Source: Arenibacter certesii DSM 19833 (GTDB taxonomy: Bacteria > Bacteroidota > Bacteroidia > Flavobacteriales > Flavobacteriaceae). From it: a DNA stretch of 64,000 nucleotides. The notes below the pieces were generated by a model, which was not told where the DNA came from, made no database searches, and was given only the letters and a program-made list of their open reading frames with translations. The stretch covers positions 1-64,000 of the forward strand of contig NZ_AUCB01000028.1 in assembly GCF_000429545.1 (NCBI RefSeq). Direction: 5' to 3'. The stretch's first letter is position 1, and each line of letters opens with the position of its first letter. The translations under genes and the position numbers were made by a program. Positions 1 to 64,000 of the stretch are shown here, piece by piece.

Positions 1-278
1 TTGGGAACTATCATCGGATTAAAGGAAGCCTCCCTGTCCCTAGGAACCGAGATCTCGGATTCCCCAAAAGAGGTCCTTATCTTCTTCTTGGAATGTCCGT
101 TGCGAAAATTGCCGCCATTGGACTTCTGGTGTTTTTCGTAATCAAGGTGGCCGTCCAGCTCACCTTCAAGCATTTTCTCAATGCCCCGCTTTTGGATATC
201 CTTAAGAAAACTGGTAAGCTCATCACCGGTCTTGAACTGCTTAAGGAAATCATCATCAAATAAATCTTCTTTTTTCAT
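1..278 (-). CDS. IS256-family (mutator-type) transposase, N-terminal part, cut by the window edge
   Basis: The minus strand is open from an ATG at 278 to the window edge, giving 92 residues that begin MKKEDLFDDDF. The peptide contains LEGELDGHLDYEKH followed by NGHSKKKIRTSFGESEI and a PRDRE block, which is the classic N-terminal signature of IS256/mutator transposases (DDE recombinases that move their own element). The catalytic residues lie outside the window. A hairpin at 306-339 lies just upstream of the start, and the stretch around 341-367 (containing tttacacactttatgagata) looks like an IS256-type terminal repeat, so the element end is probably near 367. The other end is not visible, so whether the element is intact is unknown. 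Confidence 0.85.
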   Translation of the reverse strand, partial: MKKEDLFDDDFLKQFKTGDELTSFLKDIQKRGIEKMLEGELDGHLDYEKHQKSNGGNFRNGHSKKKIRTSFGESEISVPRDREASFNPMIVP

Positions 279-305
279 AAAGCGCAAAAATTAAAATTAA
301 ACAAA

Positions 306-339
306 AAAATTAACGGGGGTCATGATCCCCGTTAATTTT
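306..339. terminator. 13-bp inverted repeat upstream of the IS256 transposase
   Basis: Arms 306-318 (AAAATTAACGGGG) and 327-339 are perfect reverse complements around an 8-nt loop. Both flanks carry A/T runs, so it could terminate transcription from either side. In its position between the element end and the transposase start it may insulate the transposase from outside promoters. Confidence 0.6.
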
Positions 340-1327
340 CTATTTACACACTTTATGAGATAGTCCCACAGTTCTATTGAAAATTCGAGATGATGGATTG
401 ATTTAGCTTAATTTTCTTTTAGGTTTTGTTTTTTTTAGGCATATGGATCGTTAACTATTTGAAATTTCCAACGGAACAGTTAATTCCTTATAAAGTGATA
501 GGTTATTAAAATATTACTTTCATAACCCAATGCATTTTCACGTCTATCAACTATTGATCACTTATATAATAAACAGGTGATTAGGACTCTGAATTTTCGC
601 TGAAAATATTTTGATTTAAGTTTATTGGCAATTGGCTTATATCCTTTTTGAATTGTAAGAATACTTTCTTTTGGTATTTCAAATTTATAATCACTTCATT
701 TTCTCCTTTTAATACAAACCATTTTTTGTACGGATCAGCAAATTTCCTCACATCATTTTTATAACTACCTACTATCAATTATTTTTTTTAGTTTTTATCA
801 GTAAATTATAAGCCAATTGTGTAAAATGATGCAGATTGAGCTGGTCTACAACATTTTGGTTGAAAATAAGTATCGCCAAGTGTGATCCCATTATATATTT
901 TTGCTTAAGTTGTCAGTACAGTTTATAACTTCCTTAGTCCATTTCTTGGCAGGACACTTAAAATAATTAACTACATTCTATAAACATCAGTTTAACGTTA
1001 TAAAGTAAGGTTTTCACAATAGAAATAGCGATATTTTGAGATAGATTCTGCCTTTGTTACTTTATTAAATTAATCATAAGAGTCAAAATGATTAGGATTA
1101 TGGAAATGACTTCTATTAAATTTAACATCCAAACTTCATTAATTACAATGAGTGTCTTTTCCTTTAAATATTCTAAAATAATACGTTGTATCATGTTTGA
1201 AAACACTATTAAAGTTCAATCTAAGCTAATATTGTTATATGAAATGAGATTCTAATGTTACGTTATTCTTTCTATCATCTTTAAGTTTGTAATCCCTTGA
1301 TTTGAAGTTGTATTAAACAATTATAAA
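340..1327. other. AT-rich intergenic stretch with one possible small ORF
   Basis: Nearly 1 kb of AT-rich sequence between the IS256 end and the cytochrome gene. The only plausible coding segment is on the minus strand at 581-778 (listed separately). I see no RNA gene, repeat array or convincing promoter. Confidence 0.5.
581..778 (-). CDS. hypothetical 65-aa protein, possibly a gene remnant
   Basis: A 65-residue reading frame starting MIVGSYKNDVRKF, with a mixed charged/hydrophobic composition (DPYKKWFVLKGENEVI) that looks more protein-like than a random AT-rich frame. It has no signal peptide, membrane segment or motif I recognise. It sits alone between a mobile element and a broken gene, so it could be the tail of a lost gene or spurious. 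Confidence 0.3.
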   Translation of the reverse strand: MIVGSYKNDVRKFADPYKKWFVLKGENEVIINLKYQKKVFLQFKKDISQLPINLNQNIFSENSES

Positions 1328-2144
1328 ATGAAACAGAAAATATTGATCATATCGATCCTTGTGGTACTTTTAGGGGTGTTGTACGCCTTCACCAGTGGCG
1401 CCTTCCATGTTTCCAAAGATGATTATTCATCCCTGAAGCTCCCTGAGGTTGTAGATTACAACTTCCATATTAAACCTATCCTCTCCGATAACTGCTATAC
1501 TTGCCATGGCCCAGACGCGAACAAGCGCCAAGGTTTTCGCCTAGACCTGGAAGAGACCGCATTCTCCGAGCTTTCTGAGAGCCCTGGCGAATTCCCCATC
1601 GTATCCAAAGATCCCAAGAGGAGCAAGGTATACCAAGCCATCGTTTCAGACGATCCGGATATGCAAATGCCACCTCCTAACTCCAATCTATCGCTCAACT
1701 CCTACGAAAAGAAGCTGATCAAGAAATGGATAGAGCAGGGTGCCAAATTTGAGAAGCACTGGGCGTACCTACCTCCGGAGAAAGACGCGGCCCCGAAGAC
1801 GGAAAGGACGGATTGGGCACAAAATGAAATAGATGGTTTTGTATTGAAAAAGCTAGAGGAGAACAACCTACAGCCTTCTGAAAAAGCCCCGGTAGAAACG
1901 CTTATCCGCAGGATCAGTTTGGACCTGACAGGACTTCCCCCAACTACCGAACAAGTAGAAATGCTTCTTAAGGATAGTTCAGAAGAGAACATCTCCAAGA
2001 TCATAGATGAATTCCTGGCTTCCCCGGCCTACGGAGAGCGCATGGCCCAATCTTGGTTGGATGTTGCGCGGTATGCCGATTCCCACGGCTATCAGGACGA
2101 TAGTTACCGTACCATGTGGCCTTGGCGCGACTGGGTGGATTACC
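1328..2144 (+). pseudogene. PSCyt1/DUF1549 c-type cytochrome protein, truncated by an IS3-type insertion
   Basis: The N-terminus has one membrane segment or signal anchor (ILIISILVVLLGVLYAF). It is followed by a planctomycete-type cytochrome c domain with the haem motif CYTCHG near residues 57-62 and a distal MQMPPP methionine segment. A DUF1549-type region follows (IDGFVLKKLEENNL, LIRRISLDLTGLPPT, SPAYGERMAQSWLDVARYADSHGY). Family members run to about 1,000 residues with a C-terminal DUF1553. Here the native frame ends at about residue 272 in PWRDWV, where the IS3 end begins at about 2145; the frame then reads into the element and stops at 2215. Nothing downstream of the element resembles the missing part. 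In Bacteroidota these genes often sit next to sugar-oxidising or sulfatase genes, but that context is gone here. Confidence 0.85.
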
Positions 2145-2167
2145 TACTAAATTTGGGACTAATTTTT

Positions 2168-3001
2168 TCAAGCCACTTTTTTAGAAAACCCTCTTATTTT
2201 GATTTCCATTTCTAAAGGGGAGAGATACCCTAAACTAGAATGTAGCCTTTCGTTATTATACCATGTTATATATTGCTTTATTGATTCGAACAATTGATCA
2301 TGGGAGGTATATTTAAACCTATACAGCCATTCATGTTTAATTGTTTTGAAAAAGCTCTCCGCAACAGCGTTATCCCAACAATTTCCCTTTCTGCTCATTG
2401 ACCGTGTTATTTTTTTATTATAAGTGAATAGATCGGTCATTTTATTCGAGGCATACTGCACCCCTCTGTCTGAATGAAAGATGAAGTCATTGCTGATAAC
2501 CCTTGTCCGACATGCATCCAATCAGGCTTTCATTACGGTGTTTCGAACGGTCATATCCTCACTCAAGGCCCAGCCCACTATTTTTCTGTCGGCAAGGTCC
2601 ATGATCGTGGTTAAGTAGTTCAATTGATCATCAACACGAATATATGTAATATCCGAGACCCATTTCTTCCCCAGTTCCATAGTGGCAAAGTTTCTGTCAA
2701 GGTTATTGTCAGCGACAGGGAAGGTATGCCTGGAGTCCGTTGTCACCACGAATTTTCTTCTTAGCACCGATCTCAGCCCCATTTCCCTCATCACTAATGC
2801 TATATAAGAACGGGAATAAATTAGGCCTTCACGTTCCAATTTTTGCTGGATACGATAGCTACCATAGATTTCCATGCTCTGTCCAAAATGGAATCGAATC
2901 CTTTTTTTCAGTGTCATGGTTGCTGTTTCCACCCTTTCCACATCTTTGTTTCTAAACCAATGATAATAAGAATTCTTGCTGACTCTCATGCATTTACACA
3001 T
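2168..3001 (-). pseudogene. IS3-type transposase OrfB with an internal stop
   Basis: The reading frame from MCKCMRVSKNSYYHW (3001) to the end at 2168 is interrupted once, by TGA at 2522-2524. Just before it the protein reads RNTVMKA; just after, in the same frame, it continues LDACRTRVISND. The natural residue there is probably Trp (TGG to TGA). All three DDE segments are otherwise present: SDITYIRVDD, FHSDRGVQYAS and DNAVAESFFKTIKHEW. The functional frame would extend upstream of 3001 by the frameshift fusion with OrfA that is normal for IS3 elements. Confidence 0.85.
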
Positions 3002-3048
3002 CTTCCCGACAGGGTAGCAATCTTTATTCCTTAGAATAAAATGATATA

Positions 3049-3330
3049 TTACGTGTCGCTCTTGGAGAAGATGCTCACCGCCTTTTTTAATATATCACGC
3101 TCCATTTTGACCTCTCTCAGCTCTTTCTGCAAGGCCTTGAGTTCCTTCTCCTGCGGGAAAACCTATCTTTTCTTGTCAAAATCCCCCGATTTAGCTTCAT
3201 ATTCCCTTTTCCATCGACGTATCATACCATCGTTCAGACCATAGTCCTCACTAATCTGTTTTGCCTTTAATCCAGATTTTAATAGATCAACTATCATAAT
3301 CTTGAATTCATTATCATACTGTTTTGCCAT
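3049..3330 (-). pseudogene. IS3-type OrfA (HTH protein) with nonsense and frameshift lesions
   Basis: It starts at the ATG at 3330 (MAKQYDNEFKIMIVDLL) and shows an HTH_Tnp_1-type helix-turn-helix (AKQISEDYGLNDGMIRRWKR). A TAG stop at 3163-3165 follows GDFDKKR. Downstream the same frame resumes with the expected coiled region (EKELKALQKELREVKMERD), then shifts frame in the A-run near 3085. The normal OrfA tail (AVSIFSKSDT) can be read in another frame and ends at 3049. At least two independent lesions are therefore visible. Confidence 0.75.
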
Positions 3331-3592
3331 AACTCAAATATACTTATTACGGACTTAATAAATTAGTACCATCAAAGGTAGACACTCCACTTTTGAAAAG
3401 TCAGTGTTCTTGTACTATGAGAAGCGTAGTTCTATAGACATGGGCTGCTATACAGCTACCCACTAGAGCCATAATTCAGTGCAGGCAGTAGCATCAAATT
3501 TTCTACTGTTGTTTGCTTGGCTGATATTGGATCAAGCTCAAAAGTTGGGTCTAAAGTGAATAATTTATTTCTTTGCACCCTAAATTTACGGG

Positions 3593-3979
3593 ATGGACAA
3601 AGGAATCGATTTAACACTATTGAGCTTATTTTTACCTGAGGGAATACTTGACTTTTTTGATATTGTTGGCTTTGAACAAAAGCCTATAAAGAACCCTTTG
3701 TACTTCAATCGGTTGACTGTGTTTTTAGAGGAAAAAAAGCAGATACCAGCACTTTATAAAGATCATACCTACAAGGCCAGTGGCTTTATGGAACCTAGGG
3801 TGATTGATGATTATCCAATCCGTGATAGCTTGGTCAGCTTGAGCCTCAAACGTAGGCGCTGGGATGTTCTAATAGATGGAAAATGGATCAAAAAAAGTCG
3901 AGATTGGAATGATTTTATCGCACAGGGAACCCGCATGTCAAAAGAGTTCGCTGCTTTTTTAAAAGAGATCAACGGATAG
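3593..3979 (+). CDS. ISAon1-type transposase N-terminal protein (orf1)
   Basis: 128 residues, starting MDKGIDLTLLSLFLPEGIL. This is the separately encoded N-terminal region seen in Bacteroidota ISAon1-like elements, with the segments FDIVGFEQKPIKNPLYFNRLTVF and SLKRRRWDVLIDGKWI. It probably supplies DNA-binding function to the ISL3-type catalytic protein encoded downstream. The downstream frame opens at 3963, overlapping the end of this orf, so fusion by frameshifting is possible. Confidence 0.75.
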   Translation: MDKGIDLTLLSLFLPEGILDFFDIVGFEQKPIKNPLYFNRLTVFLEEKKQIPALYKDHTYKASGFMEPRVIDDYPIRDSLVSLSLKRRRWDVLIDGKWIKKSRDWNDFIAQGTRMSKEFAAFLKEING

Positions 3980-4019
3980 AACAGCTCTGAGTAGTCAACA
4001 ACTCGGTTCTCTTTTTGGA

Positions 4020-4956
4020 GTGCCTGGGAAGAGACTTCAGCGCCAGTATAAGGATTGCCTTAGCCAGTTCAATCAATGGAAACATAAGGACCACGCCAAT
4101 GATTGGCTAGTGTACCCTCAGAATATTGGTCCTTATCTTTCAATAGACGAAACAGCCTTGTCCCGTGGTGAACTTTACACAATAATCACCAATAAACAGG
4201 CAAAGGGCAAAAATGGGGCTTTAATGGGAATATTTAAAGGCACCAAGGTTGAACCTATTATTGATCGATTGCTCAGACTTCCTGTTTTCTATTAGGAACA
4301 AGGTCCAAGAAATCACCTTGGACATGGCAAACTCCATGAAGACCATCGCTAGCAAATGCTTCCCAAAGGCGATACAGGTAACGGACAGGTTCCATGTGCA
4401 AAAACTGGCACTGGAGGCCCTTCAGAATATCCGGATCAAACACAGGTGGGACGCCATAGATCAGGAGAACCAACAGATAAAGCAGGCAAAGACACAGGGA
4501 GAGCAATTCGTTCCAAAAGAATTCAGCAATGGCGATACAAGAAAACAACTCTTGGCCAGAAGCAGGTACCTATTGTATAAAGCTCCTTCCAACTGGACCC
4601 AAAACCAATCCAAAAGAAGTAAAATATTGTTTGCCGAATATCCCGACATAAAGGTAGCCTTCGACCTGGTACAGGGGCTCAGGAACATATTCAATACAGC
4701 CACTACTATACAAACGGCATATACGAAACTGGCACACTGGCACAAGGACGTAGAGGCTTCGGGCTTTAAAAGCTTCCAAACAGTGGCTAACAGTATCAGC
4801 GTTAATTACAGATCTATACTGAACTATTTTATAAATAAAAGTACGAATGCCTCGGCAGAATCATTCAATGCAAAAATTAAAGCGTTCAGGGCACAATTCA
4901 GAGGGGTGAAAAATGTAGAATTCTTCCTTTACAGATTAACTACAATTTTTGCATAA
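4020..4956 (+). pseudogene. ISL3-type catalytic transposase (orf2) with a +1 frameshift
   Basis: The N-terminal part (GTG at 4020, VPGKRLQRQYKDCLSQF, then YLSIDETALSRGELYTIITN with a catalytic Asp segment) runs in one frame to KVEPIIDRLLRLP. The frame then hits TAG just past a T-run at 4285-4288. Removing one T gives the expected continuation SIRNKVQEITLDMANSMK and leads into the long C-terminal frame ending at 4956. That frame has the DRFHVQKLALEALQ and NASAESFNAKIKAFR segments typical of DDE_Tnp_ISL3. The lesion is a single inserted T in a homopolymer, so it could be a true mutation or a sequencing error. Confidence 0.8.
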
Positions 4957-5090
4957 ACACAACAATTAGTCATGATCCTAAATTCCATTGTCACTATACT
5001 TAGAAACCAAGCAATTGGCGCTATGCCCTGTAAAGTGAAAGTGATTGGACAGAGGTTAGATAAGATAAACGCCTAAAAATGTTGTACAGA

Positions 5091-5121
5091 AGAAAAAAAC
5101 CCAGAAGATGAATCTCCTGGG
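5091..5121 (-). terminator. rho-independent terminator downstream of the tRNA 3' half
   Basis: On the minus strand a 10-bp stem (CCCAGGAGAT / ATCTTCTGGG, one mismatch) with a 2-nt loop is followed by seven Ts. It lies just downstream of the CCA end of the tRNA fragment, as expected for a native tRNA transcription unit. Confidence 0.75.
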
Positions 5122-5134
5122 TCCCTTTGTTTAC

Positions 5135-5179
5135 TGGTAGCGAGATCGGGAATTGAACCCGAGACCTCCGGGTTATGAA
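5135..5179 (-). other. attachment site: 3' half of a tRNA-Met(CAU) gene
   Basis: Read on the minus strand, 5179 to 5135 gives an anticodon loop TTCATAA (anticodon at 5175-5177), the 3' anticodon strand CCCGG, variable AGGTC, a perfect 17-nt T arm (TCGGGTTCAATTCCCGA), the 3' acceptor strand TCTCGCT, discriminator A and an encoded CCA. The sequence above 5179 does not form the 5' anticodon strand or D arm, so this is a half gene, not a functional tRNA. Identity breaking at the anticodon loop next to a tyrosine recombinase is the usual signature of an att site. Because the terminator remains on the low-coordinate side, the integrated DNA most likely extends to higher coordinates. Confidence 0.8.
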
Positions 5180-5340
5180 CTTTGAAAGACATGTATTAAC
5201 ATGGTCTTATATGGCTTGTAATCAGTTGTTTATTAATGTGTTGTGAATTTATAAAATGTTATGAAACCAAGAAAAAACATCATATGTTGTACCTATGTTG
5301 TACCTAGATTTTGTATATTGAAGAATCGAACGTAGGAATT

Positions 5341-6549
5341 ATGGCAACCATACAGGCAGTTTTAAGGAGGAAACCAAACAAAGCAGGATTATTCCCTATC
5401 GCGATTCGTGTGACCAAAGATAGGAAATCATCTTTTCTGTTTACCGGTCAATATATTGAAGAGAAATTTTGGGATAGTAAATTCGACAGGGTAAGAAAAT
5501 CACATCGCAATTCAAGTCGATTAAATAAGCTGGTAGCAAAAAAGCTATCAGAAGCAAATGACAGACTTATTGATAGTGATACGGAAGGTACAGGCCAATC
5601 TGCTAAGAAAATCAAAAATAAAATAATTGGTAAAACCAAGTTGGATTTTTTTCAAGTAAGCGGAATATTTCTTGAGAACATATTAAGACGTAAAAAATTC
5701 GATCAACATTACAATCAAGAAAAGAGATTGAATATATTCGAAGCTTTTTTAGGGCGCAAGCAATTGTCTTTTGTTGATTTGGATGTCAAATTGTTAAAGA
5801 GGTTTGAAGCATATCTACTTTATGAGCGTAAGGTAGCTCCCAGAACAGCTATTAATTACCTTATGCTAATTAGAACAGTTTATAATTTAGCACGAAAAGA
5901 GTATCATGTGGATGATAGGAACTATCCGTTTGGTAAAGGAAAAATTCAGATAAAATTTCCTGAAAGTGAAAAAATCGGATTGAATACGGATGAGATCAAA
6001 TTGCTTGAAACAGAAAGCGATCTGACAGTGGCTCAAAATAATGCGGTTAATACATGGCTTATAAGTTTTTATTTTGCGGGTATTAGGGTCGGTGATATTT
6101 TGAAACTGAAATGCTCAGACTTTAAAGATGACAGACTTTATTATCGGATGGGAAAAAACAAAAAAATTGTTTCCCTGGCGGTACCTGAGAAGGCAAAGAA
6201 ATTATTATACCAGTATACATCGATGCAACAGCATAATAATGACTTGGTTTTTCCTTATTTAAAAGGGTCTAATCTAAATGACGATAAGCAAGTGACAATC
6301 CGGGTAAAGACAATAACAAGAAACTTAAATAGACGATTGGAAATGGTTGCCGAAAAATTGGGTATTAAAAAGAAACTCAGTATGCACATTGCTCGCCATA
6401 GTTTTGGCAATATTTCAGGGGATAGAATTCCTATTCAAATGCTTCAGAAATTATATCGTCATTCTTCTATTACCACCACGGTCAACTATCAATCGAATTT
6501 TATGCACAAAGAAACGGATGATGCATTGGAGAAGGTTATTAACTTTTGA
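5341..6549 (+). CDS. tyrosine recombinase / integrase
   Basis: 402 residues from the ATG at 5341; an upstream in-frame start at 5311 would add ten residues unlike the family. It has an N-terminal arm-type domain (MATIQAVLRRKPNKAGLFPI), an SAM-like core-binding domain around residues 100-205 and a catalytic domain with R249 (AGIRVGDIL), H349-x-x-R352 (HIARHSFGN), H374 (YRHSSITTT) and nucleophile Y383 (VNYQ). All the catalytic residues I looked for are present. It would cut and rejoin att sites, and the adjacent tRNA half-gene is its probable target. There is no excisionase or transfer gene nearby. Confidence 0.9.
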   Translation: MATIQAVLRRKPNKAGLFPIAIRVTKDRKSSFLFTGQYIEEKFWDSKFDRVRKSHRNSSRLNKLVAKKLSEANDRLIDSDTEGTGQSAKKIKNKIIGKTKLDFFQVSGIFLENILRRKKFDQHYNQEKRLNIFEAFLGRKQLSFVDLDVKLLKRFEAYLLYERKVAPRTAINYLMLIRTVYNLARKEYHVDDRNYPFGKGKIQIKFPESEKIGLNTDEIKLLETESDLTVAQNNAVNTWLISFYFAGIRVGDILKLKCSDFKDDRLYYRMGKNKKIVSLAVPEKAKKLLYQYTSMQQHNNDLVFPYLKGSNLNDDKQVTIRVKTITRNLNRRLEMVAEKLGIKKKLSMHIARHSFGNISGDRIPIQMLQKLYRHSSITTTVNYQSNFMHKETDDALEKVINF

Positions 6550-6916
6550 GTAATGCTTTAAGACTCAATAATGGCTTCCAATCCAAATATTCAGAATGAG
6601 ATATAAATAGGATTCATTTGTATGGATCTCAAAATGATAAACAAAACGGAATAGATAGTAAAGGCCATGCTCAAAATAGAATATTGTTCAGTAATATCCT
6701 GATACATTTCCTATTCCTACCTAACCGATTACTATTGAAGTTTTGCGTTAGGATTACGCTCTGGACTGAAACTGAAATTGCGTTTGGAAAACATGGTATA
6801 TACAGCAGTGTGAGTGTTCGGGCAATGGTTTTCTGGGCCTCCCTTTCCACTAACATGTGGGAGCAACTGCCATTTGGCTATTTCGGAGTGACCATGTAAT
6901 TGGTATCGGATTAAAC
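6550..6916. other. unassigned stretch between integrase and IS3-type element 2
   Basis: About 370 bp. A 93-codon frame spans 6618-6899, but its composition shows no domain or signal and it looks like chance. I see no repeat, RNA gene or second att copy here. Confidence 0.4.
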
Positions 6917-6953
6917 TGGACTTACAACAAATAAGTGGGCAATTAGATAAGAG

Positions 6954-7787
6954 TCATGCTGCTATTTTTTGATTATACAATTCTATTTCAATTTCCTCTA
7001 TAGTTTTATACCCTAAAGATGAGTGTATTCTTCTTCTGTTATACCAGGTTTCTATCAATTGGAAGACAGATAGCTCGGCTTCGGATCTGAGGTTATAGCT
7101 ATGCGCATAGACCCATTCTACCTTTAGGCTCTTAAAGAATGATTCAGCCACTGCGTTGTCCCAACAATTACCTTTTCTACTCATACTTTGTCTTATCGAT
7201 CCATTATGTTTTTTCAGGATATCGGTAAAAGTGGAACTGGCGTATTGAGACCCCCTATCCGAATGGAATATAAGTCCTTCCGTGATGTTGTTCGATTTAA
7301 TGGCCATATTCCATGCAGGGACTATAGTGTCGCCGGTACTTAAGGTTTGGCCCATCGACCATCCAACGACCTTCCGGTGGAACAGATCTATAATTACCGT
7401 TAAATACATCCAGCCTTGTTTGGTTTTTAAATAGGTTATATCCGACACCCAAACTTGGTTCGGTCTAGAGACGGTAAAGTCCTGATCTTATATATAGGGT
7501 GCAATTGGATAGTTGTGTTTGTTGTGGGTCGTAGTTTGAAATTTACGCTTTCTTTTGGCAAACAGGTTATTTGCCCTCATTATCCTAGCTACCCTAGGTC
7601 TTGAGATGCGATATCCCCTTTTACCGAGCTCCACCTTGATCCTCGGTGCCCCGTAACACCCAAAGCTATCCTCATAAACATCTCGGATCACAGATGATAT
7701 GGCCTCGGTTTCCATCATTCTTTTGGAAGGAGCCCTGCCCAACCAATCATAATACGCGCTTTTGCTTACCTTGAACATTTTGCACAT
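6954..7787 (-). pseudogene. IS3-type transposase OrfB with an internal stop
   Basis: It begins MCKMFKVSKSAYYDWLGRAP and shows HTH_21 (GCYGAPRIKVELGKRGYRIS). A TAA at 7488-7490 interrupts the frame after HNYPIAPYI; the same frame continues DQDFTVSRPNQVWVSDITYL and then DDE segments with FHSDRGSQYASS and DNAVAESFFKSLKVEWVYAH. One nonsense codon is the only lesion seen. It differs clearly from the OrfB at 2168-3001. Confidence 0.85.
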
Positions 7788-7846
7788 CTTCCCGAACGGG
7801 AATTTAAATTTATGGTGTTTTATAAATCTATATTTTTCCTGTCGCT

Positions 7847-8134
7847 CTAGGAGAAGATGGCTATCGCCTTTTTTAAGATATCCCTTTCTAGTTCGGCATT
7901 CCTTAACTTCTTCTTCAGTTCTGCGATTTCCCGTTGCTCGTCCGTTAATTTGGGGTTCCCTTTTCCCGGTAAACTATTGTCCCCAAAATCCTTAGACTCC
8001 CTACGCCAGCGCCTCAATACCGATGAAGGTATGTCCAGTTCCCGGCATATTTCAACCACGCTTCCTCTGACATAGCTTAGTTCCACTGCTTTTTGCTTAA
8101 ACTCTACGGTGTAATTCCTTTTTACTCTTGACAT
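7847..8134 (-). CDS. IS3-type OrfA, helix-turn-helix protein
   Basis: 95 residues, intact: MSRVKRNYTVEFKQKAVELS, a helix-turn-helix around VVEICRELDIPSSVLRRWRR, and a C-terminal coiled segment (REIAELKKKLRNAELERDIL) ending KKAIAIFS. It binds the element ends and is normally fused to OrfB by frameshifting on the A-rich run near its 3' end. Confidence 0.85.
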   Translation of the reverse strand: MSRVKRNYTVEFKQKAVELSYVRGSVVEICRELDIPSSVLRRWRRESKDFGDNSLPGKGNPKLTDEQREIAELKKKLRNAELERDILKKAIAIFS

Positions 8135-8202
8135 TTTACAAAGTTAATTTAAATGGCAAAATACGCTCTTACTCTTGTGTCCAGTCAAATACGGTAAGTC
8201 CA

Positions 8203-8557
8203 GGGCGGAGTGGAAAGAACAAGGATCGTACAACGACTGAAAGATCTCTTGGAAAAACCTCCCGACAAAGAGTACAAGGAACTTTATAAATTTTACAAAC
8301 GTATGTGCAAGGAAAGACAGCACCTGTTCACATTTCTTTTTATCGAGGGTGTCCCTCCGGACAACAATGCATCGGAGCGGGCCATCCGCAACGTAAAAGT
8401 GAAACAGAAAATATCGGGACAGTTCAAAAACCAAAGGACGGCACAGAATTTTGCCAAGATCAGATCGGTCATCGACACAACGATCAAAAACGACATGAAC
8501 GTACTGGAGGCCTTGACACTTATAGCTAAATTACAACCTCGATTACAAACTGATTAG
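8203..8557 (+). pseudogene. IS66-family transposase, C-terminal stub
   Basis: About 117 residues, open from the IS3 boundary. It contains the IS66 C-terminal signature PPDNNASERAIRNVKVKQ and then AQNFAKIRSVIDTTIKND. The rest of the roughly 500-residue protein is missing; the IS3-type element lies exactly where the sequence should continue, yet its other flank does not resemble IS66. No start codon of its own is expected. Confidence 0.85.
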
Positions 8558-8599
8558 TTGCCATTTTCTTTAATTATTCCCCAATTATGTGGTTGTTAA

Positions 8600-8632
8600 A
8601 AAATGGTATTGCCCTTTCTCAAGGGCAATACC
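8600..8632 (-). terminator. rho-independent terminator of the susCD operon
   Basis: A perfect 12-bp stem (8605-8616 with 8621-8632) and TCTC loop, followed on the minus strand by a run of six Ts. It lies 47 bp beyond the end of the SusD gene. Confidence 0.85.
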
Positions 8633-8678
8633 ATAACCAACTAAAATTAATCAACTATTATTTTGATTAGGTAACCAA

Positions 8679-10154
8679 TTAATACCCGTCTTTTTGATCT
8701 AATTCTGGATTTCTGTCGATTTCTGACTGTGGAAATGGCCAATTATAATGGTGAGACTTAAATTTAAGACCACCAATTCCCAAGCCAGGTTCGTCTACTT
8801 TGCTAAGGGCATCTTCTATTACTCCCCATCTTTTCAGATCTAAATAATGATGTCCTTCGAACGCCAATTCAACTCTCCGTTCTAAACGAATTCTTTCTCT
8901 CATCTCATCCTTGGATAATTGGACAGGAAGATCCGGCATATTGGAACGGGAACGTACGGCATTGATTGCATTATATACTGATTGATCAGGACCTACAGCC
9001 TCATTTTGGGCCTCAGCATACATTAATAAAACATCAGCGAACCTTAGGTGAATAATATCCATATCACTTAGAGTATCATACCCTAAAGGGCCTATGTTCT
9101 TATCAATTCCTTTTTGAATTCGATATCCAGTATTTGTAGTTTCCTGTTGTATTTCATTGCCATCAATAAACCAAGGTTCAACTTGAATTGTTTGAAGCAG
9201 TCTTGGATCCCTATTTTCAAAGGGGCTGAGAGGATTGTATAATGGAGATTGAGAAATTGATATTCCATCAACAGATTCATATATATCAACTAATTCTTGT
9301 CTTGGATTGGGCTCACTCCACCAACCCACATATATTTGATAGCTGTGATAGTTGTCTGGCGCTAAAAATTTAACAGAAAATAAAATCTCATCAGGATTAG
9401 CTTCTTGGCCGCTGGTTATAAAAAGCCCGGTAAAATCATCACTCAAGCTTGTAGTTCCCGAAATCATTATTTGACTTGTCAAATCAGCGGCTTGAGACCA
9501 TTCTTTATTGTGTAAGTGTACTTTGGCCTTTAACGCTAATGCTGTATTTTTCACAATATTACCAGTATATGGAGTGTTCGGGAGACTAGCAATAGCATCA
9601 TCCAAATCACTATGTATAAATTCCAAAACATTTTGACTTGAACTTTGTTTGATTTTAGATTCTTCAACAGTAGGTGGTGTGTCATAGATAACAACATCCC
9701 CAAAAAATTGTTGCAAGTTGAAGTAGTACCAAGCACGTATAAATTTAACCTCAGCAATATACTGCTCTCTAACGGAAGCATTCATTTCGATATCCGTGAT
9801 ATTTTTTAAGAAAATGTTACAAGCGGATATTCCCTTATACGCATCATTATATATAGAATTGACAATACCTCCAGTTGCAGGTAATAAATCTCCACGAGAT
9901 ATGGACATCACTTGATTAGCATTCGTACGATTATGTCCGTTATCCGTTAGACAATCTAAATTATATCGAGTTACACTAAAAATACTTGCCTGCATACTGT
10001 TATAAACCCCAACTAATGCCGTGTGTGCATCAGCTTCGCTTTTCCAAAATGTTTCACTTGATACTTGATCTAATGGGTTCTTTTCTAAAAAATCATCGCT
10101 ACACGATAAGAACAATGTAAGTAAGACCAAGCCTATTAACTTATAATTTCTCAT
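8679..10154 (-). CDS. SusD/RagB-family glycan-binding lipoprotein (pair 1)
   Basis: 491 residues. It has a lipoprotein signal peptide ending LFLSC, so it should be acylated and surface-exposed. The SusD N-terminal features follow (DDFLEKNPLDQVSSETFW, FIRAWYYFNLQQFFGDV), with the typical C-terminal block RDPRLLQT, LRFADVLLMYAEAQNE, INAVRSRSN and ERRVELAFEGHHYLDLKRWG. SusD lids the SusC channel and captures oligosaccharides. It is separated by 12 bp from the SusC gene upstream and followed by a strong terminator. The pair is on the opposite strand to the rest of the locus. Confidence 0.95.
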   Translation of the reverse strand: MRNYKLIGLVLLTLFLSCSDDFLEKNPLDQVSSETFWKSEADAHTALVGVYNSMQASIFSVTRYNLDCLTDNGHNRTNANQVMSISRGDLLPATGGIVNSIYNDAYKGISACNIFLKNITDIEMNASVREQYIAEVKFIRAWYYFNLQQFFGDVVIYDTPPTVEESKIKQSSSQNVLEFIHSDLDDAIASLPNTPYTGNIVKNTALALKAKVHLHNKEWSQAADLTSQIMISGTTSLSDDFTGLFITSGQEANPDEILFSVKFLAPDNYHSYQIYVGWWSEPNPRQELVDIYESVDGISISQSPLYNPLSPFENRDPRLLQTIQVEPWFIDGNEIQQETTNTGYRIQKGIDKNIGPLGYDTLSDMDIIHLRFADVLLMYAEAQNEAVGPDQSVYNAINAVRSRSNMPDLPVQLSKDEMRERIRLERRVELAFEGHHYLDLKRWGVIEDALSKVDEPGLGIGGLKFKSHHYNWPFPQSEIDRNPELDQKDGY

Positions 10155-10166
10155 AATATTTTCTAT

Positions 10167-13100
10167 TTATAATTTAACTTTTACACCCAATGACAAAATT
10201 TTGGTTTGTGGATAGACACTCCCTCTAGTGTTCCCTCCTGATCTCTCTGGATCAACATTTTTCAAATTAGAAAAAGTAATCAAATTATCTCCAGAAAAAT
10301 ATACTCGGATGTCTTTCATATTGATTTTCTCACAGATGTTTTGAGGTAAATTGTAACCGATTTGTAAATTTTTTATGCGCATATATGATGCATCATGTAA
10401 ATCGAAGGTATTTTCAGTACCGGACATCGCGGCATTACCATAGGTTGAGAAACTCCATAATGCTGGCATTGTTTGACTTTGGTTCTCAGGTGTCCATGCA
10501 TTTCGCCAATCAGTAGTAGGTGCCGTTCCTTGTGTGAAGGGCCAGAAACCCCACCAAGTCAAATAGTATTTCTGTCCTTCTACGCCCTGAAAGAACACCG
10601 ATAAATCCCAGTTCTTCCATTGAAGTGAAATACTTCCTCCATAGGTGAAATCTGGATGTGCACCATCAACAAATGTTCTATCATCCGCATTTATGACTCC
10701 ATCTAGATTGGTGTCTTTAAACCTAAGATCACCAGGCTGTGGATTGCCAGGGTGTACTGGAGCCGCATCTATCTCGGCTTGTGATTGAAAAATACCATCC
10801 CATTCTACCATATAATAGGAATTGATAGGCTTCCCTTCGACAGTTGATTGTCTTCCAAGACTTGGAGCTTTTACCTTAGTTACCTCGTTTTTGTTTTTCG
10901 AATAATTAATATCTACTGAATACGATAACTCCCCAACTTTATTTCTATGACCTAATAATAGTTCAATACCACTGTTTTGCATTGAGGCAAAATTGACCGT
11001 GGGGGCGGACAATCCGACGCTTGCAGGGATTTCAGCTGTTGACAAGATTCCTTCTGTATCCTTTTTATACCAGTCAAATACCATCGATAATAATCCATTA
11101 CCCAAAGAGAGGTCTATTCCTATATCAGTACTTGTAGTAGTTTCCCATTCCAATGTTTTATCGGTAAGTCTAGTTTGTCTTAATCCCTGTTCAAGGCTTG
11201 CACCGAGAGGATAATTCGCACTTGATAAAACATCTTGATATGGGTAATTACCGATATTCTGATTACCTAATTGTCCCCAAGAAGCTCTTAGCTTCAAGTT
11301 ATCCACCCAATCATACTCCCTCATGAAGTTTTCTTGTGACACCCTCCAAGCTGCTGATAATGATGGAAATAATCCCCATCTATTTTCTTTAAAAATTCTA
11401 GAGGTGCCGTCATATCGAGCGTTTGCTTCAAAAAGGTATTTTTCTTTGAAATTGTAGGTTATTCGACCAAAATACGATTGGATAGCCCACTCGCTGGCAG
11501 AGCCAGTCGTGTTTTGCCCTTCAGAATTTCCTGCGTTCAACTCTCTAAGTTGTGGAAAATTAAAATCTCTTCGTGCCCCCTGTAAAAAACGCCATTTAAA
11601 GGATTCCTGATTATAACCTGCCAATATAGATAAGTTATGTCCATTCTTAAACTCCTTGTTATAGTTTAAGGTAGACAATAGCGTTGGTTGGTTACTTCGT
11701 TCAAATTGATCCCGCACTCCATTAAATACTGGCCAACCATCTGAATACCATTCATTACTCGAAAATGCATATGAGTCAATGGGATAGTTCACAAATTTAT
11801 TGAAGGAATCTGAATAATCAATTGCCCCTTTTACTTCCCACTGCAATTCAGGTAAAATATTTAACCTTAAAAAAGCGCTGGCTCTAATATTTTTTGAGTC
11901 ATAAAAATCTCCACCTTCATTAGCTACGAATTCTGGATTTCTATTTACCCATTTATCTGGCCATCCGCCATGGCTGTAACGTCCACTTCCATCGGCTAAA
12001 TATGGACTATACATAGGCTGAGAACCATAAATGAGTAAAATAAAGTCAGAATCTGCAAGCCAAGGTTGTTTTCTGTCACCAATCGCCATACTTGCATTGG
12101 CACCAAAGCTTAAATTGTCAGATATTTTGGTATCAATTTTAATTTGACCTGAATATTTTTTAAAGTCATGTCCAATTACAATACCTTCTTGATCGTAATA
12201 CCCAATATTTGCGTAAAAATTAGTCTTTTCAGTACCTCCGGAAACACTTAGATTGTGCTTTTGAACTGGTGTTGACCTTATGGAATGGTCTAACCAATTA
12301 AAATTAGGGAATTTTGAATCACCTGGAGATGCATTTTTGTAGGCGTTGATTTGTTCTGAGGTAAAGAGGTTGGGGATTCCTTGTCTGGTATGTGCTGAGT
12401 TCCACATCTCCATATATTCTACAGAATTATTGATTAAATCGGGAAGAATTGTAGCTGAATGAGAGGCTATGTTACCATGATAATTGACGATAACGTCCCC
12501 TTTTATTCCAGATTTTGTTGTAACCACTATCACCCCGTTGGCCGCCCGTGCTCCATAAATTGCGGCAGATGCGGCATCTTTCAGTACGGATATGGACTCA
12601 ACGTTTTCTGGGTCTATATTGTCTAGCGACCCTGCTATTCCATCGATGATAACTAAGGGGTTGCTTCCTGCTCCGCTAAAAGTACCTGTCCCTCTTATCC
12701 TGATAGATGTCATTTCTTTTCCTGGTTGTCCAGAACCTTGGTTAATCATTACCCCGCTCAGTTTACCCTGTAGCATACTGGCAACATTGTTTACAGGACG
12801 TTTGGTCAGTTCCTCATCGTCAATTATAGATATAGCGCCTGTCAAATTTATTTTTTTCTGGGTTCCATAACCAACGACAACAACTTCTTCCAACCCTTCC
12901 GCATTTTCTTCAAGCTTTATTGAAATAGTAGCACCTCCATCAACAGGCACCTCTTGAGTCTCAAAGCCTATATATGAAACGATCAATGATGCATTGACGT
13001 TCTTCACTTGTATGGAAAAATCACCTTCAAAATCCGTCTGTGTGCCATTGGAAGTGCCTTTCTCTACGATACTTGCTCCAGGCAATGGACTTCCATTAAT

Positions 13101-13334
13101 ATCTGTAACCTTCCCTTTAACAATAATGTCCTGATTGTTCTTTTGTAGGCTAAATTTGGTTTTATTTTCTTTTTCTACCTTAATAGTGTTAAGTGCGTTT
13201 TCTATACTCCTAGAGTAGAGTTTACCACTCGTTGTTAATAAAATGGAGCAGGAAAGTAGAAGAGGGAGGCCTTTTTGTATATCGATTATGATTAGGTGCC
13301 ATAATCCCCTCAAAATGTTATAAGGTTTTTTCAT
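10167..13334 (-). CDS. SusC-type TonB-dependent receptor (pair 1), without STN domain
   Basis: 1,055 residues. A long N-terminus with a hydrophobic signal (GLPLLLSCSILLTTSG) is followed at about residues 72-150 by a carboxypeptidase-D regulatory-like domain (GSPLPGASIVEKGT). Next come the TonB box region (EEVVVVGYGTQ), the plug (IRIRGTGTFSGAGSNPLVII, ISVLKDAASAAIYGARAANG) and a 22-strand barrel ending LSLGVKVKL. Unlike the two other SusC proteins in this window it has no secretin/TonB short N-terminal domain. It therefore cannot signal through FecR and is more likely controlled by another regulator, possibly the neighbouring IclR protein. It imports oligosaccharides through the outer membrane. 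Confidence 0.95.
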   Translation of the reverse strand: MKKPYNILRGLWHLIIIDIQKGLPLLLSCSILLTTSGKLYSRSIENALNTIKVEKENKTKFSLQKNNQDIIVKGKVTDINGSPLPGASIVEKGTSNGTQTDFEGDFSIQVKNVNASLIVSYIGFETQEVPVDGGATISIKLEENAEGLEEVVVVGYGTQKKINLTGAISIIDDEELTKRPVNNVASMLQGKLSGVMINQGSGQPGKEMTSIRIRGTGTFSGAGSNPLVIIDGIAGSLDNIDPENVESISVLKDAASAAIYGARAANGVIVVTTKSGIKGDVIVNYHGNIASHSATILPDLINNSVEYMEMWNSAHTRQGIPNLFTSEQINAYKNASPGDSKFPNFNWLDHSIRSTPVQKHNLSVSGGTEKTNFYANIGYYDQEGIVIGHDFKKYSGQIKIDTKISDNLSFGANASMAIGDRKQPWLADSDFILLIYGSQPMYSPYLADGSGRYSHGGWPDKWVNRNPEFVANEGGDFYDSKNIRASAFLRLNILPELQWEVKGAIDYSDSFNKFVNYPIDSYAFSSNEWYSDGWPVFNGVRDQFERSNQPTLLSTLNYNKEFKNGHNLSILAGYNQESFKWRFLQGARRDFNFPQLRELNAGNSEGQNTTGSASEWAIQSYFGRITYNFKEKYLFEANARYDGTSRIFKENRWGLFPSLSAAWRVSQENFMREYDWVDNLKLRASWGQLGNQNIGNYPYQDVLSSANYPLGASLEQGLRQTRLTDKTLEWETTTSTDIGIDLSLGNGLLSMVFDWYKKDTEGILSTAEIPASVGLSAPTVNFASMQNSGIELLLGHRNKVGELSYSVDINYSKNKNEVTKVKAPSLGRQSTVEGKPINSYYMVEWDGIFQSQAEIDAAPVHPGNPQPGDLRFKDTNLDGVINADDRTFVDGAHPDFTYGGSISLQWKNWDLSVFFQGVEGQKYYLTWWGFWPFTQGTAPTTDWRNAWTPENQSQTMPALWSFSTYGNAAMSGTENTFDLHDASYMRIKNLQIGYNLPQNICEKINMKDIRVYFSGDNLITFSNLKNVDPERSGGNTRGSVYPQTKILSLGVKVKL

Positions 13335-14039
13335 GTTTAAATTGGTTTAAATGGTTATTAAAATGTTTATATCACTATGTGGTATATGTGGTTGAAATTA
13401 CTTCATCCCAAGTCGTATTCTTAATTGAGTGTTTTCTACGTTTCACTTCATTGGCTTAATTTTAGATTTGAAATTAATGATCGATGAAAAATGTTGGATA
13501 GGGAGATTAGAGCATTTACCCTAACAATTCCATTCTTCTGTTAACTCGTCTTTTAATATTTGTTATTTCACTTCTATTATTTAAATCTAGGTTGATATTT
13601 ACTTTGGTTTACAGTTATAGTGTCTTCTATAGTTTTTTGTCTAATAGAGCTAAACTGATATGGATAATACTCTGTCAAAGTCTGCAATATAATAAATATT
13701 TATATATAAATAAGGTATTCGTAATTTAAAAATAAATTGATTATTGAAGTTATTTAATGATTTCACTCTTTTGCGAACATCATTTGTTATTTAACCTTTC
13801 TAGTCCTATGTTGGGGGGGGGGTAAATTTTTGAAACGTTAAATGTGATATTATTCTGTAAAAACCAATAAATACAATTAATTTTATTCTACTTAAGGTGA
13901 GTCTGATTGTGAAAACCTAGAAGTGGTTGAATTTCAATTGCCTATAGTGTAAATAGGGGGAGTAAATTATAATTGCTTGTTTAATTTTGATATAAGTGTT
14001 CTGTTTACCTAGGTTGATGTATATCTTTAAAAGTTGAAA
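13335..14039. other. 700-bp intergenic region upstream of susC1 with palindrome and G-tract
   Basis: It has no credible gene. It holds a perfect AT palindrome ATAAATATTTAT at 13692-13703, also found upstream of the gene at 35629, and a run of ten Gs at 13813-13822. The promoter of the minus-strand susCD pair must lie here, but I found no clean TAnnTTTG element. Confidence 0.6.
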
Positions 14040-14798
14040 TTATTGAAGGCCTAAATTAAAGCGTATGTCTTTAATGGTTGATTTCAATCTGTCCAATATA
14101 TAGTTGGAGTCTATAAGTTCCTGCACTTGTCCAGATAAGATAGTGGCACAAAGTGTTGCGTTAATGTCAAGCTCCGGAATGTAAAGGGGAACCCCAATAT
14201 CCACTACTCCTTTGGTCGATCTACTTTCTCTGATATCATAACCCTTTTTTGAAATACTCTCAAGCAGGGTATTGTATTCTTGTTTTTTCTTATCTGTTAA
14301 ATTGTGGAAGTCTGCAGTCTTGTCGAATATTCTTTGTCTTTCCTCCGGTGAAAGCTGTGAAAGTGATATACTTCCAGAAAATGAGTGTATTATAGGGAAT
14401 TTGCTTCCTACTTGAATGCAAAGCGCTATTGGCTCGGGACTAGGGTTTTGAGCGAGAACAAGCATGTTTTGATTGTCTAAAATTGAAAGGTGGCATGAGT
14501 GTCTCGAAAGCGCAGATAGCTCTTGCATTGGATATATTGCCGCTAACCTGAGTGTTTCAGTTGGTTGAAGACGGCGTGCTAAATGTAATAGCTTCAAGGA
14601 TAATTTGAATTTGGCAGATACTGGATTTTTAACTATGTACCCTCTTTCTTCTAGGCAAACCAGCATTCTATAGATTTCGTTGGGCTTTTTGTTAATTCCT
14701 AAAGCTATCTCAGTTTGTGATTGGGGAGTTGTAATGTTCGAAAGGTATTCAATAATGTCCAAACCTTTATCTAGAGCCGGTGATTGGTATTTCGCCAT
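14040..14798 (-). CDS. IclR-family transcriptional regulator
   Basis: 252 residues. A winged helix-turn-helix at about residues 8-65 (ALDKGLDIIEYLS, QTEIALGINKKPNEIYRML, LEERGYIVKNP) precedes the IclR effector domain, with segments LAAIYPMQELSALSRHSCHLS and STKGVVDIGVPLYI. IclR proteins usually repress catabolic operons until a small acid or sugar metabolite binds. It is transcribed divergently from the RhaT/CoA-transferase operon and lies downstream of the region feeding susCD pair 1, so it is the best candidate regulator for both. Confidence 0.9.
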   Translation of the reverse strand: MAKYQSPALDKGLDIIEYLSNITTPQSQTEIALGINKKPNEIYRMLVCLEERGYIVKNPVSAKFKLSLKLLHLARRLQPTETLRLAAIYPMQELSALSRHSCHLSILDNQNMLVLAQNPSPEPIALCIQVGSKFPIIHSFSGSISLSQLSPEERQRIFDKTADFHNLTDKKKQEYNTLLESISKKGYDIRESRSTKGVVDIGVPLYIPELDINATLCATILSGQVQELIDSNYILDRLKSTIKDIRFNLGLQ

Positions 14799-14852
14799 AA
14801 TTGTTAAAAATGTTTTCGAGTAGTTAAAATATTATTGGTAAATAATATAGTT

Positions 14853-14929
14853 CAAAATTACCACAATAAATATAAATCGTAAAATTTATATCTTAAATTA
14901 TTTACATATAAATAAAATATTTATATTTG
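14853..14929. promoter_or_regulatory. divergent promoter/operator region between IclR gene and RhaT operon
   Basis: For the plus strand, TATATTTG at 14922-14929 matches the Bacteroidota -7 element TAnnTTTG. A weak -33 (TTTA at 14901) lies 17 bp upstream, and the start codon follows 24 bp downstream of the -7. For the minus strand, TAATTTTG (14860 to 14853) matches the same consensus 55 bp before the IclR start. The region is full of overlapping AT inverted repeats (for example ATATAAAT ... ATTTATAT at 14870-14890) where an IclR dimer could bind. Confidence 0.45.
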
Positions 14930-14953
14930 AAAATCATTTTTTAATTTTAAGCT

Positions 14954-16006
14954 ATGTCAAACCCGTTATTTGGAGTTGTGCTACATGCAGTAGGTGGTGT
15001 GTCTGCCTCTACTTGCTATCTACCCTTTCAGAAAGTAAAAAAATGGTCGTGGAATAGCTACTGGTTAATACAAGCAACATTCGCGTGGTTGGTTTTTCCT
15101 TTGCTAATTGGTTACTTAACAATACCGGATCTATGGCAGGTTTTTGCCGAATCGCCCACTCTCGTTTTACTCAATGCTGTATTGCTCGGCGGTGTCTATG
15201 GTTTTGGGGGAATGGCGTTCGGATATGCTATAGGTTACATTGGTTTTTCATTGGCTTATACCATTTCCATTGGCCTGTCTGCCGTATTGGGTACCATTGT
15301 TCCATTGTTAATCCACGGTACCTTGGAGGAACATTTTTCAAGATCGGGAGGCGGTATTGTGCTGTTCGGAATGATCTTATCCATGGTGGGGTGTTTTTTT
15401 TGTGGATGGGCCGGACGTAAAAAGGAACGGGACCTAAAAGAAAGAATGAATTATGATGCCAGCGCTTTCAATTTAAAATCGGGACTGATGCTGGCTATAT
15501 TTGCCGGAGTGCTATCGGCAATTTTTGGGATTTCGTTGGAAATAGGTGCTCCCGTGACAGAAGTTGCCAGGCAACACGGGGCGGGACAATTTGAGGGCAA
15601 TGCCAATTTATTGCTCTCAACATCAGGTGCTTTTGTTACAAATTTTATTTGGTTTATAATAGTTGGTTTTCGTCAAAAAACTATTAAAGAATTAATAACG
15701 GTGAAGATGTTAGGCAAACGTGTTTGGCTACAGAACCTATTTCTGTCAATCCTCACTGGAGGCCTGTGGTACTTTCAATTCTTCTTTTATGGGATGGGAC
15801 ATGTTGGTATGGGGAATTTCAAATTTGCAAGTTGGGCTATTCATATGTCTATGCTTATCTTTTTTAGCTACATGGTAGGAATAATTATGAAAGAATGGAA
15901 GGAAGTAAACAAGAATACGTATTCCACTCTAATTGTGGGCTTATTGATATTGGTAATCTCCTTTGTTGTGATTTCATACGGAGGGGTTATAGGAAGTGAA
16001 GTTTAA
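14954..16006 (+). CDS. RhaT-family sugar/proton symporter
   Basis: 350 residues with about ten hydrophobic helices and no periplasmic domain, matching the L-rhamnose/proton symporter family (PF06379) in length and layout. Recognisable stretches include GVVLHAVGGVSASTCYLPF, GGVYGFGGMAFGYAIGYIG, GMILSMVGCFFCGWAGRKK and LKSGLMLAIFAGVLSAIFG. It would bring a small deoxysugar or related compound across the inner membrane. The substrate need not be rhamnose: no rhamnose isomerase, kinase or aldolase gene is nearby. It is first in the operon, and its end overlaps or abuts the next gene. Confidence 0.85.
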   Translation: MSNPLFGVVLHAVGGVSASTCYLPFQKVKKWSWNSYWLIQATFAWLVFPLLIGYLTIPDLWQVFAESPTLVLLNAVLLGGVYGFGGMAFGYAIGYIGFSLAYTISIGLSAVLGTIVPLLIHGTLEEHFSRSGGGIVLFGMILSMVGCFFCGWAGRKKERDLKERMNYDASAFNLKSGLMLAIFAGVLSAIFGISLEIGAPVTEVARQHGAGQFEGNANLLLSTSGAFVTNFIWFIIVGFRQKTIKELITVKMLGKRVWLQNLFLSILTGGLWYFQFFFYGMGHVGMGNFKFASWAIHMSMLIFFSYMVGIIMKEWKEVNKNTYSTLIVGLLILVISFVVISYGGVIGSEV

Positions 16007-16019
16007 AATGTGGAGATAT

Positions 16020-17168
16020 ATGCAGAATATTATTACTTTAAAAGGAATAACATGGGACCACAGCAGGGGGTATTGCCCTATGGTGGCAACGGCGCAACGT
16101 TTTTCGGAAACCCGTCCCCATGTCAAGATAGAATGGTCAAAACGCTCACTTCAAGGATTTGCCAATGAACATATCGATACCCTGGCCATGAACTATGATT
16201 TAATTGTCATAGACCATCCATGGGGTGGTTATGCGGCCGATACCGGCATCTTATTAAACTTGGATCAATATATGCCGACTCATTATCTTAAAGATCAAGC
16301 GGCCCATTCGGTGGGCAAATCCTATGAAAGCTATCATTTTGGGGGGCATCAGTTTGCCTTACCTATTGATGCAGCAGCCCCGGTCGCTTCAAGCAGGCCC
16401 GATATATTGGAGCAAATGGGTCTGGACCTTCCTAAATCCTTCAATGATCTTCTACAACTAGCTTCGAAAGGTCTTGTAACAATGCCAGGTATTCCCATAG
16501 ATACCCTGATGAATTTCTATATGTTTTGTTGCGTAATGGGCGAGGAACCCTTTTTGTCTTCAGACTATGTAGTGAGTGAGGCTATTGGTAAAAAGGCATT
16601 GGAAATGTTGAAAGAACTGGCAGATCGTCTTAATCCTGAATTCTTTGACTGGAATCCGATTCGAGTGTACGAAGCAATGACCGTTAGGAACGATTTGGCA
16701 TACTGCCCATGGGCCTATGGATATTCTAATTATTCCAGAAGAGGGTATGCATCAAAAGTTTTGCATTACCATGATTTGATAAAGGACGATAGGGGTGCTG
16801 TATATCGCAGTACTCTGGGAGGGACTGGCTTGGCTATTTCTGCAAATAGTAAAAATAAAGATTTAGCTGTAGAATACGCAATGTTTGTGGCAAACCCAAT
16901 CATTCAAAGTTCACTGTTTTTTGATAACGGTGGTCAACCTGGACATAGAAAAGCCTGGCAGGACGATTTTGTAAATATTCGAAGTGGAGATTTCTTTAAA
17001 TCTACTCTTAAAACTTTGGACTGTGCATTTCTAAGACCAAGATATAATGGTTATATGTATTTTCAAGATAATGCGGGTAGTTTAATTCGTGATTATTTAA
17101 TGAATGGAGGATCAACGGAAGATTTAATTTACAGTCTTAATAAGATTTATTTAGACTCAAAAAAATAA
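16020..17168 (+). CDS. substrate-binding-protein-like protein without signal peptide (1)
   Basis: 383 residues from the ATG at 16020. Upstream in-frame starts at 15996 (GTG, inside the previous gene) and 16008 exist but add residues foreign to the family. The sequence resembles family 1 extracellular sugar-binding proteins of ABC importers (ITLKGITWDHSRGYCP, YDLIVIDHPWGGYA, GGTGLAISANSKNKDLAVEY). It begins directly with the mature fold: no signal peptide, no lipobox, and no permease or ATPase gene is near. If the start is right the protein is cytoplasmic. It may act as a metabolite-binding partner or sensor, or be an enzyme on an SBP scaffold. Confidence 0.8.
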   Translation: MQNIITLKGITWDHSRGYCPMVATAQRFSETRPHVKIEWSKRSLQGFANEHIDTLAMNYDLIVIDHPWGGYAADTGILLNLDQYMPTHYLKDQAAHSVGKSYESYHFGGHQFALPIDAAAPVASSRPDILEQMGLDLPKSFNDLLQLASKGLVTMPGIPIDTLMNFYMFCCVMGEEPFLSSDYVVSEAIGKKALEMLKELADRLNPEFFDWNPIRVYEAMTVRNDLAYCPWAYGYSNYSRRGYASKVLHYHDLIKDDRGAVYRSTLGGTGLAISANSKNKDLAVEYAMFVANPIIQSSLFFDNGGQPGHRKAWQDDFVNIRSGDFFKSTLKTLDCAFLRPRYNGYMYFQDNAGSLIRDYLMNGGSTEDLIYSLNKIYLDSKK

Positions 17169-17171
17169 AAA

Positions 17172-18314
17172 ATGAAGCCATTAAAAGGTATATTGGTTTT
17201 GGAATTCTCTCAATATTTAGCAGGTCCTTCTGCTGGATTGCGATTGGCAGATTTAGGGGCTCGGGTCATTAAAATAGAGCGACCTTTAACTGGAGAAGGA
17301 GGAAGACAGATTGCTATCAAAAACTTGTTCATCGAAAAGGATAGCTTAGTCTTTCACACGATAAATAGAAATAAGGAATCCTTTGCAGCAGACCTTAAGG
17401 ATCCAGAAGATTTAAGCAAAATTAAAAAGCTATTGGCGATAACAGATGTTATGACACATAATTTCAGGCCTGGGGTCATGGAGAGGATTGGCTTGGATTA
17501 TAAATCCGTTAGCACTATTAATCCTAAATTGGTATACGGGGTAGTTACTGGTTATGGGAATGAAGGTCCTTGGGCTGCCAAGGCTGGTCAAGATTTATTG
17601 GTTCAGGCCCTTTCAGGCCTCACCTATTTGTCTGGAAATGATAACGATGGACCGGTACCAATGGGTCTGGCTGCAACAGATATTTTGACTGGGGCTCACT
17701 TTTGCCAAGGTATTTTGGCAGCTTTAGTGCGCAGGGGAAATACACAAAAAGGGGGGTTGGTAGAAGTTAGTCTTTTGGAATCGACCCTCGATTTTCAGTT
17801 CGAGGTTCTTACGACCCATTTCAATGATGGAGGGAAGCTACCATGTAGGGCTAAAGAAGGTAGTGCTCATGCCTATTTGGGGGCTCCTTATGGTGTGTAC
17901 ACCACAAAAGACAATTATATTTCTATAGCTATGGTGCCTTTGCCAATTCTGGCTTCCTTTTTGAATGTTGAGCTGCCCGACAAATATCAATCTGAGGAAA
18001 ATTGGTTCGAGTATCGTGACGAGATTAAGGCAATATTGCAAAAAGTTCTGCTCACCAAGTCCACAGCGGAATGGTTGGAGATCTTGGAGGCTGGGGATGT
18101 GTGGTGTTCAGCGGTATTTGACTACAAGGAATTTTTGGAGCATGACGGTTATAAGATATTGAAAATGGATCAGGAAATAATCACCTCAAAAGGTGAAAAA
18201 ATACGAACAACTTGTTGCCCTATCCGCGTGGACAATAAGCGCTATTATAGTTATAAATCAGCTCCTTTAGTAGGAGAGGATACTAATAAAATTATTAAAG
18301 AGTTTAATTTATAA
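17172..18314 (+). CDS. CaiB/BaiF family III CoA-transferase (1)
   Basis: 380 residues. Family III signatures: [73 protein letters not shown] and GLAATDILTGAHFCQGILAA. By comparison with formyl-CoA transferase, D170 in ATDILTG is the aspartate that carries the acyl group. It would move CoA between a donor thioester and a carboxylic acid. It lies 3 bp after the SBP-like gene and is strongly similar along its length to the CoA-transferase at 21190. The acid substrate cannot be read from sequence. Confidence 0.9.
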   Translation: MKPLKGILVLEFSQYLAGPSAGLRLADLGARVIKIERPLTGEGGRQIAIKNLFIEKDSLVFHTINRNKESFAADLKDPEDLSKIKKLLAITDVMTHNFRPGVMERIGLDYKSVSTINPKLVYGVVTGYGNEGPWAAKAGQDLLVQALSGLTYLSGNDNDGPVPMGLAATDILTGAHFCQGILAALVRRGNTQKGGLVEVSLLESTLDFQFEVLTTHFNDGGKLPCRAKEGSAHAYLGAPYGVYTTKDNYISIAMVPLPILASFLNVELPDKYQSEENWFEYRDEIKAILQKVLLTKSTAEWLEILEAGDVWCSAVFDYKEFLEHDGYKILKMDQEIITSKGEKIRTTCCPIRVDNKRYYSYKSAPLVGEDTNKIIKEFNL

Positions 18315-18366
18315 ATTGAATTAGGATATGAGTAATTGTAAAAACAGAAAAAAAATAAGGAATTTT

Positions 18367-20667
18367 ATGCATTATTTGTATAGTCTAGTTCTGTTAGTAT
18401 TGTTTAATGCGTGTATTCAGAACCATTTATCTAATAATACTAATCCGGTTGGAGAGTATAATGTGGTATGGGAATCACCCAGCAACGACCATAACGGATC
18501 CATGCCCATAGGAAATGGTGACATTGGATTAAACGTCTGGGTTGAACAGAGTGGCGATCTATGTTTTTACATCGGTAAGACTGATTCTTGGGGAGATAAT
18601 GGTCGTTTGCTAAAAGTTGGAAAGGTAAGGGTACAAACTGAACCAGCCCTTGTGTTTTCTGATATTGAATTCAAGCAGGAACTAGATCTTAATGATGGAA
18701 CAATTAGAATAAACGTCAAGGGGGATATGGATAATAAGCCTGTAGATATTAATCTTAATGTCTGGGTTGACGCTAATAATCCAGTTATCCATATAGATCA
18801 AAAAAGCACTATTCCTCTTGCTATGAAAGCAACTATTGAAAGATGGCGCACCAAAAAAGATACTCTTCCCGAAATAGGTGTGAGCGACCTCATGGAAAAT
18901 CGAGATATGCCTGGAAATCTGGCTAAACCTGTGATTGTTGAGCCAGATAATTTAATTCAAGGAACAAAGGATTATATTGGCTGGTATCATCATAACCAAA
19001 AGTCTGAAGGTTTCGATTTAACAAATAAACTTCAAGGTCTATCTGAATATTTTGAAGAAGATCCTATTCTGCATCGGACTTTTGGAGGAACAATTAAGAG
19101 TGTTAATGCTACTAAAATTAATGACTCTACTCTTGTTACTCCAGCATTGAAGGAGGGCAGTTTAAGCGTGCACGTTCTAACCTCGCATCCCTCTACTCCT
19201 GAAAAGTGGACGATTGCTATGGAGAAGTTAATGGCCAACACAGAGAGCATTTCGCTTGAAAAGCATTATGAAAATCATAAGAAATGGTGGAATTCCTTTT
19301 GGGATAGAAGTTGGATAAAGGCTTCACCTTCGGATAGCACAGAATTGTTAAAATCAGATAATGATGCTTTCCTGGTTTCTAGAGCATATAACTTACAGCG
19401 ATTTATAGATGCTTCTGCAGGTAGGGGGAACTTTCCTATAAAATTCAATGGCTCCCTATTTACAGTTCCCTCTGAGGGTATGCCTGGCGGACCAGACTAC
19501 CGGAGGTGGGGTCCAGGGTACTGGTGGCAAAACACTCGTTTGCCCTATCTAAGTATGACAGCTTCTGGTGATTTTGATTTGATGAAACCTCTTTTTAAAA
19601 TGTATGTCGATGAGCTACTGGAACTCTCTAAGTATAGAACTGAGAAATACTTTGGATTTGAAGGAGCTTACATGCCGGAATGTATGTATTTCTGGGGTTC
19701 GGTTTTTACCGCGGACTATGGCTGGACACCTTATGAAGAGCGAATAGATCCACTACAGGAGAGTGGTTGGCACAAATGGGAATGGGTTTCAGGACCTGAG
19801 CTCGTTTTCATGATGTTAGATTACTATGATTATACTGAAGATAAAGAGTTTCTTCAGAATAAAATTATTCCAACAGCTAATGAAATAATAAAATTTTTTA
19901 ATAATTACTATGAAACAAATGATAATGGGAAATTGGTTATGTATCCCTCAATGGCAGCAGAAACCTGGTGGGATTGCACCAATCCTATGCCTGAACTATC
20001 TGGTCTACATGGTATTACTAAAAGATTAATGGCTTTGCCAGAGGGTGCGGCCCTCGAGGTAGACAGAAAATTTTGGAAAGAAATTAATGGGAAACTGGCA
20101 GATATTCCACTTAGGAACACTCCATCGGGTAAAGCATTAGCGCCAGCTGAACGTTTTGAAGATAAACGTAACGTAGAAAACCCAGAATTATATGCCGTAT
20201 TTCCCTTTAGATTATATGGTATTGGGAATCCCAATTTAGATTATGGATTAAATGCATTGAAGCACAGGTGGGATAAGGGGGCCTTTGGCTGGAGACAAGA
20301 TGATATATTTATGGCGTACCTAGGTTTATCAGAACAGGCTAAAGAAAATATAGTTGAAAGAACCAAAAATTACGACAAAAATTCTCGTTTCCCTGCATTT
20401 TGGGGACCTAATTACGATTGGACTCCTGATCAGGACCACGGCGGCGTATTGATGAAAACTTTTCAGTCGATGTTAATGCAGGTTGATCCATACTCTTCAA
20501 AAATATACCTACTACCAGCATGGCCAATAGATTGGAATGCCGAATTTAAGTTGCACGCTCCACAGAATACAGTCATTGAAGGTCGCGTTGTAAACGGGGA
20601 AATAAAAGGGTTAAAGGTAACCCCCGCCTCTCGAAAAGACGATATTGTTTTAATACCTAATGACTAA
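18367..20667 (+). CDS. DUF5703-type glycosidase-like lipoprotein (1)
   Basis: 766 residues from the ATG at 18367, which gives a compact lipoprotein signal ([12 protein letters not shown]); an ATG at 18328 would add 13 charged residues before it. The N-terminus carries a beta-sandwich-like domain with [16 protein letters not shown]. The centre looks like an (alpha/alpha)6 barrel ([44 protein letters not shown]), ending [19 protein letters not shown] and a C-terminal beta domain ([14 protein letters not shown]). This architecture resembles GH95/GH65-type glycosidases, and the family is known as DUF5703. It shares the motifs of the protein at 35629. Its place inside an intracellular-metabolism operon ties that pathway to glycan breakdown. 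Confidence 0.75.
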
Positions 20668-20678
20668 AAATCAAAACT

Positions 20679-21221
20679 ATGCCAGAAAATACACCTTTAG
20701 AGGAACACAAAAACATCAAGCTTTTCAATACAGAGGATTGGTTGTACGAAGATTTTGAAATAGGACTTAAAGCTAGATCTATAAGCAGAACCATTTCTGA
20801 GGGAGAAGCCATGATGTTCAATGGTCTGGTGATGGATATGCACCCTTATGTTGCCGATGAAACCTTTGCCAGGGAAGAAGGGATGTTCGGAAAAAGATTG
20901 GTCGCAGGGGCTATGGTCTTTAGCCTTGGACTGGGATTAATGGCCCATAACAACATACATACCTTTAGCTATGGATACGATAAACTAAGGTTTATAAAGC
21001 CCGTATTTATCGGCGACACGATTTATACGGTCCGTACACATTTGACCAAGTTCCCAAAATTTCAAAAGATGGGGCTCGTTACGGTAAGCTATGAAGTGTA
21101 TAAACATCCCGGGGAATTGGTGTTATATTGCGAACATTTGCAGACGGTAAAGTATAGGAGCCAAAAAAAAATTATAAAAAAAATAGTTTATGAAACCACT
21201 GGATGGCATTTTGGTCGTTGA
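20679..21221 (+). CDS. MaoC-like hotdog-fold dehydratase (1), degenerate active site
   Basis: 180 residues. Hotdog-fold MaoC features: [40 protein letters not shown] and [19 protein letters not shown]. In MaoC hydratases the active site reads Asp-x-x-Pro-x-His before a second Asp. Here the aligned segment is [13 protein letters not shown], which keeps D53 and D60 but has V58 where His is expected. It may be a non-catalytic partner of the MaoC protein at 24689, which keeps both residues. Its 3' end overlaps the next gene's start by 32 bp, implying coupled translation. Confidence 0.8.
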
Positions 21222-22332
21222 TTTGAGTCAGTTCTTGTCCGGTCCCTCGGCAAGCTTAAAGCTGGCCGATTTGGGAGCACGGGTCATTAAGATAGAAAGG
21301 CCGGTAATAGGGGATATTTGCCGTTCTTTATACGTTTCCAATGTGAGTATAAACGGTGAATCCACTGTTTTTCATGCAATAAACCGAAATAAGGAAAGTT
21401 TTGCTGCCGATCTGAAAAATGAAATAGATAAAACTCGTGTACTACGGTTAATAGAAAAAGCTGATATAGTAATTCATAATTTTAGACCAGGTGTTATTAA
21501 TCGTTTAGGGCTAGATTATGAAAGGGTTAAAAAGGTGAATTCGACCATTCTTTATGGGGAAATATCTGGTTATGGAAAAGAGGGGCCTTGGAAGGATAAG
21601 CCTGGGCAGGATTTGTTGGTACAATCTTTATCTGGGGTTACATGGTTGAGCGGTAACAAAAACGACGGGCCAGTCCCAATGGGATTGGCTATTGTAGATA
21701 TTTTGACCGGTGCACATTTGGTACAGGGACTCCTAGCTGCTTTAATACGAAAAGGTGTTGACGGGAAAGGGGCGAAAATTGAGGTTAGCATGATGGAATC
21801 TGTTGTTGACCTTCAATTTGAAACCATAACCACTTATTTTATGGATGGAGGACAGCCAACCGAACGCACGGAAAGTAATAATGCGCATGCCTATCTCGGA
21901 GCACCTTACGGAATATACAAAACGGGAAACGGTCATTTGGCATTGGCCATGGGACAGATACCTGTTTTGGGCGAGCTGCTGGGCTGTAAAAAATTATTGA
22001 AATACAAGAAAACAGCTTCTTGGTTTGATCAAAGAGATGAAATAAAAGATGTCTTATCAAAACATTTGATCCAAGAAACTACGCAAAAATGGATGTCGGT
22101 GCTGGAACCGGCAGATATTTGGTGTGCCGATGTAATGGATTGGGAGACATTGTTTCAAAGCGAAGGTTATAAAATATTGAATATGGAACAGGAAGTTCAG
22201 ATGACCGATGGGTTTCGTTTTAAAACTACGCGCTGTCCCATCCGTATTGATGGACAACTATTGGTGTCTGATAAAGGTACTCCAATTTTAGGAGAGCACA
22301 CAGAAAAGATTGCAAAAGAATTTATGTTATAA
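21190..22332 (+). CDS. CaiB/BaiF family III CoA-transferase (2)
   Basis: 380 residues, the same length as the transferase at 17172 and collinear with it. Motifs: [65 protein letters not shown] and [16 protein letters not shown] with catalytic D170. Family III transferases form interlocked dimers, and some (for example the SmtAB pair of Chloroflexus) are heteromers of two paralogues, so these two may assemble together. The start was chosen at [15 protein letters not shown], which aligns with its paralogue. Confidence 0.9.
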
Positions 22333-22340
22333 TTATTAAT

Positions 22341-23576
22341 ATGTCAAATACATTTAGAGTTGCTGTTAGAAAATTTGGTCCTTTTGAAAGCACAATAGAG
22401 AAAATATGGAAAGGTTTCTGTAAGGAATCAGGGTGTTCTATGAAACTTGAGGCTCTTCCAATGGATCTAAGTGACTTGTATGAAGCTACTTTGGGTAAAG
22501 GAGACGGATTGAATAAAGGAGATTGGGACGTTACCAATATTAATACAGATTGGATTATGGAAGCCGATCAGAAGAATTGCCTCGAAGATTTAACTCCATG
22601 GATAAGCTCCAATCCGCCCGATGATTATCCTGAAGGCTGGTCCGATTCTTTGCTGTCTATGCAAAGATTTAATCAGCGAATATTAGGTTTGCCCTTTCAT
22701 GATGGGCCTGAATGTCTCATTTATAGAAGGGATTTATTTAATGACCCAAAGGAGAAGGAGGCGTTTAACATGAAGTATAAACGAGAGCTACTTCCACCTG
22801 CAACATGGAAGGAATTTCACGAAGTGGCGCGTTTCTTCAACAGGCCCACACAAAACCTATACGGTACCGCCTTCGCCCTGTATCCTGATGGACACAACAC
22901 GGTTTTTGATTTTAGTCTTCAATTGTGGACAAGAGGAGGTGAATTGGTTAACGGGGATGAGCAAATAAATATAAATACTCCCGAAGCCGAAGATGGGCTT
23001 AAATTTTATCGAGAAATTGTTCGAGATGAGTTGGCAATGCATCCTGGTTCTGTCAATTTTGATTCCGTGCAATTGGGTAGTGCCTTTGCCAATGGTGAGA
23101 TTTCAATGATGGTCAATTGGTTCGGATTTGCCTCGATATGCGAGGTGCATCATGAATCCAAGGTAAAGGGATGTGTCGATATTACAAATATTCCGGCAGG
23201 TCGTTCAGGAAAGGGGTTTTCTCTAAATGTCTATTGGTTGTATGCTATAGGAAAAGGAAGCAAATATAAAAAAATAGCTTATGATTTTATCCGCTATGCG
23301 GTCAACGCAAATAATGATAAACTTCTAACCTTGGAAGGAGGAATCGGTTGTAGAAAATCTACATGGGTTGATCGGGAAATAAATGAGAAAATATCCTATT
23401 ACCATAAACTCGGATTGCTCCATGAAAATGCACGGACCTTGCCCCAAAAATCCAACTGGAATGAAATTTCAGAGGTTTTGGACCAAATGGTGATAAGCCT
23501 GCTTTCAACTGATAGAACCGAAAAAGAGTTATTGAAGGAAGCACAAAAGGAAATTGACCAATTAAAGAGAAAATAA
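22341..23576 (+). CDS. substrate-binding-protein-like protein without signal peptide (2)
   Basis: 411 residues with family 1 solute-binding-protein character: DWDVTNINTDWIMEADQKNC, LEDLTPWISSNPPDDYPEG, LPFHDGPECLIYRRDLFND, and FANGEISMMVNWFGFASICE. It starts MSNTFRVAVRKFGPFESTIE with no hydrophobic signal, and no ABC permease or ATPase is encoded anywhere in the window. It is more diverged from the protein at 16020 than the two CoA-transferases are from each other. The stop overlaps the next start (TAATG). Confidence 0.8.
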   Translation: MSNTFRVAVRKFGPFESTIEKIWKGFCKESGCSMKLEALPMDLSDLYEATLGKGDGLNKGDWDVTNINTDWIMEADQKNCLEDLTPWISSNPPDDYPEGWSDSLLSMQRFNQRILGLPFHDGPECLIYRRDLFNDPKEKEAFNMKYKRELLPPATWKEFHEVARFFNRPTQNLYGTAFALYPDGHNTVFDFSLQLWTRGGELVNGDEQININTPEAEDGLKFYREIVRDELAMHPGSVNFDSVQLGSAFANGEISMMVNWFGFASICEVHHESKVKGCVDITNIPAGRSGKGFSLNVYWLYAIGKGSKYKKIAYDFIRYAVNANNDKLLTLEGGIGCRKSTWVDREINEKISYYHKLGLLHENARTLPQKSNWNEISEVLDQMVISLLSTDRTEKELLKEAQKEIDQLKRK

Positions 23577-24631
23577 TGAATATCTCATCAAGATCAATAT
23601 TGCCCGAAACGGAAATTCCCATAGTCATAATAGGCGCTGGTGGCATTGTAAAAGATGCCCATTTGCCAGCTTATGCCAAGGCAGGCTTTAAGGTTCTAGG
23701 TATATATGACATTGAGAAAAAAAATGCGGAGCTCCTTGCCCGAAAGTTTGAAGTGCCACAAATATGTGATACCATTGAGGAGCTTATCGAATTAGGCATC
23801 AAGAACAAAGCCGTTTTTGATGTAGCCGTACCCGCTGCAGAGATAATACCTATTCTTTCGGTACTTCCCGATAATGCAGCGGTACTCATTCAGAAGCCCA
23901 TGGGGGAAAATTTAATGGAGGCAGAAAAAATCTTATCCCTTTGTAGGCAAAAGGAGTTGGTGGCAGCCATTAACTTTCAATTGCGATATGCACCCTTCGT
24001 AAATGCGGCACGAACTATAATTGATTCAGGTGCCATTGGCGATGTTTATGATATGGAAGTAAAACTTTGCGCGTTTACGCCATGGCACCTTTGGGATTTC
24101 TTAACTAAGACACCCAGAGTTGAAATATTATATCACAGCATCCATTATATCGATTTAGTCCGTTCAATTTTGGGAGACCCTGACCGAGTTATGGCAAAAA
24201 CGGTAAGGCATCCAACAACTACAGTGGCCCAAACAAAGAGTACAGTTATTATGGACTATGGTGATACAATTAGCGCAACAATCATAACGAACCATGATCA
24301 TGATTTTGGTCCAAGACACCAACAAAGTTACATCAAATGGGAAGGAACAAAGGGAGTTATATATGCGAGAATGGGTTTGCTCTTGGACTATCCTAACGGG
24401 GTTTCTGATGAATTTGAATATGGGATAAAAGATGTCAATGGAAATACCGAATGGAAAACGGTGGATTTGAAAGGTTCTTGGTTTCCGGATGCCTTTATAG
24501 GAACAATGGGATCTTTAATGCGGTTTATGGAAGGTTCCGAAATGGAATTACCTACATCCGTGGAAGATGCTATTAAGACCATGGAAGCGGTTGAAAACGC
24601 ATACATGTCTAGTAATGGCAATTTAAGATGA
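23576..24631 (+). CDS. Gfo/Idh/MocA-family NAD(P)-dependent oxidoreductase
   Basis: 351 residues. Rossmann domain with VIIGAGGIVKDAHLPAYAKA and an acidic segment after beta2 (YDIEKKNAELLARKF) favouring NAD. The usual EKP motif reads IQKPMGENL here, keeping the lysine. The C-terminal domain has VNFQ-like AINFQLRYAP and HSIHYIDLVRSILG, which carries the family Asp. The family oxidises or reduces sugars and cyclitols. In this operon it would generate a keto sugar or lactone feeding the CoA-thioester steps, though that link is inferred. One-base overlap with the preceding gene. Confidence 0.88.
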   Translation: MNISSRSILPETEIPIVIIGAGGIVKDAHLPAYAKAGFKVLGIYDIEKKNAELLARKFEVPQICDTIEELIELGIKNKAVFDVAVPAAEIIPILSVLPDNAAVLIQKPMGENLMEAEKILSLCRQKELVAAINFQLRYAPFVNAARTIIDSGAIGDVYDMEVKLCAFTPWHLWDFLTKTPRVEILYHSIHYIDLVRSILGDPDRVMAKTVRHPTTTVAQTKSTVIMDYGDTISATIITNHDHDFGPRHQQSYIKWEGTKGVIYARMGLLLDYPNGVSDEFEYGIKDVNGNTEWKTVDLKGSWFPDAFIGTMGSLMRFMEGSEMELPTSVEDAIKTMEAVENAYMSSNGNLR

Positions 24632-24688
24632 ATATAAAAATTGCATTGAGATTTAAATTTACCATAAACAATTAAACAATAATGAACT

Positions 24689-25147
24689 ATGCAGATTAAA
24701 TCCGAATTCTTTGAGGAATACGTCTTAGGTGATTCAAGGGAAACTCTTGGAAGAACAATTACTGAAACAGATTTTATAATTCATGCAGGTCAGACTGGAG
24801 ATTTTTTTCCACACCATATGGACGCCGAGTGGTGCAAGACCCAACCTTTTAAACAACGCATTGCACACGGAACCTTGACATTTAGTGTTGCCATCGGAAT
24901 GACAGCTACCCAAATTAATCCAGAAGCATTTTCAAAAGGATATGATCGTCTTCGGTTTATAAAACCAGTTTATATAGGTGATACTATTTATGTAAAAGTG
25001 GCGATATCACATAAAGAAGATACTAAAAAACCGCATTATGGTCAGGTCACTGAGCATGTAGAAGTACTCAATCAACGTGATGAAGTTGTATTGGTTTGCG
25101 ACCATATTTTATTAGCAAAGAAAAAAGAAATCAAGACAAACAAATAG
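24689..25147 (+). CDS. MaoC-like hotdog-fold dehydratase (2), canonical active site
   Basis: 152 residues, compact single hotdog. The catalytic segment [14 protein letters not shown] has D38 and H43 in the spacing of R-specific enoyl-CoA hydratases. [16 protein letters not shown] and [17 protein letters not shown] complete the fold and closely parallel the protein at 20679. It would hydrate or dehydrate an acyl-CoA made by the CoA-transferases. It lies 57 bp after the oxidoreductase gene and is followed directly by the GH95 gene. Confidence 0.85.
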
Positions 25148-25155
25148 TTATACAG

Positions 25156-27564
25156 ATGGATTTTATTTTTAAAAAGTATACTTCTTTTTTTAAGAATTTA
25201 GCAGTAGGATTTCTTATTTTATTTTTTTGGCTTATTTATTCATGCTCTAATACCACTATAAACGAACCTAAGAATAACCAATCCATTTGGTTTGAGAATC
25301 CTGCAAATAATTGGAATGAAGCTATTCCTATTGGTAATGGTACTTTAGGAGGAATGGTCTATGGAGGTATTGAATCAGATACCATCAAAATTAATGAAGA
25401 AACCCTTTGGTCTGGTGGTCCACGAGATCTTCAAAATCTTACAGCGATAAATTATCTTCCTCGTATTAGGAAATTGTTACTTGAACACAAGACAAAAGAA
25501 GCAGAAGCATTGATTGACTCCACCATGCTGGGTGAATATAATGAATGTTACCTGCCTATGGGCGACCTTATAATAAGTCAAATTAGCGAAGGTAAAGCAA
25601 CGAATTATAAACGCCAACTTGATCTTAACAAAGGAATTGTTGATGTTACCTATAATCTGGATAATGTAATCTATAAAAAGGAAGTATTTGCATCATTCCC
25701 AGACAAAGCGATTATTGTAAAAATGAGTGCTGATAAATCTGGACAACTTAATTTCTCAACATCATTAACAAGTTTATTAAAACACTCGGTTGAAATTAAG
25801 GATAATAGAATTATTTTAAGTGGTAACGCTCCAAAGCACGCTTATCCACACTACCTTGGTAAAAAGGATGCATTATATGAGGAAGGATACGGAATGCGTT
25901 TTAATATGGTTCTTCATATAAGAAATAAAGGAGGAAACGTGACAACTGAAAAAGATAAGTTAATTGTCCAAAATGCAGATGAAGTAGAACTTTTATTTAC
26001 TGCTACAACCAGCTTTAATGGTTACGATAAAGATCCTGTAAAAGATGGAAAAGACTATGAACAAATTGCTAAAAACACTGTTGAATCGCTATCGAAAACA
26101 GACTATTCTAAATTAAAAAGCCGCCACCTTAAAGATTACAAAGGGTTGTATGACAGAGTGAGTATAGATTTAGGAAAGTCTTCCAAAGATTCGATTCCTA
26201 CGGATGAAAGAATAAAGTCGTTCAGTCCAGGAACCGACCCTAGTCTAACCGCTTTATATTATCAGTTTGGTCGCTATCTACTAATTTCTAGTTCACGCCC
26301 AGGAGAATTTGCCCAACCCGCAAATTTACAGGGGATTTGGAGTCGATTATTACAACCTGCATGGAGTGCTAACTGGACATTGAATTGTAATGCCCAAATT
26401 AATTATTGGCCAGTAGAAACCGCCAACCTGTCTGAGTTACATTTACCGCTTGTGGAACTCACAAAAGAACTTTCGGTAGATGGAGCAAAAACTGCCAGAA
26501 ATATGTACGAAGCAAATGGATGGATTGCGCATCATAATGCTGATATTTGGAGAACAACCTCTCCCGTTGGAGGATCGGGATTGTGGGCCATTTATCAAGT
26601 GGGGAGTGCTTGGTTATGCCATCATCTTTGGGAACATTATGAATTTACTCAAGATAAGGAATACTTGAAAGAAGTGTATCCTATTATGAAAGGCGCAGCA
26701 CAATTTTATTTGGATAATTTACAAAGGGATGAAGATGGTTTTTTGGTAACAAACCCTTCGGAATCTTTTGAAAATTATTTTGTAAAACCAGATGGTGAAA
26801 AAGGATGGGCATGCGTAGGTGCAACACAAGATATGCAGATTATTAGGGATCTATTTCAGAATTGCAAACTAGCAATTTCTGAATTAGATACAGATAAGGA
26901 ATTTGGTGTGAAATTGGACGCGTATCTAAGCCAGTTATTGCCCATGCGTATTAGCCCTAGCACAGGAAGACTCCAGGAATGGAAAGACGACTGGAAGGCC
27001 GCAACGCCATTTGCCGGGCAGGTAGCACATGGCTGGGGCTTGGCGGTCGGCAATCAAATCTCCCCTCGTACAACTCCTGAATTGGCTGAAGCCTTTACCA
27101 AAACCCTTGAATACCGAAAGCCTTGGGAAGCCAATAATAGCGGAAGTTGGACAGGAAGCTTCTCGGCAAAGTTCTGGGCCAGGTTGGGTAATGAGGAAAT
27201 GCTGCAAAAGGTACTTGACGAACATTTTGAAAAAGCGCTGTTTCCTAACCTTACTTCCAATTTTGGAGGGTTTTGGGAAATCGACGGAAATTTAGGTATT
27301 ACCGCTTCCATTGGTGAAATGCTGTTGCAAAGCCATGATGGAGAAATAGAGGTTTTGCCGGCACTACCTTCTTTTTATCCCAACGGTAAAGTAGAAGGGC
27401 TTAAGGCCAGGGGTGGGTTTACGGTGGATATGGAATGGAGCGGAGGTATTTTAAAACAGGTCCGCGTTCACTCTCAGTCAGGGGAAAAGGCAGTTTTAAG
27501 ATATGGAGAACAACTACGTGAAATTAATATTGATAAGGATAGGGATGTCAATTTTTATTTTTAA
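25156..27564 (+). CDS. GH95-family glycosidase (alpha-L-fucosidase or alpha-L-galactosidase type)
   Basis: 802 residues from the ATG at 25156, which starts a lipoprotein signal ending WLIYSC; the longer frame from 25096 overlaps the MaoC gene. N-terminal beta domain: IPIGNGTLGGMVYGGIESD and NEETLWSGGPRD. The (alpha/alpha)6 domain carries LNCNAQINYWPVETANL with N410 and N412, matching the Asn pair of bifidobacterial GH95. PSESFENYF (E536/E539) holds the likely general acid, and EIDGNLG (D710) the likely base. It is an inverting exo-enzyme on alpha-L-fucosyl-type caps. The last roughly 600 bp look clearly more GC-rich than the rest, suggesting a mosaic gene. Confidence 0.88.
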   Translation: MDFIFKKYTSFFKNLAVGFLILFFWLIYSCSNTTINEPKNNQSIWFENPANNWNEAIPIGNGTLGGMVYGGIESDTIKINEETLWSGGPRDLQNLTAINYLPRIRKLLLEHKTKEAEALIDSTMLGEYNECYLPMGDLIISQISEGKATNYKRQLDLNKGIVDVTYNLDNVIYKKEVFASFPDKAIIVKMSADKSGQLNFSTSLTSLLKHSVEIKDNRIILSGNAPKHAYPHYLGKKDALYEEGYGMRFNMVLHIRNKGGNVTTEKDKLIVQNADEVELLFTATTSFNGYDKDPVKDGKDYEQIAKNTVESLSKTDYSKLKSRHLKDYKGLYDRVSIDLGKSSKDSIPTDERIKSFSPGTDPSLTALYYQFGRYLLISSSRPGEFAQPANLQGIWSRLLQPAWSANWTLNCNAQINYWPVETANLSELHLPLVELTKELSVDGAKTARNMYEANGWIAHHNADIWRTTSPVGGSGLWAIYQVGSAWLCHHLWEHYEFTQDKEYLKEVYPIMKGAAQFYLDNLQRDEDGFLVTNPSESFENYFVKPDGEKGWACVGATQDMQIIRDLFQNCKLAISELDTDKEFGVKLDAYLSQLLPMRISPSTGRLQEWKDDWKAATPFAGQVAHGWGLAVGNQISPRTTPELAEAFTKTLEYRKPWEANNSGSWTGSFSAKFWARLGNEEMLQKVLDEHFEKALFPNLTSNFGGFWEIDGNLGITASIGEMLLQSHDGEIEVLPALPSFYPNGKVEGLKARGGFTVDMEWSGGILKQVRVHSQSGEKAVLRYGEQLREINIDKDRDVNFYF

Positions 27565-28438
27565 GTGGATTACTTTACCGGAATAGGGGGTGTAATTATT
27601 TTTTTTAAAAAGCAAGTAAAAGAGAGATTTCAATTTCTCGTAGTCTCTACCGTATTGTTCATTATGGGGATTGATAGTGATTATTCTGACTGGATGGATC
27701 ATATACCTGTCACGAAGGAACATAAAAGATATTCAAACCCTTGGCCATTTAAAAATTGACATACTTCATAGCAGTCTTTAAGGGCTCTTATCGAGAATAG
27801 GTATGGAGAAAAATATTGGATGATTTTCGGTCTTTTGTCTCCCTAAAGGGAATAATTTATTTACTACATTCTGACCAACTTCAATCCTATAGAATTTCAA
27901 TTTAATCTAAAATATCTTGGCCAAATTATACTAGTATCCGGTCAACCCTATTTTAGTAAGCCTAGGCCTTGTTCATTTTCACCTGCTCTGTATTAAAAGA
28001 TAGTTCCGTAGCTATTGGTGTATAATGATTTTTTTCATTGACCTTGACACAATCAATATAATTATTTTTGAAGGTTGATTTCTTCATTTGCACAGATCTA
28101 TTATTCCGTCCCGATGGAGAGCTATGATAGAGTAGGCGCGTCATTCTTGTTTGGGAATGAAATAATCTTAATGCGACGGGATACAATCTATTAGTTGAAC
28201 TTTTCGCAAATTTTCTTATGTCCAATCACTATTAACTTAGGCATATACCAAATTATATTATTCGAAGGCTATCAAAAATATGACTCACTTTAATTATGCA
28301 TGATTTAGATTTCTTACTAATTTAGGTCGAACTAAACGGGGAGCGTTCATACTGTATCCAATACCCAAATAGATTCAGTGGTAAATATTGCTAGTATAAA
28401 TATTCAATTTCAAGCTATAAATACTTTATTAGCAGTGG
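27565..28438. other. 870-bp stretch between GH95 gene and ECF sigma gene
   Basis: No recognisable gene. Frames at 27565-27759 (plus) and 27962-28225 (minus, 87 codons) show no family signature. A small inverted repeat (TCCCTAAAGGGA, about 27839-27850) is the only terminator-like element for the long operon upstream. This is the likely boundary between the intracellular operon and the second susCD unit. Confidence 0.4.
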
Positions 28439-29035
28439 CTAAATCTTTTGCTTCAAGTCTATTCCAAAAAGTAATAGGAAGACCCCATTGATTTTAGGGT
28501 CCAGGGTCTTGCGTAAAATGGAAAATGCTTTTGTAATATGACCTTCAACAGTTTTTGTGGAAATATTTAAATGCTCCGCAATTTCAATATTCGTAAGACC
28601 TTCCTGCTTGCTTAATATAAACGACTGTTTGCATTTAGGTGGAAGATTCTCAATTTCAATTTTCACCTGAGAAATTAATCTTTCCATGGAATTTCCCGAA
28701 TCTTCCTGTACAAATACGACCAAGGTGTCAATATGTAGTTTTTCCAAGGAAAAAACAGGCCTATTCCTTCTGTAATAATCAATAAACCCGTTGTACACCG
28801 ATTTGTACAAATAATTCTTGAGGTCAACATCCTCCTTTAACTTTTTGCGCTTTTTCCAAATTTTAATAAAAACGTTTTGAACGATATCCTCAGATAAATC
28901 ACTATCGCCTATAAGTCCGAAAGCATAAGTACATAGCCTTTGGTGGTAGGTCTCTACCAAATGGGTATACGCTTGTGAGTCCCCATTTTTCAACCCTGTA
29001 ATAAAGGTAATCTCGTTAATATAATCAATTTTCAT
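28439..29035 (-). CDS. ECF-type RNA polymerase sigma factor (1)
   Basis: 198 residues from the ATG at 29035 (MKIDYINEITFITGLKNGD); the longer frame from 29074 adds 13 residues unlike the family. Region 2 is at about residues 25-90 (LVETYHQRLCTYAFGLIGD, DIVQNVFIKIWKKRKKL). Region 4 has LPPKCKQSFILSKQEGLTNIEIAEHLNISTKT-type residues, and the C-terminus ends in a hydrophobic tail typical of Bacteroidota glycan-responsive sigmas. Its anti-sigma FecR gene is divergent rather than downstream, which is uncommon. It should activate the adjacent susC2. Confidence 0.9.
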   Translation of the reverse strand: MKIDYINEITFITGLKNGDSQAYTHLVETYHQRLCTYAFGLIGDSDLSEDIVQNVFIKIWKKRKKLKEDVDLKNYLYKSVYNGFIDYYRRNRPVFSLEKLHIDTLVVFVQEDSGNSMERLISQVKIEIENLPPKCKQSFILSKQEGLTNIEIAEHLNISTKTVEGHITKAFSILRKTLDPKINGVFLLLFGIDLKQKI

Positions 29036-29148
29036 AATGAGAAATTTACAGTAATTGTGACGAATATTTGACAAATAATAAAAATAATTAACACAAAAGC
29101 AAGGGTTGTGTGAAATTATTGCGTTTTAAATATGGAATTGAATGTATG

Positions 29149-30327
29149 ATGTCTAAAAAAATTCAAAATATAATCACGAAATACTTCACCAAACAAGCGT
29201 CCCTTTCTGAGCTGGACTTGCTTTCACAGTGGATTGAGAATCCTTCTAATAAGGAGGAGTTTATTAAATATGTTAAAATCAATTTTGCAATCAATGTTAA
29301 CATGAAAAAGTTTGGTACGGAGGATTCCAAAAAACAGCTATTAAAATTCATTGAACTGGAAAAGAAGGGCCGTATCAAGCGAATAACCCTTAACTACGTT
29401 AAATATGCTGCAGTAGTCTTAGTGTTTTTAGGTACTGGATATATTCTAAAAAATCGAATCCTGGATAATCCATCTGGTGTAATAAATGAGAAAACAGAGA
29501 CACCAGTAACAATTAACAATATAATTGAAGTTGGAACGGACAAGGCTATTCTAACTTTAGAAGACGGATCAAATATAGATTTGGAAAAAGGAAAAACAAT
29601 ACGCACAAAAAGCGTACAAAGCAATGGTGAAGAATTGATATACGATTCTTCCCATTCAGAAAATGCCGAAATAGCCTATAATTTTTTGACAATTCCTAGA
29701 GGAGGTCAATTTCATATAAAACTGTCAGATGGAACTTTGGTGTGGCTTAATTCGGAAAGTCGTTTGAAGTATCCCGTGGCCTTCAAAGAAGGGGAAACAA
29801 GAGAAGTAGAGCTGGTCTATGGTGAAGCATATTTTGAGGTATCCCCAAGTACATTACATGATGGGGCAACTTTTAAGGTTTTGAACACATCCCAAGTTAT
29901 AGAAGTGCTGGGAACAGAGTTTAATCTAAAAGCATATAGAGACGAAACCAATGTTTATACTACATTGGTCAAAGGTAAAGTTGTAATAAATACCCCTACC
30001 ACAAAGAAAGTACTTGCGCCAAACCAACAGTCTACTTTGGACATAAACGATAATAGTATTATCGTTAAACCTGCAAATGTCAATGATGAAATTTCTTGGA
30101 AAAAGGGTCTCTTTAGTTTTAAGAGTAAGTCCCTAGAGGAGATAGCTAAGGTGCTTTCGCGATGGTATGATGTTGACATATTATTTTCAAGTCCTGAACT
30201 TAAAACTGTGAAATTTAATGGTGTATTAAGGAAGGACGAAAGTATTGAGGAAATATTAAACAATATTTTAACCACTAATTATATTAAAGCCTTTGAGATA
30301 AAAGACAAAAGAATTATGCTTAAATAA
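29149..30327 (+). CDS. FecR-type anti-sigma factor (1)
   Basis: 392 residues from the ATG at 29149 (SKKIQNIITKYFTKQAS); in-frame starts also exist at 29110 and 29146. A cytoplasmic sigma-binding helix region is followed by one membrane span (YAAVVLVFLGTGYIL). The periplasmic FecR domain includes LTIPRGGQFHIKLSDGTLVW and GEAYFEV. The C-terminal DUF4974-type domain (LFSFKSKSLEEIAKVLSRWY) docks with the STN domain of SusC2. It transmits the signal of bound glycan from the outer membrane to the sigma factor. Confidence 0.92.
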   Translation: MSKKIQNIITKYFTKQASLSELDLLSQWIENPSNKEEFIKYVKINFAINVNMKKFGTEDSKKQLLKFIELEKKGRIKRITLNYVKYAAVVLVFLGTGYILKNRILDNPSGVINEKTETPVTINNIIEVGTDKAILTLEDGSNIDLEKGKTIRTKSVQSNGEELIYDSSHSENAEIAYNFLTIPRGGQFHIKLSDGTLVWLNSESRLKYPVAFKEGETREVELVYGEAYFEVSPSTLHDGATFKVLNTSQVIEVLGTEFNLKAYRDETNVYTTLVKGKVVINTPTTKKVLAPNQQSTLDINDNSIIVKPANVNDEISWKKGLFSFKSKSLEEIAKVLSRWYDVDILFSSPELKTVKFNGVLRKDESIEEILNNILTTNYIKAFEIKDKRIMLK

Positions 30328-30329
30328 AG

Positions 30330-30379
30330 AAAGGGAATAAAGTTATACCTGGACAGTACTGTGCTTTAATCCCCTTTTT
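30330..30379 (+). terminator. hairpin between fecR1 and susC2
   Basis: Arms 30330-30342 (AAAGGGAATAAAG) and 30364-30377 pair imperfectly, and the right arm ends in a T-run. It separates regulator from receptor transcription and may act as an attenuator or terminator. Confidence 0.6.
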
Positions 30380-30423
30380 GAATCAATTGATTAATAATGT
30401 TTAACCAACCAAAATTCAAATTT

Positions 30424-33400
30424 ATGAAAATTAAATTTATTAACATTCTTTTCCGCCAGCGGAAAGGGTTACTACTGTTCGCCATGAGAGTATTTATATT
30501 CTTACTTTGCACCACAACCTTTGGATTCACTACGGGTGAAATTTTCTCGCAGAACACTAAAATCCATATTGATAAGGATCAAGTCGTATCTATTGATGAT
30601 GTCTTTGACATGTTAAGGGAGCAGACCGAATACACTTTTATATATCAAGAAGATTTATTTAAAGACGTGCCTAAAGTTCAACTAAAAAAGGGTTTTATTC
30701 GAGCTAATAGATTATTGGAAACTTGTTTTGCTGGAAAGGACTTTAAGTTAGATCTTAAGAGTAATAAAATAGTGATTATTGCAACCGGAGGTCCGTCAAG
30801 CACGGAACAGCAAACCTTAATTATTTCAGGAACGGTTTCGGATACAGACGGTCAACCATTACCTGGTGCCAGTATAGTTGAAAAGGGGACAAGTCATGGC
30901 ACACAATCCGACTTTGATGGTAAGTTTTCAATAGAAGTAGCAAGTGAAAATGCAACATTAGTTGTTTCTTATTTAGGATTTGCCTCAAAAGAAGTTCCCG
31001 TAGATGGACAGACTGTTATTGCAGTGAGTTTGGCAGAAGATGCGGCTGGGTTAGAAGAAGTAATCGTTGTGGGGTACGGCTCCATGAAACAGAAGGATCT
31101 TACAGGTTCTGTAGTTAGTATCTCGGAGAAAGAACTTAAAGATTTGCCCAATCCTAATATAATGGATAAGGTCCAGGGGAGACTACCTGGTTTAACGATA
31201 GTTAATTCCAATGCGGCACCAGGATCAGATCCGCAAATTCTTATAAGAGGAACAAACTCACTTCAAGCCAGTAATTTTCCTTTAATAGTTTTGGATGGTA
31301 TCCCTTATGCCGGGAGTCTAAGTAGTATTACACCAAGTGATGTAGAATCTATGAGTGTTTTAAAAGATGCTTCGGCGACCGCTATTTACGGATCCAGAGG
31401 ATCTAACGGTGTTATTCTTGTGACTACAAAAAAAGGAAGGAAAGGGTTAAAACCATCCATAACACTTGATTCAAGAGTGTCCTTTAATTCGACGCTTAAT
31501 AAATTGGATGTTTTAGATGCTGAACAGTATGTTGAGTACAAAGGATTTTTTGGTGAAGTAACGGGATTTCCATTACAACCATCTGAAATTGCGAATCTTG
31601 AAGCAGGTAGTGTATCTGATTGGCAAGATATAACCACACGTACCGCGATTCAGAGGGACAACACTTTGAGTATTAGAGGGGGCGGCGAAGCGATGAGTTA
31701 TTTTGCTTCAGCGTCAAAACTAGATCAAGAGGGAATAGTTAAAGGAAGCGAATATAACCGAACTTCTATTAGACTGAATGGTGATTACAAAATAAACGAT
31801 TGGATGGACATTGGTACACAAGTAATGTTTTCAGAAGAAGATTGGGGGGATACACCAGATCTAAGTCAAAATCTAGCAACGCTACTAAGTCCACTAGGAA
31901 AACCTTATAACGATGATGGAACAAACACGCTTTACCCAGTGCCTGAGGATCAATTTTTTGAAAATCCGCTCGATATTTTAAATAACTACAGAAAACAGGT
32001 GAGAAGAAGATTGCAAAGCAATTTCTATGCACTAATTGATTTACCTTACGTAGATGGCTTGTCTTACAGGTTAAACTATGGACGGTTGGAGCAACGTACC
32101 GATACAGATGCTTTTAACCCTTCTACCACGTTGGCAGGGGTTGGTGGCGGAAGTGCAAGTAGAGCGTATTCTACATCTATAGATTATACAGTTGAAAATT
32201 TATTGTTATATAATCGAACCTTTGGCGATCACGTTATAGATGCTACAGCACTTTATAGTTTCCAAGAAGCTACTAATGACAATAGCTCGCTTTCGGATAG
32301 TGGATTTGTTACAGATGCTCTAACATTTTATGGTGTGGGATCCGGGGAAAATACCACTAACGTTAGTGCTAGTTTTTCTAAAAGGAATTTAGTATCTCAA
32401 ATGGGACGTCTAAATTACGGATATCAAGGCAAGTACAATGCTACTTATACAGTTAGACGAGATGGTAGTTCTGTTTTTGGGGCAAATAACAAATGGGCCA
32501 CATTTCATTCTGGAGCCTTAACTTGGACCGTATCAGAGGAAAACTTCCTTCAGCATGCAGATTGGTTGGATTACTTGAAGTTAAAAATGTCTTTTGGAAT
32601 GAGTGGAAATCAAGCGATATCACCATACCAAACTGGTACAAGAGTACGCCGTGGAAGTGGATATTATTTTGATAACTCGGTAACCTCATTTACTGCTTCA
32701 AATTTGGCAAACCCCAATTTGAGATGGGAATCCACAGAATCCTGGAACTTCGGCCTGGAATTTAATTTACTTAAAAACAGGATTATAGGTAGTATTGACC
32801 TATATAAAACAACATCGAATGACCTTTTGCGCAACAAATCTTTAAATATAACACAAGGATATTCCTCTGTTATATCAAACATTGGTTCACTGGAAAACAA
32901 AGGGATAGAAGTTTCTCTTAATGGGGTTTTAATTGATAAAACCGATTTTAGTTGGGATGCAACAATTGGTTTTTTTAAGAATAAAAACCGAATTTTAGTT
33001 CTTGATGGAAAAGAACAAGACTTACTAAGCGACAACTTATTTATTGGAGAAGATATAAGTGTGATTTTTGGTTACGAATATGGTGGGGTTTATGCCGATC
33101 AAGAAAAAATTGATTCTTCTCACCAACCTAATGCAAAGCCGGGTGATGCTATTATTGTAGATGTAGATGGCGATGGGGCTATTACTCCAAACGACAGAAA
33201 AATAGTAGGTAGAAGTTCGCCTGATTGGACAATGGGAATAACAAATTCACTTACTTATAAGAACTTTCAACTTTCTGCACATATATATGTTCTGGAAGGA
33301 CAAAGAGAAGTAAACAATTTTGTTAATTCACGTTTTTGGGGCGAAGGTAGATTTAATTACCCTGACATTGATTTTTGGACACCAAATAATACGGATGCTA

Positions 33401-33675
33401 AATACCCAAGACCTGTTTTTGTTGATGATAGAACAAGGATATTGGAGGATAGGGATTATGTGCGCTTGAAGAATATTACTTTGGGTTATACCTTTAGTAA
33501 GCCTGTTTTAGATAGAATTGGCCTAAGTAATTTTAGACTCTATATTGCTGGGAACAATTTAATTACGATTACAGATTGGTCCGGGAAGGATCCTGAAACG
33601 TTAGTTGACGGAGGTAATCTTGGGGAATACCCATCAGCCAAATCCTTTGTTTTAGGAGCTAGTATTGGCTTGTAA
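30424..33675 (+). CDS. SusC-type TonB-dependent receptor with STN domain (pair 2)
   Basis: 1,083 residues from the ATG at 30424; a start at 30397 would add nine. After the signal sequence comes an STN domain (KIHIDKDQVVSIDDVFDMLR to SNKIVIIA), which contacts FecR. A carboxypeptidase-D-like domain follows (GQPLPGASIVEKGTSHGTQ), then EEVIVVGYGSM, a plug (ILIRGTNSLQASNFPLIVLD, MSVLKDASATAIYGSRGSNG) and a barrel ending FVLGASIGL. It imports oligosaccharide and senses it. Its SusD partner lies 30 bp downstream. Confidence 0.95.
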   Translation: MKIKFINILFRQRKGLLLFAMRVFIFLLCTTTFGFTTGEIFSQNTKIHIDKDQVVSIDDVFDMLREQTEYTFIYQEDLFKDVPKVQLKKGFIRANRLLETCFAGKDFKLDLKSNKIVIIATGGPSSTEQQTLIISGTVSDTDGQPLPGASIVEKGTSHGTQSDFDGKFSIEVASENATLVVSYLGFASKEVPVDGQTVIAVSLAEDAAGLEEVIVVGYGSMKQKDLTGSVVSISEKELKDLPNPNIMDKVQGRLPGLTIVNSNAAPGSDPQILIRGTNSLQASNFPLIVLDGIPYAGSLSSITPSDVESMSVLKDASATAIYGSRGSNGVILVTTKKGRKGLKPSITLDSRVSFNSTLNKLDVLDAEQYVEYKGFFGEVTGFPLQPSEIANLEAGSVSDWQDITTRTAIQRDNTLSIRGGGEAMSYFASASKLDQEGIVKGSEYNRTSIRLNGDYKINDWMDIGTQVMFSEEDWGDTPDLSQNLATLLSPLGKPYNDDGTNTLYPVPEDQFFENPLDILNNYRKQVRRRLQSNFYALIDLPYVDGLSYRLNYGRLEQRTDTDAFNPSTTLAGVGGGSASRAYSTSIDYTVENLLLYNRTFGDHVIDATALYSFQEATNDNSSLSDSGFVTDALTFYGVGSGENTTNVSASFSKRNLVSQMGRLNYGYQGKYNATYTVRRDGSSVFGANNKWATFHSGALTWTVSEENFLQHADWLDYLKLKMSFGMSGNQAISPYQTGTRVRRGSGYYFDNSVTSFTASNLANPNLRWESTESWNFGLEFNLLKNRIIGSIDLYKTTSNDLLRNKSLNITQGYSSVISNIGSLENKGIEVSLNGVLIDKTDFSWDATIGFFKNKNRILVLDGKEQDLLSDNLFIGEDISVIFGYEYGGVYADQEKIDSSHQPNAKPGDAIIVDVDGDGAITPNDRKIVGRSSPDWTMGITNSLTYKNFQLSAHIYVLEGQREVNNFVNSRFWGEGRFNYPDIDFWTPNNTDAKYPRPVFVDDRTRILEDRDYVRLKNITLGYTFSKPVLDRIGLSNFRLYIAGNNLITITDWSGKDPETLVDGGNLGEYPSAKSFVLGASIGL

Positions 33676-33705
33676 TCTACTATAAAACATTAAAAATTTT
33701 AAAAC

Positions 33706-35310
33706 ATGAAAATATTACAAAACATTTCACTTAGAGTGATTTTTACGGTGATGCTAATTGGCGCTTTTTCGTCATGTAGTGAAGATGAATTAAATGAACT
33801 TCCAAAGGATTCTCTCGCGGTTGAAAATCTATATGTAAGTACTGATGGTTTTTTGGCGGCACTTAATGACATGTACCATGTTATTAGGAGGGAATATAAT
33901 TTTTATTATTCTGCTCAACTACAGGGAACTGATTTAGGATGGTCAAACTTCCCAGAACCAAGGTCACAGAAATTTTTAGATTATGGAGATAATTTAAATG
34001 CAGAAGACGAATTCTCACTAGAATATTATCGTAGATCTTATGGCGCAATTGCACAACTTAATCTAATAATTCAAGAAGCAGAGAAAGAAGATATAGAATG
34101 GGATTCTCCAGAAGATAAAGTAAAAGTTATAGCAGAAGCACGTTTTTTTAGAGCATATCATCATAATAAGATGTCAAGCTTATATGGGGATGCAATTATT
34201 GTAGAGGAGTATTATACGGTTCCTAAATTTGATTTTGTTAGATCACCAAAGAAACAAGTGTTACAAAGTGTTAAAGAAGATTTAATTTTCGCATCTGCCA
34301 ATTTACCATGTGATGTGGCCTCATTGCCCTCTGGGAGATTAAGTTGTTGGGCTGCTAAACATTTACTTTCAGAAGTGTATATAGGTCTTGGAGAGTATGA
34401 CTTGGCTGCGACCACTGCTAATGATATTATTAACAATAGTCCGCACAAATTAATGAAAACACGTTTCGGCCCAGAGGTCGATAACCCGAAAGGGGATGTT
34501 TTTCGCGATCTTTTCAGAGAAGGTAACATTGATTATAATGATGGAAACCTAGAAACGATTTGGGTTATGGAGCAACAATATCAAGAACCTGGTGGGACTG
34601 GGGGTATGTGGGCTAGAAGACAGATACAAGCTTTTTCATCTAATTTTCTTGGTATTACCGTAGCGGATTCAACTGGTGGTCGTGGTGTAGGTCGTATAAC
34701 GCCCACTCAGGCTTTTCTTGATTTGTATGAACCCAACGATATAAGAGGTCAGGAGAGTAATTTTAAAAGAACGTGGTATTATAACGATATTGATAATCTG
34801 CCTCCGGGGGTTAATTATGGGGATAAAGTAGTTTATGACGAAACTGATCCTTGGTTAAAAAATACCGTTTTTTATCCTTCGTGCACTAAATGGGATTTTG
34901 GTGTAATTGGTAGAGGTGGATCTTGGACTCATATAGATGCGGATAAGGATTTTCCCAAATACAGGTTGTCAGAAACCTATCTTTTGTTGGCTGAAGCTCA
35001 ACATCTAGCGGGTAATAATGAAGAGGCGAAAAATGCATTAAATGAAGTTCGATTAAGAGCTGGTGCCTCCGCTATTACCGCTGGAGATGTGGATATGGAC
35101 TTTATTTTGGATGAGCGGGCTAGGGAACTTTATGCTGAAGAAGATCGAAGATTGACTTTATATAGAACAGGAATGTTTGTTGACAGGGTAAAAGCCATGA
35201 ACCCTCAGGCAGCACCTGGTGTTTCGGAAAAACATGCATTATTTCCAATTCCACAAATTGTAATCGATACGAATGTGGATGCTGAAATTGCACAAAATCC
35301 TGGATACTGA
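33706..35310 (+). CDS. SusD/RagB-family glycan-binding lipoprotein (pair 2)
   Basis: 534 residues. The signal peptide ends GAFSSC. SusD features: DELNELPKDSLAVENLYVS, AEARFFRAYHHNKMSSLYGD, YRLSETYLLLAEAQHLAGN, LNEVRLRAGAS and LDERARELYAEEDRRLTLYR. The end reads FPIPQIVIDTN...NPGY, as in the family. It forms the lid of SusC2. The sequence is well diverged from the other two SusD proteins here, so the three pairs probably bind different fragments. Confidence 0.95.
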   Translation: MKILQNISLRVIFTVMLIGAFSSCSEDELNELPKDSLAVENLYVSTDGFLAALNDMYHVIRREYNFYYSAQLQGTDLGWSNFPEPRSQKFLDYGDNLNAEDEFSLEYYRRSYGAIAQLNLIIQEAEKEDIEWDSPEDKVKVIAEARFFRAYHHNKMSSLYGDAIIVEEYYTVPKFDFVRSPKKQVLQSVKEDLIFASANLPCDVASLPSGRLSCWAAKHLLSEVYIGLGEYDLAATTANDIINNSPHKLMKTRFGPEVDNPKGDVFRDLFREGNIDYNDGNLETIWVMEQQYQEPGGTGGMWARRQIQAFSSNFLGITVADSTGGRGVGRITPTQAFLDLYEPNDIRGQESNFKRTWYYNDIDNLPPGVNYGDKVVYDETDPWLKNTVFYPSCTKWDFGVIGRGGSWTHIDADKDFPKYRLSETYLLLAEAQHLAGNNEEAKNALNEVRLRAGASAITAGDVDMDFILDERARELYAEEDRRLTLYRTGMFVDRVKAMNPQAAPGVSEKHALFPIPQIVIDTNVDAEIAQNPGY

Positions 35311-35365
35311 TAATACTATTTTTCAAGCCAAAAATTGTTAGGTGAGTAAGTTAGTTGGTTGAAAA

Positions 35366-35396
35366 ACATACCCTGTAGTTTTGCAGGGTGTGTTTT
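35366..35396 (+). terminator. rho-independent terminator after susD2
   Basis: ACAtACCCTG pairs with CAGGGTgTGT around an 8-nt loop, and TTTT follows. It lies 56 bp past the SusD stop. Confidence 0.7.
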
Positions 35397-35628
35397 AATT
35401 ACATATGCCTTAGCATATTCGAAAATATTCCAGATCAGGTTAAGAATCATAGTCACAATTGGATGCCCTTGCATAGTACCTAGCAGGTAGACCAGCCAAG
35501 TAGGTTATATAGAATAACCAAAACCCATTATTTTGATTTATCGCGCATAAAAATATTTTAAAAAAATAGTTTTTGTAGACACATCATATTTGTAATGCCA
35601 ATGGGCATTTAACATAAATATTTATAGT
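35397..35628. promoter_or_regulatory. upstream region of the degradation operon with AT palindrome
   Basis: Non-coding. The perfect 12-bp palindrome ATAAATATTTAT at 35614-35625 lies 3 bp before the start codon at 35629. The same palindrome occurs upstream of susC1 (13692-13703). I could not place a convincing TAnnTTTG promoter. Confidence 0.4.
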
Positions 35629-38052
35629 ATGAAAAAAAACAAAAGCCTGTTAATTGGCTTTATAATTAGCTTGTACGGGGCTATTTTTAATATACAATCA
35701 CAATCATTAGTTGATTCCTTTCCCGAAATGTACAATGTAGCTTGGGACTCGCAAAGTAAAGATGCCTCAGGATCTATGCCTATTGGAGGTGGTGATACCG
35801 GTTGTAACGTTTGGGTAGAGGACAATGAGTTGTTGATATACTTACAGCGAAGTGGAATCCACGACGAATTCAACGGTTTTCCAAAATTAGGTCGGGTACG
35901 TTTTTGGACTTCACCAAATATATTTGATGGGTCAACTTCCTTTAAGCAAGAGCTAAGGTTGCAAGATGGTAGCATAGAAATTACTGCTGAACATGCCGTG
36001 CACGGGGATATTAAAATCAAAGTATGGGTAGAAGTACATCGTCCTGTGGTGCATGTTGAAACAATCTCGGGTAAGGAACTAACTTATTATACACAGTATG
36101 AATCTTGGCGTACTGAGCCTCGTGCCTTAGATCCTAAAAGTGTATTGGGTGAACGTTGGGGTTGGTGGGATGTTGAAGGTTGGCGTCACGAGGCCATACT
36201 TGAACCAGACCAATTTAAACAGGAAGATAACGGAATGGCTTTTTACCATATTAATCCAGATGAAAAGTTGACAAGTAAGATGGCCTATGAAAATATGGGA
36301 CTTGGGGATTATTACGGGCAATACCTAGATCCAATTAAAGACTTAGTCTGGGGCGGATGGATTAGCGGTAAAGATTGGGTTTTTAATGGACTACATGAGG
36401 GGAAATACAGATCAACCAAATATAGTGGATGGCGTTATAAAACAAAAAATGCCGCCAAAACCAATGAAGTAGCAATAGTATTGCATACAAGCTATTCTGA
36501 TACTGCTGACAATTGGTTGAAGGAATTAGATGAGAAACGCGAGTTAGCTAAAACAGGAATAAAACAGGCCTGGAAGAAAAATCAGAAATGGTGGGCAGAA
36601 TTTTGGGGTAGATCTCATTTGGTGATCAAATCAGACGATGAAAATAAGAAAGATGCAGCTTGGGAGGTTGGAAGAAACTATAACCTTTTCCGGTTTATGA
36701 CGGCTTGCAATGCCTATGGTGAAAATCCGACGATGTTTAATGGAGGGTTGTTTACTTTTGACCCGGAACTAGTTAAGGGTCAATATTATGCGTATCACCC
36801 TGATTGGAGACGCTGGGGTGGAGGAAACTATACACTGCAGAATCAGCGATGGATTTATTGGCCTATGCTGAAATGGGGGGATACTGAACATATGAAAAAT
36901 CAGTTCAACCATTTCAAACGTGTTCTTGATGTAGCAAAATTGCGTGTTCGTCATTTTTACGGACATGAAGGAGCTCTCTACCCAGAATCTTCTACGATTT
37001 ATGGCTTACCTTTTCCACTGGCGTACGGGTTCGATTCCAGTTATATTCCAAAGAGACAACGTGAAAAATGGATGGATCCGGGAGCTTCAAGAAGTGCATC
37101 CATAAAGAACCACCATACCGGTATTCTCGAACTTTCGTATATGGTTTTGGAATATCATAGGTACACTGGTGAGAATATTACAGAATGGTTGCCCATTGTA
37201 AAAGCAGCTCTTGATTTTTATGACCAACATTACCAAATGCATGCGCGGGTCAATATTGATCAACCGTACGACATAAATGGAAAACTCATTTTATTCCCGA
37301 CCAGTGTTTGTGAACAACATTTTTATGCTACCAACGGTGTCCCAGATGTTTCAGGTTTGCAAGCTATAGTGAATAGCGCTTTGAATCTTCCGGAAGAATG
37401 GTTGAATACCTATTTTGAAGGTAAGGAGGAATTGATAAGACTTAGCAAGACCATTCCTGATATTCATTTAGATGAAATAAATGGAGATATAGTGATTCCC
37501 CCGGCTAAAAGTGTGGCTTATGCAGATATTCATCTGAACAACGAAATTTACCTTAATTACCCCATGTTTCCATTCAATCAGATCAAGTTAGGTGACAAGG
37601 AAATGGACTACGTCCACAATACCTACAAACACTCCGCTGTTTGGCAACCCGTTGAATCTTGGGAGGCTCATGTGAGCTGGACTAATGCCAATGTAGCGTT
37701 TGCCCGTATGGGGATGGTCGAAAAAGCGGAAGAATTTGCATATAAAAAATTGGGAAATGGAGATTACCGTTTCCCGGCATTTTGGGGACCCGGATACGAC
37801 TGGGCGCCAGACCATAATTGGGGCGGTACAGGTGTTGTGGGATTACAGGAAATGTTGATGCAAACTACAGACGATAAAATTGTCCTATTACCTACATGGC
37901 CTAAAAATTGGAATGCAAATTTTAAACTACAAGCCCCAATGAATACTGTAGTTGAGGGTAAAGTTGAAAATGGAAAATTAACTGATTTGAAAGTCACTCC
38001 CGAATCGAGAAGGAAGGATGTGATTTTTTGGAACGAACAACTAAACAAATAA
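35629..38052 (+). CDS. DUF5703-type glycosidase-like protein (2)
   Basis: 807 residues with a Sec signal peptide (SLLIGFIISLYGAIFNIQSQS), so periplasmic or exported rather than acylated. It is collinear with the lipoprotein at 18367: SMPIGGGDTGCNVWVE, YAYHPDWRRWGGGNYTLQNQ, FPAFWGPGYDWAPDHNWGG and LLPTWPKNWNANFKLQAP. A central (alpha/alpha)6 barrel flanked by beta domains is likely, as in GH95. The founding gene of a ten-gene plus-strand operon; activity and linkage unknown. Confidence 0.75.
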   Translation: MKKNKSLLIGFIISLYGAIFNIQSQSLVDSFPEMYNVAWDSQSKDASGSMPIGGGDTGCNVWVEDNELLIYLQRSGIHDEFNGFPKLGRVRFWTSPNIFDGSTSFKQELRLQDGSIEITAEHAVHGDIKIKVWVEVHRPVVHVETISGKELTYYTQYESWRTEPRALDPKSVLGERWGWWDVEGWRHEAILEPDQFKQEDNGMAFYHINPDEKLTSKMAYENMGLGDYYGQYLDPIKDLVWGGWISGKDWVFNGLHEGKYRSTKYSGWRYKTKNAAKTNEVAIVLHTSYSDTADNWLKELDEKRELAKTGIKQAWKKNQKWWAEFWGRSHLVIKSDDENKKDAAWEVGRNYNLFRFMTACNAYGENPTMFNGGLFTFDPELVKGQYYAYHPDWRRWGGGNYTLQNQRWIYWPMLKWGDTEHMKNQFNHFKRVLDVAKLRVRHFYGHEGALYPESSTIYGLPFPLAYGFDSSYIPKRQREKWMDPGASRSASIKNHHTGILELSYMVLEYHRYTGENITEWLPIVKAALDFYDQHYQMHARVNIDQPYDINGKLILFPTSVCEQHFYATNGVPDVSGLQAIVNSALNLPEEWLNTYFEGKEELIRLSKTIPDIHLDEINGDIVIPPAKSVAYADIHLNNEIYLNYPMFPFNQIKLGDKEMDYVHNTYKHSAVWQPVESWEAHVSWTNANVAFARMGMVEKAEEFAYKKLGNGDYRFPAFWGPGYDWAPDHNWGGTGVVGLQEMLMQTTDDKIVLLPTWPKNWNANFKLQAPMNTVVEGKVENGKLTDLKVTPESRRKDVIFWNEQLNK

Positions 38053-38077
38053 GCAAAACATAAAAAACAAACCTATA

Positions 38078-40621
38078 ATGAAAAACATGAAAATAGTATT
38101 GGGAATGGCTTTTCTAGCGGTGTCTTGTCAAGTATGGGCCCAAAATGTTGAGTGGCCCATTTTAAAACATTATGATAAAGACCATGTAGATAATATTTCG
38201 CTGCCGATTGGAGGTATAGGAACAGGGACAATTTCTCTTGGCGGTATTGGGGATTTAAGGGATTGGAACATCATGAACAAACCCTCGAACGGTAGTGCCG
38301 TTACATCTTCAACAAATACATCGCCGTTTTTTGCCATATATACCAAACCTGAAGGCGGTGAGGCAATGACCAAGGCGTTGATGGGACCAGTAGCTTTATA
38401 CAAATACGGGAATCATGCTGATGGCCGGGTAGAAAACAATCATGGACTTCCACGTTTTACGGAAGCAACATTTGATGCGGCTTATCCTTTTGGTCAAGTA
38501 AATCTTTCGGACTCCAATATGCCGGTAGATGTTAGGATAAAGGCGTTCAATCCCTTTATACCAGCGAATTTGGATGATAGTGGAATTCCCGTATTTATTC
38601 TTAGATACGAAGTGAAAAACAAGTCAGATAAAAATATAGAGGTGTCGGTAGCGGGTTCTATTCTCAATGTAATCGATCACGACGGTGCGGCCGAAAATCG
38701 CAACCAATATAAAGATCAAAATGGATTAAAAGGGATTTTTATGTACAACACCAAAAAAAATTCGGAAAAGCGAACTTGGGGCACCATGGCACTCGCAACA
38801 CTAGAGAATGAAAATATTTCCTACCAAACATCGCTAAGCGTACCGAAAGCGCCGAGAGATATGCATCATTTTTGGGAAGATTTTAGCAAAGACGGTATTT
38901 TAAGCGAAAAAGAATTTGAAATGGGAGATGTTCGAAGAGGCTCATTGGCCGTTAAAAAAGTAATTGCGCCGGGAGAGACCAAAGAGTTTCAATTCTATAT
39001 TACTTGGCATTTCCCTAACCGTAAAGCATGGGATTCCGATGAAACGGTAGGAAATTATTATACCACTCAATACCAAGATGCTTGGGACGTATTAACACAA
39101 ACACACCCTAATGTTCCAGAACTGGAAAAGAAAACAGTTGATTTTGTAAGTACATTTTTAGATACCGATGGTCCCGAAGCTATAAAAGAAGCTGCACTTT
39201 TTAATATGAGCACACTTCGAACAGAAACTTGTTTTAGAACGGCAGATGGGATGTTCTATGGATGGGAAGGAATTAATGATGATAGTGGTAGTGGTTGGGG
39301 ATCTTGTAATCACGTTTGGAACTATGAACAAACCACACCTTTTATTTTTGGGGAATTGGCAAAGTTACAGCGTAGGCTGGAGTTAGATCATGCCACGGAC
39401 GATGACGGAATTATGAGTTTTAGGATTGAACTACCAATAGAAAAAGCAGATAGTTATAAAAAGGCTGCTGCGGATGGGCAGATGGGCGCTATTATGAAAA
39501 TGTACCGTGAATGGCAGCTTTCTGGCGACGAAGAATTATTAAAGGAACTTTGGCCAAAAGTGAAAAAAGCGTTGGAGTTTAGTTGGGTAGAAGGAGGCTG
39601 GGATGCCGATAAGGATGGTGTCATGGAAGGGGTGCTACATTATACCTTGGATGTAGAAAATTATGGTCCTAATCCACAGGTGCAGCTGTGGTACCTTGGT
39701 GCCCTAAAAGCAACAGCGAAAATGGCCCGTCACCTTGGAGAAAAAGACTTTGCAAAAACTTGCGAAAAGCTCTATGGAACAGGAAGCAAATGGACCGATG
39801 AAAATCTATTTAATGGCGAATATTATGTGCATAAAATTCGCCCATGGGAGAGTAAGGCACCTATTTCCCCTGTATATTTAGTAGGTGCCGGAGCGAAGGA
39901 TCCCAAGAATCCAGATTATCAGATTGGCAACGGCTGTCTGGTAGACCAATTAGTCGGTCAGTATATGGCTAGCATTTGTGATTTGGGCTATTTGGTAAAA
40001 GAGGAAAATATAAAAACAACGTTGCAAAGTATCATGAAATACAACTATAAGGGATCTTTGGAGGCTCATTTCAACAACAACCGCACCTACGCTTTAGGGA
40101 GTGAGGCAGGACTGATTATGGCAAGCTTTCCCAATGGAAGGTCTGAATCCTCCTTAGGCCTTCCTGTTGGGGAGCTTATGACAGGTTTTGAATATACGGC
40201 TGCGAATGGAATGTTGTTTGAGGGTATGGAAAAAGAAGGGCTTAAGGTCATTCAGGATATTAGGAACCGATATGATGGGTTAAAACGAAATCCTTTTGGA
40301 GAAATAGAATTTGGCAGACACTATGCTAGAGCAATGACGGCATATGGTGCCGTATTGGCAATGACTGGATTCCACTATTCAGGTATAGAAAAAGCTATGA
40401 AATTTAAGGCATTGGATGGTACCTATTTTTGGGCCAATGGTACCACTTATGGAACTGTAGAACAAAAACGGAGTGGTAACGATATTATGGTAACCATCAG
40501 AGTAGTAGGTGAAAATCCTTTGGAGTTAAAAACATTTGAATTGGATGAATTTGGAAAATATTCAATTAGAAAAGCAAAACAGATCTCTGATAAACTAGAA
40601 TTTACTATAGCAAAAAATTAG
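38078..40621 (+). CDS. GH116-type glycoside hydrolase
   Basis: 847 residues with a signal peptide ending VWAQ. The N-terminal domain has LPIGGIGTGTISLGGIGDLR, typical of the GBA2/GH116 N domain. The catalytic (alpha/alpha)6 domain has the nucleophile segment NHVWNYEQ (E417) and the acid/base segment HYTLDVENYGP (D525), matching the two residues known in GH116 beta-glucosidase. Known members act on beta-glucosides, beta-xylosides and N-acetylglucosaminides, so the linkage is uncertain. It lies 25 bp after the DUF5703 gene. Confidence 0.88.
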   Translation: MKNMKIVLGMAFLAVSCQVWAQNVEWPILKHYDKDHVDNISLPIGGIGTGTISLGGIGDLRDWNIMNKPSNGSAVTSSTNTSPFFAIYTKPEGGEAMTKALMGPVALYKYGNHADGRVENNHGLPRFTEATFDAAYPFGQVNLSDSNMPVDVRIKAFNPFIPANLDDSGIPVFILRYEVKNKSDKNIEVSVAGSILNVIDHDGAAENRNQYKDQNGLKGIFMYNTKKNSEKRTWGTMALATLENENISYQTSLSVPKAPRDMHHFWEDFSKDGILSEKEFEMGDVRRGSLAVKKVIAPGETKEFQFYITWHFPNRKAWDSDETVGNYYTTQYQDAWDVLTQTHPNVPELEKKTVDFVSTFLDTDGPEAIKEAALFNMSTLRTETCFRTADGMFYGWEGINDDSGSGWGSCNHVWNYEQTTPFIFGELAKLQRRLELDHATDDDGIMSFRIELPIEKADSYKKAAADGQMGAIMKMYREWQLSGDEELLKELWPKVKKALEFSWVEGGWDADKDGVMEGVLHYTLDVENYGPNPQVQLWYLGALKATAKMARHLGEKDFAKTCEKLYGTGSKWTDENLFNGEYYVHKIRPWESKAPISPVYLVGAGAKDPKNPDYQIGNGCLVDQLVGQYMASICDLGYLVKEENIKTTLQSIMKYNYKGSLEAHFNNNRTYALGSEAGLIMASFPNGRSESSLGLPVGELMTGFEYTAANGMLFEGMEKEGLKVIQDIRNRYDGLKRNPFGEIEFGRHYARAMTAYGAVLAMTGFHYSGIEKAMKFKALDGTYFWANGTTYGTVEQKRSGNDIMVTIRVVGENPLELKTFELDEFGKYSIRKAKQISDKLEFTIAKN

Positions 40622-40675
40622 GACAACAGATAGTTAAGAGCAAAAAGACGACTTTTTTGATAATCATTTTCCAAA

Positions 40676-43519
40676 ATGAAGCTTTTATTTATGAATACAA
40701 GACAAGATATAAAATGTTGGGGTGTACTAATGGTACTTGTACTAGTTGGGGCATTTCCGAATTTATTTTCGCAAAATACAGAAAGAGTTTATTTGTCCGG
40801 TACAGATGCATCGAATACAGTTTCTTGGGATTTTTATTGTACTGAAGGTAGGAACAGCGGTAGGTGGACAAAAATAGATGTTCCGTCTAATTGGGAAATG
40901 CAAGGTTTTGGAAATTATAATTACGGGCATGATTGGAAAGATAAAAACCGAAAGCTGGGGAAGGAACATGGCCTGTACAAACATACATTTGAGGTATCGG
41001 ATTCTTGGAAAGGAAAAGTAGTGAACATTGTCTTTGATGGTTCCATGACAGATACCAAGTTAAAAATCAATGGAAAACAAGTGGGGCAAATGCACCAGGG
41101 AGGATTTTATCGGTTTAAATATGATATTTCGGAATATCTAAATTACGGAAAAGAAAATATCATGGAGGTTGATGTTGCCAAACATTCTTCCAATGAATCG
41201 GTCAACCAAGCTGAACGGCAAGCAGATTACTGGATCTTTGGAGGCATTTTTCGTCCTGTATTTCTTGAAATATTGCCCAAGACCCACTTCGTTCGTACTG
41301 CGATCAATGCAAAGGCCGATGGCTCCTTTAGTGCGTTAGTTGAAGTGAACAGTCGAAAGCAGGGCTATGTTGTTGAGGTGGAATTGTTTGATTTAGGGAA
41401 TAAAAAGGTTGGTAAAACAATAACGGCAAGCTTGAAAAAAGATGTGGAAACATCCATTTCTGGAAAGTTTGAAAACATACAGGCATGGAATCCGGAGTAC
41501 CCCACGCTTTACGACATGCGTATTTCCTTGAAAAAAGATGATAAAATATTCCATGCGGTAACTCGGAGAATAGGATTTAGAACGGTAGAATTGCGCAAAC
41601 ACGACGGGTTGTACGTAAACGATAAAAAAGTTGTGTTAAAAGGGGTGAACAGGCATTCATTTTGGCCAGAAACAGGAAGAAGTCTCAGTGAAGAAAATCA
41701 TTTAACAGACATACGCCTTATAAAAGAGATGAACATGAATGCGGTGCGTATGTCGCATTATATTCCTGATGAACGTTTTCTGGAGCTGTGCGACTCACTA
41801 GGTCTTTTTGTGCTTGATGAACTTACTGGGTGGCAAGCTAGCTACGACAGTATAATAGGTCCTAAACTGATTAAGGAAGCTGTACTTAAAGATGAGAACC
41901 ATCCCTCGGTTATTATGTGGGGACATGGCAATGAGGGAGGTTGGAATTTGGCGAATGAAAAATGGTTCCATTTTTATGATATCCAAAAACGTCCCATAGT
42001 TTATCCCGGGATATCAAAAAATGGAATAAATGCAAGGCACTACCCTAGTTATGATTATGTGACCAATCAATTTATTTCAGGTAATGACGTTTTTATGCCT
42101 ACTGAATTGTTACATGGTCTTTATGATGGGGGTCTTGGAGCCGGGCTGGAAGATTATTGGAATGCTTTCGAGTCTTCTCCTTTAAACGCTGGTGGCTTCT
42201 TATGGACATTGGTAGATGAAGCCGTTTTGCGCTCGGACAAAAGAGAAACCGTATTTGATACCGATGGCAACCATGGTGCCGATGGTATTTTGGGACCGCA
42301 TAGGGAAAGAGAAGGGAGTTTCTATACCATCAAAAAAATATGGTCACCGGTACAGGTTAAACCAATAACCATTAATGATAACTGGGATAGAAAGCTCATT
42401 TTGGAAAATAAGTACCTATTTACCAACCTCAATACATGTTCTTTTAATTGGAAAGCGGTAAAGAATAAAATGAATACTGTTCATGAGGAAATTGTGGCAT
42501 CTGGCTCTTTAATTGGCCCCGATGCCAGTCCAGGAACAAGTGCTGAAATTGAGATACCGGATAAGACAGCACTTCAAAAGGCCGATTTCCTTGTATTTGA
42601 GGCGATTGATAGGTCGGGGAACACAATTTGTAACTGGAGCTGGCCAGTAAAACAGCCTCAACAAGTAGCGAAGGAAAAATTTAAAAAAACATGGGAAACA
42701 AATAATATCGGTGTAATTGAGGGGGAGAATCTGATAATAGCTTCGGTAAAGGATATAAAAATTTCATTTAATAGAATAGATGGTACTATTCAAAAAGTAG
42801 ACACCGGAAAGGGGGAAATTTCACTTTCAGGTGGACCTGTTCCAGTGGGGGTGAATTCAGATGTAAAATCCAGTAAATGGCATTTAGATGCGCAAGGCAA
42901 CTTTTTGTTTCATGTTTCCTATTCGGCCTATCCTGGCTATATAATCTGGAAGTTATATAGGAATGGCCTTCTGGCTTTAGAAGTTGGACCAATAACCCAA
43001 GAATTAAGAAATACTGATTTCGTGGGGATTTCTTTTAAATATCCTGAAAGTAAATGTCTGTCCGTGAAATGGATGGGTCAAGGCCCGTATAGGGTATGGA
43101 AAAACCGTACGGATGTCAGTAGCTTCGGGGTTTGGGAAAAAAAGTATAACAACACCATTACCGGGGAGAGTTTTGAAAAGCTGATATATCCTGAATTTAA
43201 AGGGTATCATGCAAATTTGTATTGGATGACCCTAGAAACAACTGAGGTGCCATTTACCATTATTTCAGAAACTCCAAACCTATTTTTTCAATTATTTAAA
43301 CCCGAAAAAAATCAATTTAATACAGGAGGGATACAACCGCCCTTTCCGGAAGGGGATATTTCCTTTCTGTATGATATTCCGGCCATTGGAACCAAATTCA
43401 AAGAAGCATCCTTACTAGGTCCAAAAAGCAAGAAAAGGACCTTTTTTCAACGTTCTTTCGAAGAAGAGCATAGTGAACCCATTAAACTTTGGTTTGATTT
43501 TGGAAATATTACTAATTAA
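40676..43519 (+). CDS. GH2-family glycoside hydrolase (beta-galactosidase or beta-glucuronidase type)
   Basis: 947 residues with signal peptide (MVLVLVGAFPNLFSQ). Galactose-binding-like, Ig-like and TIM-barrel domains run in order. The barrel has KGVNRHSFWPETGRSLS, acid/base E420 (GHGNEGGWN) and probable nucleophile E477 (MPTELLHGLYDGG). The usual TE(Y/F)GG motif is altered to TELLHG. Exo-acting on a beta-linked galactose, glucuronate or similar sugar in the periplasm. Confidence 0.9.
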   Translation: MKLLFMNTRQDIKCWGVLMVLVLVGAFPNLFSQNTERVYLSGTDASNTVSWDFYCTEGRNSGRWTKIDVPSNWEMQGFGNYNYGHDWKDKNRKLGKEHGLYKHTFEVSDSWKGKVVNIVFDGSMTDTKLKINGKQVGQMHQGGFYRFKYDISEYLNYGKENIMEVDVAKHSSNESVNQAERQADYWIFGGIFRPVFLEILPKTHFVRTAINAKADGSFSALVEVNSRKQGYVVEVELFDLGNKKVGKTITASLKKDVETSISGKFENIQAWNPEYPTLYDMRISLKKDDKIFHAVTRRIGFRTVELRKHDGLYVNDKKVVLKGVNRHSFWPETGRSLSEENHLTDIRLIKEMNMNAVRMSHYIPDERFLELCDSLGLFVLDELTGWQASYDSIIGPKLIKEAVLKDENHPSVIMWGHGNEGGWNLANEKWFHFYDIQKRPIVYPGISKNGINARHYPSYDYVTNQFISGNDVFMPTELLHGLYDGGLGAGLEDYWNAFESSPLNAGGFLWTLVDEAVLRSDKRETVFDTDGNHGADGILGPHREREGSFYTIKKIWSPVQVKPITINDNWDRKLILENKYLFTNLNTCSFNWKAVKNKMNTVHEEIVASGSLIGPDASPGTSAEIEIPDKTALQKADFLVFEAIDRSGNTICNWSWPVKQPQQVAKEKFKKTWETNNIGVIEGENLIIASVKDIKISFNRIDGTIQKVDTGKGEISLSGGPVPVGVNSDVKSSKWHLDAQGNFLFHVSYSAYPGYIIWKLYRNGLLALEVGPITQELRNTDFVGISFKYPESKCLSVKWMGQGPYRVWKNRTDVSSFGVWEKKYNNTITGESFEKLIYPEFKGYHANLYWMTLETTEVPFTIISETPNLFFQLFKPEKNQFNTGGIQPPFPEGDISFLYDIPAIGTKFKEASLLGPKSKKRTFFQRSFEEEHSEPIKLWFDFGNITN

Positions 43520-43554
43520 ATAGTAGGAAGATGCATTATAAATATTAAAGATCT

Positions 43555-44685
43555 ATGACAATGAAAAAAATAATAACAGGTCTGTGTATGATCATTTTAG
43601 CTGGTTCGGTTTATTCACAAAAGATGACTTCTAATTTATTTAATGAAGGGCAAATTAAAAAACGTATGAAAAAAGCTGCCTATTGGCAGTTAGATCATCC
43701 GCAATTTGAGACCAGAGCTACAGATTGGACCAATGGGGCCTTCTATTCTGGATTGTTTGCTGCCTACCAAACAACCAAGTCCACAAGGATATACAAAGCA
43801 CTATACAAAATGGGCGAGACCAATGATTGGCAAATGGGACCTTCGTTACATCACGCGGATGATCATGCCGTTCCTCAGACCTATATCGATATGTATCGTT
43901 TAACGGGTGAAGAAAAAATGATTCAGCCCTATACTAAATCCGTAGAGAAATTCATGTCTACTCATTATTCAGAAACAGAGGGCCTAGGGAAAATAATCGA
44001 TAGATCCAATGGCGCAATCATGTTTTGGTGCGATGCTTTATTTATGCTGCCTCCAGCTTTGGTAAAGTTAGGAGTAACACTCAAGGATGATAAATATTTA
44101 GCCCTAAATGATCACCTCTTTAAACAGACTTATGACCTATTGTATAACAAAGAGGAACATCTTTATGCCCGTGATATTGGTTATTTATGGGACTATCCTG
44201 GAGTTAACCCTAAAAAAGAGGTCAACGGGAAAAAGATTTTCTGGGGTCGAGGAAATGGTTGGGTAATAGGAGGGCTTGCTAAAATTTTAACTGAACTTCC
44301 CAAGGACTATAATAACCGGGATTTTTATGTTCAAAATTTCAAGGAAATGGCTAAAAAGGTAAAAGAATTACAACAACCTGATGGCCTATGGCGTGCTAGT
44401 TTACTCGATCCCGATTCGTATCCTGGCGGGGAGGCAAGCGGGTCTGGTTTCTACTGTTATGCTCTAGCTTGGGGTATTAATAATGGTATTTTAGATAGAA
44501 CTGAATACTTGTCAACTGTACAAAAGGCTTGGGTAGGTTTATGTGAATTACAGCACAAAAATGGAATGGTGGGTTGGGTGCAACCCATTGGACAAGACCC
44601 TAAAAAAAACTTTTCAGCCGACAGTTTTAGAAACTATGGTACTGGTGCTTTTTTATTGGCGGGCAGTGAAGTGATAAAATTGTGA
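43555..44685 (+). CDS. GH105 unsaturated uronyl hydrolase
   Basis: 376 residues (374 if the second ATG at 43561 is used), with signal peptide GLCMIILAGSVYSQ. Family motifs: TDWTNGAFYSGLFAAYQ, HHADDHAVPQTYIDMY, MFWCDALFMLPPA with the conserved Asp near residue 160, WGRGNGWVIGGLAKIL and SYPGGEASGSGFYCYALAW. GH105 enzymes hydrate the 4,5-unsaturated uronate left at chain ends by polysaccharide lyases. Its presence beside a heparinase-type lyase gene strongly implies a uronate-containing substrate. Confidence 0.93.
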   Translation: MTMKKIITGLCMIILAGSVYSQKMTSNLFNEGQIKKRMKKAAYWQLDHPQFETRATDWTNGAFYSGLFAAYQTTKSTRIYKALYKMGETNDWQMGPSLHHADDHAVPQTYIDMYRLTGEEKMIQPYTKSVEKFMSTHYSETEGLGKIIDRSNGAIMFWCDALFMLPPALVKLGVTLKDDKYLALNDHLFKQTYDLLYNKEEHLYARDIGYLWDYPGVNPKKEVNGKKIFWGRGNGWVIGGLAKILTELPKDYNNRDFYVQNFKEMAKKVKELQQPDGLWRASLLDPDSYPGGEASGSGFYCYALAWGINNGILDRTEYLSTVQKAWVGLCELQHKNGMVGWVQPIGQDPKKNFSADSFRNYGTGAFLLAGSEVIKL

Positions 44686-44780
44686 TTGGTGATTTAGATT
44701 TATGTTATGTATCATTTTATGTGACAACCAATCATGTTATATAAATAAAAAATCACAAAAATTTTATGTAAACCATAATT
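44686..44780. other. short gap with weak hairpin
   Basis: An 8-bp inverted repeat (TGATTGGT 44683-44690 with ACCAATCA 44727-44734) starts at the GH105 stop codon. No T-run follows, so it is at most a weak processing or attenuation signal. Confidence 0.3.
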
Positions 44781-44882
44781 ATGAAAAGATTTTTGATACA
44801 AGAGCAAATGACTAATGAGATATTTCTAAATACAAATGACATGTTCTTCAATAGTGAATTTAAAAAGCTTAAAGACAAATGA
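44781..44882 (+). CDS. possible 33-aa upstream ORF coupled to the lyase gene
   Basis: ATG at 44781, peptide starting MKRFLIQEQMTNEIFL. Its TGA (44880-44882) overlaps the ATG of the next gene in an ATGA junction, the arrangement of translational coupling. There is no signal peptide or motif. It could be a leader peptide, a remnant, or chance. Confidence 0.35.
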   Translation: MKRFLIQEQMTNEIFLNTNDMFFNSEFKKLKDK

Positions 44883-47023
44883 GAATATTAGTAATTATTT
44901 TCTTAGCAGCGCTGTGTTATGCGCCTAATGGTTTTGCACAGGTGAGAACCATCTTTGAAAAACTCGATTTGGACAAACCGGAATTACACGATGTTAAATT
45001 TTTACTGATAGAAAATGAACTCGCGTTGGCGGAGAAAGCGCTTCTTAAAGCATATAGGGTCAAGGAGAATACCTATATACGTTCCAAAAAGGGAGGCATT
45101 GCATATATCAAAAAATCTTTTCCGGGAGATAGCCAATCAACAATAGAGGCAGCTGATCGGGTCTGCAATAAGAATTTTCTTTTTCAATATGAATGGGATA
45201 TGGAGAAAACAATAGTTCCGTATCAGTTTACAAATGAAATAAATTGGCAGTTGAATCCTTTTGGAGACAAAGAATGGACGTGGATGCTAAACCGTCATCG
45301 TTATTGGACAGATCTTGGTAAAGCCTATTTATTAACGGACAATGAAAAATATGTTAAGGCTTTTGTGAACCAAGCGGTACATTGGATTGATAATAATCCC
45401 TTAAATGATGAAACGAAGTTAACCTCATGGAGAAGCTTGGAGGTTGGATTTCGTATGGAAAATTGGATCAAGACCTTTGAGTCAATGAAGTACTCTAAGC
45501 ATATTACACCCAAATTCTTAGTTAAATTTTTAAATAGTTTGGTAGAACAGGCAGAATATTTAAACTCTTTTACTTACGATAGTTGTAAAAGTAACTGGGG
45601 TGTTATTATAAATGCTGGATTATTTAATGCAGCTTCTTTTTTATCCGAATTTAAATCTAGGGAAATATGGATAAATAATGCGGTGAATGCGCTAAGTATA
45701 TGTAGTCAAGATCAAATTCTTGAAGATGGTACACAAATAGAACAATCTACTATGTACCACAATGAAGTTATGCGCATTTATTTGAATGTAATTATGCTGT
45801 CCGATCGATTAGGGGTTGAACTTCCGGAAACTATAACTAATAAAATATACGATATGGCATTTGCCAATATTGAATGGCAGAAACCAAATTACAACCAACC
45901 GCTATTGGGGGATAGTGATGATAACGATATTAGGGGATTACTTACTATGGCTAGTTTATTATACAAAAACCCACTATTGAAGTCTAGGGCATTTAATAGT
46001 CTCGATTTTGAAAACTATTTTTTATTTGGCAGGCAGCAGGATAGTCTTTACCAATCCCTAAAAGTGGAAATACCAAGTTTTTTATCCGCATTTCAAAAAA
46101 GTGCCGGCGACCTGTATTCTAGAACATCCTGGGATGAAGATGCCTTTTATAGTGCACTGCACTTACGAAGGCTTGGGACCAATCACTCGCACGATAATTT
46201 ATTGCATTTTTCATTGTTTGCTCATGGTAGGGATTATTTAGTGGATACCGGACGCTATACCTATGTTGATAATGAATGGAGAGAGTATTTTAAAAGTAAT
46301 ATGGCTCACAACACTTTGGGAGTTGATAACCTGACCAATAGTATTTATAATCATTCTTGGAATAACACTTTTGAAGCTACATCCGAAGGAGTTTTAGCCT
46401 TAATTGAAGATGATTTTGATTATGCAGAAGCTACTAACAAAGCATACATGCGCCTTAATGATCCGGTACTTTTAAAACGAAGAATGCTTTACTTAAAACC
46501 GGATGTTTGGTTGCTAGTTGATAGCTATGATGCCGATGATGAACACAATTACACACAGTATTTTAATTTTTCGAATCAAAAGGTTGAAATTGAAAATGGG
46601 GGTTTAATAACGACCTACAATAAAGATAATTTGCGTATTCAGCCTATAAATGAGGTAACAATTAAATTGGAAGACGCCTGGTGGTCACCACATTACAATT
46701 TTAAAGAGGAAACAACTAGAGCAATACTTTCGAGACAAACAAAAGGGTTCAATTCCTTTTTAACCTTGTTGTATTTTCCGGAAAATCAAAATGTGTCATA
46801 TGAGAAACTACCAATTTATAATCTAAAAGATAGACCTGTTCCTAATAATTTGGCCGAAGCCGTTAAACTCACGATTTCAGAAAAAGAATACATATTAATA
46901 ATAAAGCACGATTATCAAAAGAATGTCAATACTCAATTGGTAGTAGATGGCCTGGTTGTGTCGGATGAGGTGGTTTTAATAGATAAAAGTCGAGGAGATA
47001 GCAACATAATTATCATTAAATAA
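44879..47023 (+). CDS. heparinase II/III-like polysaccharide lyase
   Basis: 714 residues. Signal peptide ILVIIFLAALCYAPNGFAQ. N-terminal (alpha/alpha) toroid (LNPFGDKEWTWMLNRHRYW, SWRSLEVGFRMENWIKTF) and C-terminal beta-sandwich of the heparinase II/III superfamily, with NHSHDNLLHFSLFAHGRDYL (H436, H438) and LVDTGRYTY. Members cleave uronate-containing chains by beta-elimination. The exact PL family (PL12, 15, 17, 21, 33, 37 and others share this architecture) cannot be settled by eye. It should generate the unsaturated ends that the GH105 enzyme processes. Confidence 0.85.
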   Translation: MRILVIIFLAALCYAPNGFAQVRTIFEKLDLDKPELHDVKFLLIENELALAEKALLKAYRVKENTYIRSKKGGIAYIKKSFPGDSQSTIEAADRVCNKNFLFQYEWDMEKTIVPYQFTNEINWQLNPFGDKEWTWMLNRHRYWTDLGKAYLLTDNEKYVKAFVNQAVHWIDNNPLNDETKLTSWRSLEVGFRMENWIKTFESMKYSKHITPKFLVKFLNSLVEQAEYLNSFTYDSCKSNWGVIINAGLFNAASFLSEFKSREIWINNAVNALSICSQDQILEDGTQIEQSTMYHNEVMRIYLNVIMLSDRLGVELPETITNKIYDMAFANIEWQKPNYNQPLLGDSDDNDIRGLLTMASLLYKNPLLKSRAFNSLDFENYFLFGRQQDSLYQSLKVEIPSFLSAFQKSAGDLYSRTSWDEDAFYSALHLRRLGTNHSHDNLLHFSLFAHGRDYLVDTGRYTYVDNEWREYFKSNMAHNTLGVDNLTNSIYNHSWNNTFEATSEGVLALIEDDFDYAEATNKAYMRLNDPVLLKRRMLYLKPDVWLLVDSYDADDEHNYTQYFNFSNQKVEIENGGLITTYNKDNLRIQPINEVTIKLEDAWWSPHYNFKEETTRAILSRQTKGFNSFLTLLYFPENQNVSYEKLPIYNLKDRPVPNNLAEAVKLTISEKEYILIIKHDYQKNVNTQLVVDGLVVSDEVVLIDKSRGDSNIIIIK

Positions 47024-47028
47024 AATCT

Positions 47029-48561
47029 ATGAAACGTATAAACTACAAAACTATGACTTTATTGATTAGTATGGCGACTTTATCTAATTCATGTGAAACA
47101 ACAACAGATATAGTGCAAAAGCCGAATATTATATTTATTCTTTCCGACGATTTATCATATGGCGACTTGAGCATAAATGGGCAAAAGGAATTTACTACTC
47201 CTAATATAGACAAATTGGCGTCAGGAGGCATTCAGTTCACTAACGCTTATGCAGGAGCAAGCGAATGTGCTCCCTCTAGGGCGTCTTTGTTGACAGGAAG
47301 TCATATGGGGCATAGTAGAATTAGAAGTAACAGGTCTATTAGAGGGCAAGATTATTTGAAAGACGAAGATTTTACCGTTGCAGAATTATTGAAAAAGGCA
47401 GGATATACAACTTGTTTTACAGGGAAATGGGGCGTTGGGCTTCCAGGAACAGAAGGGGTTCCATACCTACAAGGTTTTGACCATTCGTATGGCTTTTACG
47501 ACCAGAGAAGGGCTACCGGATTTTATCCTAATTTTTTAATGGAAAATGAGAAAAAAGTAGTTTTTCCGGAGAACTTTGGATTTAAAGGCAAGCATACCTA
47601 TGATGGGAATGGGAAGTTGATACTCGATGGAGTTGAAAATCCTGACAAAGTCATTAATTCCCAAGATTACCTCCATGAAAAGGCAATACAATTCATTAAA
47701 AACAATAAGAAAACTCCTTTTTTTCTTTATTACGCTACACAATTACCTCATGGACCGGTTATAACACCTGATATTGGAAAATTTAAGGATAAACCTTGGG
47801 AACAGAAACATAAGGAATGGGCCGGTATGGTAGATCATCTTGATAGGCATGTGGGGGAAATTATCAAAACCCTTGAAGACTTGGGAGAAGCAGAAAATAC
47901 TATAATTTTCTTTGCAGGTGATAATGGATATTCACAGTGGGGATACTTTAATAGAAACCCTTGGGAAGACGACCCAATTTTCAAAAATAAAGGACCTTGG
48001 CCTAATGGGAAATTTATTATAAAGGATGGGGGTATGAGAATCCCTTATTTTGTTTATTGGCCAGGAAAAATCCAATCCGCAATTTCGAATCACGTTACTG
48101 CTTTATATGACTTTCTGGCTACTGCTGGCCAATTAGCTGGTATAGAGGAATATGAATCAGATGGCATAAGCCTAGTTCCAACCTTAATGGGCAATCCCGA
48201 AAAACAATTAGTGCACGATTACCTGTACTGGGAAAACGGTTCATTTGGTACAAGCGAACAAATATATTGGAATTCCCACAGGCAATCTTTAAGGGTGGGT
48301 GACTATTTTATATTCAGGGAGCACCCTGAAGCACTCATAGAGGTCTATGATTTGACAAAGGATTTACAATGTGAGAATAATTTAGCCGGTGAAGTAGACG
48401 ATGTGGTTCAACAAGCCAAAGAATATATGGAGGAAGCCCATACGGATAGTGAATGGTATGTAAACCCAGGAGAGAGTGAAAAAGAAATCCATGTAAAAAG
48501 GGCAGAAGCCGAACGGGAAGGTACGTTGCAGGAATCAATATGGCCAAATGCAAATTATTAG
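47029..48561 (+). CDS. S1-family (formylglycine-dependent) sulfatase
   Basis: 510 residues with N-terminal signal/lipobox (LISMATLSNSC). Metal-binding start PNIIFILSDDLSYGDLS and the maturation motif C80-A-P-S-R84 (ECAPSRASLLTG); the Cys form is converted to formylglycine by an anaerobic-type or FGE enzyme encoded elsewhere. Further signatures are GKWGVGLPG, LPHGPVITPD and FAGDNGYSQWGYFNRNPW. It removes ester sulfate from the glycan, so the target is sulfated. The S1 subfamily cannot be assigned here. Confidence 0.93.
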   Translation: MKRINYKTMTLLISMATLSNSCETTTDIVQKPNIIFILSDDLSYGDLSINGQKEFTTPNIDKLASGGIQFTNAYAGASECAPSRASLLTGSHMGHSRIRSNRSIRGQDYLKDEDFTVAELLKKAGYTTCFTGKWGVGLPGTEGVPYLQGFDHSYGFYDQRRATGFYPNFLMENEKKVVFPENFGFKGKHTYDGNGKLILDGVENPDKVINSQDYLHEKAIQFIKNNKKTPFFLYYATQLPHGPVITPDIGKFKDKPWEQKHKEWAGMVDHLDRHVGEIIKTLEDLGEAENTIIFFAGDNGYSQWGYFNRNPWEDDPIFKNKGPWPNGKFIIKDGGMRIPYFVYWPGKIQSAISNHVTALYDFLATAGQLAGIEEYESDGISLVPTLMGNPEKQLVHDYLYWENGSFGTSEQIYWNSHRQSLRVGDYFIFREHPEALIEVYDLTKDLQCENNLAGEVDDVVQQAKEYMEEAHTDSEWYVNPGESEKEIHVKRAEAEREGTLQESIWPNANY

Positions 48562-48589
48562 AGTAAAAACAAATTAAAAAATATTGATT

Positions 48590-48952
48590 GTGAAAAAAAT
48601 AAATATAAAAATCTTACTTCTTTCATTTTTGTTCACTATACCCATACACTTGGTGTATAGTCAAACAAATCAGAAAGAAAAAACACATAAAGGAGACCTC
48701 ATTGATACCAAAGGCCTTCCAGTAACTGACGGGGCGAAAAGAAATGGGAAAAGTATCATTATTACCAGAGGAACTCAAACCATGAGCGCCAGTGAAGAAC
48801 CTTTATTTATTGTAGATGGATTCGAAACGCAGAGTATTGCTCACATCTTACCTCAGGAGGTCAATTCAATTGCAATCAAAAGGGGAACGGACACTACAGA
48901 ATATGGAATAAAAGGAGCGAACGTAGTAATTCTTATCACCCTTAAAAAATAA
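48590..48952 (+). CDS. stand-alone TonB-receptor plug-like protein
   Basis: 120 residues from a GTG at 48590 (a TTG at 48584 is the alternative). Signal peptide KILLLSFLFTIPIHLVYSQ. A short stretch (GDLIDTKGLPVTDG) echoes the carboxypeptidase-D-like domain of SusC. It is followed by a plug-like core (PLFIVDGFETQSI, PQEVNSIAIKRGTDTTEYG, GANVVILITLKK), matching the SusC plug consensus, then stops. No barrel is present and none follows in other frames. It may be a periplasmic partner or decoy plug rather than a pseudogene, because the frame is clean and ends naturally. Confidence 0.65.
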   Translation: MKKINIKILLLSFLFTIPIHLVYSQTNQKEKTHKGDLIDTKGLPVTDGAKRNGKSIIITRGTQTMSASEEPLFIVDGFETQSIAHILPQEVNSIAIKRGTDTTEYGIKGANVVILITLKK

Positions 48953-49013
48953 CTTGTAATTAATATTATTTACTAAACAGAAATTTACAAAAATCATAAA
49001 CTATAAAATTGAG

Positions 49014-50654
49014 ATGAAACATTTTTGCTATTTAACAGTATTGATATTGATTTGGTTACAATGGGGTTGTAAACAAGAACAATTCAAACCGGAAGATTTT
49101 TCACATGCCATTGAAAATGGTGAAAAAGCCAACGAAGGTTACCGAAGAAGTTTAAACCTAACTAAAGCTTGGTTAGAGCATGTAGATCCGGAAAGTGGTT
49201 TAATACCTACCACCTTAGTGGACGGAAGAAAAGATTTTTGGGAAGTTGAGAATTCCGCAGCTGATAATTACCCGTTTATGGTGTTAGCTGCATATTTGCT
49301 GGATGACAGTTTATATCAAGGTGAAATGCTAGATATTCTACATAAAGAGAAGGAGTTGACTTCTAGAGTTCGGACTTTACCCGATACCTATCAATTTTCA
49401 ACCAAAAAGTTTAAGCGTGAAGAACCTGATATGAACTGGATTCTTTTTGGATCTGCCGAGTATATTAAAGATGGATTGTTGCCTTTGTTGGAATTTATTG
49501 GAGATTCTCCCTGGAATAGTCGTATGATGGAGATGTTGAATGATCTTCCATATGTTTATAATGTTTTAAAGGAAATAGAATTAGACGATAAACAAGGTGG
49601 ACAAGGACATTACCTAGCAGCATCGGAGGAAGTAAATGGCGAAATGTTACAAATTCTTTCTAGGGTGTATTGGATGACAGGAGATAAGAAGTATCTCGAT
49701 TGGGCGGTTAAAATAGCAGATTATTACCTAGGAGGAGAACATGATTTAACTCAATCGGAGTATTTAAGACTGAGAGACCATGGTTGCGAAGTAATTGGTG
49801 GGTTGAGCGAACTATACGTAACACTTAACTATGTTAATCCAGAACTCAAAAAAAAATACCAGAATAATCTTCATAAACTCTTGGACAGGGTCTTAGAAGT
49901 GGGGCGGAACGAAGATGGTATGTTTTTCAATGCCATCAATGCAAAAACAGGTGTGGTTAAAGACAGTATGATAGTAGATAATTGGGGATACCTTTTAAAT
50001 GCCCACTATTCTGTTTATTTAATCGATGGGAAAGAAGAATACCGTAATGCCTACTTCGAAGCTATTAAGCATCTAAACTCCAAATACCGAAATTTTAAAT
50101 GGGAAGGTACAAGTGTTGATGGTTATGCAGATGCAATAGAAAGTGCCATTAACCTATACAACAGGGAACCTGATGCATCATTGAAAGAATGGATGGATAG
50201 CGAGATTAAGGTAATGTGGGACATGCAAAAGAATAACGGTATAGTTAGTGGCGTCTACCCAGATGGGAATTTTACCCGGACCAGTATCATGTATAGCTTG
50301 TGGAAAACAAAAGGTATACATTGTAGCCCTTGGAGAGAAGACCTGAAGTTTGGTGCTGAAGTAAATGGAGAAGATCTTATGATAGCCATAAAAGCAGATC
50401 GACCATGGAAAGGCAAATTGACTTTTGACCGCCAAAGACATAAGGAAATACTGCATTTGCCCATAGACTACCCGCGTATCAATCAATTCCCTGAATGGTT
50501 TATAGCTGATCGGGAGAAAAAGTATGTGTTGGTTTCTTCTAATCAAAATTTAAATGGACAATACTCCGGTGATGAGTTAATCGAAGGAATCACCATTAAT
50601 TTGGAAGATGACAGGCCCGTGTTTATCAAAATAAGATTGGATTCAGAGAATTAA
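49014..50654 (+). CDS. unassigned lipoprotein with alpha-barrel (six-hairpin glycosidase-like) features
   Basis: 546 residues. Lipoprotein signal ending LIWLQWGC. The body is rich in Trp/Tyr helical repeats typical of (alpha/alpha)6 enzymes: RSLNLTKAWLEHVDPESGL, VYWMTGDKKYLDWAVKIADY, LRDHGCEVIGGLSELYVTL, DNWGYLLNAHYSVYLIDGK, VDGYADAIESAINLYNR. The C-terminal 130 residues look like a beta domain. I do not recognise the family. Its location in the operon suggests a surface or periplasmic glycosidase or lyase. Confidence 0.6.
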   Translation: MKHFCYLTVLILIWLQWGCKQEQFKPEDFSHAIENGEKANEGYRRSLNLTKAWLEHVDPESGLIPTTLVDGRKDFWEVENSAADNYPFMVLAAYLLDDSLYQGEMLDILHKEKELTSRVRTLPDTYQFSTKKFKREEPDMNWILFGSAEYIKDGLLPLLEFIGDSPWNSRMMEMLNDLPYVYNVLKEIELDDKQGGQGHYLAASEEVNGEMLQILSRVYWMTGDKKYLDWAVKIADYYLGGEHDLTQSEYLRLRDHGCEVIGGLSELYVTLNYVNPELKKKYQNNLHKLLDRVLEVGRNEDGMFFNAINAKTGVVKDSMIVDNWGYLLNAHYSVYLIDGKEEYRNAYFEAIKHLNSKYRNFKWEGTSVDGYADAIESAINLYNREPDASLKEWMDSEIKVMWDMQKNNGIVSGVYPDGNFTRTSIMYSLWKTKGIHCSPWREDLKFGAEVNGEDLMIAIKADRPWKGKLTFDRQRHKEILHLPIDYPRINQFPEWFIADREKKYVLVSSNQNLNGQYSGDELIEGITINLEDDRPVFIKIRLDSEN

Positions 50655-50676
50655 TTCAAGGTTAATTGATTTTATT

Positions 50677-51378
50677 ATGAAATATAGAATTATTATAATC
50701 ATTATCCTGATGGCCTTTCTTTCTCCCGGATGTACAACGCAAAAAAATATTAGGGAAGGGTATGAATGGAGTGATTTCTTTTGGAGGAATGAAGAGGACG
50801 CTTCCAAACCCCGGATATTATTTATTGGTAATTCCATAGTTAGACAATTTTACAATGATATTTGTCCCATTTTGGAAAAAGAAGGTTTTAACTGCGACCG
50901 GTATTCTTCTTCCAGAAGTATAGTTGATCCTGCTTTGTATCGTGAAACTAAAATAGCAATGGCAAAATACGATCATACCGTTATCTATTTTAACAATGGT
51001 CTTCATGGTTGGCACCTTAATGTAGAACAGTATGGAAAAGGGCTGAGAAAGTATGTGAAATTTTTAAAATCACAAAAAGCAAAAAATGCCATTCTTGTAT
51101 TTGCATTAACCACTCCATACCCTTCAAATAAACCTGGCGAAAAAATGGCTCCAAGAAATCTGGAAGTGTTAAATCGAAACGGTATTGCAAGAAAAATTAT
51201 GAAAGAGTATGATATCCCGGTAATTGACCTATATGGTCTTGTAGAACCTGAACTTGATAAATATAGCAAATCAAAAGGGGATGTTCATTACAATCAAAAA
51301 GGCATAGAGCTAATGTCAGATTATATCAGTAATAAAATGGTTAAATTATTTGAAGAGCATAACAAATCTTCAAAATAA
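50677..51378 (+). CDS. SGNH/GDSL-type hydrolase lipoprotein
   Basis: 233 residues. Lipoprotein signal ending MAFLSPGC. SGNH blocks: ILFIGNSIV with nucleophile S53, NNGLHGW with the block III Asn, and KGDVHYNQKG with D202 and H204. Block II glycine is harder to place. SGNH enzymes in glycan loci are usually carbohydrate esterases, for example removing acetyl groups, so the substrate may be acylated. It lies 22 bp after the alpha-barrel lipoprotein gene. Confidence 0.85.
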   Translation: MKYRIIIIIILMAFLSPGCTTQKNIREGYEWSDFFWRNEEDASKPRILFIGNSIVRQFYNDICPILEKEGFNCDRYSSSRSIVDPALYRETKIAMAKYDHTVIYFNNGLHGWHLNVEQYGKGLRKYVKFLKSQKAKNAILVFALTTPYPSNKPGEKMAPRNLEVLNRNGIARKIMKEYDIPVIDLYGLVEPELDKYSKSKGDVHYNQKGIELMSDYISNKMVKLFEEHNKSSK

Positions 51379-51390
51379 ATAGACATAAAT

Positions 51391-51567
51391 ATGAAGTATT
51401 TACTATTGGCTATTGGGTTTTTCTTGGGGTTAATGGGATGTGCAAAGCCTGAGAAAATGTCATTAATTAATGCGTTGGATATCGAAAATACAACAAAAGA
51501 AACCGATTGGAGAATGGATATTTATAATTCAATATGTTTTCTAATGTTAGATTTTGAATCTGAATAG
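51391..51567 (+). pseudogene. 58-aa lipoprotein N-terminus, probable gene remnant
   Basis: ATG at 51391, 12 bp after the previous stop. A clear lipoprotein signal (YLLLAIGFFLGLMGC) and 40 further residues end at TAG 51565-51567. The peptide after the signal (LINALDIENTTKETDWRMDI) looks like the N-terminus of a secreted enzyme. No continuation is visible in other frames, so the operon's last gene seems to have been deleted. A genuine small lipoprotein is possible. Confidence 0.55.
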
Positions 51568-51721
51568 AATATTTTAATTATATGTTAAAAATAATTGTAT
51601 ATTGACTTTCATTTAGGGTAAGGTAGACCAATCGATAATGTTTCCACAATAAATTGTAAAAGCGCTGCATCCTATGTGCCGAATTTGTATTAAGTTTTTA
51701 AATAACCTTTTACATTTTAAA

Positions 51722-51757
51722 TTTGAAACTTATTGTATATAATTCATTTTATTTTTG
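51722..51757 (+). promoter_or_regulatory. candidate promoter of the second sigma factor gene
   Basis: TATTTTTG (51750-51757) fits the Bacteroidota -7 consensus TAnnTTTG. TTTG at 51722-51725 could be the -33 box, although the 24-bp spacing is longer than usual. It lies 64 bp before the start codon at 51822 in a 254-bp gap. Confidence 0.4.
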
Positions 51758-51821
51758 AGTTCAACCGTAATGGAAAATAAGAAAGAGTAGCTCTAGTATA
51801 GGGTTTTTAAAAGCGAAAAGA

Positions 51822-52415
51822 ATGTATGTAGATGAAGCTAAATCAGAAAGAATTTTGATCTTGGACCTTAACAAGGGCAATGAGCAGGCATTTCGTAAAC
51901 TTTTCGATACTTATGGCAACGATATTTATACCTATAGTTTGAGTCTTTTGAAATCCCCGGACAGCGCCAAAGAAATAGTTCAAGATGTATTTTTGAAAGT
52001 TTGGTTGAAGCGGAAAACTATTAATCCCGATCAGTCATTTAAATCCTGGGTGTTTACGATTGCGCGAAACCTTTCCTTCAATGTTTTACAAAAATCTGTC
52101 AATGATAAAAAACTCAAACAGGAGATATTTTACCAACGGCAAGAGGCATATAGCCATATCGACAGAGGTTTTCAAGAAGCAGAATTTGAATTATTGAGAT
52201 TAAAAGCCATTGATACTCTTCCACCAAAACGAAGGTTAATTTTCAAAATGTCTCGAGAAGAAGACAAAAGTTACCAAGAAATAAGTGTAGTATTGAAAAT
52301 TTCCGTTAGTACTGTAAAAAACCAGATGAGTAAATCGCTAGGAACAGTTAGGACATTTTTACAAGCTAATGGTGATCTCACACTTCTGATCGCTTATGTT
52401 TTTTTAATTATATAA
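51822..52415 (+). CDS. ECF-type RNA polymerase sigma factor (2)
   Basis: 197 residues. Region 2: AFRKLFDTYGNDIYTYSLSL and KEIVQDVFLKVWLKRK. Region 4: LPPKRRLIFKMSREEDKSY and VSTVKNQMSKSLGTVRTFL. A hydrophobic C-terminal tail (LTLLIAYVFLII) is present. The next gene is its FecR partner in the same direction, the standard order. It probably drives susCD pair 3 and the enzymes beyond it. Confidence 0.93.
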   Translation: MYVDEAKSERILILDLNKGNEQAFRKLFDTYGNDIYTYSLSLLKSPDSAKEIVQDVFLKVWLKRKTINPDQSFKSWVFTIARNLSFNVLQKSVNDKKLKQEIFYQRQEAYSHIDRGFQEAEFELLRLKAIDTLPPKRRLIFKMSREEDKSYQEISVVLKISVSTVKNQMSKSLGTVRTFLQANGDLTLLIAYVFLII

Positions 52416-52587
52416 GAAACCTTGGGTTTTACTAGGTTGTTTACTTATTTTTTTTGGTCCTATTCACTTCTTTCTTGCAAATTTCTTCAAACGAGCATAA
52501 ATTTTTTAAAAAAAAGCGTAGATATGATAGTACTTTTTTTGTGCTCAACTGTATTATATATAGTTGCATGTTTATATAAACAAATTA

Positions 52588-53799
52588 ATGAGCGATTCTG
52601 ATAACATAAAAATATTACTTCGAAAATTTGCAACCCGTCAATGCTCACAAGATGAGATTGAAGAACTAATAGTCTTTTTTAAAAAAGAGACATCTTCCAA
52701 CCTGCTACCGACTGTTGAAGAAGTATTGCCCCTATTGGATCGGACTGTCGAGATGGACGTATTGTCCGCTGACCAAATTTTCGATGAAATTATTTCTGGT
52801 GGAAAGTCCAAAAGGAGTAGTTCTTTTTCGACAATGGGTAAAAAGGGCTTTGGAAAAAAATATGTGTCTGCTGCTGCGTTGGTTCTAGGGCTGTTTTCCA
52901 TTATTTATTTATATCAAATGCAAACGGTCGACAACGGAAATCAAAGGCTTAGCAATGGCCTTAACTACCATTCTGTTGATTCATTAAATATGCGTTCGGA
53001 AGAAATTACGCTTTTGTTGGAGAATGGAATTATAAAGGTTATTTCTGAAGAAGGTACCTCTGAAGTGATGGACAAGAATGGAAATGTTGTTGGTAAACAG
53101 AGGGGCAATCAATTGGTTTATGAAGTTAAATCTTCCCCTGAAGAATTAGCATATAACACCTTGACTGTGCCATTTGGTAAAAAATTCGAGCTATTGCTCT
53201 CGGATGGAACAATAGCCCATTTGAATGCGGGAACTTCTCTGAAATATCCAGTAACGTTTTTGCCAGGAAAAGAAAGGCAGGTTTTCTTGAATGGTGAAGC
53301 TTTTTTTGATGTTGCGAATGACTTAGATCATCCTTTTGTGATAAATGCGGATGAACTTAATATTCGTGTTTTGGGAACAAAATTCAATGTTTCGACCTAT
53401 GCTGAGGATGACGTAACCGATGTGGTATTAGTAGAGGGTTCTGTAGGGTTGTACACCGAATCCGAAAAATTTGATAAAGGTAGTTTCTTGTTGAAACCTG
53501 GTAATAAAGGAAGTTTTAATAGGTTGGAAAGCACTATTACATCAGAAATAGTTTTAACCAGTATTTATACATCATGGATCAATGGTGAGCTGGTTTTTAG
53601 AAATATGACCTTTGAAAATATCCTCACAAAATTGGAGCGTAACTATAATGTTTCCATTACTAATGAAAACTTGGAAATGGCCAACGAAAAATTCAATGCC
53701 AGTTTTAGAAATGCATCCATAGAAAAAGTATTGGAGTACTTTCAATCGGTCTATAAGTTAAATTTTACGATCCATGGGAAGGAAATTATAATTCACTAA
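52588..53799 (+). CDS. FecR-type anti-sigma factor (2)
   Basis: 403 residues from the ATG at 52588 (MSDSDNIKILLRKFATRQC); a start at 52564 adds eight. One membrane span (YVSAAALVLGLFSIIYLYQM) separates the N-terminal sigma-binding region from the periplasmic FecR domain (LTVPFGKKFELLLSDGTIAH, GEAFFDVAND). A DUF4974-type C-terminus follows (LVFRNMTFENILTKLERNYN). It transmits the occupancy of SusC3 to the sigma factor. Confidence 0.93.
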   Translation: MSDSDNIKILLRKFATRQCSQDEIEELIVFFKKETSSNLLPTVEEVLPLLDRTVEMDVLSADQIFDEIISGGKSKRSSSFSTMGKKGFGKKYVSAAALVLGLFSIIYLYQMQTVDNGNQRLSNGLNYHSVDSLNMRSEEITLLLENGIIKVISEEGTSEVMDKNGNVVGKQRGNQLVYEVKSSPEELAYNTLTVPFGKKFELLLSDGTIAHLNAGTSLKYPVTFLPGKERQVFLNGEAFFDVANDLDHPFVINADELNIRVLGTKFNVSTYAEDDVTDVVLVEGSVGLYTESEKFDKGSFLLKPGNKGSFNRLESTITSEIVLTSIYTSWINGELVFRNMTFENILTKLERNYNVSITNENLEMANEKFNASFRNASIEKVLEYFQSVYKLNFTIHGKEIIIH

Positions 53800-53895
53800 T
53801 ATTCAAAAAAACAGATGTGTATGATATGAAACATAAAAATTAAGACCAAAATTAGATATGAAGATTATATCGTTTGCAAAAAATAACAGTAATAA

Positions 53896-53930
53896 AAAAT
53901 CCGGGAAATGTTCGAGCATTCCCCGAATTA
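53896..53930 (+). promoter_or_regulatory. hairpin in the fecR2-susC3 gap
   Basis: AAATCCGGGAAATG pairs with CATTCCCCGAATT around a 6-nt loop with two mismatches; no T-run follows. The same gap carries a coupled 11-codon ORF (ATG 53947) whose TGA overlaps the susC3 ATG. A translational or attenuation role is possible. Confidence 0.4.
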
Positions 53931-53978
53931 TAAAGGTATGATCTTAATGAAAAAACCACATTTAAACATTACAAAAGT

Positions 53979-56900
53979 ATGAAAAAACTTCTTATTCTTA
54001 AAAGGAGGTCTGGCTCAGTTAGTAAACTGTCACTTAAGATGAAACTTAGTACGCTGATTATTCTTGCTACTTTATTTTCCCTACAAGCGAATACGTCGTA
54101 TTCGCAGCGGACAAAGATATCGTTGCATTTAGCAAATGTCACGGTTAAATCGGTGCTTGATCAGATCGAAAGTAGTACCGATTTTAGATTTGCCTATAAA
54201 TTAAAGGATGTCGACTTAAGCAGAAAAGTAAGTGTCAATGTCCAAAATGAACTGGTAACTCAGGTAATAAAGGATGTATTTATAAATTCTGAAACTACCT
54301 TCAGTGTAATTGACCTTCAAATTTTTCTTGTCAAAAAAGAAGTTCCTGGGTTAGGGGGAGTAAACAGCGATTCCCAATTTAACGATTTACAGCAGACGGA
54401 TATTAAAGGCTCTGTTGTTGATAAGGATGGTGCACCATTACCAGGAGCCAGCATCATCGAAAAGGGAACCACCAATGGAACCCAATCAGATTTTGATGGA
54501 AATTTTAATATTACAGTATCTAGTGCCAATGCCGTTTTAGTGGTATCCTATATCGGATTTTCTACTAAAGAGATACCTGCTGACGGAAAGTCCAATATAA
54601 TAATAGGATTAGAGGAAAGTAGTGATAACCTTGATGAAGTAGTGGTTACGGCCCTAGGTATCAGTCGTGAGAAGAAAGCTTTGGGTTATGCAGTTCAAGA
54701 AGTGCAAGGAGAAATTTTCGAAAAAAGCAAAGAACTGGACTTGAACAATAGTTTGAACGGTCGAGTTTCCGGTGTGTTTATTAGCCAAGGTAGGTCGAAC
54801 CTAGGAACTTCCAATGCTAGGATCGTGATTCGTGGAGAATCGTCTATTGGCGGTAATAATACACCACTGTATATTGTTGATGGTTTTCCAGCAAGTTTCA
54901 TCAATCCCAACGATGTAGAGTCGCTATCGGTTCTTAAAGGGCCGGCCGCAACGGCACTTTACGGTTCCAGGGCAGCTGCGGGTGTTATTGTAATCACCAC
55001 TAAAAGTGGGAAAAAATCGCAAGGCCTTTCTGTGGCAATCGGATCGAGCGTAACCATGGCCAACCCAGCGGTATTGCCGGATTATCAAACAGATTACGGT
55101 CAAGGTTTGGGGGGCGTCTATCAGCCCGGGGTCGATCTTTCGTGGGGGCCTGCCTTTACATTGCCATCCATTCAGCAATTATGGGGGGGCAATGAATGGA
55201 GGCCATACACCAATGCTGTTGAAGAAGCCTATGATACCGGATATACTCTTAATAATAACGTAGCTATTTCAGGCGGGGATGAGAAATCTGATATTCGTTT
55301 AAGCTATACCGATGTAAGGCAAAATGGCATGGTACCGAATACGGAGTTTAAAGAGCATACCATCGATTTGAACACCAACCGTAATTTTACCGATAAATTT
55401 TCTGTGAGAGTGGGCGTTAAATACAGATTGACCGACATTCCCAATAACGGAAGTTTCGACCCAAGGTTCATTCCCTTAAATGTAGACCCCGAGGTTTTAA
55501 AAAAGCGCGTAGATGAGAATGGTAATCAAATCATGTATAAATCGCAGACCGATAACCCTTATTTCAATTTATACGAAGACCAAAATTTAAGCCAGTCCAA
55601 AAGTTTGTCTGCCAATATAAGCCTAAACTATAAATTTACAGAACAGCTGAGCCTTTTGGTTCGCACTTCATTGGGAGATTTTAATGGCAAGACTGAAAAT
55701 AAAGGTGCATTTGGACACGCAGGTGCCGGGAAGGAATTTGGATCCTATCACTTCAACAAGTACTCATCGAACGAGTCGAATACAGATTTTTTGCTTACCT
55801 ACGCTACGGATTTCAGTAATTGGACCTTAAAAACATCTGCGGGTGGCAACCACCTCCATTATAATAGAGAAAACATTGCGGTAAGCGTGTCGCAATTACT
55901 TACAGAAGGTACTTTTACTGCGGCCAACTACAGGCAGTTTCCAAGAACGACCAGTGCCGTTGGACCTGAAAAAACAGTTAATAGTTTATACGCATATGCC
56001 AATATCGGCTTTAAAGATTATGCGTATTTAGATTTGACTGCACGTAACGACTGGTCTTCCGCATTGCCGGAAGCGAACAATAGTTTCTTCTATCCATCTG
56101 CCAGTTTGAGCGTTTTGATACATAATTTAGTTGAATTGCCTGGCTTTATTGATTTTTGGAAGATAAGGAACAATTATGCAGAGGTTGGTAACGACACCAG
56201 CGCCGGAAGATTGCAGTATCTTTATTTATTTACACCAGGTATCAATGGCGTAGCTGGAATAGGTGAAGAAAGTACATTTCCAGAACTCAATTTAAAGCCC
56301 GAGATCAGTTCGGCTTATGAGATTGGAACCGAATTTAAACTATTTAACAACAGGTTCAACCTTGATTTTACCTACTACAATTCGGTTACCGAAAATCAAA
56401 TTTGGAGTGTTCCGGTATCCGATGTTACAGGATATACAAGAGCTGTCAAAAATGTGGGTAAGGTAAAGAATACAGGTTATGAGGTTAGTGTAGGAGGCAC
56501 TCTTATAAAAAACAATAATTTTAGCTGGCAGACCAGCCTTAATTGGTCATCAGATAAGTCGGTCGTTCAAGAGTTGGACCCAAACAATCCAGATTTGTCA
56601 TTTACTCAAAGTGTGGCGTCCAATACCTTTATTATTGATAGGGCCGGTGACCAAAGAGGGCAGATTTACAGTAAAACGGCCCGTACATTTATCTATGATC
56701 CAACCTTACATAACTCGAGCTTAAAACAGTACGACGGCCAACGCTACCACGATGCGGCAAAAGATTTGCCCCGTGTGGCCGATATGGATGTAATAGGCAA
56801 TGTAAATCCGGACTGGATAGCTGGCTGGGAAAATACATTCACCTTTAAAAATTGGTCTTTGGGGGCCTTGATCACAGGTGTATATGGCAATAGTTTTTAT

Positions 56901-57350
56901 GCTGGTTTCGAGAAAAATTTTGTCGGCGATGGTTTTGCCCCTATAACAGGAGGAAATAGGGATGCGATACTACCGGAAGGGGTTTGGGATAGTCCTACGG
57001 GAATTCGTCCATTTGAGCCTGGCGACGAAATTACCGCTGGTCTGCTATACGGAGATTACCTCACGGATGGTGAGATAAATGATATATGGGTAAGGGATGG
57101 GTCTTTTGCAAAACTCAAGGAACTCTCCTTATCTTATACCATACCCTCCAAGCTGCTTGAGAATATGTTTTTCAAGGATGTAAGATTTACCGTATTGGGG
57201 CGGAATTTGTACACGCTCACCGATGTAAAGTATGTAGATCCTGAAATATTTGTGAACAATTCTCAAGTGGGCACCACCCCAGGGATTTCGCGCAGCGGAA
57301 CCATTCCCATGGCTAGAACGTGGTCATTCAACGTTAATCTCCGATTTTAA
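53979..57350 (+). CDS. SusC-type TonB-dependent receptor with STN domain (pair 3)
   Basis: 1,123 residues. Signal sequence (LSTLIILATLFSLQANTSYS), STN domain (KISLHLANVTVKSVLDQIES), carboxypeptidase-D-like domain (GAPLPGASIIEKGTTNGTQS), then DEVVVTALGISREKKALGYA. The VTALGI variant after the TonB box marks a SusC lineage different from the two VVVGYG types here. Plug (IRGESSIGGNNTPLYIVDGF, VLKGPAATALYGSRAAAGV) and barrel ending SFNVNLRF. It imports glycan fragments and signals through FecR. Confidence 0.95.
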   Translation: MKKLLILKRRSGSVSKLSLKMKLSTLIILATLFSLQANTSYSQRTKISLHLANVTVKSVLDQIESSTDFRFAYKLKDVDLSRKVSVNVQNELVTQVIKDVFINSETTFSVIDLQIFLVKKEVPGLGGVNSDSQFNDLQQTDIKGSVVDKDGAPLPGASIIEKGTTNGTQSDFDGNFNITVSSANAVLVVSYIGFSTKEIPADGKSNIIIGLEESSDNLDEVVVTALGISREKKALGYAVQEVQGEIFEKSKELDLNNSLNGRVSGVFISQGRSNLGTSNARIVIRGESSIGGNNTPLYIVDGFPASFINPNDVESLSVLKGPAATALYGSRAAAGVIVITTKSGKKSQGLSVAIGSSVTMANPAVLPDYQTDYGQGLGGVYQPGVDLSWGPAFTLPSIQQLWGGNEWRPYTNAVEEAYDTGYTLNNNVAISGGDEKSDIRLSYTDVRQNGMVPNTEFKEHTIDLNTNRNFTDKFSVRVGVKYRLTDIPNNGSFDPRFIPLNVDPEVLKKRVDENGNQIMYKSQTDNPYFNLYEDQNLSQSKSLSANISLNYKFTEQLSLLVRTSLGDFNGKTENKGAFGHAGAGKEFGSYHFNKYSSNESNTDFLLTYATDFSNWTLKTSAGGNHLHYNRENIAVSVSQLLTEGTFTAANYRQFPRTTSAVGPEKTVNSLYAYANIGFKDYAYLDLTARNDWSSALPEANNSFFYPSASLSVLIHNLVELPGFIDFWKIRNNYAEVGNDTSAGRLQYLYLFTPGINGVAGIGEESTFPELNLKPEISSAYEIGTEFKLFNNRFNLDFTYYNSVTENQIWSVPVSDVTGYTRAVKNVGKVKNTGYEVSVGGTLIKNNNFSWQTSLNWSSDKSVVQELDPNNPDLSFTQSVASNTFIIDRAGDQRGQIYSKTARTFIYDPTLHNSSLKQYDGQRYHDAAKDLPRVADMDVIGNVNPDWIAGWENTFTFKNWSLGALITGVYGNSFYAGFEKNFVGDGFAPITGGNRDAILPEGVWDSPTGIRPFEPGDEITAGLLYGDYLTDGEINDIWVRDGSFAKLKELSLSYTIPSKLLENMFFKDVRFTVLGRNLYTLTDVKYVDPEIFVNNSQVGTTPGISRSGTIPMARTWSFNVNLRF

Positions 57351-57381
57351 CCTTACACTAATTTAAATCAAAGGAAAAGAA

Positions 57382-59148
57382 ATGAAAAAAATTATAGTAT
57401 TGATATTAGTTTCAAGCACACTTCTTTTGTTAGGATGTGATAACTGGGAAGACGATATAAATTTAGATAGCAGCAGGCCCATATTTGACGAGAAAATCGC
57501 TCCCGAGCTGTTTCTGCTGCCTACCATGGATGGGATATTGGGCCATTCTGAAGACGGTTTTAGCGAAACGTCGTGGAATATTATGATGCCTTTGGTCGAA
57601 TATAATGGCAAGACCCGCAGTTTGAGCCAGCCTAACCGGCACAGATCATGGCACGATCTGGATGATAACGTGTGGGGCAAAGGCTATGGCGTGCTAAATG
57701 GAATCAAACAGGTGCGCAGGGCCGCAAAAGGATCTGGAGATACCCGTTATGAGGCGGTTGCCAATATTTGGGAAACATACATCATGCTAAACATGACGCT
57801 GCTCTACGGTGATATTCCCTATTTCGATGCCGTGGGTGAAGAGTTGGTATCACAAGTAACTTACGACTCCCAAGCCTTGATATTTCCAGCTATGATGGAT
57901 AAATTGAAAGCGGCAAGTGACCTTATAGGAAACCAAACCAGCCCCATAAGTTCGGGGAACGACGTTATATTTGCGGGAAATATACAGAAATGGAAGAAAT
58001 TCGCAAACGTGCTGCGTTTTAAGGCAGCCATGCATTTCCATAATTCCGATCCGGGCTTATCAGAGGGCATTCTAATAGAAATAGTGAATAACCCCGCCCA
58101 ATATCCAATGTTCGAGTCCAATAGCGATAATGCCTATTTTTCTTTTGATGGGGTCCAACGTATATCGCCGTTTTATCTTATCCCGATAGCATCAGAAGAT
58201 AATTTGCCCATAAGCAACGTATTTATAGAAAGACTGCTAAGTTTGGCAGACCCCCGTATCTACCAATTTGCAAAACCAGTGCAAAAAGTTTGGGATGATT
58301 CTAATTTGTATGTTGTTCCCTCTAATAAAGGCGTCGATAAATATGTGGGCCATCTCTACGGTATCACAACAAGTGATGGTGATGCGGCACTATGGAATGG
58401 AGGAGTTGAATATGCATCGCGACAAACAACAGATTTTTTCAGACCGGTAGATGCGAACTTTGTGCCCACCGCTGCTGCAAAAACCAAGCCTTGGTTCTTG
58501 TCCCACTATCCGGAAGTAATATTTCTTAAGGCGGAAGCCGCCTTTAAAGGTTGGATTCCCGGCAATGCGCAGGCTTTATATGAGCAAGGTATTGCTGCAA
58601 GCTTGGAAATGTTCCAAGCTACATTTTCAGATCCACGATATGCTGGGGCTTATGCCGAGGACGCTTTGGGAGGTCTGGGTGAATATTTGGCTCAACAACA
58701 GGTGAGTTGGGGTGGTGGACGGAATCAGGAATTGTTGATCCATGAACAAAAATGGATTGCGTGCTATCAACTTATTTTGGAACCTTATTTTCAGCAACGG
58801 CGTGTAATGATGCCACCATTAAGAGCCTCCAACAATGCTGCTGCATTTGAAAGCTCTGGTAGTGGAACACGGCTTCCAGGTCGTGCTGATTATCCTGATA
58901 GTGAGCACCAAAAAAATCCTGTGGGCGTCAAAAGAGCCTGGAAAGAGGGATTTGATATTCCCATTACTGGTGAGAGTGACCGGACCGATGCGAGAATGTA
59001 CATAATTAATAACGGTTTAAGCCCTTCACTGCAAATGCCAATTTTTATTGAACCAGTAGTCTCATCAGGAGAATATCCTGGTGATATAAATTTTAAATCA
59101 TGGTATGATGCACATTGGAAAAGTATGTTCTGGTGGGAAAACGAGTAA
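57382..59148 (+). CDS. SusD-like lipoprotein (pair 3), SusD_2 type
   Basis: 588 residues. Signal peptide ending TLLLLGC. Its N-terminal region (LPTMDGILGHSEDGFSETSW, LNGIKQVRRAAKGSGDTRYE, LNMTLLYGDIPYFDAVGE) and middle (WKKFANVLRFKAAMHFHNSD) are those of the SusD-like_2 subgroup, which pairs with VTALGI-type SusC. The C-terminus has EVIFLKAEAAFKGW and RVMMPPLRASNN. It lies 31 bp after SusC3 and should act as its surface lid. Confidence 0.92.
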   Translation: MKKIIVLILVSSTLLLLGCDNWEDDINLDSSRPIFDEKIAPELFLLPTMDGILGHSEDGFSETSWNIMMPLVEYNGKTRSLSQPNRHRSWHDLDDNVWGKGYGVLNGIKQVRRAAKGSGDTRYEAVANIWETYIMLNMTLLYGDIPYFDAVGEELVSQVTYDSQALIFPAMMDKLKAASDLIGNQTSPISSGNDVIFAGNIQKWKKFANVLRFKAAMHFHNSDPGLSEGILIEIVNNPAQYPMFESNSDNAYFSFDGVQRISPFYLIPIASEDNLPISNVFIERLLSLADPRIYQFAKPVQKVWDDSNLYVVPSNKGVDKYVGHLYGITTSDGDAALWNGGVEYASRQTTDFFRPVDANFVPTAAAKTKPWFLSHYPEVIFLKAEAAFKGWIPGNAQALYEQGIAASLEMFQATFSDPRYAGAYAEDALGGLGEYLAQQQVSWGGGRNQELLIHEQKWIACYQLILEPYFQQRRVMMPPLRASNNAAAFESSGSGTRLPGRADYPDSEHQKNPVGVKRAWKEGFDIPITGESDRTDARMYIINNGLSPSLQMPIFIEPVVSSGEYPGDINFKSWYDAHWKSMFWWENE

Positions 59149-59203
59149 AGAGAAAAATACATTTTGAAACATTAAAATTTTTAAACGAAAAACCAAAACG
59201 ATT

Positions 59204-60436
59204 ATGAAAAATGTAATTTATAAGTATCTGGCAATTTTGACATTGCTATTATTTTCTATTTTGATTTCTTGCACGGACGATGAAGGAAACTCAACCGAAC
59301 CAATTGTTGTTGATACTGAAGCACCCGCTATATTGCAGGCCTTTCCAAAAACAGGCGCCAATGATGTTGCCCCAAGTACCCGCTCATTGAGCTTGGTTTT
59401 TAGTGAGGTCGTAAAGCGAAATCAAGGAGATATTGTAGTTTACAAGGGTGCTGATGAAGTTCTATATACAATACCCATTGGCGATGCCAATTCGGTTACT
59501 ATTAATGGTGCATTGGTTACTATCAGTTTACCTACTAGCCTAGAAAAGAATCAATCTTATTACGTACAGATTGCTTCCGGAGCTATTACTGATGTAGCGG
59601 AAAATGATTTTGAAGGTTTTACCAATAATTCCTCATGGGCATTCGCCACCCCTGTAGAAGAAGAGGGCAACAGTGATGCTGCCAAGCTTATTCTACATTT
59701 ACCTTTTGATACGGATTTGTCGGATTCAAGTGGTAACTTACTGCATGCAACGGAGGGGGCAACTTCAACTGGTGCTATAGATTTCGTAACCGATTCAGAA
59801 AGAGGTGGTGTTGTTTTCTTTAATTTTGGAGCTTATGCAACCTTACCTAAAGATAGTGCATTAAGACCATTAGGTGCTGAAAGTTTCAGTGTTAATTTCT
59901 GGATCAAGCACATTGCCACAGGATCCGACCCAGTAGTGCTCGGCAATAAAAGCTGGGACAGTGGAGGAAACCCTGGCTGGGTTATTTCAACCGACGGTGC
60001 CAACAGCTATATGCCAGATAATGACTATACCAATGGTCACGGTTGGACAGTGAGTATGGCTGCAACGGCCGCTGGTTCAGATCGATTGGATTGGGATGCG
60101 GGCGATTGTGATGTACCAGGTGGTAACCCCGCAAACTTGGGTGATAATTCTTGGCATATGGTTACTATGGTCATCGATCAAACTAATAAATTGCTTAAAG
60201 TTTACTCAGACGGTGTTCAGTATAGCGAACCTGGCAAAGATAATACCTATGACTTGAACAGATTGGCAGGTGGAGCTCTTTTTGATACGGTGAACGATTA
60301 CCCAGTTAATATTTGGGAGGATGGTACTGGAACTTATAATACCACTCATGGCATGTTGGAAGGACATTTGGACGATTTGAAAATCTATAGTGGCGTACTA
60401 ACCCAATCTGAAATAACCGCTTTGTTTACGGAATAG
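59204..60436 (+). CDS. surface lipoprotein with Ig-like and LamG-type domains
   Basis: 410 residues. Lipoprotein signal ending ILISC with acidic residues after the Cys (TDDEGN), typical of surface export in this phylum. Residues about 35-150 form a SbsA/Big_5 Ig-like domain (FPKTGANDVAPSTRSLSLVF, YVQIASGAITDVAEN). The remainder is a laminin-G-3-like jelly roll (LHLPFDTDLSDSSGNLLHAT, HMVTMVIDQTNKLLKVYSDG, EGHLDDLKIYSGVL). By position right after SusD it is most likely a surface glycan-binding protein. Confidence 0.85.
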   Translation: MKNVIYKYLAILTLLLFSILISCTDDEGNSTEPIVVDTEAPAILQAFPKTGANDVAPSTRSLSLVFSEVVKRNQGDIVVYKGADEVLYTIPIGDANSVTINGALVTISLPTSLEKNQSYYVQIASGAITDVAENDFEGFTNNSSWAFATPVEEEGNSDAAKLILHLPFDTDLSDSSGNLLHATEGATSTGAIDFVTDSERGGVVFFNFGAYATLPKDSALRPLGAESFSVNFWIKHIATGSDPVVLGNKSWDSGGNPGWVISTDGANSYMPDNDYTNGHGWTVSMAATAAGSDRLDWDAGDCDVPGGNPANLGDNSWHMVTMVIDQTNKLLKVYSDGVQYSEPGKDNTYDLNRLAGGALFDTVNDYPVNIWEDGTGTYNTTHGMLEGHLDDLKIYSGVLTQSEITALFTE

Positions 60437-60492
60437 GAAGAAGTAACCTATATTGTATGCTTTAGTTAAATCTTATACACGACTATGCATTT

Positions 60493-60528
60493 TTGGTTCT
60501 CTCCCAAAAGCTTTTGGGAGAGAACCAA
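60493..60528. terminator. 36-bp perfect palindrome downstream of the LamG lipoprotein gene
   Basis: Arms 60493-60510 and 60511-60528 are perfect reverse complements with AAAAGCTTTT at the centre, so a transcript from either strand could form a long hairpin. No U-tract follows on either strand, so it is either an unusual terminator or an mRNA-stabilising structure that separates susCD-lipoprotein expression from the downstream enzymes. Confidence 0.65.
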
Positions 60529-60569
60529 TCGATAAAAATCCAGGATATTAATCGTTTAGTTTAGTGAGG

Positions 60570-60618
60570 AATTAAGTGAGAGTGGATTTTACATCTATCT
60601 AACTCTCACTTAATTTTT
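60570..60618 (+). terminator. second inverted repeat, terminator-like
   Basis: Arms 60570-60583 (AATTAAGTGAGAGT) and 60602-60615 match perfectly over 14 bp around an 18-nt loop, and a T-run follows. It lies only 15 bp before the start codon at 60634. Confidence 0.65.
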
Positions 60619-60633
60619 AAAAACTCAAAAAAA

Positions 60634-63189
60634 ATGGTTAGGAAAAATTATAGTAAAGTCATAAAATTAGTTTTATTCCTACTTCTTACGAGTCAAGTTA
60701 TGGCCCAAGAAAAAAAGGAATTCATAGGCCTTAACGTAGATTATAAAAACTACCTATCGAAACACGACGTTGTTTTTCAAACCCCAAATTATGAAGGATT
60801 TGAAGGGTTAACCATTGGCAACGGTGATATTGGCGGAATGGTTTGGTGTACAAAATCGGGAATAGAAATACAGATAAATAAATCGGATTTGTATGACAAG
60901 CCGAATAAAGAATCGCACACAACATTGCGTGCTGCCGCAAAATTGAAGCTTGATTTTGGGATTCCCAATACCGAATGGCTTTATTTAAACGATTTTGAAG
61001 CGCGAATGAGCATGTATGATGCCACATCCTCCTTTAAAAGCACTACTCCTTTCAGCGATACCGATATAAAAACCTGGGTTGATGCTAATTCCAATGCGTG
61101 GGTAATTGATTGTAATTTAAAAACTATGGGAGAATTACAATCAGGTACTTCCATGACAGTAGCATTGGAACGATGGGGAAGCAGGGCATTTGGTGGTTGG
61201 TATGGAGGCTACAACAAAGATGCTTCGCTCGGACTTGGTAAATCAAAGGTGAATACCCAAAATGGGGATATTTATATTACGGAACACTTGGATGGGCTAG
61301 ACTTTGTGGTGGCTTGCAGGGTTGTAGGAATAAATTCGTCACCAAAAATAAAAAACAGTAAACTGGCTGTTATCGAAACAGGCACCAGCAACGATATAAA
61401 TGCTAAAATTATTGTTTCGGTGGTTACATCGAACGAAAGTGAAAATTTGCTTGAGGATGCCATAAAAATATTGGACAGCAAGGAGAAAGAAACCATTGAA
61501 AAAGCGAAAGTAGCGCACGATGCGTGGTGGCAGAGTTTTTGGGAACGTTCGTTTGTTTCTATTCCCGACGATTATATCGAAAACATCTATTATTATCGTC
61601 GCTATTTAACGGCAAGTGCTTCCCGTGCCAACTTCCCCATTGTTTTTAACGGTGGCCTGTGGACCTGGAACCATGATTTGCGTCAGTGGGTAACTCCGCA
61701 TCACTGGAACACCCAACAACAATATTGGGGAGTTGCGGTTCAAAACGATTGCGATTTAATGCTACCTTATATAAATACTTATTTCCGGACGATGCCTTTG
61801 GCCGAAGCTTATGCAAAAGAAAGAGGTGTCGAAAATGCACTCTTATGGAGTGAAGCGCATGATTTTTTTGGAAATATGCCCTATAAATACAGAGATGATA
61901 TGATTAATCATTTCACAGCTGCGAGTCAAATTGCGGGAATTTTTTGGGAGTATTATCAATTTACGGGCGATAAAAAATTTCTGGAAGAAAAATGCTACCC
62001 TTTTATAAAGAAAGCAGCGCAATTTTATGTAGGTTATTTAAAATGGGACGACAAAAAACAAGAATACTATTCATTTCCAACAATGCCTTATGAACATTCC
62101 CAAAATCAACTAAAAAATAGTAGTTCCGACAGATATATGATTGAAGCACTTCTGGATTGGTGTGTTGAGTCGGCAAATATGCTGAAAGTGGATAAGTCAA
62201 AAGTAAAAGAATGGAAAAATATACTAAATCACCTATGGAGTCCTCCAGTACTTGATATTCCGGATAGGGGAAAGGTTTTTGGAACTGCATTTACACAAGA
62301 GGGGAATCCATATCCATCCCTTGAAAATTACGGGGTAGGCTCCTATCATTTCGATGCCCACACTACCCAGGTTTTTCCAGCTAATATATTGGGACTTGAT
62401 GATAAGGATACTGAATATTTCAAAATTGCTGAAAATGTATCGATTCGTCAGCCGGCATCCAAAAATGCAATTACTCCAGGCTCTATCGTTTCGGCAAGGC
62501 TCGGGTTAGGCGAATTTGCATTGGAGAAAATGACCAATTCAATAAGACGGATGCAACATTTTCCACAGGGATTGTTTTACAATATCGATCACTGGTACCA
62601 ATTATCGAAGTATGCGGATTCTATATCGACGGCTGAGGTAACTACGCAACGAGATTATCTATATGATAAACGCACGCATTATTCGAAAGAGACAGCAGGT
62701 AGTTCAGGACTCCCAGCTGCACCCTTTGTACAACCTGGGATGGAAGCCTTGAGCATTGTCAGTACCACTGTATCGGAAATGCTTATTCAAAGCCACGAAG
62801 GAAAAATAAGAGTTTTCCCAGCTATCCCCGAAAATTGGGAAGGTGCTTTTGTTTTAAGGTCTAGAGGAGCTTTTATCGTATCATCGGTAATCAATAAAAG
62901 CAAAGAAGTTTCATTTGTTGGAATTGAAAGTTTAAAGGGGAACCAATGCAAATTGCAAAATCCCTGGAATAGTCCATCCCTGGAAATACTAAACCTAAAA
63001 ACTTCTGAAAATGAAAAATATAAGCTTTCAAAAGACGGTGTTATTTCGTTTGAAACAAACAAAAATGGTAAATACATGATTACAAAAAAGGGAATTCCCT
63101 TTTCTAAAGAAAAAACATTTACAGGCAAGCAGAACAATGGGCCAAAGTATTTTGGAGAAGCTATTTTAGGTAGTAAAAGAGATTTTTAG
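60634..63189 (+). CDS. GH95-like glycoside hydrolase
   Basis: 851 residues. Signal peptide KLVLFLLLTSQVMAQ. N-terminal domain with EGLTIGNGDIGGMVW, the GH95/DUF5703-style opening. The (alpha/alpha)6 domain includes SFWERSFVSIPDDY, FPIVFNGGLWTWNHDLRQWV, HHWNTQQQYWGVAVQNDCDL and EGNPYPSLENYGVGSYHF. The C-terminal EMLIQSHEGKIRVFPAIPEN is shared with the enzyme at 25156. The GH95 Asn-x-Asn motif is not obvious, so linkage specificity and even catalytic residues differ. Fourth (alpha/alpha)6 inverting-type enzyme of this superfamily in the window. Confidence 0.75.
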   Translation: MVRKNYSKVIKLVLFLLLTSQVMAQEKKEFIGLNVDYKNYLSKHDVVFQTPNYEGFEGLTIGNGDIGGMVWCTKSGIEIQINKSDLYDKPNKESHTTLRAAAKLKLDFGIPNTEWLYLNDFEARMSMYDATSSFKSTTPFSDTDIKTWVDANSNAWVIDCNLKTMGELQSGTSMTVALERWGSRAFGGWYGGYNKDASLGLGKSKVNTQNGDIYITEHLDGLDFVVACRVVGINSSPKIKNSKLAVIETGTSNDINAKIIVSVVTSNESENLLEDAIKILDSKEKETIEKAKVAHDAWWQSFWERSFVSIPDDYIENIYYYRRYLTASASRANFPIVFNGGLWTWNHDLRQWVTPHHWNTQQQYWGVAVQNDCDLMLPYINTYFRTMPLAEAYAKERGVENALLWSEAHDFFGNMPYKYRDDMINHFTAASQIAGIFWEYYQFTGDKKFLEEKCYPFIKKAAQFYVGYLKWDDKKQEYYSFPTMPYEHSQNQLKNSSSDRYMIEALLDWCVESANMLKVDKSKVKEWKNILNHLWSPPVLDIPDRGKVFGTAFTQEGNPYPSLENYGVGSYHFDAHTTQVFPANILGLDDKDTEYFKIAENVSIRQPASKNAITPGSIVSARLGLGEFALEKMTNSIRRMQHFPQGLFYNIDHWYQLSKYADSISTAEVTTQRDYLYDKRTHYSKETAGSSGLPAAPFVQPGMEALSIVSTTVSEMLIQSHEGKIRVFPAIPENWEGAFVLRSRGAFIVSSVINKSKEVSFVGIESLKGNQCKLQNPWNSPSLEILNLKTSENEKYKLSKDGVISFETNKNGKYMITKKGIPFSKEKTFTGKQNNGPKYFGEAILGSKRDF

Positions 63190-63256
63190 CCTTAGGTGAT
63201 GGTTCATGGGGTAATGTTAAAAGAAATTGAAATTATCAGAATAATAGTTTTTAAAA

Positions 63257-64000
63257 ATGAGAAAAACGATATTACTTGTATTAGTTACTCTAATTTTAAG
63301 TTGTAAGAATACTCCTGAAGCTAGTAAAACTATAAAAACAGAGGTTGAAAATGTAAACGAAGGGGCAAAACCAGACCTGGAGGCTTTATCGCGTTTTGAA
63401 GATATGCGTTTTGGTTTTATGATACATTGGGGTCCGGCCGCTTTGCATGGTAAGACCATTAGTTGGTCTATGCCTGAGGTTGGTGGCAGGGCAAAATATG
63501 AGTCATATTATAAGCAGTTCAATCCACAGAAATTTAATGCCGAAGAATGGATATCTGTTGCAGAGACGATTGGTGCAAAATATGCAGTTTTGGTCTGCAA
63601 GCATCATGATGGCTACTGCCTATGGGATACAAAAACCACAGATGCTAACGTAATGAACTCACCACTGAAACGGGACGTGGTAGACGAGTTCGTAAAAGCA
63701 TGCCGAAATAAGGACATAGCTGTTGGCACGTATCTTTCCATTATGGATATCCACGAGGACAAATGGGAACAAGTATATGGTTCCCAATCAGATATGCCAG
63801 GATATCCAGAAGGCATTCCCCATATACTTGACTTTACCACACGCCAAAGTCTTGAACTGATTCGAAAATACAACCCTGATATCATGTGGTATGATGGGCA
63901 ATGGCTAGAGGGTTGGGATAAAGATATTGCCAGGACTCTTTATGACCGGCTGAAAAAGGAAAAACCAGATATGCTTATTACCCGCATACAATCACGGCCG
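63257..64000 (+). CDS. GH29 alpha-L-fucosidase, N-terminal part, cut by the window edge
   Basis: 248 residues visible from the ATG at 63257, with no stop before the edge. Lipoprotein signal ending LILSC. GH29 barrel motifs: FGFMIHWGPAALHG, KYAVLVCKHHDGYCLWD, VVDEFVKACRNKDIAVGTYL, and the nucleophile segment DIMWYDGQW with D213. Retaining exo-enzyme releasing alpha-L-fucose. The RFEDMRFGFMIHWG opening differs from the commoner WFxxAKFGIFIHWG form. It lies 67 bp after the GH95-like gene and supports a fucose-bearing substrate. Confidence 0.9.
   Translation, partial: MRKTILLVLVTLILSCKNTPEASKTIKTEVENVNEGAKPDLEALSRFEDMRFGFMIHWGPAALHGKTISWSMPEVGGRAKYESYYKQFNPQKFNAEEWISVAETIGAKYAVLVCKHHDGYCLWDTKTTDANVMNSPLKRDVVDEFVKACRNKDIAVGTYLSIMDIHEDKWEQVYGSQSDMPGYPEGIPHILDFTTRQSLELIRKYNPDIMWYDGQWLEGWDKDIARTLYDRLKKEKPDMLITRIQSRP

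Follow-up and report, generated by a model that had tools for sequence, protein, structure and literature searches.

The window, a 64,000-nucleotide stretch of the Arenibacter certesii DSM 19833 genome, carries an operon whose gene set is widely shared among bacteria and apparently undescribed. We tentatively propose, at somewhat less than an even chance and on the evidence of sequence, that this module acts as a CoA-cycled hydro-lyase, with a logic like that of CaiB/CaiD, for a 6-deoxyaldonate derived from L-fucose or L-rhamnose. Ten ORFs follow one another on the plus strand, nearly gapless, within positions 14954-27564. The first encodes a RhaT-type sugar-proton symporter (14954..16006; Pfam RhaT, E 1.8e-55), followed by SBP-A, a signal-less protein of the solute-binding-protein (SBP) fold (16020..17168, start inferred, the ORF list giving a GTG at 15996; Pfam SBP_bac_1), and by the family III CoA-transferase CoAT-A (17172..18314; CoA_transf_3 over the whole profile, E 3.1e-92). 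A glycosidase with DUF5703_N and GH95-catalytic-like domains and a secretory N-terminus (18328..20667; Pfam and N-terminus check) separates these from MaoC-A, a hot-dog protein without the catalytic His (20679..21221; MaoC_dehydratas), a second family III CoA-transferase, CoAT-B (21190..22332; whole CoA_transf_3 profile, E 2e-92), and SBP-B, a second signal-less SBP-fold protein (22341..23576; Pfam SBP_bac_1). The remaining genes encode a Gfo/Idh/MocA dehydrogenase (23576..24631; Pfam and conserved motifs), the hydratase/dehydratase MaoC-B (24689..25147; Pfam, nearest solved sequence 4ffu, E 6.8e-57) and a GH95 glycosidase with a secretory N-terminus (25156..27564, start inferred, the ORF list giving a TTG at 25096; Glyco_hydro_95_cat, E 1.6e-140), which we infer to be of the alpha-L-fucosidase/galactosidase type. 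With inferred starts the intergenic gaps range from -32 to +57 bp, so the ten genes likely form a single transcription unit. The ORF list and Pfam bear out the positions and families claimed in a preliminary description, and the IclR-family regulator it named is present as a divergent gene on the minus strand (14040..14798; Pfam IclR_C/HTH_IclR), though outside the range it gave for the operon.

The same description read the operon as holding two copies each of an SBP-like protein, a CoA-transferase and a MaoC dehydratase. However, SBP-A and SBP-B come from different families, and BLASTP detects no significant similarity between them (E 0.16); the CoA-transferases, at 53% identity, fall into two old paralogue groups; and the MaoC proteins are 35% identical, the first without its catalytic His. 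A simple local duplication was therefore rejected. Across 72 paired loci all 72 second copies of the CoA-transferase form one CoAT-B clade (support 0.994), and the catalytic Asp, residue 170 of CoAT-A and presumably the position of FRC Asp169, is kept in 144/144 copies (72/72 CoAT-A and 72/72 CoAT-B). CoAT-A and CoAT-B are fused in five Hymenobacter loci, and the 4.99 Mb genome yielded no family III CoA-transferase besides these two; they probably make up a single heteromeric enzyme. Both score below every NCBIfam equivalog cut-off listed, and transfer activity and substrate are predictions. In the MaoC alignment the Asp is present in 50/50 rows and the His at +5 in 48/50, and we take these to be the Asp/His dyad of the MaoC/hydratase-2 motif GD-x-N-P-x-H. 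Both exceptions are MaoC-A rows; the window protein has Val in place of His at motif position +5, as does that of locus L043. MaoC-B keeps both residues in 48/48 rows, and the QKP and H-x-x-H-x-x-D motifs of the Gfo/Idh/MocA protein are kept in 56/56.

Fold searches on AF2 models, which served only to place the SBP fold, assigned it to both SBP-A (pLDDT 94.5; VIA Z 38.4 to MalE3 6dtq and SmoF 7ofy) and SBP-B (pLDDT 93.8; VIA Z 44.8 to 1eu8). The ABC sugar-binding proteins SmoF and MalE3 have this fold, but unlike them SBP-A and SBP-B have no signal peptide: none of 83 SBP-A and none of 58 SBP-B sequences had a hydrophobic N-terminus over threshold. Four of five controls pass this threshold; the fifth, an S. 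meliloti SBP, fails, perhaps because its start is misplaced. There is also no ABC permease or ATPase gene among the window operon ORFs. The two SBP-like proteins are thus not ordinary importers, and for the window operon we rejected their assignment as parts of an ABC importer. Annotations of 'sugar ABC transporter substrate-binding protein' in such operons are probably mistaken. ABC genes do occur near the module in some relatives, for example Croceibacterium.

The linkage of SBP-like and CoA-transferase genes, for which the preliminary description had proposed a neighbourhood search, recurs in several phyla. A CoA-transferase lies on the strand of SBP-A within 9 kb in 103 of the 110 SBP-A loci, and within 300 bp in 98; two CoA-transferases are present in 88/110 and a fused pair in 5/110. 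The seven loci with no same-strand CoA-transferase within 9 kb are L075, L089, L100, L235, L237, L245 and L247, with L100 and L247 being one gene counted twice. Among the first 87 loci no ORF fuses an SBP to a CoA-transferase, a long ORF at L020 being a frame artefact. The architecture of SBP-B and Gfo/Idh, mostly with MaoC, is found in 66/110 loci, crotonase and aldehyde dehydrogenase in 19/110, and a same-strand lactonase with Gfo/Idh and MaoC in 7/110. The same SBP-A/CoA-transferase core occurs with MaoC or with crotonase, members of unrelated acyl-CoA hydratase families that occupy the same place, and in L236 a crotonase and a beta-propeller lactonase form one fused protein. An IclR cluster accompanies 45/87 loci, a FucP-type permease 44/87 and RhaT 10/87. 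Locus L203 has in a single run MaoC-B, SBP-A, CoAT-A, CoAT-B, lactonase, RhaT, Gfo, MaoC-A, SDR and FAH. The lactonases are nearest the L-fucono-lactonase model and an FAH protein nearest the 2,4-didehydro-3-deoxy-L-rhamnonate hydrolase model, in each case below the cut-off.

In the proposed cycle the GH95-like enzymes would release a 6-deoxy sugar of the L-fucose or L-rhamnose type, which would enter via RhaT and be oxidised at C1 by the Gfo/Idh protein, giving a lactone that is opened to the aldonate. The CoAT-A/CoAT-B heteromer would then place CoA on the aldonate, the donor ideally being the product of the preceding round, with SBP-A, and here also SBP-B, as cytosolic sugar-acid-binding partners. 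MaoC-B, possibly in a pair with degenerate MaoC-A, would eliminate the beta-hydroxyl to give the enol of a 2-keto-3-deoxyacyl-CoA, and the CoA would be passed on. Finally, an SDR would oxidise C4 and an FAH-family hydrolase would cleave the product to pyruvate and lactate. We infer the substrate, the step order, the roles of the two SBPs and the choice of dehydration over other hydratase-type reactions; the sequences themselves show the conserved gene set, absent signal peptides, CoA-transferase fusion, conserved catalytic residues and, in some lineages, SDR/FAH/lactonase/permease linkage. A family III CoA-transferase does occur with an acyl-CoA hydratase, as in CaiB/CaiD, and the gene content suggests CoA exchange between dehydrated product and substrate. 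The order put forward in the preliminary description, in which a sugar is imported, oxidised to an acid, activated with CoA and (de)hydrated, fits the lactonase found with Gfo and MaoC in 7/110 loci, the L236 fusion and, in some lineages, the linkage to diketo-acid genes of the L-fucose/L-rhamnose type. It is possible, if doubtful, that sugar-acid dehydration takes place at the CoA level through a heteromeric family III CoA-transferase and MaoC or crotonase, with both SBP folds recruited as subunits of a cytosolic enzyme, to which they present the sugar acid, and SBP-B perhaps even opening the lactone.

Known sugar-acid dehydratases are of the enolase, UxaA, UxuA and IlvD/Edd types. If the proposal is right, a CoA-dependent class would be added to these, soil and marine Bacteroidota without FucD would have a possible way to finish L-fucose or L-rhamnose, and solute-binding-protein folds would serve as cytosolic partners of metabolic enzymes. 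The itaconate and mesaconate CoA pathways (Ich/RipB, mesaconyl-CoA hydratase) also use a family III CoA-transferase with a MaoC-type hydratase, but similarity to their NCBIfam/Pfam models is weak and the module scores far under the equivalog cut-offs. CaiB is likewise a family III CoA-transferase, and we know of no SBP-fold proteins in the CaiB/CaiD system. In the excerpted text of PMC3680233, E. coli CaiB/CaiD pairs a CoA-transferase with an acyl-CoA hydratase and exchanges CoA between betaines, a published precedent for the module's chemistry with a betaine rather than the proposed sugar acid as substrate. The 2-deoxyribonate route proposed for Klebsiella michiganensis also takes a sugar acid to a CoA thioester, but by a CoA-synthetase, a beta-hydroxyacyl-CoA dehydrogenase and a thiolase; the excerpted text (PMC6365646) names neither a MaoC nor an SBP. 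No description of the module was found in open-licence full-text literature, nor in the excerpts of PMC9007349, PMC11378808, PMC6365646 and PMC3680233, which agrees with the earlier statement that no pathway of this composition had been described.

In some lineages the module is next to, or occurs together with, genes of the non-phosphorylative L-fucose/L-rhamnose pathway (mutarotase, lactonase, dehydrogenase, SDR and FAH), a pathway that to our knowledge has no CoA step, and the module sits where that pathway's dehydratase gene (FucD or UxaA-type) sits elsewhere. In what is probably a Flavobacterium group, and in one further genus, it adjoins genes for a 2-keto-3-deoxy-L-fuconate-type dehydrogenase and/or a 2,4-diketo-acid hydrolase, at a position where other genomes have an enolase- or altronate-type dehydratase. 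Two loci of the former group, L181 and L187, lack exactly SBP-A, both CoA-transferases, SBP-B and MaoC and are otherwise syntenic. In a 392-genome sample the FAH hydrolase occurs in 16/19 SBP-A genomes versus 58/373 others (Fisher 4e-10), or by genus in 8/10 with SBP-A versus 33/169 without (1.3e-4). We compared 60 FAH loci from 57 of the 74 FAH-positive genomes and found the module in eight, a UxaA-type dehydratase in 21 (and one more at 27% identity) and FucD in one, with no two of these together in any locus. Against the proposal, all three are missing from 29/60, some interrupted by contig ends, so an empty dehydratase slot is common. It also counts against it that seven of the eight module-FAH loci come from one genus, and that FAH lies in the flanks of only 4/80 loci not selected for it. 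L-rhamnose isomerase, tried as a discriminator, was found as PF06134 in 3/80 genomes and was set aside, since there are further isomerase families.

In the sample, FucD is roughly as frequent in SBP-A/FAH genomes (2/16) as in all FAH genomes (17/74). Among 79 SBP-A genomes (L098 left out), 61 have an FAH match at 1e-60 and 62 have no FucD match at 1e-30; FucD at 70-87% identity was found in four, a 43-44% relative in eight and weaker partial matches in five. A strict replacement of FucD by the module is unsupported, as FucD and SBP-A co-occur in some genomes. The absence of standard deoxysugar routes claimed in the preliminary description holds for the operon, among whose ORFs there is no enolase-superfamily fuconate dehydratase, but not for the genome: contig C5 carries a fuconate-dehydratase-type (FucD-type) enolase-superfamily gene, an SDR and a 2,4-diketo-3-deoxy-acid-hydrolase-type (FAH-type) gene near sulfatase-like genes and glycosidase genes that we take, from their sequences, to be GH95- and GH29-like. 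The module is therefore not the sole route in this genome.

It is rather unlikely, in our view, that the module serves another CoA-level route, in which an aldonate of awkward stereochemistry is hydrated or epimerised at C3, or retro-aldol cleavage takes place, leaving ordinary dehydratases to act elsewhere. Relatives of FucD, MR/MLE, UxuA or UxaA near the module in some lineages would suit such a route: S. meliloti and Martelella have FucD in the MaoC/Gfo region, with the CoA-transferase and SBP-A 10-25 kb off, L203 also carries an enolase-superfamily gene, and UxuA-like dehydratases occur in the divergent SBP-A loci L235-L238 and L245. OiaK/OiaX-like genes, located after the module in Mucilaginibacter/Arcticibacter and in its vicinity in Paenibacillus L091 and Croceibacterium, suggest a 3-oxo-acid product in those lineages, and a CoA-bound branch has been proposed for 2-deoxyribonate catabolism (excerpted text of PMC6365646). 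However, for the three dehydratase types covered (MR/MLE, UxaA and UxuA), a relative flanks just 1/66 loci of the window architecture, and the SDR and FAH pair that some loci have alongside calls for a 2-keto-3-deoxy acid.

A rarer sugar acid as substrate, branched, O-methylated or carboxylated like some constituents of rhamnogalacturonan-II, is less probable still; the proximity of fucose and rhamnose genes would then reflect a common polysaccharide. GH78-, GH106-, GH2- and GH29-type enzymes recur near the module, apionate-type kinase and RuBisCO-like genes are found in three lineages, and the window's genome retains its separate FucD route, all of which would be in keeping with such a substrate. 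Against this, the RhaT/FucP-type permeases and, below their cut-offs, the fucono-lactonase-like lactonases and a rhamnonate-hydrolase-like FAH protein are usual 6-deoxyhexose genes. A sensor or storage role for the SBP-like proteins, with no part in CoA chemistry, is very unlikely: it would suit the seven loci without a same-strand CoA-transferase, among them L100, where the neighbours of SBP-A are a xylose-isomerase-like gene, an FGGY kinase and a fusion of class II aldolase and SDR, which resemble L-rhamnose isomerase, kinase and aldolase, but not the spacing within 300 bp at 98/110 loci or the loss of both SBPs along with the CoA-transferases and MaoC in L181 and L187.

A weak further idea is that SBP-B may even perform the lactone opening within the proposed CoA-cycled hydro-lyase, because SBP-B (66 loci) and a same-strand amidohydrolase lactonase (seven loci) alternate in the 73 Gfo-bearing loci and never occur together, a pattern that amounts to just one to three independent contrasts. 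An opposite-strand amidohydrolase lactonase in 13/66 SBP-B loci argues against this role. Halostagnicola combines SBP-B with an annotated amidohydrolase, and in L181 and L187 the loss of SBP-B goes with that of the CoA genes and not of the lactonase. One of the 66 SBP-B loci also has a same-strand beta-propeller lactonase about 9 kb away.

The preliminary description had taken the paired SBP-fold proteins, family III CoA-transferases and MaoC proteins of the operon as two copies each in a duplicated module. A simple duplication was ruled out by pairwise comparison of the SBPs, a CoA-transferase tree and the MaoC motif. SBP-A and SBP-B gave no significant similarity in the pairwise comparison. 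Both predicted models have the sugar-binding-protein fold, that of SBP-A (pLDDT 94.5) with a best VIA Z of 38.4 over 367 residues at 2.5 Å and that of SBP-B (pLDDT 93.8) with 44.8 over 393 residues at 2.2 Å, and a secretory amino-terminus exceeded the threshold in 0 of 83 SBP-A and 0 of 58 SBP-B sequences; 4 of 5 controls exceeded it. CoAT-A and CoAT-B are 53% identical and are the sole family III CoA-transferases found in a search of the window's genome. In the tree of 148 unfused copies they belong to two paralogue groups, all 72 second copies forming one clade (support 0.994) that also takes in three single copies and, from locus L043, one first copy. All 144 copies from paired loci (144 of 144) have D in the Asp column. 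The fusion of CoAT-A and CoAT-B as one ORF of 792-818 residues in five Hymenobacter loci suggests that the two make up one heteromeric enzyme. The motif His (+5) is kept in MaoC-B and missing from MaoC-A. The ORF positions and domain families first proposed agree with the ORF listing and profile matches, and a single operon is likely because the genes overlap or lie at most 57 bp apart on one strand with the IclR gene divergent.

SBP-A relatives were found in 12 of 198 genomes among relatives (the window's own counted), in 19 of 392 genomes of a phylum-wide sample, in 147 plasmid records and, within genome_contigs, in at least 571 stretches, from which we retained the best 80. These retained loci come from Bacteroidota, Balneolota, Pseudomonadota (e.g. 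Neiella, Gilvimarinus, Hirschia), Paenibacillus and Chloroflexota, and named plasmid loci from Rufibacter, Persicobacter, Croceibacterium, Martelella and Sinorhizobium; a plasmid locus of the archaeon Halostagnicola holds relatives of other module parts without SBP-A. Among 110 SBP-A loci, a non-random sample (8 fetched for the 2,4-diketo-acid hydrolase FAH, 15 hand-picked from earlier matches) in which two pairs, L100/L247 and L019/L104, each represent a single gene or species, a CoA-transferase lay on the same strand within 9 kb in 103 and within 300 bp in 98. By the same 9-kb criterion, SBP-A was accompanied by SBP-B, Gfo and MaoC in 63 of these loci, SBP-B and Gfo in 3, SBP-B alone in 1, lactonase, Gfo and MaoC in 7, crotonase and aldehyde dehydrogenase in 19, crotonase alone in 4, MaoC alone in 1, and none of these sets in 12. 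One SBP-A without a nearby CoA-transferase (L100, identical with L247; Fodinibius) has as neighbours a xylose-isomerase-like gene, a class II aldolase/SDR fusion and an FGGY kinase, together resembling a pathway for L-rhamnose.

Though unrelated to each other, MaoC and crotonase are both acyl-CoA hydratases. Because either family, depending on architecture, adjoins the same SBP-A/CoA-transferase core, acyl-CoA hydration or dehydration is most likely the chemistry common to both. The CoA-transferase would make an acyl-CoA, which MaoC or crotonase would hydrate or dehydrate. A CoA thioester would acidify the C2-H of an aldonate, as metal ions do in enolase-type dehydratases. In carnitine metabolism, as outlined in PMC3680233, CoA is exchanged between betaines by a CoA-transferase, and the thioester is the substrate of a hydratase. 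The module resembles that system in pairing a CoA-transferase with an acyl-CoA hydratase.

A natural gap was observed in genus g145, which is probably Flavobacterium because its SBP-A group with those of loci L094, L099 and L103. Two of its genomes, G478 (L181) and G647 (L187), keep the permease, Gfo/Idh, SDR, FAH, Zn-alcohol dehydrogenase, second SDR and lactonase genes in the order of L185. At the locus, SBP-A, CoAT-A, CoAT-B and SBP-B are missing from one side of Gfo and MaoC from the other; SBP-A was not found genome-wide in either. Given this joint absence with Gfo/Idh kept, the five missing genes appear to function as a unit to which Gfo/Idh does not belong.

We searched FAH, the fuconate dehydratase FucD and SBP-A in 392 genomes, taken as the same draw (same number, settings and shared handles), and found FAH in 74 (E ≤1e-100), FucD in 20 (identity ≥63%) and SBP-A in 19. 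FAH was present in 16 of 19 SBP-A genomes vs 58 of 373 without SBP-A (p 4e-10) and, by genus, in 8 of 10 vs 33 of 169 (p 1.3e-4), an association in which relatedness is only partly controlled. Of the 74 FAH genomes, 57 supplied 60 FAH loci; the module stood in 8 of these, an altronate-type dehydratase (UxaA) in 21 (one more at 27% identity) and FucD in 1, the last under-counted because 15 of the 17 FucD/FAH genomes are among the 17 genomes that supplied no locus. No locus held two of the three. Five genomes (G300, G308, G443, G485, G493) combine a UxaA-type FAH operon with the module, which in the last three adjoins a second FAH gene; in these genomes it probably acts in a parallel route, perhaps for another stereoisomer. 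FucD relatives in three related genomes of family f66 (G579, G607, G624) were each reported with one in-frame TAG, which may reflect recoding, pseudogenes or alignment past the gene end.

Several findings count against this picture. FAH loci with none of module, UxaA or FucD are common (29 of 60), and in 7 of 110 loci the SBP-A gene has no CoA-transferase on its own strand within 9 kb. In several lineages the module occurs together with FucD or other dehydratases, and FucD is present in the window's own genome, where contig C5 28554-38218 (L109, L118) holds a FucD-type dehydratase, SDR and FAH with glycosidase and sulfatase genes that we take to be GH95-, GH29- and sulfatase-like, a fucoidan-type locus.

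In L099, L102 and L103 (Flavobacterium or Flavobacteriaceae) and in g145 loci L173, L178, L180, L182 and L184-L186, the module runs divergently to genes for a lactonase, a dehydrogenase and FAH; the SDR of 2-keto-3-deoxy-L-fuconate (KDF) dehydrogenase type is usual in these FAH loci and was not found in L178, L182 or L184. In L203, from another genus, a single run holds the module without SBP-B, lactonase, RhaT, SDR and FAH; an enolase-superfamily gene, an SDR and an AraD1-like gene lie further downstream. Weaker cases are Hirschia L057 (FAH at 48% identity and SDR ~5 kb off) and L237 of the window's genus (FAH and SDR ~5-6 kb from an SBP-A of 38% identity). Pedobacter- and Hymenobacter-type genomes keep an FAH operon (mutarotase, lactonase, SDR) separate from the module. 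Against the 2,4-didehydro-3-deoxy-L-rhamnonate hydrolase model, FAH from the window's genome reaches 347 bits, short of the cut-off of 500. By stereochemical reasoning L-fucose and L-rhamnose would give the identical 2,4-diketo-3-deoxy acid, so FAH/SDR-type genes do not separate them. The substrate would be L-fucose, L-rhamnose or rarer sugars. Full-text search of open-licence papers found no published description of the gene set, in agreement with the initial view; each protein family is already known, and what looks undescribed is their combination, together with the cytosolic partners of SBP fold.

OiaK-like (3-oxo-isoapionate kinase) and RuBisCO-like OiaX-like genes follow or lie near the module in three lineages: Mucilaginibacter and Arcticibacter (L036, L054, L060, L063, L070, all five with an Asp/Glu-racemase-like gene), Paenibacillus (L091) and Croceibacterium (L023). 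Members tested fell below equivalog cut-offs, and a second downstream route is possible in these lineages. L236 carries a fusion of crotonase with a 7-bladed beta-propeller lactonase (6708-8531) next to a CoA-transferase gene and a divergent SBP-A gene, with a UxuA-like dehydratase also there.

Just past the IclR gene of the window, on the strand opposite to the operon, a SusD/TonB-dependent receptor pair (8679-13334) possibly belongs to the operon's uptake system. A phage-integrase-family tyrosine recombinase upstream of the operon (5311-6549) may bear on the module's patchy distribution. A second glycan locus at 28439-48561 holds a sigma factor, a TonB-dependent receptor/SusD pair, DUF5703, GH116, GH2, GH88, a heparinase II/III-like lyase and a sulfatase.
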